From Wenjunlia vitaminophila DSM 41686 (GTDB lineage Bacteria > Actinomycetota > Actinomycetes > Streptomycetales > Streptomycetaceae), in contig NZ_KB904695.1 in the NCBI RefSeq assembly GCF_000380165.1, forward strand, positions 1 to 33,318: a stretch of DNA of 33,318 nucleotides, written 5' to 3'. Numbering within the stretch: the first letter of the stretch is position 1; every line of letters starts with the position of its first letter. Positions 1 to 33,318 of this stretch are shown here, piece after piece. A program made the translations under genes and the position numbers. The notes beneath the pieces are model-generated. The model did not search any database and was not told the origin of the DNA. It worked only from the letters and a program-made list of their open reading frames with translations.

Positions 1-1
1 C

Positions 2-160
2 GGACACCGGGCCTGGTTGAGCCGGGCCAGCCCCAGGCTGCGCCTCCTGATCACCCTGGCCGGCCTCGGCGAGGCGCTGCCGTTCGCCGACACCGGCCCG
101 CCCGGTCCGCCGGCACCGGGATCTTCCTCCGCGCCCCGGCCGGGGTTAGGGCAGCCCTAG
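2..160 (+). CDS. STAS-domain protein (anti-sigma factor antagonist-like), C-terminal end only
   Basis: This is the 3' end of a gene that begins before the window. It reads in frame 2 and ends at TAG 158-160. The visible stretch SPRLRLLITLAGLGEALPFAD matches the last helix of STAS domains of the SpoIIAA/RsbV type, where a consensus like PRLRRLLELTGL is usual. It is followed by a Pro/Gly/Ser-rich tail of about 20 residues. Such proteins bind anti-sigma kinases in partner-switching pathways. A rare TTA leucine codon lies at 146-148, four codons before the stop. The stop codon is made of the TA target dinucleotide plus the first base of the adjacent inverted-repeat element. The family call rests on about 25 residues, so it is moderate. 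Confidence 0.55.
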   Translation, partial: GHRAWLSRASPRLRLLITLAGLGEALPFADTGPPGPPAPGSSSAPRPGLGQP

Positions 161-332
161 GGCTTGTCTGATGAGTAGCGCCGTCCGCCCGGAGGGCGGG
201 GGTCGCGGCGTCTGGTGCGTGCGATCGCAAGGCGGAGGGTCGTCCTCGTACTGGGCGTACATGGACGATCCCGACAAGCAGCGAGCGTGCGTGCCAGGCG
301 TCACGACCCAGGCGGGATTCATCAGACAGGCC

Positions 333-333
<1 letters not shown>
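160..333. mobile_element. MITE-like 174-bp element with TA target duplication
   Basis: Terminal inverted repeats of 15 bp are visible: GGGCTTGTCTGATGA at 160-174 and TCATCAGACAGGCCC at 319-333, with one mismatch. A TA dinucleotide flanks each end (158-159 and 334-335), as expected for IS630/Tc1-mariner type transposition. There is no transposase inside, so this is a non-autonomous element or an internal deletion derivative that would be moved in trans. Joining the outer flanks restores CCCTAGGCC, whose CTAG contains TAG on both strands. The element therefore sits in the overlapping stop codons of the two convergent flanking genes and leaves both stops intact. The short ORFs inside it are not convincing genes. 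Confidence 0.82.
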
Positions 334-1394
<1,061 letters not shown>

Positions 1395-1610
1395 CGTGGC
1401 CCCTTTCCCACACCCCCGCAGGCTACGTGAGTGCACTGACAACGCCACCGGTGCGGCGCCGCGCATCCGGGCTAGGGCTCCGCCACCCGGGCCGGTCCCG
1501 GCCGTTTCGCAGGACGGGCACCGGACGGCGACGCGTCCTCCGCCCGGCACCGGTCCACCTCCACGGCACCGGTGGACGCCAGTGACCACCATGAGAGAAA
1601 GGGGCGGCAG

Positions 1611-2021
1611 ATGTCCGTCAAGACCTTCGTCAACCTTCCGGTGAAGGACCTCGACCGGTCGAAGGCCTTCTTCAGCACACTGGGTTTCTCCTTCGACCAG
1701 CGGTTCACCGACGACAAGGCCGCCTGCCTGGTGATCAGCGAGGAGTCCTACGTCATGCTGCTGACCGAGCCGTTCTTCGAGGAGTTCACCAAGAAGGAGA
1801 TCGCCGACGCGGGCGCCGTCACCGAGGCCATCATCGCCTTGGGCGTGGAGAGCCGGCAGCGGGTGGACGACCTGGTCAACGCGGCCCTCTCCGAGGGCGG
1901 CAAGCCGTCGAACGAGCCGCAGGACCAGGGGTTCATGTACGCCCGCAGCTTCCAGGACCCCGACGGCCACCTGTGGGAGGTCGTCTTCATGGACCCCGGC
2001 GCGATGTCCGGCCGGTCCTGA
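1611..2021 (+). CDS. VOC family protein (glyoxalase/bleomycin-resistance fold)
   Basis: A 136-residue single-domain protein of the vicinal oxygen chelate superfamily. It opens with TFVNLPVKDLDRSKAFFSTLGF, the usual first beta-alpha unit, and ends with FQDPDGHLWEVVFMDP, the usual last strand with the metal-ligand Glu. The PhnB-like members of this family are mostly uncharacterised, so no substrate is assigned. ATG 1611 is preferred over an upstream ATG because GAAAGGGG precedes it at good spacing and the domain begins at once. It diverges from the ECF sigma gene over about 215 bp that must hold both promoters. A strong hairpin follows at 2055-2084. Confidence 0.88.
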   Translation: MSVKTFVNLPVKDLDRSKAFFSTLGFSFDQRFTDDKAACLVISEESYVMLLTEPFFEEFTKKEIADAGAVTEAIIALGVESRQRVDDLVNAALSEGGKPSNEPQDQGFMYARSFQDPDGHLWEVVFMDPGAMSGRS

Positions 2022-2054
2022 GCCGGGGCCGCGCGTCCCCCGGGCCGACGCCGG

Positions 2055-2084
2055 GCCCGGCGCCTGCCCGGCCAGGCGCCGGGC
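2055..2084 (+). terminator. Hairpin terminator after the VOC gene
   Basis: A perfect 12-bp stem, GCCCGGCGCCTG pairing with CAGGCGCCGGGC, closes a 6-base loop 33 bases after the VOC stop codon. It has no U-tract, as is common in Streptomyces. Confidence 0.7.
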
Positions 2085-2130
2085 TCAGCGTCCGGGCCGC
2101 GCTGTCGGACCCGCCGTGCACACTTGACGC

Positions 2131-2367
2131 ATGTGCCGCAGCATCAAGACGCTCCGTCCACCCGTGCAGCCCGAGGTCACCGAGGAGGACATCCGCGCCG
2201 CCGCGTTGCAGTACGTGCGCAAGATCAGCGGTTTCCGGGCGCCAGCCGCGCACAACCGCGAGGTCTTCGACCAGGCGGTGGAGGCGGTGGCGCAGGCGAC
2301 CCGGCAGCTCCTCGACGGCATCGAGGTCCGCGGGGCCGGGGGCGCCGCGCGCCGGGCCGCCTCCTGA
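2131..2367 (+). CDS. DUF2277 domain-containing protein
   Basis: A 78-residue protein that begins MCRSIKTL and contains EEDIRAAALQYVRKISGF and AHNREVFDQAVEAVAQATRQLL. These are the hallmark segments of DUF2277, a small cytoplasmic family of unknown function that is widespread in actinobacteria. Its length is normal for the family. It stands alone between the VOC gene and a convergent ABC transporter operon, with a shared hairpin at 2376-2410. The function is unknown. An overlapping larger frame on the same strand (from 2124) is a shadow. Confidence 0.87.
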   Translation: MCRSIKTLRPPVQPEVTEEDIRAAALQYVRKISGFRAPAAHNREVFDQAVEAVAQATRQLLDGIEVRGAGGAARRAAS

Positions 2368-2375
2368 AGCGTGTG

Positions 2376-2410
2376 GGTCACGGGCTCCGGGGGCTCCGGC
2401 GCCCGTGACC
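2376..2410. terminator. Bidirectional hairpin between convergent genes
   Basis: GGTCACGGGC at 2376-2385 pairs with GCCCGTGACC at 2401-2410 around a 15-base G-rich loop. It lies between the DUF2277 gene and the end of the ABC permease gene and can serve both strands. Confidence 0.6.
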
Positions 2411-2423
2411 ACCGGACGCCGGC

Positions 2424-3275
2424 CTACATGCGGTTGTACAGCCGCATGGTGAGCGGTGCGAAGACCACCGCGAACGCCCCGGCCCACCCCAGCGACCAGG
2501 CGACCTCCGCGGCGGGCCACTCCCCGGCCATCAGCTCGCGCACCGCCGACGCGAGGTGGGTGATCGGGCTGTTGTTGACGAACGCCTGGAGCCAATCCGG
2601 CATGGTCTCGGGGTCCACGAAGATGTTGCTGAGGAACGTCAGCGGGAAGATCACCATCATGCTGACGCCCATCACCGACTTCTCGGTCCGCAGCATCAGG
2701 CCGAGCATCGTCCAGATCCACGAGAAGGCGAACGAGAACACCAGCAGCAGCGCCACGCCGCCCAGCACCCCGACGACACCACCGTCCGGGCGGTAGCCGA
2801 GGACCAGGCCGACGGCGAGGATCACCGCCGAGGCCACGGTGTACCGCAGCATGTCACCGAGCAGGTACCCGACCATCGCCGCGGGCCGCCAGATCGGCAG
2901 GGAGCGTATCCGGTCGAACACGCCCTTCTCGATGTCCGTGTTGACCGCGACCCCGGTGTACATCGTGATCATCACCACGCTCATCACCAGGATCCCCGGC
3001 AGCAGGAACTGCAGGTACTCCGAGGTGGACCCGGCGAGCGCACCCCCGAAGAGGTACGTGTACATCAGCACCATCATGACCGGGAACGCGGTGACGTCGA
3101 AGAGCTGCTCGGGGACGTGTTTGATCTTCAGCACCGCCCGCCAGCCGAAGGTGAGCGAGGCCGAGAGGGCACTGGGCCGCTCGGGCCGCTGGCCGGAGGC
3201 CAGCACGGCGGAGAGGTCCTGCGCGGTCACCGGCGCGACGCGCACGTCCTGGTCGTTGACCGTCGCGGTGCTCAT
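2424..3275 (-). CDS. ABC-2 type transporter permease (DrrB-like)
   Basis: A 283-residue membrane protein with about six hydrophobic segments (for example [54 protein letters not shown] and [13 protein letters not shown]). The pattern [19 protein letters not shown] and the segment [24 protein letters not shown] are typical of DrrB-type permeases that export drugs or lipids in actinobacteria. A soluble N-terminal tail of about 45 residues precedes the first membrane segment. The gene starts inside the stop of the ATPase gene (ATGA overlap of 4 bases), so the two are translationally coupled and should form one exporter. The substrate is unknown. Confidence 0.92.
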
Positions 3276-4348
3276 ACCCCTGCCCCCTGCTCCATGGTGT
3301 GCCGTGCCCGATCGGCGGCGTCCTCGTCCGTGCCGCTCCCGCTCACCCGGCCGGGGACGCCGTCCCCGGCGCCGTCGTCGGCCGGTGTCCCGGTGAGCGC
3401 CAGGAACGCCTCGTCCAGGCTTGGCTGGCCCAGCGAGAAGTCATCGACCCTGATGCCGTTGCCGGCCAGCTCGGCGAGGGCCCGGGCGGCCTGCTCGGCA
3501 ACCCCACCGTCGGCCACCTCGGTCAGGACCCGGGCGCTCAGCGCCACCGGGTCCGCCTCCCGCTGCACCGGGACGCCCAGCACCCGCTCCAGCACCCGCT
3601 CGGCCTCGGCGCGCTGCTCCGGGTCTCGCAGCCGCAGGTGCACCGCGCCCGCGCCCACCGAGGCCTTCAACTCCCCGGGTGTGCCCTCGGCGATCACCCG
3701 GCCGCTGTCGATGACCGCGATCCGGGAAGCGAGCCGGTCGGCCTCCTCCAGGTACTGGGTGGTCAACAGCACCGTGGTCCCCTGGGCGACGATGGCCCGC
3801 ACGATCTCCCAGACCTGGTTGCGGCTGCGCGGGTCGAGGCCGGTGGTGGGTTCGTCGAGGAACAGCACGTCGGGGGTGCTGAGGATGCTGGCAGCGATGT
3901 CCAGCCGGCGGCGCATCCCACCCGAGTAGGTCTTGACCTGTCGGTCGGCGGCGTCGCTCAGCCCGAACGCCTCGAGCATCTGGGCGGCCCGGTCCCGGGC
4001 GGCCGGCTTGCGGTAACCGAGCAGCCGCCCGAGGAGGACCAGGTTCTCCGTGCCGCTCAGGTCCTCGTCCACGGAGGCGTACTGCCCGGTCAGGCTGACC
4101 CTGGCCCGTACCGCGTCCGGCTCGCGGGACACCTCGTGACCGAACACCCGGGCCTCGCCCCCGTCCGGTCGCAGCAGTGTCGCCAGCATCTTCACCGTGG
4201 TGGTCTTGCCCGCGCCGTTGGGTCCCAGGACGCCGTAGACCGTGCCGGCGGGCACCGTGAGGTCCACGCCGTCCACCGCCCGCTTCTCGCCGAAGACCTT
4301 GACCAGCCCGGACGTCTCGATGGCCACGTCGATATCGCTCTTGTTCAT
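3272..4348 (-). CDS. ABC transporter ATP-binding protein (DrrA-like)
   Basis: A 358-residue ATPase. Walker [10 protein letters not shown] is at residues 42-50, the signature YSGGM at about 140-144, and Walker [14 protein letters not shown] at about 160-172. The C-terminal ~110 residues carry the extra domain found in daunorubicin-resistance DrrA proteins, followed by a low-complexity Gly/Asp-rich tail (about residues 320-358). With the overlapping permease gene it would form a self-resistance or lipid-type exporter powered by ATP. The operon promoter should lie in the ~260 bp upstream (4349-4608). Nothing in the window identifies the exported molecule. Confidence 0.94.
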
Positions 4349-4608
4349 CCGCTTCCTTGCTTCCCTCGAGGGTGCCCGTGGGCGTCGAGTCAGTCGTGGC
4401 GGCCAGGGAGCCGGTGGGCCAGCAGGGTAGGAGAACGGTCTGACACTGCCTGGCGGACCCGCCCGTCAACGGGCTCCGGCGGGCCCCGAGGCGTCCTGGC
4501 CACCACGGCCCTGTTGAAGGGACCGGAGTCGCGCGGCGAACTCAGCGGTCCACCGCCAACAAGTGACGCAGATCACATTTTACCGTTCGGTCCGCGCCCG
4601 GGGTGGGC

Positions 4609-5106
4609 TCACCAGGGCAGCAGAACGCGGACGTCCTTGCCCCCGGCGCGGACGACGACGTTCACCTCGGCGGCCAACCGGTGCACCAGCGGCCAGCCGA
4701 AGCCACCCCCGCCGGTGAAGTCGGCCGGCCGGAAGCGCGGCGGGCGGGAACTGGTGTCGCTGACCTCGACCACGACGGCCCCGGGCTGGTGGGACAACTC
4801 GAGCGCGCACCGCCCCGGGGCGTGCCGGACGGCGTTGGTGACCAGTTCGGAGACGACGAGCAGCAGGTTGTCGCGGGCGTCCGGGGTGGCTGCGGGGCTG
4901 GTGACCTGCAGGGCCGTCGCGTACGCCGCCGCGGCGTCCCGGGCCGCGCCAATGGTCCCGGCGTCGCCCCGGTACTCGTTCCTGGCCCGGAGGTCTCCCG
5001 GGTCGCCCGTCCCGCGGTGGTCCACTGCGCGCACCCCCGTTCGGTCGTCCCCGCCCGTCCGCACCACCCCGCCGCCGGGCAGCGACGGCGCGGGCATACC
5101 GCACAT
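4609..5106 (-). CDS. ATP-binding protein, anti-sigma regulatory (HATPase_c_2) type
   Basis: The C-terminal ~110 residues form a GHKL ATPase domain of the RsbW/SpoIIAB class. The N-box is LLLVVSELVTNAVRHA, then VVVEVSDTSSRPP takes the place of the G1 box, and GGGGFGWPLVHRLA forms the G2 lid. Streptomyces genomes carry dozens of these proteins, which act as serine kinases or anti-sigma factors in partner switching. The start is unclear. In-frame candidates are GTG 5193, ATG 5106 and ATG 5097, none with a good Shine-Dalgarno sequence; I chose 5106 because the residues before it are low-complexity. It lies 125 bases before the NsdA-like gene's stop, on the same strand. Confidence 0.8.
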   Translation of the reverse strand: MCGMPAPSLPGGGVVRTGGDDRTGVRAVDHRGTGDPGDLRARNEYRGDAGTIGAARDAAAAYATALQVTSPAATPDARDNLLLVVSELVTNAVRHAPGRCALELSHQPGAVVVEVSDTSSRPPRFRPADFTGGGGFGWPLVHRLAAEVNVVVRAGGKDVRVLLPW

Positions 5107-5231
5107 GATGGCGAGGATAGGACAGCGGCCGACAGCCCCACCCCCGGTCGGGCCCGGCTCCGCCGGGGGCGGCCGACCGGCGGGCGCAGCCACGGCCGGG
5201 TGCGCGTGCGCGTCACCACCGGCACCGGCGG

Positions 5232-6638
5232 TCAGTTCACCTCGCGGGTGAGCGCGTTGGCCACGCGGTGCTCCAGGCTGCGCACCGCCGGCAGCTTCTG
5301 GTAGGGCCTCAGCCGGACCCGGAAGTCCCGCAGGTACGCCCGCACCCGCATCGACTGGATGTCGATGACCGCGGGCAGCGCCTGCAGGGCCACCTCACAG
5401 GCCCGTTCCACCTCCCGGTCCAGGAGGTAGGCGTTGGCCAGCGTGAGCCTGGTGAAGACGGCGCTGCGGGCGTACTTCTGCGGGCGGCAGGCCAGCGCCG
5501 TTCCCGCGTACCGCCGGGCCTCCCGGCCCCTGCCGAGCGCCACCAGGCAGTGACCGAACTCGTCCGCGAGCTCCGCCGTGTCGAAGAAGCCCAGCCATTC
5601 CGGCTCCTCCCCGTGGCGGATCGCCTCGAAGTGCCGTTCCGCCTGCGTCAGTGCGGTGTTGGTGGCCCGCACGTCGCCCAGCGCGGCGTGCGCGCGGGCC
5701 TCCATGGCGTACAGGGTGGCCCGGCCCGCGGGAGTGGCCACGGAGCCCGCCCTCTGCAGGGCGGCGTGCACGATGTCCAGCGCCTCCCGGTAGTCCCCGA
5801 GGAAAACGGCCTGGTGCGCCAGCACCCCCAGGCTCCGGGCGGCCAGCGGACGGTCGTCGGCGTGGTGCGCCAGGGTCACCGCGAGCAGCAGGTGCCGGCG
5901 GGCCAGGCCGTGGTGCCCGATGTCGTACGACATGTGCCCGGTGCGCAGCGCGGCGGTGGCCGCCGCGGCGAACAGCGGCCGGCCGACGGCGGTCCCGTAC
6001 CGGCCGTGCAGCAGCGGCAGCATCTCGGTCCGCAGGAAGTTCAGGGCCGCGGTGCGGGTGGCGCCACCACCGAACCGGTTGGACAGGGCCGCGTGCACCG
6101 AGGTCGCCGCACGCACCCGCGCGACGTCGGCGGCGCCGACCCGGGGACCGTGCCCGTGGGCCTTGGGCGGCGCCGAGGGCGACGCGACCAGCCAGCGCAG
6201 CACCGGCCCCGCCAGCGAGGCCGCCGGCACGGGCGGCAGCCGGGGCGAGTTGAGGTCGTGCTCGGTGCCCCAGAGCACGGCCGCGGCGTGCACCGCGGCG
6301 ATCGGCAGGGTGGGACCTTCCATGCCGATGTGCGGGTCGATGCTGTGGCCGGAGGACGCCATTCCGATGTCCGACGGGGAGAGGACCTGCCCCGAGGCCA
6401 TGGTGAGCACCTCTGCGATGATCTCCGGGGGGACGGCTCTGGTGGGGGAACCCGACCGCCAGCGCTTGACCGTGGTGTGGGTGCACTTGAGGTCCAGACC
6501 GCGCTGGGCTCCCAGTCGGCGTATGCGCTGGGCCAGGCCCTTGTTCGACAGGCCGGCCTGGTGCATGGCGGCGACGAGCAGGGGGTTCCCCTCGGCTGCC
6601 GCGAACTCCCCAGGTCCGTCTACCCCGTTGGATGTCAT
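5232..6638 (-). CDS. NsdA-like TPR regulator with N-terminal helix-turn-helix
   Basis: A 468-residue protein. Residues ~18-70 resemble an XRE-like helix-turn-helix (NPLLVAAMHQAGLSNKGLAQRIRR, then THTTVKRWRSG), and the remainder is alpha-helical with degenerate tetratricopeptide repeats (for example the segments around GHHGLARRHLLLAVTLAHHAD and ALGRGREARRYAGTAL). This architecture is a large Streptomyces family that includes NsdA, a negative regulator of development and antibiotic production. The target genes cannot be read from sequence. It is divergent from the CvnA-like kinase gene across a 532-bp intergenic region. The ATG at 6638 has only a tightly spaced GAGG upstream. Confidence 0.85.
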   Translation of the reverse strand: MTSNGVDGPGEFAAAEGNPLLVAAMHQAGLSNKGLAQRIRRLGAQRGLDLKCTHTTVKRWRSGSPTRAVPPEIIAEVLTMASGQVLSPSDIGMASSGHSIDPHIGMEGPTLPIAAVHAAAVLWGTEHDLNSPRLPPVPAASLAGPVLRWLVASPSAPPKAHGHGPRVGAADVARVRAATSVHAALSNRFGGGATRTAALNFLRTEMLPLLHGRYGTAVGRPLFAAAATAALRTGHMSYDIGHHGLARRHLLLAVTLAHHADDRPLAARSLGVLAHQAVFLGDYREALDIVHAALQRAGSVATPAGRATLYAMEARAHAALGDVRATNTALTQAERHFEAIRHGEEPEWLGFFDTAELADEFGHCLVALGRGREARRYAGTALACRPQKYARSAVFTRLTLANAYLLDREVERACEVALQALPAVIDIQSMRVRAYLRDFRVRLRPYQKLPAVRSLEHRVANALTREVN

Positions 6639-7170
6639 GGCCTCGGACTGTAATCCTGCACGTCATCCCGTTACCGCCGGGATGAACCCCGGTGAACCCC
6701 TTGTGGGCCCACATCGACGCGGGCCGTCACGGGTGGGGCCGGCGTCCGGTGGGACCGCTCGCCCGGCGTCCGGTGGGACCGCTCGCCCGACAGTTGGGGG
6801 GCGCCCGCCGATCTTGCGCACCACCCGCCGCACCGGTCGCGCTCCCCCCACCAGCCTCCCGCGAGCCGGCCGCGAGCCAGGCCGTCGGATGCTGGTGACC
6901 TGTGCTGTTCCCCACCAAACCCCGCACCGGGCCCATATCTGTATCGCCATCCTCATCCACATCCATAAGTCCACACCGGCCGCTCCCGGGCCCCGCTCCC
7001 CGGTCCGCGTCGGTGACCAGCAATAACCCCTGACCCATGGCTCGTTTTCGTGTTCCCCGTCCCTCTCTGGTATCCACCGTGCGAGCCCCTCCGAACGCCA
7101 CCCGCCGCCGGAGCACCGCCGGCCACCGGCACCACCGCTCACCCACCCTCCCTGACCCTGAGGAACCTCT
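6639..7170. promoter_or_regulatory. Divergent intergenic region, NsdA-like gene / CvnA-like kinase
   Basis: There is no credible gene here. Next to the NsdA-like start lie two TGAACCCC copies 10 bp apart (6683-6690, 6693-6700) and a perfect palindrome TGTGGGCCCACA (6702-6713). A 24-bp tandem repeat follows at 6739-6789. The 6935-6975 stretch is unusually AT-richer and pyrimidine-rich and may hold the kinase promoter. The kinase start has GAGGAA about 8 bases upstream. Confidence 0.5.
6739..6789. repeat. 24-bp tandem repeat, about 2.1 copies
   Basis: The unit, built around GTCCGGTGGGACCGCTCGCC, is repeated exactly at 6739-6762 and 6763-6786, with three more matching bases. The copies are identical, which suggests a recent duplication. 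Confidence 0.85.
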
Positions 7171-8328
7171 ATGGCCACCACGTCCCTGACCACCCGTGCC
7201 GGCTCCAGCGGCGGCGTCCTGTGGTGGGTAGGCGTCTGCTGCGCGGCGGGTGTCCTGGGAGCCGTGGGCTTAGCCGTGCTGGCCGGGGCGGAATCCACCT
7301 CGGCCGCCGGGCTGGCCGCCATCGCCCTGGCCGGAAACGTTGTCCTGCTCGCGGCCACCCTCCAGCAGCGGCGCACCGCTTCGGGGCTGCGCCGGGAGGC
7401 CTCGGCTCTCCGCCAGGACGTGGCCGCCGCCGTCGCGGAGACGGCCCACCTGGTCGAACGCCGGCTGCCGGCCGTCGCCCGCGGCGACCACCGCGCGCCG
7501 CTGCCGGGGCTGGCGCACCCGACCCTCGCCGGCACCCCCTGGGAGGGGTACCACCAGGCCGCCGTGGACCTCGTCCGCGAGGCGGTGCGCGGTGCGCACG
7601 AGCAGCTCTCGGCCAACCAGGCCGCGTACCTGGCGCTGGCCCAGGACATGCAGGCGATGGCGCTGGACCAGCAGCGCGGACTCGACGCGATGGAGCGGTC
7701 CCACGACTCGCCGGAGACGCTGGAAGGCCTGATGCACGCCGACCACGCGGCGGCCCAGCTCGCCCGCAAGGCGCAGACCCTGATGATCCTGTGCGGCACC
7801 TGGCCGCAACGCCGCTGGACCGCACCGGTGCCGCTGCTCGACGTGGTGCGCGGAGCCCAGTCCAGGATTCCCGACTACCAGCGGGTCCAGGTCCGGGGCG
7901 GCTTCGACCACGCGGTGGTCCCACAGGCCGCCGAAGCACTGGTGCACGCGGTCGCCGAACTGCTGGACAACGCGGCCCGCCACTCGCCGGAGACCACCAG
8001 CGGGGTGCTGGTCACGATCGGCTCCACCAGGACCGGCGCGGTCGTGGAGATCGACGACGCGGGCCCCGGGATGTCCCCGCGGGACCTGAAGCGGGCCCGG
8101 CTGCGGCTCGACCCGCAGGACTCCTCCGCCCTGCCGGGCCCCGTGGACTCCCGTCCCCAACTCGGCCTGGTCACCGTGGGCCGGATCTGCGCCCACTACG
8201 GTTTTTCGGTCATCCTCGACGGGCCGTCGTCCTTCGGCGGCGTCCGCGCCGTGGTCCACGTCCCCGCCGCGCTGCTGGCCGAAGGGGACCCCTCGACGAC
8301 CGGCAGCTACGCCTTCGGTGTGTCCTGA
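7171..8328 (+). CDS. CvnA-like sensor histidine kinase / ATP-binding protein
   Basis: A 385-residue protein. The N-terminal ~65 residues hold two hydrophobic segments (GVLWWVGVCCAAGVLGAVGL and AGLAAIALAGNVVLLAATL). A coiled linker follows, and the C-terminus is a HATPase domain with N-box ELLDNAARHSPE and G1 box EIDDAGPGM. The segment HADHAAAQLARKAQTLMILCG matches the dimerisation region of Streptomyces conservon kinases (CvnA), which lack a classical H-box. No CvnB-D partners (roadblock, DUF742, GTPase) follow, so it is an orphan. A TTA codon at 7270-7272 (Leu34) makes translation potentially dependent on the bldA tRNA. Its 3' end overlaps the convergent AraC gene by 22 bp. Confidence 0.82.
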   Translation: MATTSLTTRAGSSGGVLWWVGVCCAAGVLGAVGLAVLAGAESTSAAGLAAIALAGNVVLLAATLQQRRTASGLRREASALRQDVAAAVAETAHLVERRLPAVARGDHRAPLPGLAHPTLAGTPWEGYHQAAVDLVREAVRGAHEQLSANQAAYLALAQDMQAMALDQQRGLDAMERSHDSPETLEGLMHADHAAAQLARKAQTLMILCGTWPQRRWTAPVPLLDVVRGAQSRIPDYQRVQVRGGFDHAVVPQAAEALVHAVAELLDNAARHSPETTSGVLVTIGSTRTGAVVEIDDAGPGMSPRDLKRARLRLDPQDSSALPGPVDSRPQLGLVTVGRICAHYGFSVILDGPSSFGGVRAVVHVPAALLAEGDPSTTGSYAFGVS

Positions 8329-9323
8329 CGCACCTCGGGTCCGGCGGCCACCTCGACTGGTGCGCCGTCCCCAGGACGGCGCTGACCGGAGGACCCGGCC
8401 GCCCGGTGCTCCTGCGGACTGACCCCGTGGACCCGTTTGAACGCGGCGCTCAACGCGAACGGACTCGCGTAACCGACCTTCCTGGCCACCGCGCCTACCG
8501 TGGCGTCCGGCTCGCCCAACAGGTCAGCGGCGAGCGCGAGGCGCCAGCCGGTCAGGTACGTCATGGGCGGCTCACCCACCAGGTCGGTGAAACGACGGGC
8601 CAGGGCCGCCCGGGACACCCCCACCTCGGCGGCCAGCCGCGCCACCGTCCACGGCCGGGCCGGCGCGTTCTGCAACAACCTCAGGGCGGGACCGACCACC
8701 GGGTCCCCCAACGCCCGGTACCATCCGGGCGGCTCCGCCTCGGGGCGGGAGAACCAGGCCCGCAGACCGGCGATGACCAACAGGTCGAGGAGCCGGTCGA
8801 GAACCACCTCCTGCCCCGGGTCCGACTTGACGATCTCCTGGGCGAGCAGCGGCGTGAAGGGGCTGTCCCAGACCTCGGACGGCAGCACGAACAACGGCGG
8901 CAGCGCGTCGAGCAGCCGCCTGTTGACCTCTCCGTGCGCCTGGTAGGTGCCGATCAGCAGCACCGCGTCGCCGTCGGTGCGGTCCCCCCAGGTGCGCACG
9001 CCCAGGTAGCCCGACTGCATCAGGGAGCTGCCGTCCGGGGTGCTGCACCGCCCACCGGGGTGGATCACCGCGCGCGGCGCGCCCTGCGGGTCGTCGGCGA
9101 CGGTGTAGGGGGCGGGGCCCCGGGCCATCGCCACGTCTCCCGGCCGCATCCGCAGCGGCTCGCCGTCGTCGGGCACGAGCCAGGCGTCGCCCCGGACCGG
9201 GAGCATCAGCGTCAGCGGCGCCTCGTCCTCCACCCGCACCGACCAGGGCGGGTCGAAGCAGGCGCGCACGAGGAAGGCCCCCCGTGCCCTGGCTCCGTCC
9301 AGGAGCCCTGCGAGCGGATCCAC
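8307..9323 (-). CDS. AraC family transcriptional regulator with cupin_6 N-terminal domain
   Basis: A protein of about 338 residues. The N-terminal half is a cupin_6-type sensor domain (VDPLAGLLDGARARGAF start, typical of this subgroup). The C-terminal half carries two helix-turn-helix motifs (WTVARLAAEVGVSRAALARRF and TVGAVARKVGYASPFALSAAFKRVHGVSPQEHR). I chose GTG 9323 because family members start with the same DPLAGLL segment; the frame stays open to 9608 without domain support. It is divergent from an NmrA-like gene across 82 bp, the classic arrangement in which the AraC protein controls its neighbour, probably in response to a small reactive or hydrophobic compound. It overlaps the kinase gene tail to tail. 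Confidence 0.88.
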   Translation of the reverse strand: MDPLAGLLDGARARGAFLVRACFDPPWSVRVEDEAPLTLMLPVRGDAWLVPDDGEPLRMRPGDVAMARGPAPYTVADDPQGAPRAVIHPGGRCSTPDGSSLMQSGYLGVRTWGDRTDGDAVLLIGTYQAHGEVNRRLLDALPPLFVLPSEVWDSPFTPLLAQEIVKSDPGQEVVLDRLLDLLVIAGLRAWFSRPEAEPPGWYRALGDPVVGPALRLLQNAPARPWTVARLAAEVGVSRAALARRFTDLVGEPPMTYLTGWRLALAADLLGEPDATVGAVARKVGYASPFALSAAFKRVHGVSPQEHRAAGSSGQRRPGDGAPVEVAAGPEVRQDTPKA

Positions 9324-9405
9324 GGCGTCCAGCGTAGACGGACGCGCATGCGGGCGAGTCCGTGACGCATGGCCGCACGCACCGACCCGCGGGTTCACTG
9401 GGGTC

Positions 9406-10284
9406 ATGCAAGAGAACACGCACGTCGGAGCCACCGACCGCCCCGACCACGGCGCCGCCGGCGCGGACCGCCCCCGCACCGTGCTGGTGACCGGCGGCAC
9501 CGGCAAGACCGGGCGCCGCGTGGCACGTCGCCTCACCGACCGCGGGGTGCGGGTGCGACTGGCCAGCCGCTCCGGCGCCCCGCGCTTCGACTGGACCGAC
9601 CACACCACGTGGGGGCCCGCCCTCCACGGCGTGGACGCCGCCTACCTGGCGTACTACCCGGACGTGGCCGCGCCCACGGCGGCCGACACCCTGGGGGCGT
9701 TCGCCGAGCAGGCGGTGCGCAGCGGCGTCCGCCGCCTGGTCCTGCTCTCCATCCGGGGCGAGGCCCAGGCCGTGCCGGCCGAGCAGGCGGTGCGGGAGTC
9801 CGGGGCCGAGTGGGCGATCCTGCGGGGGAGCTGGTTCTGGCAGAACTTCAGCGAGGGCTTCCTCACCCCCGGCATCCACGCCGGCGAGGTGGTCTTCCCC
9901 GCCGCGGACGTCCTGGAGCCGTTCCTGGACGCCGACGACCTAGCCGACGTCGCGGTGTCCGCCCTGACCCGGTCGGCGCCCCTGGCCGACACCTACGACC
10001 TGACCGGTCCCCGGCTGCTGACCTTCGGCGGCGCGGTGGCCGAGGTGGCCCGGGCCAGCGGCCGGCAGGTCCGTTACGTGCCCGTTCCGCCCAGCGAGTA
10101 CCCCGCCCACCTCACCGCCCTCGGGCTGCCCGCCGAGGAGGCCGCCTTCCTCACTGACGTCTTCACCACCCTGCTCGACGGCCGCAACGCGCACCTCACC
10201 GACGACGTCCGACGCGTCCTGGGGCGCCCCCCGGCTGACTTCGCCGCCTTCGCCCGGCGCGCCGCGTCCGAGGGCGCCTGGTGA
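9406..10284 (+). CDS. NmrA-like NAD(P)-binding Rossmann protein
   Basis: A 292-residue protein with the dinucleotide-binding motif TGGTGKTG at residues 29-36. The atypical short-chain dehydrogenase/NmrA fold follows (VRRLVLLSIRGEA, then ESGAEWAILRGSWFWQNFSEGF). Many relatives are quinone oxidoreductases or redox sensors; a catalytic YxxxK is not obvious. The divergent AraC gene is its likely regulator. The ATG at 9406 has a GGGG only two bases upstream, so initiation could be leaderless or could start elsewhere. A very strong hairpin follows directly after the stop. Confidence 0.87.
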   Translation: MQENTHVGATDRPDHGAAGADRPRTVLVTGGTGKTGRRVARRLTDRGVRVRLASRSGAPRFDWTDHTTWGPALHGVDAAYLAYYPDVAAPTAADTLGAFAEQAVRSGVRRLVLLSIRGEAQAVPAEQAVRESGAEWAILRGSWFWQNFSEGFLTPGIHAGEVVFPAADVLEPFLDADDLADVAVSALTRSAPLADTYDLTGPRLLTFGGAVAEVARASGRQVRYVPVPPSEYPAHLTALGLPAEEAAFLTDVFTTLLDGRNAHLTDDVRRVLGRPPADFAAFARRAASEGAW

Positions 10285-10286
10285 CC

Positions 10287-10329
10287 GCCGGCCCCGGGCC
10301 GGACGGCAGCCGTCCGGCCCGGGGCCGGC
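10287..10329 (+). terminator. Strong hairpin terminator after the NmrA-like gene
   Basis: Perfect 20-bp arms at 10287-10306 and 10310-10329 (GC-rich, centred on GGACGG/CCGTCC) close a three-base loop, starting 3 bases after the stop codon. Confidence 0.85.
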
Positions 10330-10926
10330 GTCCCGACCGTCCAGCGCCGTTCCCACGAGCAGACGCGTCGCGTGGTCACGCGTCCCACCGTTCCTGACAC
10401 GCATTTCCTTGTGTGATCGCCTGAACGGTGATCCGTTCATCCCCACCCGCTGGCCCAGTCCGCCCGTAGCCACCTGTGCCTGTTCCCGTGCGTACGCGTC
10501 ACCGGTCTGCGACTGCGCCCCCGGTTCGACTGTCGCGGCAGCGGTCTGCGCCTGTCCGGCGCGGCGACCGCACCGGCCGCCGCCTTCCTCGGCCTGGGAC
10601 GCCTGTGCTGGGCATCCGTGAAGTCACCACGCCCCGGAACCTTGGCCCGGCCGGGGCGCACACATGGATAAGAATCGCCCATAGAGCAACATATGCGCAT
10701 TTTTCCCCGAAGTGACTTTGGTCAATGTGCACCAGCTCTTATTGATTCACCATGACAACCCTGACCACAATGTTGCCCGCTCAGCGCTGGTCGGAGATGT
10801 GTTCGATCGTCCGGCTCCGAGGCGAACACCGGCGCAGGCAGATCCTGGCAGCGACGAGCCCGCACCGTGCAGGGCAGGAACAAGCACACGGCGCGACGAC
10901 GCCCCACGAGCAAGGAGACCCTCACG
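10330..10926. promoter_or_regulatory. Intergenic region upstream of the acyltransferase gene
   Basis: About 600 bp without a convincing gene; the short ORFs have no family features. It contains a palindrome, TGAACGG-TGAT-CCGTTCA, at 10422-10439, and an AT-richer tract at about 10660-10760 where a promoter for the acyltransferase gene is most likely. AAGGAG at 10912-10917 is that gene's ribosome binding site. Confidence 0.45.
10422..10439. promoter_or_regulatory. 7-bp inverted repeat, possible operator
   Basis: TGAACGG and CCGTTCA are separated by four bases. This size and symmetry suits a dimeric helix-turn-helix regulator. No partner protein is identified. Confidence 0.35.
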
Positions 10927-13104
10927 GTGCCCGTCCTCCGCGTCCCGGAACCTCCGCGGTCCGCCCCCGACAGTTCCCCATCCGGTTCGGAACCGCGGGG
11001 CGGTGCACCCGCAGAACGAGGGAAGCGGGCCGCTCCGGCGGCGGCGGACAATGCCCGACTGAGGCTGGACATCCAAGGGCTGCGTGCAGTGGCCGTCCTG
11101 CTCGTGGTGCTCTCCCACTCGGGGGTGCCCCGCCTGGCCGGTGGGTACATCGGCGTGGACGTCTTCTTCGTGATCTCCGGATTCCTGATCACCTCGCTGA
11201 TGCTCCGCGAATGGGGCCGCGACGGCCGAATAGCACTGGGCCGCTTCTACGCCCGCCGAGCGCTCCGTCTGCTGCCCGCCTCCACCCTCATCGTCGTGGC
11301 GACGCTCGTGGGCTCCTGGCTCTACCTGGGACCGCTGCGCTTCGCGGAGTACACCAAGGACGCCATCGCGTCCTCCTGGTACGTCATCAACCTCCGACTG
11401 GCCGACGCCGGTACCGACTACCTCAACGCGGACGTACCCCCCTCCCCGTTCCAGCACTTCTGGTCGCTGGCGGTCGAGGAGCAGTTCTACCTGATCTGGC
11501 CCATCGTCCTGATCGTCTCCCTCAAGCTCTTCCGGCGCCGGGCCCTACTGGCGATTCCGCTGCTCGCCCTGGCCACTGCCTCGTTCGTCCTGAACATCAA
11601 CCTCACTGAGACCTCGCCCTCCTGGGCCTACTTCGGCTCGCACGCCCGGATCTGGGAGCTGGCGGCCGGCGCCCTGCTCACCCTGGTGGCGGACCGCCTC
11701 GACGACATTCCGCGCCTGGCCGCGGCGGCCCTGAGCTGGGCGGGCCTGGCCGCCATCGGATACGCGGCCGTGGCCTTCGACGAGGGCACCCGCTTCCCCG
11801 GCTACAACGCCGTCATCCCGGTCGCCGGCGCCACCGCCGTCCTGGCCGGCGGAGCTGCGGCCAGCCGCTACGGAGCGGGCGCTGTCCTCTCGCTGCGCCC
11901 CGCCGTCTGGGTCGGCGGGCTCTCCTACGCCTGGTACCTCTGGCACTGGCCGCTCATCCTCATCGTTCCCGCCGCCGTCGGATCCGGCCAGCACGACGGG
12001 CCGCTGCGGCTGATCGCCGCGCTGGGCGGTCTCGTTCTGGCCTGGTTGACCCTCCACCTGGTCGAGAACCCGATGCGCTTCCACCGGGCGTTCAAAGCCC
12101 GTGCCCGACGAGGGCTCTCGCTGGGTGTGAGCCTGTCGGCCACCGCGGCCGCGGCCGCGCTCATCGCCGCGCAGTTCCCGCCGACCCTGGCCGAGGGCGC
12201 ACCGAAGCAGAGCACCAGGGAGACGATCGCCCGCGCCTCCGACCCCCGAGCCGCACTGGTCGAGTTGCTGGAACAGCGGGTGGAGAAGCTCCCGTCCAAC
12301 CTCGAGATGAGTCTGCGGAACGTGGCGTACCACAAGTCGGAGGTGTACACCGACGGCTGTGCCCTGGGCATGAACGAGGAGGTGCAGAAGCAGCCCTGTC
12401 TGTACGGCGACACCACCGCCGACCGCACCGTGGTCCTCTTCGGCGACTCGCACGTCGCGCAGTGGTTCCCGGCGCTCCAGCCGATCGCCCTCAAGCACCA
12501 CTGGCGGCTCTACTCGTTCACCAAGTCGGCGTGCAAGATCTCCGAGATCACCATCGAGTACAACGACCGCCCGTACTCGACCTGTGACAACTGGCGGGCG
12601 GCGACCATCAAGAAGGTCCGGGGGCTGAATCCCGAACTCGTCATCACGTCGAACTCCAACGTGGCGAAGGTCTACGGGGGCGGCGACACAGCGGCGGCGT
12701 GGGGGGAGGGGCAGGCAAGGACCTACCGGCAACTCCAGCAGGGCCGCACCCAGGTGGTCACCCTGCTGGACAACCCCTGGCCGAAGAACAACGCGGCGGA
12801 CTGCGCGGCGGAGCACCCGACCAACCTGAGCTCCTGCGAGCGCGACCGTTCGGGTGCCGACCCCCAGCCAGAGGTCACGGAAGCCATCAGGGCCGCGGCA
12901 GCCGCCGAGGACGTGACGGTCATCAACCCCTACGACTGGGTCTGCGCACCGTCCGGCAACTGCCCGGTCGTGGTGGGGAACACCATGGTCTACCGGGACT
13001 ACGGTCACCTGGCGGACAGCTACGTCGAGGCGCTCGTCCCGGTGGTGGAGGAGGAGCTGCTGCGGCTCTTCGGGGCGGACCTGAGCCGGCACCCCGGGGC
13101 CTGA
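10927..13104 (+). CDS. Membrane acyltransferase with C-terminal SGNH hydrolase domain (OatA-like)
   Basis: A 725-residue protein. An acyltransferase_3 membrane domain of about ten segments (residues ~45-400) begins LDIQGLRAVAVLLVVLSHSG, with the catalytic-type His in LSHSG and the following GGYIGVDVFFVISGFLIT signature. The extracytoplasmic C-terminal half is an SGNH esterase fold, with GDSH (Ser508) and DYGH (Asp691, His694) as the likely catalytic triad. Proteins of this layout O-acetylate cell-wall or extracellular polymers, moving the acyl group across the membrane. I chose GTG 10927 because AAGGAG lies 9 bases upstream; an earlier GTG at 10867 has no ribosome binding site. No polysaccharide genes adjoin it, so the acceptor is unknown. 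Confidence 0.92.
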   Translation: MPVLRVPEPPRSAPDSSPSGSEPRGGAPAERGKRAAPAAADNARLRLDIQGLRAVAVLLVVLSHSGVPRLAGGYIGVDVFFVISGFLITSLMLREWGRDGRIALGRFYARRALRLLPASTLIVVATLVGSWLYLGPLRFAEYTKDAIASSWYVINLRLADAGTDYLNADVPPSPFQHFWSLAVEEQFYLIWPIVLIVSLKLFRRRALLAIPLLALATASFVLNINLTETSPSWAYFGSHARIWELAAGALLTLVADRLDDIPRLAAAALSWAGLAAIGYAAVAFDEGTRFPGYNAVIPVAGATAVLAGGAAASRYGAGAVLSLRPAVWVGGLSYAWYLWHWPLILIVPAAVGSGQHDGPLRLIAALGGLVLAWLTLHLVENPMRFHRAFKARARRGLSLGVSLSATAAAAALIAAQFPPTLAEGAPKQSTRETIARASDPRAALVELLEQRVEKLPSNLEMSLRNVAYHKSEVYTDGCALGMNEEVQKQPCLYGDTTADRTVVLFGDSHVAQWFPALQPIALKHHWRLYSFTKSACKISEITIEYNDRPYSTCDNWRAATIKKVRGLNPELVITSNSNVAKVYGGGDTAAAWGEGQARTYRQLQQGRTQVVTLLDNPWPKNNAADCAAEHPTNLSSCERDRSGADPQPEVTEAIRAAAAAEDVTVINPYDWVCAPSGNCPVVVGNTMVYRDYGHLADSYVEALVPVVEEELLRLFGADLSRHPGA

Positions 13105-13281
13105 GCCAGCACGCGCCGCCGCCCGGGCCGTGGGCCCCCCGCCTGACCGGTCGGTCGGCCGGGACCGTCGCCAACCTCCCGTACCCCGCTCAGCGGGCGG
13201 GTGAGCACGCCCGCGCGGCTGGACGCCACCAGCCCCGCCCCGGCGGGGGCCGGACCGCCAGCCGCCCGGCCCCCCGCCAGC

Positions 13282-14640
13282 TCAGGACGAAGAAGGTGCC
13301 GGAAGCCGGTAGCGCGCCAGGTCGACCGGGCCGGGCAACCCCGTGGCGGGCCGTGCCGCGGCGGTCCGCGCACCCGGCATCTGCCGCTGCGGCGGCGGCG
13401 CGGCGACCTGTTTGAACGACACACCCGGCGGAACCGCCACCTGCGCGGTGGTGCCCGGCGCGGACAGCGGGACGTCACGTCCCGGGCAGGACGTCACGGC
13501 GGACGGCAACGACCGCGGGCTGGTGGGGGCCGGGCCGCCGCCGGTGAAGCAGTTGCCCCCGGTGCGGGCGGCGGCGAGGACGAACCCGGTTCCGCCGCCG
13601 ACGGCGTTGTCCCGGATGCTGTTGCCCCGCACGGGATAGCCCTGGACGTCCCGCAGCACGAGCGCGGCCACGCGGTGCCCGTCGATGCGGTTGCGCTCGA
13701 CGCGGTTACGGGTGCCGCCGCCGATCCCGATGCCGATCCCGAAGCCTCCGTCGGCCTGCTCGGGGCTGCGGTCGTCGTTGTTGTCGGTGATGGTGTTGCC
13801 GATGACGACGGCCTCGTGCTGCGGGCCGAGTGCCTCCAGGTTGTTGGAGTTGATGGTCAGCCCGACCCGGTTGCGGTGCGCCGTGTTGGCGAGGAAGTAC
13901 AGGTCGCGCGAGGCGTTGGTGACCTCGATGCCGATGGCGTTGTGCTCCAGCGTGTTGTGCCGCACCACGGTGTCGCACGGGTCGCACTGTCCGACGTAGA
14001 TCCCCGAGTCGGACTGCCCGGAGGCGTAGGAGTGCTCGATGACGCCGCTGCGGGCGTCGAAGGCGTAGATGCCGTACAGGGCGTTGTTGTACGCGGTCAC
14101 GTACGAGGCCCGGAAGCCCTTCAGCGGGGGGAACTTGACGGTGTCCAGCGGGTCGTAGCTGTCGCTGCCGCCCGCGCCCGCCTGGAGGCGTTCGTCGGTG
14201 ACGCCGGTGAACAACACGCCGTTCGCCAGGTGGTTGCGGACGGTCAGGTTCTCCACCACCGACGCCGCGCCGGTGACGGTGATGCCGTTGGCGCGCCGGA
14301 ACTCCCCGTCGATGACGGTCTTGTCGCGGTCGGCGCCGCGCAGCACCACGCGGGGGCGGCTCACGGTCACGCTCTCGTGGTAAACACCCGATGAGATGAG
14401 TACGACGTCCCCTGGTCGGGCGACATCGACGGCCTGCTGGATGGACGGGTACCCGTCGGGCACCCGCAGCACGGTCGGCGGTCCGGAGGGTTCCCGCTCG
14501 CCGTCGTTCTCGGTTGAACCGCATCCGGACAGCGCCAGGAACGCCGCCGCGGCCAGCGCCGCGACCCGTAAGGGCCGTGACCTCCGGCCGCCCGTTCGAT
14601 ATGTCATAACAAGAGATCTCATGATGGAAAGGTGTATCAT
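13282..14640 (-). CDS. Parallel beta-helix lipoprotein (right-handed, NosD/PbH1 type)
   Basis: A protein of up to 452 residues. A basic N-terminus and hydrophobic stretch end in a lipobox LSGC with Cys40, so it should be a lipoprotein on the outer face of the membrane. PSIQQAVDVARPGDVVLISSGVYHESVTV opens a PbH1 beta-helix with many short Asn/Ile-rich rungs (for example HNAIGIEV, NRVGLTINSNN and IGNTITDNNDD). This fold binds or cleaves polysaccharides in many relatives; no catalytic residues are evident. The C-terminal ~100 residues are Pro/Ala-rich. The start could be ATG 14640, 14622 or 14607, and none has a strong ribosome binding site. Leu24 is a TTA codon (14569-14571). It is divergent from the DyP peroxidase gene. 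Confidence 0.85.
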   Translation of the reverse strand: MIHLSIMRSLVMTYRTGGRRSRPLRVAALAAAAFLALSGCGSTENDGEREPSGPPTVLRVPDGYPSIQQAVDVARPGDVVLISSGVYHESVTVSRPRVVLRGADRDKTVIDGEFRRANGITVTGAASVVENLTVRNHLANGVLFTGVTDERLQAGAGGSDSYDPLDTVKFPPLKGFRASYVTAYNNALYGIYAFDARSGVIEHSYASGQSDSGIYVGQCDPCDTVVRHNTLEHNAIGIEVTNASRDLYFLANTAHRNRVGLTINSNNLEALGPQHEAVVIGNTITDNNDDRSPEQADGGFGIGIGIGGGTRNRVERNRIDGHRVAALVLRDVQGYPVRGNSIRDNAVGGGTGFVLAAARTGGNCFTGGGPAPTSPRSLPSAVTSCPGRDVPLSAPGTTAQVAVPPGVSFKQVAAPPPQRQMPGARTAAARPATGLPGPVDLARYRLPAPSSS

Positions 14641-14721
14641 CGCGCCTCACCGTCCGGCGGATTTTGCGCGTGCTCTGCCCCCACCGCCCCCTGTGTCTCT
14701 GCGTTTCTGCCTGGAGTCCTG

Positions 14722-15813
14722 GTGACCGTCCCGCCCTCGCCCCGCCGTCGTACGCTGTTGGTCGCCCCGCTCGCCGCGGCCACCGCCTGTGGCACCTCCT
14801 CCACCGAGGACCCCACCCGCACGACGAGCCCCAAGAGTTCCGCGGCCCGCACGGGCCCCGACCGGAGTCGTCGGGTCATCCGCACCCAACAGGGCATCGC
14901 CACCCCGCAACCCGCCCATGTGCTCCTCCTCTCCTACGACCTCTCCTCCCCCCGGCCGACCGTGGCGGCCGTCCGCCGCGTCCTGTCCGACTGGTGGGCC
15001 CGTCCCACCCCCGAAGTGACACCGACCGTGGCCACCGGTCCCTCCCTCTACCGCAGACTGGGCCTGGCCACCCCGCCCCGGTTAAAGGACCTGCCGTCCT
15101 TCCCGCACGACCGCCTCGAGGCCCACCTCGGCGGGGGCGACGTCCTGGTTCAGCTCTGCGGCCGGAACGCGTCCGACTGCGAGCGTGCCGCCACCCGGCT
15201 CACCGCCCGTGCCGCCGGCGTCCTGGCAGAGCGCTGGCAGCAGTCCGGGTTCCTGCCGCCCCACGCCGCGGGTGAGACCCCGCGCAACCTCTTCGGCTTC
15301 AAGGACGGCACGGAGAACCCCTCGACGGACGAACTCGCCCGCTGGGTGTGGCACGGCGATGGCAGCACGTACCTCGTCTACCGACGCATCCACATGGCCG
15401 TCGCCGCCTTCGACGCCCTGCCCGTGACCCGGCAGGAGCAGATCATCGGACGCCACCGCGCAGGCGGGGCGCCCCTGGGCGGTCGGCGCGAGCACGACCC
15501 GGTGGACCTGTACGCCAAGTCCCCGCAGGGCCGTTACGACATCCCGGCCGACGCCCACGTCCGCCTGGCCCACTCACGCTTCGACGGTGGCGCCCGGATG
15601 CTGCGCCGGGGCTACTCCTACGACGACGGCGCCGGTGACCAGGGCCTGCTCTTCCTCGCCTACATGCGCGACCCGGCCCTGTTCGTACGGGTCCAGGAGC
15701 GGCTGGCCGCCGCCGACGCGATGAACGCCTTCATCGAGCACCGGGCGTCCGCCGTGGGCCACGTGCTCCCCGCTCCGCCACCCGGCGGCTCCTTCGGTGA
15801 CCAACTGCGCTGA
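14722..15813 (+). CDS. DyP-type heme peroxidase, exported
   Basis: A 363-residue protein. The DyP motif GFKDG is at residues 192-196 (Asp195 the distal acid), the proximal heme His279 is in DAHVRLAH, and the catalytic Arg region is GARMLRRGYSYDD. The N-terminus SPRRRTLLVAPLAAATAC looks like a short Tat-type signal; the Cys at 23 might be lipidated, but the lipobox is poor. DyP enzymes use peroxide to oxidise phenols, dyes, lignin-like substrates or heme. I chose GTG 14722 because GGAG lies five bases upstream; an ATG at 14632 would place a long odd leader before the signal. It contains a TTA codon at 15082-15084 (Leu121). Its promoter is shared with the divergent beta-helix gene. No EfeU or EfeO partner is present. 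Confidence 0.92.
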   Translation: MTVPPSPRRRTLLVAPLAAATACGTSSTEDPTRTTSPKSSAARTGPDRSRRVIRTQQGIATPQPAHVLLLSYDLSSPRPTVAAVRRVLSDWWARPTPEVTPTVATGPSLYRRLGLATPPRLKDLPSFPHDRLEAHLGGGDVLVQLCGRNASDCERAATRLTARAAGVLAERWQQSGFLPPHAAGETPRNLFGFKDGTENPSTDELARWVWHGDGSTYLVYRRIHMAVAAFDALPVTRQEQIIGRHRAGGAPLGGRREHDPVDLYAKSPQGRYDIPADAHVRLAHSRFDGGARMLRRGYSYDDGAGDQGLLFLAYMRDPALFVRVQERLAAADAMNAFIEHRASAVGHVLPAPPPGGSFGDQLR

Positions 15814-15863
15814 CCAGCGGCGGCGTTCGCCCTCCCCGGCCGGGAACCGGGACGCACGCGATG

Positions 15864-16703
15864 TCAGCCGGTGCCCCACGGTGCCTCGGGGAGTTTCGCC
15901 CCGCTGTCGCGTCCGGAGAACTCCACGGTGGTCGGGGTCCCCAGGCCCCGCATCCGCATCGTCACCCGCCGCAGGCCACCCTCATCGTCGACCCAGTACG
16001 TCAGCGGGGACCGTCCGCCGTCGGCCCCCGCACCGGGCGTGGCGTCCTTGGAGCGCGGCCCGGCGAGCCGGTCGTAGCCGCGGCCGTCGATGTGGTCACG
16101 GTCCAGCCAGCGGGCCCCCGACTGGGCGAGCAACACCGGGTTGTCGGGGCGGTTCGCGCCGAGCCCGATCAGTAACTGGAGCCCGGCGTCCAGGGGATCG
16201 GTCGTGTAGGAACGCGAGGACCAGCCCGAGCGCGGGATGTGCGCCGCCTGCTGCCAGGGCGGGCTGCTGTTGCCCTCCGGCGCGGGGGCCATGCCCAGGC
16301 CCCCGGTGTCCCAGACGATCAGGCCGTGGTCGAGCTGCCCGGTGGGGGCCCCGGAGGAGCTGGAAGACGCCGAGTCCCCGGTGGAACCAGTGACCTGGTA
16401 GGTCCCCACGGCCCGGTGGGTCCGGTAGTCCACGACCCCCTCGACCCGCACCACCACTCCGCCGCCCTCGTTGGCGGTGAGGGTCACAGCCACGGGACTG
16501 GCCTGGTACAGGTTCAGCCGCGTCATCGCCAGCCTGGACGCCTCGTCCATCGTCACCGGCCGCTCTGCGGTGTCGTCGGAGCGGGTCTGGTAGGCGGCCA
16601 CGCCGCCCACCACGGTGCCGCACGCAGCGATCGCTATCAGGGTTCTGATCAACCAGAGGGGCCGACGCGGCGTACGGCCTTTGGTCTTCCTCTTCCGAGC
16701 CAT
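15864..16703 (-). CDS. Membrane-anchored extracytoplasmic protein, unknown function
   Basis: A 279-residue protein with a very basic N-terminus (ARKRKTKGRTPRR) followed by one hydrophobic segment (residues ~17-38), so it is probably a type II membrane protein with the rest outside the cell. The body has beta-rich segments such as VVVRVEGVVDYRTHRAVGTYQV and ends LRRVTMRMRGLGTPTTVEFSG. That recalls the LppX/LolA-type fold of lipid-carrier lipoproteins, but I cannot confirm it. A TTA codon lies at 16173-16175 (residue 177). It lies downstream of the SdrD/SpaA surface protein gene on the same strand, with a strong hairpin between them. Its 3' end converges on the DyP gene with 50 bases between. 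Confidence 0.75.
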   Translation of the reverse strand: MARKRKTKGRTPRRPLWLIRTLIAIAACGTVVGGVAAYQTRSDDTAERPVTMDEASRLAMTRLNLYQASPVAVTLTANEGGGVVVRVEGVVDYRTHRAVGTYQVTGSTGDSASSSSSGAPTGQLDHGLIVWDTGGLGMAPAPEGNSSPPWQQAAHIPRSGWSSRSYTTDPLDAGLQLLIGLGANRPDNPVLLAQSGARWLDRDHIDGRGYDRLAGPRSKDATPGAGADGGRSPLTYWVDDEGGLRRVTMRMRGLGTPTTVEFSGRDSGAKLPEAPWGTG

Positions 16704-16739
16704 GTGGTCGCCTTCTCTCGTCGGTCGGTCACGCAGGAG

Positions 16740-16774
16740 GGCGGGTTCGCGAACCGCTGGTCCGCGAACCCGCC
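16740..16774 (-). terminator. Hairpin after the surface protein gene
   Basis: GGCGGGTTCGCG at 16740-16751 pairs perfectly with CGCGAACCCGCC at 16763-16774 around an 11-base loop. It lies between the surface protein gene and the next gene on the same strand, so the downstream gene is probably transcribed separately or by readthrough. Confidence 0.7.
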
Positions 16775-16819
16775 CGATCCGGCCCCGGGGTTACCGGCAC
16801 CGGCTGCCCCTCTCAAGGG

Positions 16820-19579
16820 CTAGCAGTGCTGCACCCTTCGCCTGCGCACCAGCACGACCAGGGCCGCGCCGAGGAGGGTGAGCGCCACGGAGCCGGCCAG
16901 GGCCAGCGGAACCATCCCGCTGGTGCCGGTGGCCGCCATGCTCCCGCCGGGCGGCTGGCCCGGGTCGTGCGGCTTGGCCGGCGGGTCCGGTGCCGGCGTG
17001 GTGGGTGTCGGCGTCGGGGGTGGCGGCGTCGGGGTGGTGGGCAGCCGCCGGTTGACCGCCGTCACCGAGACCCCGGCGTCGAGGTTGTCGGACGTCAGCT
17101 CCAGCGGCCCGAAGACCGCCACGTCCGGTACGGCGTAACCCTTGGGCGGGCTGACCTCCTCCCAGTAGTACGTGCCCGGCACGCCGGTACCGCCGCACTT
17201 GCCGTCGGCCTTGGTCATGCAGGGCTCGCCAACCTTCGTGTCCGGCTCGTCCCCGGTGGCCTGCAGGCCGTCGGTGCCGTTCGTCTCCTTCCACAACTGG
17301 AACTTCGCCCCGGCCAGCGCCTTGCCGTCCTGGTCGTGCTTGACCAGGCGCAGCTCGCCCTCCTGCTGTCGGAAGCCGAAGTCGTAGGTGTGGTCGTTCT
17401 CCCCAGGCCCGCCGGTGGTCAGCGCCCGTTCGGGGAACTTCGCGCCGGTCGGGACGATGCCCTTGGAGTCGACGAAGTGGTTGTCGCCGACGTCCGCCTC
17501 CGTGGGCACCCACTGGTGGAGCGGTCCACCCTCGGCGTAGTCGGCCGGGTTGTCGAGGCGGATGGTGTACTTCGTCTTCGGCTTGAGGCCTCCGGTGACG
17601 TTGGAGTCGTCGAAGTAGTACTCACCACGCGCCGTCGTCTTGGTCGTCCCTACGAGCTCGCCGGCCTCGTCGTACAGGTTGACCGTCACGCCCGCGACAG
17701 GCTTCTGGCCAGGGAGCTGGAGGCCCGAACGCTCGGGGTCGTACCAGACCCGGTTGCCGATCTGGAGGGGCGCCTGGTCGCAGAGCACCTCCAGGTCACC
17801 CATCGAGGCGCCCTTGCCGAACGGGGCGGACGTCCCCGCGGGGGTGAGCCGCAGGCCGTACTTCGGGTCCTGCGTGCCGTCGCGCTTCACGAAGGAGGTG
17901 CCGTACCCGACAGGGGTGCTGTTGGGGTCGAAACCGGAGGACGCGATGGTGTCCTCCACCGCGGAGCGCGCCATGCCCGCGAAGGCCGCGTTGTGGTGGA
18001 ACGTCATCCGGCTGTTGTCGAAGAAGCGGGTGCCCCGGGGGGAGAGCCCGCAGCCCTCGTTGGTGTCCAGCACGTACGTCCCGCCCGACAGGCAGGCCTT
18101 GTTCAGGTCGCCGCCGGACAGGACCGTGGTGATCGGACCAGGTGTGACGCCGGCGGGGGCGCGGTCAGCGAAGCGGTCACGGAAGGCCACCAGCATCGAG
18201 CCGTCGGTCTCGAAGTCGATCTCGCCCACCTGCGGCTCCGGTTGAGCCACGGCGCCACGGCACTCCTCACCGTTCTGGGAGGTCGGGAAGGTGTTGGTCC
18301 AGGGGAACCAGCCCGCCCCGCCGCATCGCGCCCCGTCGCCGACCGTGGACTCGCGCGGATAGTCCAGCGGCTGGTCCAGCACCGGCTCCCCGAACGCTCC
18401 GGTGTCGAGGTCGAAGGGCATGACCACCGCGCGCAGGTCCGAGACCTTGCCGGTGGACTCGCCCGAGCACACCCCGCCGAGGTAGCCGACGCCGTCGTGG
18501 ATGCCGAGGCCGAACGGGCGCCAGTCCACTGCCGCCGGACATCCCGGGTCCGGGATGGCGGTGACGGCCTTCGGTCGCACGGCGGTCGCCACCGTGGCGT
18601 TGTAGCGGTAGAGCTTGCGGTTGTTGAGGTTGACGACGAACAGGTCCTTGCCGTCATCGGTGATCTTGATGCCGCCCAGGCTCTCCTTGCCGGGCGTGCC
18701 GATGAACCCGTCGTCGGTACCCGGGCCGTGCGCCGTCGTCCCCGCGTCCGGGACGACGGTGAACAGGGTGGTCTTCTTCTGTGCCAGGTCGGTCACGTAG
18801 ACCGCCCCGGGGCCACCAGGACCGTAGGCCGTGCTGCGCTTGGCCACCGCCGAGGAGAACACCCGCTTGTCGGCCTTGTTCCACGCGATGCCGTACAGCG
18901 TGCCGGTGTCGGCGTTGGTGGCGATGTTCGTGACGTTGACGTCAACGCCGTCCTGGCCGCGTGCGCTGTACGGGAAGGAGACCAGCGTGCGCGGGTTACC
19001 GCTCTCGGTCGAGGCGGCCTGGCAGGTGGTCACCAACGGGGCGTTCTTCTGACAGTACTCCGCCGGGCTCCACAGCCCGGTGGTGTACTCCACGCTCTTC
19101 CCGTCGGAGAGGTCGACGAACTCCTCGTTGCTGCTCAACTGGTTGGGCGCGCCGTCCAGCCCCTCGCGCGAGGCGAAGGCCGGGAACAGCACGCCCGGCT
19201 TCGGGTTCACGACCTGCACCCGGTACTTGCCGTTGGTGGTCTCGCCCGCCGGCGGAGTCAGGGTCACGGTGCCGTCGGCCGCCGTGACCCCCTCGGTGCC
19301 CACCCCGGCGTCGTCGGTGAGAGTCACCTTGACGCCCGCCATGCCCGGTTCGAGCGCGGGCGTCCACGCGCCGCTGGTGTCCACGGCCCGGACCACCCGG
19401 ACCTTCACCGACCCGTCCTGCGCCTGCGAGTGTGCTGCGGGCGCCCCGACTATCGAGCCACTGCCGATTCCCGTGGCGAGCGCGACCAGGCAGCCAACGG
19501 TGCGGCGACCGGGTAAGCCCGGCCGTCGCCGACGCAGCCCGGGCGCGGCTCCCTTCACTTGATCACTTGTGGATGTCAT
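16820..19579 (-). CDS. Large SdrD/SpaA-domain cell-surface protein with C-terminal sorting-like signal
   Basis: A 919-residue secreted protein. After a signal peptide (hydrophobic segment before AAHSQA, ~28-52) come a Cna-B-like domain (~55-150) and a ~450-residue region with repeated short beta units that resembles a propeller (for example KITDDGKDLFVVNLNNRKLYR). An SdrD B-type domain starts at IGNRVWYDPERSGLQLPGQKPVAGV. A SpaA/prealbumin-like domain follows, with GELRLVKHDQDGKALAGAKF and YYWEEVSPPKGY; its Lys and Glu may form an isopeptide bond. A Pro/Thr stalk then leads to MAATG (881-885), a membrane segment and RRRR. The signal resembles the LAXTG of Streptomyces sortase E substrates but has Met in place of Leu. 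Codon 22 is TTA (19514-19516). No sortase gene is in the window. Confidence 0.88.
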   Translation of the reverse strand: MTSTSDQVKGAAPGLRRRRPGLPGRRTVGCLVALATGIGSGSIVGAPAAHSQAQDGSVKVRVVRAVDTSGAWTPALEPGMAGVKVTLTDDAGVGTEGVTAADGTVTLTPPAGETTNGKYRVQVVNPKPGVLFPAFASREGLDGAPNQLSSNEEFVDLSDGKSVEYTTGLWSPAEYCQKNAPLVTTCQAASTESGNPRTLVSFPYSARGQDGVDVNVTNIATNADTGTLYGIAWNKADKRVFSSAVAKRSTAYGPGGPGAVYVTDLAQKKTTLFTVVPDAGTTAHGPGTDDGFIGTPGKESLGGIKITDDGKDLFVVNLNNRKLYRYNATVATAVRPKAVTAIPDPGCPAAVDWRPFGLGIHDGVGYLGGVCSGESTGKVSDLRAVVMPFDLDTGAFGEPVLDQPLDYPRESTVGDGARCGGAGWFPWTNTFPTSQNGEECRGAVAQPEPQVGEIDFETDGSMLVAFRDRFADRAPAGVTPGPITTVLSGGDLNKACLSGGTYVLDTNEGCGLSPRGTRFFDNSRMTFHHNAAFAGMARSAVEDTIASSGFDPNSTPVGYGTSFVKRDGTQDPKYGLRLTPAGTSAPFGKGASMGDLEVLCDQAPLQIGNRVWYDPERSGLQLPGQKPVAGVTVNLYDEAGELVGTTKTTARGEYYFDDSNVTGGLKPKTKYTIRLDNPADYAEGGPLHQWVPTEADVGDNHFVDSKGIVPTGAKFPERALTTGGPGENDHTYDFGFRQQEGELRLVKHDQDGKALAGAKFQLWKETNGTDGLQATGDEPDTKVGEPCMTKADGKCGGTGVPGTYYWEEVSPPKGYAVPDVAVFGPLELTSDNLDAGVSVTAVNRRLPTTPTPPPPTPTPTTPAPDPPAKPHDPGQPPGGSMAATGTSGMVPLALAGSVALTLLGAALVVLVRRRRVQHC

Positions 19580-20488
19580 CCCCTGCTCTCAGCGTTAGAC
19601 AGCTCTGCTCATGAGGGAGTGCATAGAGATGCGGAGAACCGCATCGCCAGATCTTAAGGGAGTTTTGAGCGAGACTTTGACGGAATGACGAAACTCGTCC
19701 CTGCAAACCCTCGCGCAACACCCTTTGGGGGGGATTCCATGCTGGTCCAGGTATCTGTGGAAGGCTGCCGGAACGCGTGAAGGTCGCGGTTCTCGCGGGG
19801 GGCCTGGCGGCTGAACCGTTCGATGTTGACGGCGATCGCGATCAGGACGTGCTGGACGTGAACCCCCACTCCCCAACGCGCACCCGCGGTGCGGTGACAC
19901 CCTGGCCCCCGGCTCGTCGCCATGTTCGGTACCAAAGTCGCCACCCGGCGGCGGCCCAGTCGGTGGGCAGCGGGCCCCGTCCGGCACGAAGAACACCCTG
20001 CCGACCACTGCGCACGTCGACCCGGTCACGTCGTGCCAGGGCCACCGGGATCTCCGTGGCGTGACCAACGCGCGGCCACGCCATGGCCGTACCGGCACAG
20101 AGGCCAGCCACGAGCCGAGGGCACACGTCGCTCTTGTCGACAACCCATCCGCCGGGAGCTACTTCACCCAGGTCCGCCAGCCAGTCCCCCGGTCAACATC
20201 ACCAGTCATCACCAGTTGGACGGCACTCAGTTTCGGGGGCTGGCTTTGTGAGTGAGTTTTTCAGCCTCGGACTTTCATGCAATGGCCTGTTCAGCAGTTG
20301 ACCGGCGAAGCAGGAGTTCCTCTGCGCAGTGAGAATGAGGATCACCGAGGTCGTTGTTCCCGCTGAACCGGAGCACTTTCCGGGTGGCGCAGCCGATCGG
20401 TTGGCGCCGCGTGTACGCGTCCAGGTGGAACAGCCGCCAGGTCGTCGCGCGGGCCGGCTCGCGGTCCACGGGAAGGGCCGTGGCCCGG
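19580..20488. other. Gene-poor region upstream of the surface protein gene
   Basis: About 900 bp with no intact gene. It holds a frameshifted transposase remnant (19722-19890, minus). The part next to 19580-19700 is AT-richer and probably contains the surface-protein promoter. At 20195-20390 the base composition drops again and reads like eroded coding or insertion-sequence end material, but I recognise no family there. Confidence 0.5.
19722..19890 (-). pseudogene. Frameshifted C-terminal remnant of an insertion-sequence transposase
   Basis: One minus-strand frame reads VHVQHVLIAIAVNIERFSRQAP, and the next reads VPAAFHRYLDQHGIPP. Together they match the usual C-terminal end of a common Streptomyces DDE transposase group (a THVQHVLTAIAVNIERLS block followed by TAFQ.YLDQHGIP). 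The frame changes near 19765-19785. The rest of the transposase is absent or too decayed to read, so this is a dead fragment, probably of an IS1182-like element. The family name is from memory of the motif and is less sure than the identification as a transposase. Confidence 0.65.
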
Positions 20489-20869
20489 TCACCGGGAGGT
20501 GACCGGGACCTTGGTGTCGGCTGTCGGCTCGTCCGTGGCCTTCGCCGCCGGGTGCGCCTTGGTGAGCGTGAGGGTGCAGACGCCGTCCACACACTGACGC
20601 TCCAGACGGCCGCGGGAAACGGTCTGTGCCAGGCCGACCATCCAGCAGGTGGGGCAGCCGCGGAAGGCGACCAGGGCCAACGGGGCCGCCAGCAGGGTGG
20701 CCGGGCCAGCGACGGGCACCAGGCCGACCGAGCCGATGATCAACCCGAAGCCGATGGCGCCGCGCGCCAGGTGACGCGGGACGGACCTGCTGGCGAAGTT
20801 CGTCCCGGACACCCCGGACCGTGCGGTGGCCCAGGGCCCCCGCGGGGGCTTCACGGTTTTCACGGTCAC
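20489..20869 (-). CDS. DUF2892-like (YgaP-type) small membrane protein
   Basis: A 126-residue protein. Residues ~34-70 contain HLARGAIGFGLIIGSVGLVPVAGPATLLAAPLALVAF, two close membrane segments with the RG.IG pattern of the DUF2892/YgaP family. CPTC follows, then two more cysteines (RQCVDGVC). The four cysteines could bind metal or form a redox pair. The gene starts with GTG inside the stop of the ECF sigma gene (GTGA, 4-base overlap), so it is translationally coupled to it. It may be a target or a membrane modulator of the sigma factor; it does not look like a classical zinc-binding anti-sigma factor (no HxxxCxxC). Confidence 0.78.
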   Translation of the reverse strand: MTVKTVKPPRGPWATARSGVSGTNFASRSVPRHLARGAIGFGLIIGSVGLVPVAGPATLLAAPLALVAFRGCPTCWMVGLAQTVSRGRLERQCVDGVCTLTLTKAHPAAKATDEPTADTKVPVTSR

Positions 20870-21447
20870 GCGTCTCCTCCGATGGGTTGGTCGACGGATC
20901 GATCGGTTGCTTTCAGCGAGTGACGCAGTGCCGCACGCGCCCTGTGCAGACGCGACTTCATGGCGGCGTTGCTCAGACCGAGCGAATGGGCGACGGTCTT
21001 GCCGGGCAGGCCCTGTACGTCCCGCATGATCAGGACCTGCCGCTGGTCACGGGGGAGGGCACAGACCGCAGCCGCGATCCGTTCCACCTCCAGCCTGCGC
21101 AACACCGCGTCCTCGGCGGACGGTTCTGCGGACGCCTCCGGCTCGGCCGACGCGTCGTCGCTCCGCGGGACGAGCAGCCGGACCTGCCGGAGGCACTCGT
21201 TGCGCACGATCCGGAACATCCACGAGGCGAGCGCGCCAGTGGCCCGCAAGGTGCCGATCTTCCGATAGAGAATGATCAATGCCTCCTGCGCCGCGTCCTC
21301 CGCGTCCTGCGGTGAGGCGCACAGCGACAGGGCGAACCTGCGCACATGAGGCTGCGATGTCGCGACGACGGTGATGAGCGAAGTGACGTCGCCGTCCTGA
21401 GCTGCCTTGATCAGCCGCTCGTCCGGCCAGGGGAAGCGTTGGTTCAT
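20866..21447 (-). CDS. ECF-type RNA polymerase sigma factor
   Basis: A 193-residue sigma-70 family protein. Region 2 is seen in DAEDAAQEALIILYRKIGTL and ALASWMFRIVRNECLRQ. Region 4 is CALPRDQRQVLIMRDVQGLPGKTVAHSLGLSNAAMKSRLHRARAAL. It carries no C-terminal extra domain. It sits between a 29-aa membrane peptide gene upstream (42-base gap) and a coupled DUF2892-like membrane protein gene downstream, and these three probably form one operon. A palindrome at 21679-21691, within the likely promoter region, may be a regulator site. Confidence 0.9.
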   Translation of the reverse strand: MNQRFPWPDERLIKAAQDGDVTSLITVVATSQPHVRRFALSLCASPQDAEDAAQEALIILYRKIGTLRATGALASWMFRIVRNECLRQVRLLVPRSDDASAEPEASAEPSAEDAVLRRLEVERIAAAVCALPRDQRQVLIMRDVQGLPGKTVAHSLGLSNAAMKSRLHRARAALRHSLKATDRSVDQPIGGDA

Positions 21448-21489
21448 GTGCTACTCACACTCGGAAGGCGCTCTGTGCTCGGGCGCTGG

Positions 21490-21579
21490 TCAGCTTCGGC
21501 TCTTGTAGCGCCGCACCAGGTGCCAGCTACACGCGCCCACGAGCAGGGCTCCTATCACTACGAGGCCAGTAACCATCAT
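21490..21579 (-). CDS. 29-residue single-pass membrane peptide
   Basis: The peptide starts MMVTGLVVIGALLVGAC, has one membrane segment and ends in the basic tail HLVRRYKSRS. GGGAGG lies 8 bases before the first ATG (21579), a near-ideal ribosome binding site that none of the longer in-frame starts has. It lies 42 bases upstream of the ECF sigma gene on the same strand. No family is recognised. By position it could be a small membrane regulator of the sigma factor; that is inference. The second ATG (21576) is an equally possible start. Confidence 0.65.
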   Translation of the reverse strand: MMVTGLVVIGALLVGACSWHLVRRYKSRS

Positions 21580-21678
21580 GGATGTTTCCTCCCGGTTCCG
21601 CCGGCCCGTTCGACCGGTGCACAGACAAGAGACGGGGAGATCGGGAAAGGATTCAGCTTCCGGCGCTGTCGAACGTCT

Positions 21679-21691
21679 CGTTCCTGGAACG
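21679..21691. promoter_or_regulatory. CGTTCCTGGAACG palindrome upstream of the ECF operon
   Basis: Six-base arms around a central base lie 100 bases before the small membrane peptide. The GGAAC half-site also resembles the -35 element used by ECF sigma factors, so it may be an autoregulated promoter or an operator. Confidence 0.35.
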
Positions 21692-21844
21692 TTGCTGACC
21701 CGCCCCCCTGGTTCCCACGCGGTGCGCGACATCGGCGCCACCCTCTTCCCCGCCACGGCGCGGGCTCCGGAGCAGCACAGCACCATGCTGCGCGGCCGGC
21801 CCGTTCGGGCCTGGCTGACGGAGTTCGTCCCGACGGCGCGGCCG

Positions 21845-22537
21845 TCACGACGGGCGGTCGCCGGCGCCGTCCGGGGAGGCGTGCACCAGACCCGTGCGGT
21901 ACGCGATGACGACGAGTTGCGCCCGGTCGCGGGCCTCCAGCTTCGTCATCGCGCGCTGCACGTGGGCGCGGACGGTGAAGGGGCTGAGGAACATCCGCTC
22001 GGCGATCTCCTGGTTGGACAGTCCCGTGGCGACCAGTGCCACCATCTCGCGCTCGCGCGGGGTGAGGACGGCCAGCCGTTCGGGGTGGTGCCGCGGGGCG
22101 TCGTCCGGGGTGGCGAGGAAGCGGGCGACGAGGGAGCGGGTCGCGGCGGGCGACAGCAGGGTGTCGCCCGCCGCGATCGTACGGACCGCGTCCACCAGTT
22201 CACCGGCCCCGATGCCCTTGCCGATGAAGCCGCCGGCCCCCGCGCGCAGCGCCTGCGCGACGTACTCGTCCGTCTCGTACGTGGTGAGGATCAGAATCCG
22301 GCTGCCGCGCAGCTCGGGGTCCGCGGCGATCTCCGTCGTGGCGGTGAGACCGTCCACCTCGGGCATGCGGATGTCCATGACCACCACGTCCGGGCGCAGT
22401 TCGCGGGTGAGGTTCACCGCCTCCCTGCCGTCCGCGGCCTCACCGACCACGGTGATGTCGTCGGCGGTCTCGAGAAGCATCCGGAAGGCCCCGCGCAGCA
22501 GTGCCTGGTCGTCGGCGAGCAGCACCCGCACCGTCAT
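21845..22537 (-). CDS. NarL/LuxR-family response regulator
   Basis: A 230-residue protein. The receiver domain has the acidic pair Asp9-Asp10, phospho-acceptor Asp55 (VVVMDIRMPEVDG), Thr85 and Lys107. The C-terminal LuxR helix-turn-helix is LTPREREMVALVATGLSNQEIAERMFLSPFTVRAHVQRAM. The start codon overlaps the kinase gene's stop by four bases (ATGA), so the pair is coupled. With the MMPL transporter gene upstream it forms a three-gene operon. The transporter is a plausible target of the two-component system, though it could equally supply the signal. Confidence 0.95.
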   Translation of the reverse strand: MTVRVLLADDQALLRGAFRMLLETADDITVVGEAADGREAVNLTRELRPDVVVMDIRMPEVDGLTATTEIAADPELRGSRILILTTYETDEYVAQALRAGAGGFIGKGIGAGELVDAVRTIAAGDTLLSPAATRSLVARFLATPDDAPRHHPERLAVLTPREREMVALVATGLSNQEIAERMFLSPFTVRAHVQRAMTKLEARDRAQLVVIAYRTGLVHASPDGAGDRPS

Positions 22538-23892
22538 CGCGCGTCCCCCGCCTCTCCGTCACCCACCCGTCCACCGTCCCTCACTCCACCGTCCGTCGTT
22601 CCGTCGCCCGACGCTCCGTCGCCCGTACGCCCCCCGCTGGTTGCCGCGGCGTCGCTTGCGCGCGGCGTGTCCTTGGCGGCCGGGAGGGGCAGCTCGGTGG
22701 AGACGAGGAAGCCGCCCTCGGGACGTCTGCCCGCGGAGAGGTGTCCCCCGACCGCGGTGGCACGTTCACGCATCCCGATGAGACCGTAGCCGGGCGCACG
22801 CTCCCGCGCGGTGGCCGCACCCGGCGCCGTGGACGCGGCAGGTGCCGTACGGGCGCCGCCACCGTCGTCGGCGACGGTGATGGTCACGCGATCACGGTTC
22901 CAGACGAGGCGCACCCGGGCGCTGCCGGTGCCGGCGTGCTTGGTCACGTTGGTCAGGGCCTCCTGGACGATGCGGTACGCGGTGAGGTCCACCCCCGGCG
23001 GCAGCGGCCTGGCCGTGCCCTCCTGGTCCAGGGACACCTCCAGGCCCGCGCGGCCGAAGGATTCGAGGAGCGTGGCCAGCCGGGACAGCCCGGGGGCCGG
23101 TTCCGCGGGCTCGGCCGCGTCCCCGGACTGGCGGAGCAGCCCGACCGTGGCGCGCAGGTCGTCGAGGGCGTCGCTGGTCGTCTGGACCAGCTCCGCCAGG
23201 CTCCTGCGGACCTGTTCCGGGCGGGAGTCGAAGAGGTGGGCGGCGACCGTGGCCTGCGCGTTGGCCAGGGTGATCTGATGGGCAACGAGGTCGTGCAGCT
23301 CCCGGGCGATACGCAGCCGTTCCTCGGCCACCCTGCGGCGCGCCTCGCTCTCCCGGCTCTTCTCCGCCCGCCGCGCCCGCTCCTCCATGGCGGCCAGGTA
23401 CGCCCGCCGGTTGTGTGCCGAGTGTCCGAGCACGCCAGCCACCAGCGGGAACGCCGCCACCGAGCCCATCCGGCTGGCGTCCTGCCACGACAGGTCCTCG
23501 AACCAGGGGGTGGCGGCGAGCAGCAGCGCCGCGGAGGCGAGCGACACCATGGTCACGGCGCGCAGTTCGGTGCGGGCACGGAGCGCGTACGCGTAGGCGG
23601 CGATCACAGCGGGCGCCATGATCGGCGGGCTCAGCAGGAGGCCCAGGGGCGGCACCAGCAGCCCGGCCACGGTCGTGGCCGCCAGAGCAGCCAGGGGCGC
23701 CCGGTGCCGAACGGGCAGCACGGCACAGGACGCCACTGCGATCAGGTAGGCGGCGGCGGGCGGCGGTGCCAGCGTGTCGTCGACCCGCACCACGCCGCCG
23801 AGCAGGCAGAGCGTGAACGCCGTCGCCGTGATCGCCGCCTCCCGCCACCAGCTACGACGTGGTCGCCGGCCGCAGCCGCCCGGGTTCGTCAC
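22534..23892 (-). CDS. NarL-type sensor histidine kinase (HisKA_3)
   Basis: A 452-residue protein with about five or six hydrophobic segments in residues 20-160. The HisKA_3 dimerisation domain has phospho-acceptor His200 in RELHDLVAHQITLANAQ. The HATPase has N-box EALTNVTKHAG (Asn315), G1 DDGGG and GYGLIGMRERA. The catalytic domain ends near residue 405. The last ~47 residues are a Gly/Asp/Thr-rich low-complexity tail that normal relatives lack, encoded by degenerate CCGTC-type repeats. It follows the MMPL gene by 7 bases and overlaps the response regulator gene by 4. Confidence 0.93.
   Translation of the reverse strand: MTNPGGCGRRPRRSWWREAAITATAFTLCLLGGVVRVDDTLAPPPAAAYLIAVASCAVLPVRHRAPLAALAATTVAGLLVPPLGLLLSPPIMAPAVIAAYAYALRARTELRAVTMVSLASAALLLAATPWFEDLSWQDASRMGSVAAFPLVAGVLGHSAHNRRAYLAAMEERARRAEKSRESEARRRVAEERLRIARELHDLVAHQITLANAQATVAAHLFDSRPEQVRRSLAELVQTTSDALDDLRATVGLLRQSGDAAEPAEPAPGLSRLATLLESFGRAGLEVSLDQEGTARPLPPGVDLTAYRIVQEALTNVTKHAGTGSARVRLVWNRDRVTITVADDGGGARTAPAASTAPGAATARERAPGYGLIGMRERATAVGGHLSAGRRPEGGFLVSTELPLPAAKDTPRASDAAATSGGRTGDGASGDGTTDGGVRDGGRVGDGEAGDAR
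22556..22632. repeat. Degenerate CCGTC/CGTCG simple-sequence tract
   Basis: Irregular short repeats such as CCGTC, TCCGTCG and CGCCC run through this stretch. They encode the low-complexity Gly/Asp tail of the kinase and are likely to vary in length between strains. Confidence 0.55.
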
Positions 23893-23899
23893 GGCCGGG

Positions 23900-26143
23900 T
23901 CAGTCCCGGCCGACCGGGAGCCGTGGCACCGCCGTGCCCGGCCCGCCCGCAGGGACGGGGACCCCCCTGCTCAGCGCCTCGCCCTCGATGTCCACGTTCG
24001 GCAGCACACGGTGCAGGATACGAGGCAGCCACCAGGCCCGGTGGCCGAGCAGCGCCAGGACCGCGGGCACGATGGCCATCCGGACCACGAAGGCGTCGAA
24101 GGCGACGGCCGCGGCCAGGCCGAGGCCCATCGTCTGGATGGTCGGGCTGCTCATCCCGATGAACCCGGCGAACACGCTGATCATGATGATCGCCGCGGCG
24201 GCCACCACACGGCCGCTGTGCCGGAACCCGTTGACGATCGCCTCGACGGGCGACGCGCCGTGGACGTATGCCTCCCGCATCCGGGTGACCAGGAAGACCT
24301 CGTAGTCCATGGCGAGGCCGAACACGATGCCGATGATGAGGATCGGCATCAGCGACATCACCGGTCCGGTCTGCTCGATGCCGAGCAGGTCCGCCCCCCA
24401 TCCCCACTGGAAGACGGCGACGAGGACGCCGAAGGCGGCACCGACCGACAGCAGGAAGCCGAGCGCGGCCTTGACCGGGACCAGGATCGACCGGAAGACC
24501 ACCGTCAGCAGGAGCACCGCCAGGCCGATGACCACGGTCAGGTACGGGAGGAGGGCGTCGGACATGGCTTCGGAGATGTCGATGTTCATCGCGGTGGTGC
24601 CGGTCACCAGGACGGCGGCGCCCGTGTCGGCCTCGAGGCCGGTGGCCGCGTCCCGGATCGCGTGCACCAGGTCCCTGGTCTCGCCGCTGTTGGGCGCGGC
24701 CTTCGGGACGGCGGTGAGGACGGCCGTGTCCCCGGCCTCGTCGCGCACCGGGTCGCCTACCGACGCGACGCCGTCGACGTCCCGTACGGTCTCGACCACC
24801 AGGTCGGTGGTGGCCTCGGGGTCCGCGGACTTCGACGTGTCGACGACCACGGTCAACGGGCCGTTGAAGCCCGGGCCGAAGCCTTCCGCCAGCAGGTCGT
24901 AGGCGCGGCGCTGGGTGGTCTCCACCGACTTGGACTCGTCCCCGGGCAACCCGAGTTCGAGGCTCAGCGCCGGCACGGCGACGGCGCCGAGGCCGAGTCC
25001 GGCGACCAGCAGCACGGCCACCGGCCGCCGCAGGACGAACCGCGCCCAGCGGGTACCGAAACCGGGCCCGCCGGCCGCGGCGGGCACCGGGTGCGGGCCC
25101 TCACCGGCGCGCCGGGCGGCCTTGCGGGCGGCACGGGACAGCACCTTGGGGCCGGCGAAGCCGAACATCGCGGGGACCAGGGTGAGCGCGACGAGCACGG
25201 CGAGGGCCACGGCGCCGGCACCGCCCATGCCCATCCTGGTGAGTTCGGGGATGCCGACGACCCCCAGCCCGAGCAGGGCGACGAAGACGGTCGCGCCGGC
25301 GAAGACCACGGCGGACCCAGCCGTGCCCACCGCCCGGCCGGCGGCCTCCTCCGGCTCGCTGCCCCGGGCGAGTTCGTCGCGGAACCGGGAGGTGATGAAG
25401 AGCGCGTAGTCGATGCCGACCGCCAGCCCCAGCATCAGCGCCAGGATGGCGACGGTTGACGTCAGGCCCAGCGGCACGGCCAGCGCTGAGACCAGGCCGA
25501 AGGCGGTGGCCACGCCCGCGAAGGCGGTCAGCAGGGACAGTCCGGCCGCGACCAGCGAACCGAGGGCGAGGACCAGCACCACCGCGGCCACCGCCACACC
25601 GACGAGCTCCGTCGTCCCGCCCGGCTCCTCTTCCGAGTCCAGGGCGGAGCCGCCGATCTCCACGGTCAGCCCCGCGTCCCGGCCCCGGTCCGCGGCGTCC
25701 TCCAGGGCGCTCTTCGTCGGCCCGGTCAGGTCGACGGTGTCCGCGGTGTAGGTGATCGTGGAGTAGGCGACGGTGCCGTCCTCGCTGACGTCGCCGGCCT
25801 CGTACGGGTCGGTGGCCGACGCGACCTGGTCGCCGCCGTCCAGCGAGCCCAGCGCGTCCGCGACGGCCGCCCTGTGCTGCTGCGCCGTCACCCGCTGACC
25901 GTCCGGGGCGCGGAACACCAGGCGGGCCTCGGCCCCCTGCGCGTTCTTCTCGGGGAAGCGCTCGTCCAGCAGGTCGAACGCCTTCTGCGACTCGGTGCCG
26001 GGCATGGAGAGGTCCTCTTCCTCCCCGGCCGGCGCCACGGCGGCGGCGACGCCGACCAGCACCAGGGCGACCAGCCACGTGCCACCGACGAGCCGGCGCC
26101 GCCGGAAGGCCCACCGCCCGATCTGGTAGAGAATTGTCGCCAC
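23900..26143 (-). CDS. MMPL/RND-family transporter
   Basis: A 747-residue protein built of two similar halves. Each has one membrane segment, a large extracytoplasmic loop and about five further segments. The conserved motifs are GLAVGIDYALFITSRFRDE in the first half and GIVFGLAMDYEVFLVTRMREA in the second, with the proton-relay-type Asp residues. Relatives export lipids, siderophores or drugs. I chose GTG 26143 because GGAG lies about 10 bases upstream and MATILYQIGRWAFRRR is the usual family start; the frame extends to 26263 without support. It is the first gene of an operon with the sensor kinase (7-base gap) and response regulator. Confidence 0.93.
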   Translation of the reverse strand: MATILYQIGRWAFRRRRLVGGTWLVALVLVGVAAAVAPAGEEEDLSMPGTESQKAFDLLDERFPEKNAQGAEARLVFRAPDGQRVTAQQHRAAVADALGSLDGGDQVASATDPYEAGDVSEDGTVAYSTITYTADTVDLTGPTKSALEDAADRGRDAGLTVEIGGSALDSEEEPGGTTELVGVAVAAVVLVLALGSLVAAGLSLLTAFAGVATAFGLVSALAVPLGLTSTVAILALMLGLAVGIDYALFITSRFRDELARGSEPEEAAGRAVGTAGSAVVFAGATVFVALLGLGVVGIPELTRMGMGGAGAVALAVLVALTLVPAMFGFAGPKVLSRAARKAARRAGEGPHPVPAAAGGPGFGTRWARFVLRRPVAVLLVAGLGLGAVAVPALSLELGLPGDESKSVETTQRRAYDLLAEGFGPGFNGPLTVVVDTSKSADPEATTDLVVETVRDVDGVASVGDPVRDEAGDTAVLTAVPKAAPNSGETRDLVHAIRDAATGLEADTGAAVLVTGTTAMNIDISEAMSDALLPYLTVVIGLAVLLLTVVFRSILVPVKAALGFLLSVGAAFGVLVAVFQWGWGADLLGIEQTGPVMSLMPILIIGIVFGLAMDYEVFLVTRMREAYVHGASPVEAIVNGFRHSGRVVAAAAIIMISVFAGFIGMSSPTIQTMGLGLAAAVAFDAFVVRMAIVPAVLALLGHRAWWLPRILHRVLPNVDIEGEALSRGVPVPAGGPGTAVPRLPVGRD

Positions 26144-26334
26144 TTGTCGATCACTCCAGACACCGCTAGGAACGGGGATCGCGCGAGATCTCACGCGCTT
26201 TCCACACTCCCGGCCGGCGCCTCGCGGGGCATCGTCTGCCGTGGCCGTCTTCTCCTGGTGCATCCGGACCGGTCACCGAGGCGTCCTGGTGCCCACGCAC
26301 CACGTCCCGCCCCGGGCCGGGGCCACCCCGCCGG

Positions 26335-26853
26335 TTACTCCCCGCCTTCCTCGAAGTCCTCGACGAAGAAGCTGTCGTGCCGGATGCGGAACCGCCTCAG
26401 CTCCTCGCCGCCGCGCCGCGACATCTCCGCGACCCGCTCGAAGTACTCCTCGCGCGGCGCGCCCGGGGAGAAGAGAATGAGCATGCGGGCGGGCTCGTCG
26501 GTGGCGTTCCGGAAGGCGTGCAACCCGCCGACGGGCACGTACAGGAAGTCCCCGCTGCGCCCCGTCACCCACCTGTCGCCGTCGTACAGCTCCAACTCGC
26601 CGGAGACCACGTAGAAGGACTCCGACACCGCCTTGTGGAAGTGCGTCTTGGCCCCCGGTGAGCGAGGGCCGAGCTGCATCTCGTACAGCCCGAACTCGCC
26701 GCCGGTCGACTCCTCGGTGGCGAGGTAGCGGGTGTAGCCGCCGGGCGAGGTGATGTCCGGCGGGGTGCCGGCGGGCCGGAACGTCGCGTTCACCTCACCT
26801 CTCTCCCCGTGGTAGCGGGGCTCGGGATAGGCGAGGTCTTCCGGGTACGACAT
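26335..26853 (-). CDS. Cupin-domain protein
   Basis: A 172-residue single cupin. The metal ligands are His71, His73 and Glu78 (HFHKAVSESFYVVSG) and His112 (PVGGLHAF), all present. I chose ATG 26853 because AAGGAG lies 8 bases upstream and MSYPEDLAYPEPRY looks like a real N-terminus; the longer frame to 26913 has no ribosome binding site. The family includes small-molecule dioxygenases, isomerases and sensors, so the substrate is unknown. It is upstream of the MMPL operon on the same strand, with about 190 bp between, and divergent from the GntR gene. Confidence 0.88.
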   Translation of the reverse strand: MSYPEDLAYPEPRYHGERGEVNATFRPAGTPPDITSPGGYTRYLATEESTGGEFGLYEMQLGPRSPGAKTHFHKAVSESFYVVSGELELYDGDRWVTGRSGDFLYVPVGGLHAFRNATDEPARMLILFSPGAPREEYFERVAEMSRRGGEELRRFRIRHDSFFVEDFEEGGE

Positions 26854-27077
26854 GGGTGCGCTCCTTCCGGCGGGTCCTCCGGCATCGTGCCCCAGGCACC
26901 GGGTGAGCGGCATCGGACAACCGGATGATCCTCGGGGGCACCGGGCCGGGGCCCGTGGACCTCGTACCGCACGTGTGGTTCGCTACCGTCGCCGGTGTGG
27001 CCCCTCACCCTCGGGGTCAACCCGGCGGCGGCCACGCGTGCGGTGGTGTCGTCGGCCAGAGCTTCCCGCGGGGGCAC
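26790..27077 (-). CDS. Candidate small ORF with a consensus ribosome binding site, possibly a decayed gene
   Basis: GTG 27077 is preceded at 8 bases by AAAGGAGG, the best ribosome binding site in this part of the window. The frame gives PPREALADDTTARVAAAGLTPRVRGHTGDGSEPHVRYEVHGP, which looks protein-like for about 55 residues. It then runs through the cupin gene's ribosome binding site and first codons in another frame, giving implausible sequence. It may be the head of a gene whose 3' part was lost, or a short leader peptide. No family is recognised. It is divergent from the GntR gene. Confidence 0.35.
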   Translation of the reverse strand: MPPREALADDTTARVAAAGLTPRVRGHTGDGSEPHVRYEVHGPRPGAPEDHPVVRCRSPGAWGTMPEDPPEGAHPCRTRKTSPIPSPATTGREVR

Positions 27078-27120
27078 GAGGTGTTCCTCCTTTGCCGCGG
27101 CGTCATTCACAGCGAAGTGG

Positions 27121-27156
27121 GTCAACTCATTGGCCCTATTGGGCTAGATTCTCCGT
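27121..27156 (+). promoter_or_regulatory. Probable promoter and operator of the GntR gene
   Basis: TAGATT at 27145-27150 is a good -10 box only 6 bases before the ATG, implying a leaderless transcript. GTCAAC at 27121-27126 is a possible -35, 18 bases upstream. Between the boxes lies the inverted repeat GCCC-TATT-GGGC (27133-27144), well placed as an autorepression operator. Confidence 0.55.
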
Positions 27157-27912
27157 ATGCGTGAGCAGCCGCCGTACCTCCGCATCGCTGACCTGCTCCG
27201 GGAGCGGATCGCGAACCACCAATGGTCACCTGGAGACCGGCTACCGTCACGGGCCCAGCTCGGCCGGGAGCACGGGGTGGGTGAGAACGTCGTCCGCCGG
27301 GCGCAGGAACTACTGATCTCCAAGGGAGTCCTGGAGGGGCGCGCGGGGTCGGGCACGTACGTCGCGGAGCCGCGCGAGCGGCTGCGGGTGATCCGCTCGC
27401 GCCGGCAGGACCAGCGCGGTGGCCCGTCCTTCCGCGCCGAGATGTCCGCCCTCGGCAAGCGTGGCACCTGGGACAGCGGAACGGAGCCCCGGGTCCCCGC
27501 CCCCGCGGACATCGCCGGCCGGCTCGGCATCGCCGAGGGAGATCTCTGCGTCCGCACCAGGTACGAGTTCCTGGCTGACGGACGCCCCGTCCAGCTCTCC
27601 ACGAGCTGGGAGCCGCACGCGCTGACGGCCGGCACCCCGGTGATGCTTCCCGAGAGTGGCCCCCGTGCCGGAACGGGTGTGGTGGCCCGCATGACGGAGA
27701 TCGGCATCAAGGTCGATCACGCGGTGGAGCAACCTGAACCGGGGCGGGCCACGGCGGAGGAAGCCGTCCTCCTTGGCATCCAGCGTGGCGTGTTGGTCAC
27801 GCGGATTCAGCGCACGTATGTCGCTGACGACGGTCGGGCCGTTGAGACGGCGGACATCATCGTGCCGGCCCGACTCGGCACGATCATCTACGAGGTGCCG
27901 GTTGGCCCGTGA
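27157..27912 (+). CDS. GntR family regulator, HutC/UTRA type
   Basis: A 251-residue protein. The N-terminal winged helix-turn-helix is PPYLRIADLLRERIANHQWSPGDRLPSRAQLGREHGVGENVVRRAQELLISKGVLEGRAGSGTYV. The C-terminal ~150 residues are a UTRA ligand-binding domain (GDLCVRTRYEFLADGRPVQLSTSWEP and VLVTRIQRTYVADDGRAVETADIIVPA). Streptomyces relatives include the transfer regulators KorSA and TraR of integrative plasmids. The ATG has no ribosome binding site but a -10 box directly upstream, so it is probably leaderless. No obvious metabolic operon adjoins it, so the ligand is unknown. Confidence 0.9.
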   Translation: MREQPPYLRIADLLRERIANHQWSPGDRLPSRAQLGREHGVGENVVRRAQELLISKGVLEGRAGSGTYVAEPRERLRVIRSRRQDQRGGPSFRAEMSALGKRGTWDSGTEPRVPAPADIAGRLGIAEGDLCVRTRYEFLADGRPVQLSTSWEPHALTAGTPVMLPESGPRAGTGVVARMTEIGIKVDHAVEQPEPGRATAEEAVLLGIQRGVLVTRIQRTYVADDGRAVETADIIVPARLGTIIYEVPVGP

Positions 27913-28004
27913 GGGCGCCGACCACGTCCTGGCGCCTCCCGCCCCCATCGGCTCGTCCGCGATGTCCCGTTGCGTCGCCGCACACGGATGGGTTGGATGC
28001 GGCC

Positions 28005-28487
28005 ATGAGCGGGGGAGAACACCAGGAATCAGGCCTCTCGAAGAGCGTCTGGAGCGATGCGGACTTCGAGGAGATGGGGTGGCACGACGCCACCATCCAT
28101 GGTGTGTACCTCCAGCAGACTGACGCCGTCCTACCCCGTCTGTTGCTCGACCTTGACTACATCGTGCGCTGGGTCCACCCGCTCCCGCCGGAGGAGTACT
28201 TCAGCTTCTGGCTCTCTCCGGCAACGCTCGCCTTCGAGGACGTCTGGGATCTCGAGGGAGACCTTGCGGGAGCGGATCTACAGATCGACACCCTGCACCG
28301 GCTGGCCCCCGACGATGGTCGAGAGGACCTGCCGTTGTGGCACATCGAGGGCCACGCCTTCGACCTGAAGTTCCGCGCGTCCAGCTATTGGCAGTACTTC
28401 CGCCGGCCCCCCAGAATCAACTCCCGCCTCATGCTGTCGCCGACAGCCCGCGGAGGCTGCTCCTTCGACGAGGTCGCCTTCGACTGA
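28005..28487 (+). CDS. Conserved hypothetical protein, resembles immunity-type proteins
   Basis: About 160 residues from ATG 28005. It has a distinctive pattern: MGWHDATIHGVYLQ, then LLLDLDYIVRWV, FWLSPATLAFEDVWDL and a C-terminal FDLKFRASSYWQYFRRPP. A WHD start with an LDIDYI strand occurs in hypothetical proteins often found near polymorphic toxins, but no toxin gene lies next to it here. The protein has no signal peptide or membrane segment. The frame extends back to GTG 27909, which overlaps the GntR stop, but those 32 residues look non-coding; 28005 itself has only a weak GGAT upstream. The function is unknown. Confidence 0.65.
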   Translation: MSGGEHQESGLSKSVWSDADFEEMGWHDATIHGVYLQQTDAVLPRLLLDLDYIVRWVHPLPPEEYFSFWLSPATLAFEDVWDLEGDLAGADLQIDTLHRLAPDDGREDLPLWHIEGHAFDLKFRASSYWQYFRRPPRINSRLMLSPTARGGCSFDEVAFD

Positions 28488-28647
28488 ACGACGGCGACGC
28501 CCTGCCCCATGGCAGACGAGGTCGACACCGGCGCCCACCAGTCAGTGCCCGGGTACCGCCACCGTGGGTGCGCCAGCACGCCAGCCCCCGCCTGCCCCGG
28601 ACGCCGCGGCGAGTCCGCTCGGGCAGCGTGCGGCAGGGGTGAGGGCC

Positions 28648-28664
28648 GAGACAGCCCACACACC
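28648..28664. repeat. 17-bp direct repeat, left copy
   Basis: GAGACAGCCCACACACC is identical to 29517-29533 and is followed in both places by a similar long hairpin. The pair brackets a lower-GC stretch of about 870 bp. Confidence 0.85.
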
Positions 28665-28698
28665 CCAGGGGGTGCCCCCGTCCCGGGGCACCCCCTGG
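28665..28698. terminator. 14-bp stem hairpin between convergent genes
   Basis: A perfect stem is built on AGGGGGTGCCCC / GGGGCACCCCCT, extended by two C-G pairs, with a 6-base loop. It lies between the hypothetical gene (plus) and the secreted-protein gene (minus) and could end transcription from both sides. Confidence 0.75.
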
Positions 28699-28748
28699 AC
28701 AAACGCCGACAACGGACCGGCTTCGCGCGGTTGCGCCCTGCCGTGAGA

Positions 28749-29156
28749 TCAATCCCAGTAATGGACACGGAGCATTGAGCCATCGGTGGTCCCGATGAAG
28801 AACTCCGCACGATTGTTGTCTCCGTCAACGTAAGACCCGATGTCACGGAAAATCCAGCAGCCGGCTCCGTACACGGTTGCGACTCGCTGCGTATGTTGAG
28901 GGTCCCCGTCCCCTTCACGCAGATGGTAGGCCTCGTTCTCGGTCGTCGTAGTGGTGATACACGCCTTGAAGTCACCGCCAGCCGACTTCACCGCATCCGT
29001 CCTGTACATACTGCGATAAAAGACGTCGTGCGAACCCAGGTCATCCCACTCGCCCGGGCCTGCGGCGGCAGCGTGCGCGGCCTGCGCAGAGGAGAGCGGG
29101 AGCGCGACCGCCAAGACCGCGACACCCGACACAATACGCCGACTGATCGTTTTCAC
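28749..29156 (-). CDS. Small secreted protein, unknown function
   Basis: A 135-residue protein with a clear signal peptide: MKTISRR, a hydrophobic core VSGVAVLAVALPL and a cleavage-type site after AQAAHA. The mature part has only two cysteines (FKACITTT and GAGCWIF), probably a disulfide, and aromatic, polar segments such as HDVFYRSMYRTD and FIGTTDGSMLRVHYWD. No family is recognised. The GTG start at 29156 has AGGGGG five bases upstream. Base composition is visibly poorer in G and C than in neighbouring genes. The gene lies next to a phage terminase fragment and between two copies of a repeat, so it may be an acquired cargo gene. Confidence 0.72.
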   Translation of the reverse strand: MKTISRRIVSGVAVLAVALPLSSAQAAHAAAAGPGEWDDLGSHDVFYRSMYRTDAVKSAGGDFKACITTTTTENEAYHLREGDGDPQHTQRVATVYGAGCWIFRDIGSYVDGDNNRAEFFIGTTDGSMLRVHYWD

Positions 29157-29211
29157 TACGTCCCCCTGTCAGTATCCGGACTCGCCCTCTCTCATCTGCT
29201 TTGCAGCACAC

Positions 29212-29478
29212 TTACCAGCCCACCGGCGCCGGGAACAGGTGATACTGAGACATTTTGGGCAGCTCGCTCTCAACGACCAACTCCGTCCCGCCAACCATGC
29301 ACTTACCAAAGCGACGTCCACACAGGGCAACGCGGTGGCGTACCAGGGAGTCATGGATCTTGGCTTGGCCAGGGTACGGACGGTACCCAGCACGCTCGAA
29401 CAAGGCGCGTCGCACGGCCTGCTTGGCCTCTAGTGCACGGCCAGCGATTAGCGGGACCTTGGCCTGTACATGGCCCAC
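29212..29478 (-). pseudogene. Phage terminase large subunit, N-terminal fragment
   Basis: AKQAVRRALFERAGYRPYPGQAKIHDS, then RHRVALCGRRFGKCMVGGTELVVE, matches the N-terminal ATPase start of phage large terminases. Those have a PGQ..IH.S block followed by a Walker A of the form GRRxGKS/T. Here the Ser/Thr of Walker A is Cys, the reading frame stops about 18 residues later, and Walker B and the nuclease domain are missing. A neighbouring frame covers part of the same stretch, consistent with a frameshift. This is a relic of a prophage or phage-derived insertion, not a working packaging motor. Confidence 0.65.
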
Positions 29479-29516
29479 ACGCGCTGGTCAACCCCGGGAT
29501 ACCGGCGAGTCAGCCT

Positions 29517-29533
29517 GAGACAGCCCACACACC
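29517..29533. repeat. 17-bp direct repeat, right copy
   Basis: An identical copy of GAGACAGCCCACACACC at 28648-28664, in the same orientation and again directly before a hairpin. Confidence 0.85.
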
Positions 29534-29534
29534 A

Positions 29535-29565
29535 AAGGGGTGCCCCCGGCCCGGGGGCACCCCTT
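29535..29565. terminator. 13-bp stem hairpin after the right repeat
   Basis: AAGGGGTGCCCCC pairs perfectly with GGGGGCACCCCTT around GGCCC. A short T run (TTTTG) follows on the plus strand at about 29577. It insulates the NRPS gene from the left side. Confidence 0.7.
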
Positions 29566-29575
29566 GTGAGCTGTG

Positions 29576-29789
29576 GTTTTGTTCCGCCCCTCCGGCCCTG
29601 AGTGCCCCGCCCGTCACGGTCGCACGAGGCCATCGCGGACATGTATCAGGTATTCCAAGATTTAACGATGGCCGGAAACCCCCTTCTTTTCACATTGCGC
29701 TGACAGGGATCATGGCAGCGAATGACCTCGGATACTTTCAATGCCCACCTTGGATTTTCCTATTTCCGGCGACGCGGGGGATCACCGTG
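29576..29789. promoter_or_regulatory. Leader region of the NRPS gene
   Basis: About 210 bp, AT-richer from 29640 on, which probably carries the NRPS promoter. A 20-codon frame at 29641-29703 includes a TTA codon, but its ribosome binding site is weak, so I do not call it a gene. Confidence 0.4.
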
Positions 29790-32700
29790 ATGAATAAGGG
29801 CACCGAACTCGCAGGGAAAAACGCGGCGGCAGACAGTTTCGAACGGCATTCCAGGAACACGCCGGAGCGGAGCGCGATTCTGTATCAGGGCACCGTGACC
29901 GATTACGGGAAGCTGAATCGGCGGGCCGAGACGATCGCCGCGCGTCTGACAGCCGCGGGCGCCGGTCCCTCGACGCTGGTGGCGGTGGTCCTGCCGCGCG
30001 ATCCCGATCTCGTCGCCACCTTGTGTGCGGTGCTCAAACTGGGTGCCGCGTGTCTCCCCGCCGACCCTGGTGCCCCGGCCGGACGGCTGCGCGAGATCCT
30101 CGCCGACGCGGACCCCGACATCCTCGTCACCACTCGTGCCGCCGCTCCGGAATTCACCGTCGACGGGCCCGTCTGTTTCCTGGACGACAAGCCGCCGACA
30201 CCCCCCGTTGCCCCGCCGGAGCATATCGCGCGGGGCATGCCGGGAATCGCCTATCTGCTTTATGCGGCACCTTCTGAAAAAAGGCCGGGGAATTCGATCG
30301 TCTCCTACGCCGATTTGGCGCACTATATCGACGATCCAGGCATCGGTATTCCGGACGGGGCGGAGATCCTCCATCTGGTCGCGCCGCTCCTGTCAGGCAA
30401 TCGTCTCGTGTTGGACGCGGATGAGGTCCCACACCGGCCGGCCACCCGAGTGGCACCACGCGATGTGGTGGAGGAGGTCATTGCGCAGGTCTGGTGCGCC
30501 GTGCTCGGCGTGGACCGGGTCGGCGTACGGGACCGTTTCTTCGACCTGGGCGGCAAGTCGCTGCTAGCGCTCCAGGTGGTGGCGCGCCTGCGGAAGCTGC
30601 TCGGTGTCGAACTGCCGGTGCGGGTCCTGTTCGACGCGCCGACGGTCGAGGAGCTGGCCGCCTGGGTGCGGGCCGGACACGCTGGCGGCCAGGACGGCCG
30701 CGAGGAGGCGGCACTCCGGCCGGTGGAGCGCGGCAGGCCGCTGCCGCTGTCATTCGCGCAGCAACGTCTCTGGTTCCTTGACCAGCTGGTGCCCGACAGT
30801 GCCTTCTACGTGATGTGCGACGCCTTCCGCATACGGGGACGCCTCGACCTGGACGCGCTGCGGCGGGCGCTGCGGATGCTGGTCGCTCGGCATGAGACGC
30901 TGCGGACGGCGTTCGTCGAGCGGGACGGTGTGCCGTACCAGGTCGTTGACGCCGTCGACGGGCCGGGCGCACGGCGTGCGGCCGCCCTCACGCGGGTCGA
31001 CCTGACACCACTGGAACCCGCCGAGCGGGAGGAGTCGGCCCGCAGGCTGGTGGCGGCGGAGTCGCAGACCCCCTTCCGGTTGGAAGACGGCGCGCTGATG
31101 CGTGCGGTGGTGACCCGGCTGGCCGACGACGACCACGTACTGGTGGTCACCATGCACCACATCGTCTCCGACGCCTGGTCCGTGGGTGTGCTGGTGGACG
31201 AACTCGGCCGGCTGTACCGAGAGTGCGTCACCGGCGACTCCGCCGGACTCCCTCCACTGGACGTCCAGTACGCCGACTTCGCCCTCTGGCAGCGCGACTG
31301 GATGACCGGCCCGGTCCAGGAGGAGCAACTCGCCTACTGGAGGCGGGCTTTGGACGGCGCGCCCTCGGTGCTGCGGCTGCCCACCGACCACCCGCGACCC
31401 GCCGTCCAGTCCGAGCGGGGCGAGACGGTCGAGTTCACGCTCTCCGACGCGGTGGTCACCGCGCTGGAGGAGTTCGGCCGGGAGCAGGGCGTCACCCTCT
31501 TCATGACACTGCTCGGCGCCTTCCAGGTACTGCTGGCGCGCCATGCCGGGCATGAGGACATCGTGGTCGGCGTGCCGTCGGCCGGGCGTACCCGCACCGA
31601 GACGGAACCCCTGGTCGGCTTCTTCGTCAACACCCTCCCCCTGCGCGTGACCTGCGCCCCCGGCTTGTCCTTCCGGGACCTCCTGGAGCAGGTGCGCGAG
31701 GCCGCGCTCGGCGCCTTCGCCCACCAGGACCTGCCCTTCGAGACCCTGGTCGAGGCACTCGCACCCGAGCGCGACCTCAGCCACAACCCCCTCGTCCAGG
31801 TCACCTTCCAGCTCCTGAGCACGCCGGCGGCGCGACCGAGCCTGCCCGGGGCGGAGGTGGAGCGGTACCCGGTCGGGGAGGTCGTCTCGCAGTTCGACCT
31901 GTCCTTGGACATCAAACGGTCCGACGATGGTTCGTACCGGGGAATCCTGAACTACTGCCCCGATCTGTTCGACCGGCCCCGCATGAGCGTGCTGGCCGCC
32001 CAGTATCTGACGCTGCTCGGCGCCGCTGCCGCGGACCCAGGTTGCAGGATCGGCGATCTGCCGCTGTCCGACGAGGCTGAACGGCGTCTGGTCCTTGACG
32101 AGTTCGGGCAGCGGGACGCGGCGCTCACCGGACCGGGCGGCGTCCCGGAGCGGTTCGCGGAGGTGCTGCGGGCGGCGCCGGACGCGCGGGCGGTGACCTG
32201 CGGCGAGGACACACTCACGTTCGCCGAGCTGGACGCTCAAGTGGCCTCGTTGGCAGGGACGTTGCTCGCCTCCGGGGTCACCCCCGAGACACCGGTCGCC
32301 GTGTGCCTGCCGCGCTCCACCGACAGCGTCGTCGCCCTGCTGGCTGTGATGCGGGCGGGCGGCGTCTACGTACCCCTGGACCCGGAGTGGCCCGCCGACC
32401 GTACGGCCTACGTCCTGGAGGACACCGCGGCACCCGTCGTCATCACCCGCGACCTGCCCGCAGGCCCCGGCCGCCTCCACCTCGACCCGCGGCAGCCCCC
32501 AGCCGACGGCTCGGTGACCGCGCCGCACATCCGCCCCGATCAGGCCGCTTACATCATCTACACGTCCGGCTCGACGGGCGCGCCGAAAGGTGTAGCCGTC
32601 CAGCACCGCTCGCTGAACCACCTCACCAGCACCCTGCAGGCGACCTTCCTCGGCCACGACCCGTATCTCGCCGGCGCCGACAGCGTGCCGCCCGGGGACA

Positions 32701-33318
32701 GGAAGCTGCGCGCGACGCTCACCGCGCCCTTCACGTTCGACGCGTCGATGGAGCAGCTGAGCTGGATGCTGGCCGGTCACGAGCTGTTCATCGTGCCGGA
32801 AGACGTGCGCCGCGACCCATCGGCCCTGGTCCGGTTCGTCGAGGAGCACCGGATCGACGTCATCGACACGACGTCTTCGCAGCTCGAACTCCTCACGGCC
32901 GCCGGACTGCTGGAGGGGGCGTGGGCGCCGTCCATGGTCATGGTGGGCGGGGAGGCGGTCTCGCCGTCGCTGTGGCAGGCGCTGCGCGGCCAGCGGCGTA
33001 CGCGCTGTTTCAACCTGTACGGCCCGACGGAAGCGACCGTAGACGCCACCTGCCACGACCTGTCCGACCCCGTCGACGTACCCGTCATCGGCACCCCGCT
33101 GCCCAACGTCCGCCTCCGCCTCCTCGACGAACAACTACGGCCGGTCCCCATCGGCGTCGCCGGCGAGATCTACCTCGGCGGCCCCGGACTAGCCCGCGGC
33201 TACGTCAACCGCCCCGCCCTCACCGCACAACGCTTCATCGCCGACCCCCACGGCGACACCCCCGGCAGCCGCCTCTACCGCACCGGCGACCGAGCCCGCT
33301 GGCGCCCCGACGGAACCC
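29790..33318 (+). CDS. Nonribosomal peptide synthetase, 5' part: truncated A, T, C, A domains (runs off the edge)
   Basis: An open frame of 1176 codons continuing past the window. Residues ~15-180 look like the start of an adenylation domain (LKLGAACLPADPGAPAGRL matches core A2). Core A3 is degenerate (LLYAAPSEKRPG in place of TSGSTGxPKG), and A4-A10 are missing. A carrier domain follows (223-295; LGGKS, phosphopantetheine Ser257), then a condensation domain (~317-745; SFAQQRLWFLDQL and active site HHIVSDA with His457, Asp461). A complete-looking second A domain starts at ~785 (A3 at 921, FDAS Asp984, RLYRTGDRARW at the window end). GGGGG precedes GTG 29787 and ATG 29790; an in-frame ATG at 29712 is possible but adds non-NRPS residues. 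It should make a peptide product whose starter unit is loaded by another protein. Confidence 0.93.
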   Translation, partial: MNKGTELAGKNAAADSFERHSRNTPERSAILYQGTVTDYGKLNRRAETIAARLTAAGAGPSTLVAVVLPRDPDLVATLCAVLKLGAACLPADPGAPAGRLREILADADPDILVTTRAAAPEFTVDGPVCFLDDKPPTPPVAPPEHIARGMPGIAYLLYAAPSEKRPGNSIVSYADLAHYIDDPGIGIPDGAEILHLVAPLLSGNRLVLDADEVPHRPATRVAPRDVVEEVIAQVWCAVLGVDRVGVRDRFFDLGGKSLLALQVVARLRKLLGVELPVRVLFDAPTVEELAAWVRAGHAGGQDGREEAALRPVERGRPLPLSFAQQRLWFLDQLVPDSAFYVMCDAFRIRGRLDLDALRRALRMLVARHETLRTAFVERDGVPYQVVDAVDGPGARRAAALTRVDLTPLEPAEREESARRLVAAESQTPFRLEDGALMRAVVTRLADDDHVLVVTMHHIVSDAWSVGVLVDELGRLYRECVTGDSAGLPPLDVQYADFALWQRDWMTGPVQEEQLAYWRRALDGAPSVLRLPTDHPRPAVQSERGETVEFTLSDAVVTALEEFGREQGVTLFMTLLGAFQVLLARHAGHEDIVVGVPSAGRTRTETEPLVGFFVNTLPLRVTCAPGLSFRDLLEQVREAALGAFAHQDLPFETLVEALAPERDLSHNPLVQVTFQLLSTPAARPSLPGAEVERYPVGEVVSQFDLSLDIKRSDDGSYRGILNYCPDLFDRPRMSVLAAQYLTLLGAAAADPGCRIGDLPLSDEAERRLVLDEFGQRDAALTGPGGVPERFAEVLRAAPDARAVTCGEDTLTFAELDAQVASLAGTLLASGVTPETPVAVCLPRSTDSVVALLAVMRAGGVYVPLDPEWPADRTAYVLEDTAAPVVITRDLPAGPGRLHLDPRQPPADGSVTAPHIRPDQAAYIIYTSGSTGAPKGVAVQHRSLNHLTSTLQATFLGHDPYLAGADSVPPGDRKLRATLTAPFTFDASMEQLSWMLAGHELFIVPEDVRRDPSALVRFVEEHRIDVIDTTSSQLELLTAAGLLEGAWAPSMVMVGGEAVSPSLWQALRGQRRTRCFNLYGPTEATVDATCHDLSDPVDVPVIGTPLPNVRLRLLDEQLRPVPIGVAGEIYLGGPGLARGYVNRPALTAQRFIADPHGDTPGSRLYRTGDRARWRPDGT

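What the first reader, a model, noticed from the sequence alone, without database searches (positions are those of the whole stretch)
29790..30675. NRPS starts with a truncated, apparently inactive A domain fused to a carrier domain
The first ~180 residues follow an A domain through core A2, lose the ATP-binding A3 signature, and reach the carrier domain after only ~60 more residues. A4-A10, including the specificity pocket and the A10 lysine, are absent. The carrier Ser257 and the following C domain look intact. Either the starter unit is supplied in trans by a separate A domain or acyl ligase, or an internal deletion has broken the loading module. The frame is kept across the junction, which argues for a tolerated or selected form.
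Basis: partly seen in the sequence, partly recalled or inferred. Interest (0 to 1): 0.66.

Follow-up and report, generated by a model that had tools for sequence, protein, structure and literature searches.

The report
Peptide synthetase with half-lost loading domain
A Streptomyces-type peptide-making enzyme begins with a shrunken activating domain that can probably no longer pick its own first building block; related bacteria keep the same shrunken form, so the first block is probably supplied by a separate small enzyme of the same gene cluster.

Summary
Confirmed and extended. The NRPS gene (start GTG 29787 or ATG 29790) opens with an adenylation (A) relic: A1-A2 are present, the A3 P-loop signature is lost, A5-A10 are absent. 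An intact-looking carrier (Ser257) and condensation domain follow. Three other genomes carry the same junction at 68-89% identity, with no indel in 213 relic residues and relic dN/dS 0.35-0.44. A strain-specific deletion or assembly error is therefore unlikely. The gene runs off the contig. The cluster resumes on another contig and is whole in a one-contig relative: (dA)T-C-A-T-C-A(MT)-T, arginine-hydroxylase-like oxygenase, type II thioesterase, MFS, NcmC-like Cys alpha/beta-hydrolase, stand-alone A-T didomain, TauD-like oxygenase. Best reading: the relic cannot adenylate, and carrier T1 is loaded in trans, most likely by the cluster's A-T didomain (Asn-like code, read by eye). Loading is not shown. 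Inactive truncated A domains served by other A domains are known (kutzneride, SidD, Fusarium NRPS5). SidD and glidonin keep the C-terminal part; here the N-terminal part is kept. New variant of a known kind.

The parts
29584..29786 (+). conserved upstream region of the NRPS gene, with GGGGGATCA before the start codon
   Evidence: blastn matches begin at 29584 (S. swartbergensis), 29611 (G436) and 29674 (G454); alignment of the four upstream regions
29787..33318 (+). NRPS gene, 5' part; runs off the contig end and resumes on G000:C35
   Evidence: open frame; window end 33044-33318 matches C35:1-275 at 274/275
29790..30428 (+). A-domain relic (dA), residues 1-213
   Evidence: partial Pfam AMP-binding match; A-T profile positions 5-174 then jump to 486; no indel among four genomes
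29823..30209 (+). A1-A2 part of the relic (residues 12-140), predicted to fold in part like the first subdomain of A domains
   Evidence: AF2 block means 59-84 for residues 41-130, about 50 before that; Foldseek 1amu 124 columns at 1.6 A, 4d4g 122 columns at 1.7 A
30261..30299 (+). degenerate A3 (P-loop) place, YAAPSEKRPGNSI
   Evidence: sequence; canonical A3 pattern absent from the four relics
30384..30413 (+). PLLSGNRLVL block, conserved in four genomes, resembling the region after A4 of normal A domains
   Evidence: alignments; by eye
30477..30668 (+). carrier (T1) domain, motif FFDLGGKSL, Ser257 at 30558-30560
   Evidence: PF00550; Ser position; same motif in four genomes
30741..32087 (+). 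condensation domain C1, motif HHIVSDA
   Evidence: PF00668; motif
32157..33318 (+). second A domain, normal in the part held, cut by the contig end (AMP-binding match to 33203)
   Evidence: PF00501; canonical A3, A5 and A7 patterns present

Best explanation
The N-terminal A domain of this NRPS is a catalytically dead relic kept as part of the loading module. Carrier T1 is intact and is loaded in trans. The most likely loader is the stand-alone A-T didomain of the same cluster (G000:C35:5924-7663, Asn-like pocket code). Its amino acid may be hydroxylated by the neighbouring TauD-like oxygenase while tethered, and may be handed over by the adjoining NcmC-like Cys alpha/beta-hydrolase in the manner of SyrC. 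C1 then joins it to the residue of the next module. Shown: loss of the A motifs, intact T1 and C1 motifs, conservation of the junction in four genomes, gene content. Inferred: inactivity, loading in trans, identity of the loader and its amino acid, hydroxylation and shuttle steps, and a scaffold role for the relic.
For: Motif loss and the roughly 310-position jump. Same junction in S. swartbergensis L055 (89% over 222 residues), G454 and G436 (72% and 68%), no indels, relic dN/dS 0.35-0.44 in six pairs with bootstrap upper bounds 0.59-0.66 for the three pairs tested. In G436 (one contig) T1 is the only carrier of the NRPS without a complete A domain, and the A-T didomain, NcmC-like protein and TauD-like oxygenase are present at 84-86% identity to those of G000. 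The A-T has no condensation domain by Pfam, so its amino acid must go elsewhere. Precedents, from passages: the non-functional A* of kutzneride is said to be critical for KtzN-mediated Glu transfer (PMC10587159); SyrC moves the SyrB1-bound residue to SyrE (PMC3039948); Fusarium NRPS5 has a truncated A domain in its first module and NRPS9 is suggested to deliver the first residue (PMC6563249).
Against: No biochemistry. The relic is the least conserved of the NRPS parts compared (68% against 84-87% for T, C and the second A domain, window versus G436). Its middle stretch is near neutral (dN/dS 0.50-1.31), so part of it may be only a spacer; and its overall dN/dS (0.35-0.44) overlaps the range of the second A domain (0.15-0.43), so the numbers show constraint but nothing special to the relic. 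The NcmC-like protein has Asn where NcmC has Asp and no His at the NcmC His place, though a His stands three residues before that stretch (EHGFDV; triad recalled), so shuttle or cyclase activity is uncertain. The genome has 39 AMP-binding matches, many of which could supply T1, and the A domains of the same chain could load it, as in SidD. A review assigns KtzN another role (PMC4147253, passage). The cluster beyond the first modules was not seen in G454, whose contig ends there.
Confidence: 0.6

Rival explanations
1. T1 is loaded by an A domain of the same NRPS chain or a partner chain (module 2 or 3), so the first residue repeats one of theirs, as SidD A1 loads T1 and T2.
For: SidD precedent (PMC10192304, passage); the modules are paralogues (C506 versus window 76.6% DNA over 2835 columns).
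Against: It leaves the conserved stand-alone A-T didomain, which has no condensation domain, without an acceptor.
Confidence: 0.17
2. T1 takes a non-amino-acid starter from an acyl ligase or a PKS encoded elsewhere.
For: G436 has a large PKS-like gene with an N-terminal ligase-like part directly downstream (read by eye); G000 holds many AMP-binding proteins (39 matches).
Against: That gene has no close counterpart in what was read of the other clusters: only short matches of 33-38% in the 14.3 kb of S. swartbergensis C23, and 35-44% matches to a PKS on C68 of G000.
Confidence: 0.1
3. A recent deletion or assembly error has broken the loading module.
For: Contigs in three of the four assemblies end inside the second A domain, in G000 and S. 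swartbergensis at a repeated A segment, so assembly trouble is nearby.
Against: The junction lies about 2.9 kb before the window's break and is the same in four genomes, one of them a single contig; no indels; dN/dS below 1.
Confidence: 0.04
4. The relic is a passive leftover; synthesis starts at module 2 and T1 is never loaded.
For: The middle of the relic is near neutral; C1 has HHIVSDA instead of HHxxxDG.
Against: T1 keeps its serine and is 87-97% identical in the six pairs with dN/dS 0.17-0.41; C1 keeps both His.
Confidence: 0.09

Closest known systems
Kutzneride synthetase: non-functional A* with stand-alone A domain KtzN
   Same: inactive A domain left in the chain and a separate A domain supplying the amino acid (PMC10587159 passage); Fe/2OG hydroxylases in the cluster (KtzO/KtzP, recalled)
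   Different: the kutzneride A* lies inside the chain (recalled), not in the loading module; the candidate loader here is an A-T didomain with its own carrier; KtzH was not aligned here
Syringomycin SyrB1 / SyrC / SyrE (and SyrP)
   Same: a residue activated on a separate SyrB1, modified there, and moved to the main NRPS (PMC3039948 passage); SyrB1 as an A-T didomain is recalled
   Different: the residue there is the last one; no A relic is mentioned in the passage read; likeness of the NcmC-like protein to SyrC was not tested
SidD/Nps6 dA (fungal siderophore NRPS) and glidonin GdnB A*
   Same: truncated, catalytically dead A domain kept in the chain (PMC10192304 passage; PMC10587159 passage)
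   Different: SidD dA lacks about 290 N-terminal residues and GdnB A* keeps only the C-terminal subdomain; here the N-terminal A1-A2 part is kept and the C-terminal subdomain is lost
Fusarium NRPS5 (fusaoctaxin A) first module
   Same: a truncated A domain in the first module, first residue suggested to come from another NRPS (PMC6563249 passages)
   Different: fungal; which part is missing is not stated in the passages read
Nocamycin Dieckmann cyclase NcmC (for the 272-aa neighbour)
   Same: phmmer 3.8e-23 over residues 8-265, Cys in G-[FY]-C-A-G
   Different: Asn for Asp and no His at the aligned places; no beta-keto substrate is expected from a cluster without PKS genes (inference)

Membership tests
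NRPS A domain (catalytic) | A1-A2 N-terminal subdomain present | tested here: met
   Pfam AMP-binding 1-103; Foldseek matches of 122-124 columns at 1.6-1.9 A for 1amu, 4d4g, 4d4i and 4d56; the top-ranked rows span 163-253 columns at 8.7-14.5 A because the rest of the model is poor
NRPS A domain (catalytic) | A3 P-loop signature, A5, A7, A8 and A10 lysine | tested here: not met
   patterns absent from the relic in four genomes, apart from a chance A10-pattern hit in the A1-A2 block of two of them; profile jump 174 to 486
Carrier (PCP) domain | phosphopantetheine serine in GGxS and PP-binding match | tested here: met
   PF00550 61-67 bits, FFDLGGKSL
Inactive A* complemented in trans (kutzneride type) | truncated or inactive A domain kept in a chain | tested here: met
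   truncation shown; inactivity inferred
Inactive A* complemented in trans (kutzneride type) | separate A domain encoded in the same cluster | tested here: met
   A-T didomain C35:5924-7663, 97% and 85% identical in S. swartbergensis and G436
Inactive A* complemented in trans (kutzneride type) | transfer of the amino acid to the carrier beside A* | not testable with these tools
   needs purified proteins
SyrB1/SyrC/SyrE-type shuttle system | A-T didomain plus non-heme iron oxygenase genes | tested here: met
   Pfam and PDB matches
SyrB1/SyrC/SyrE-type shuttle system | Cys alpha/beta-hydrolase aminoacyltransferase homologous to SyrC | tested here: inconclusive
   a Cys alpha/beta-hydrolase is present but its match is NcmC; SyrC was not compared, and the NcmC-type Asp and His are replaced

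The most novel reading that the evidence does not exclude
The N-terminal A1-A2 half of a dead A domain has been kept, in the loading module, as a docking platform for an external A-T didomain and its tailoring and transfer enzymes: a mirror image of the C-terminal A* relics of SidD and glidonin.
Probability: 0.3. Interest if true: 0.6.

Novelty: new variant of a known kind. Interest (0 to 1): 0.42.

Why it matters
If the relic is needed for loading in trans, it is a small natural adaptor (about 210 residues) by which an assembly line accepts a first residue made and modified on another protein. That would help NRPS engineering and the prediction of products from clusters where the module rule fails. 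It also warns that an automatic reading as an A-T loading module would predict a substrate for a domain that has no substrate pocket.

Tried and rejected
Leads that failed. (1) Four family hits with gap-poor alignments over the junction (G098, G116, G233, G143) looked like further relics; reading them showed ordinary A domains with a carrier further on. Other long hits (for example G093, G078, G054, G114 in frames of 611-641 residues) were not read. (2) The arginine-hydroxylase-like neighbour as a cluster marker gave 19 of 394 family genomes at E <= 1e-80, G000 itself among them, the best other 50% identical: no close cluster relative in that draw; their surroundings were not read. In genus g1 it matched 2 of 2 genomes, the other at 41%. 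(3) The relic query in genus g14 gave 0 of 70. (4) The first tree (34 rows, two of 36 dropped as short) had 14 rows in a junk clade, all of them reverse-strand hits that I had not turned; it was redone with all 36 rows. There the four relics form one clade (100/100) on a long stem, separate from the cluster's own A domains; the deeper order is unsupported and the bootstrap had not settled, so the parent A domain was not identified. (5) My code-reading script picked a wrong A4 anchor for the A-T didomain; I read that place by eye from the sequence. (6) AF2 of dA-T was poor as a whole (mean pLDDT 46.6). (7) The Dieckmann-cyclase reading of the 272-aa neighbour was not adopted, for want of a beta-keto substrate (inference). 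(8) Paper searches: 'KtzN'+'KtzH'+'truncated' and 'truncated A domain'+'NRPS'+'loading module' returned nothing; some searches returned 1, 1, 1, 4, 2 and 6 papers, of which passages of five were read. I make no claim that the form is unpublished.

Full report
What is there. The window is G000:C61:1-33318, and loci of that contig stop at 33318, so it is taken as one whole contig. An open frame with conserved start GTG 29787 (ATG at 29790) runs off its end. Residues 1-213 (counted from ATG 29790) resemble the beginning of an NRPS adenylation domain. Pfam AMP-binding matches positions 1-103 of 384 at 76.9 bits. Solved relatives by sequence are NRPS A domains such as LgrA, Txo2 and GrsA. At the A3 place the sequence reads YAAPSEKRPGNSI instead of a P-loop signature. 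A profile from six full A-T stretches matches at 5-174 and next at 486-579 of 607. The carrier (Ser257), condensation domain and second A domain follow.

The gene beyond the window. The window end (33044-33318) matches the first 275 bases of G000:C35 at 274 of 275, the odd base being an N. C35 continues with the end of an A domain, an inserted methyltransferase and a carrier, then these genes: arginine-hydroxylase-like oxygenase (NCBIfam GntD 427.6 bits, cut-off 345; VioC 366.8, below its cut-off 418.6; PDB matches include L-arginine beta-hydroxylase), type II thioesterase, MFS, a 272-aa protein, a stand-alone A-T didomain, a TauD-like oxygenase and MbtH. The 272-aa protein has no Pfam or NCBIfam match at E <= 0.01 but matches the Dieckmann cyclase NcmC at 3.8e-23. 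The rest of the window shows no further biosynthetic gene of this kind among the 20 proteins scanned.

Relatives. A pattern scan of GTDB r220 genome contigs found three loci, of which one (L055, Streptomyces swartbergensis) carries the relic over residues 2-226. A search of 392 genomes of the large genus g9 found two more at E <= 1e-31 over residues 2-225: G454 (72%) and G436 (68%). A family draw of 394 genomes (query with the carrier) gave no other relic that I recognised; its listing is cut, and four borderline hits were read and rejected. Genus g14 gave 0 of 70. No relative with a full A domain in this place was seen in these searches. G436 is a one-contig genome and shows the whole gene: 2820 residues, (dA)-T-C-A-T-C-A(MT)-T. 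In S. swartbergensis the middle module lies on a 3225-base contig C506 whose ends overlap the neighbours. Its counterpart was not found in the G000 assembly (best match is the window's own module at 75%), so in this strain the module is absent or unassembled. Downstream genes are 95-97% identical in S. swartbergensis and 84-91% in G436; MbtH was found in the former, not in the 29.9 kb of G436 read. The G454 contig ends inside the NRPS gene, so its cluster was not seen further.

Selection. Over 213 residues the four relics align without an indel. Pairwise NG86 dN/dS of the relic is 0.35-0.44 across six pairs; bootstrap intervals for the three pairs tested end at 0.59-0.66 (200 resamplings each). 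The A1-A2 block has 0.28-0.42 and the last 43 residues 0.13-0.35, while residues 121-170, around the lost A3, have 0.50-1.31. T has 0.17-0.41, C 0.21-0.28 and the second A domain 0.15-0.43, so the relic is constrained, somewhat less than C and about as much as the weaker pairs of T and the second A domain. The relic has higher dS than T and C in all six pairs, which may reflect gene conversion among the paralogous modules (inference). The 113-203 bases upstream of the start align with the relatives; no match was found before that in the stretches compared, so the cluster seems to sit in different surroundings.

Structure. AF2 from six sequences is poor overall (mean pLDDT 46.6), with block means of 59-84 for residues 41-130. 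Foldseek's ranked rows are all A domains or A-containing NRPS chains in the 50 shown; the top rows have high rmsd (about 9-14 A) because of the poor part, while the first subdomain alone superposes well: 124 columns at 1.6 A for 1amu, 122 at 1.7 A for 4d4g. The rest cannot be judged.

Mechanism. Without A3, A5, A7, A8 and A10 the relic should not adenylate (established knowledge of the family). In G436 T1 is the only carrier of the chain without a complete A domain, and the A-T didomain is an A without a condensation partner. The simplest pairing is that A-T supplies T1. The pocket residues of A-T, read by eye with recalled GrsA numbering, are D-M-T-K-V-G-E-V-G-K, close to recalled Asn codes. 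Those of the window's second A domain are D-A-E-D-M-G-L-V-D-K (segments), suggesting a cationic residue, in keeping with the arginine-hydroxylase-like enzyme (recalled; weak). Whether the TauD-like enzyme works on A-T and whether the 272-aa protein is a shuttle are open. Its Cys is conserved in three genomes, but NcmC's Asp is Asn here and no His stands at the aligned place, though one stands close by in EHGFDV (triad recalled).

Comparison with print. From passages only: SidD and Nps6 carry a truncated A domain lacking about 290 N-terminal residues, and SidD A1 loads both T1 and T2 (PMC10192304). Glidonin GdnB A* keeps only the C-terminal subdomain, and the authors call such A* rare besides that of kutzneride, which is critical for KtzN-mediated Glu transfer (PMC10587159). 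Fusarium NRPS5 has a truncated A domain in its first module, and NRPS9 is suggested to deliver the first residue (PMC6563249). SyrC moves the chlorinated threonine from SyrB1 to SyrE (PMC3039948). A review gives KtzN a different role, in the MecPGly moiety (PMC4147253). The present case works like these, but keeps the opposite part to SidD and glidonin, and sits in the loading module.

Verdict. A real, conserved truncation under constraint; a new variant of a known kind; moderate interest.

Noticed in passing
window 33044-33318 and G000:C35:1-275: Contig ends overlap at 274/275; S. swartbergensis contigs break at the corresponding A-domain repeat (L055, C506, C23), so the module count in this strain is unsettled.
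   Followed up: partly
L054:5109-5927 (G000:C35): 272-aa NcmC-like alpha/beta-hydrolase with GYCAG nucleophile but Asn for Asp and no aligned His, beside an NRPS without PKS genes; conserved in three genomes.
   Followed up: partly
window 30537-30563: T1 has LGGKS in the four genomes, whereas the other two carriers of G436 have LGGHS and LGGDS.
   Followed up: no
window 31155-31175 (C1, residues 456-462): C1 motif is HHIVSDA in the four genomes instead of HHxxxDG; C2 of G436 has HHIVSDG.
   Followed up: no
L099 (G454), second A domain of the NRPS: About 71 residues including A3 are missing in frame from this A domain, in a contig that ends nearby; either a second truncation or an assembly fault.
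   Followed up: no
L097/L098 (G436), joined coordinates 20330-28483: A large PKS-like gene with an N-terminal ligase-like part lies directly downstream of the TauD-like gene in G436; no close counterpart in the stretches of the other two genomes compared.
   Followed up: partly
L054:11960-13628: Divergent pair that reads like IS200/IS605 TnpB and TnpA beyond the cluster (by eye).
   Followed up: no
window 16820-19579 (-): 919-aa protein with SdrD_B and SpaA-like domains, near an ECF-type sigma factor gene (20866-21447).
   Followed up: no
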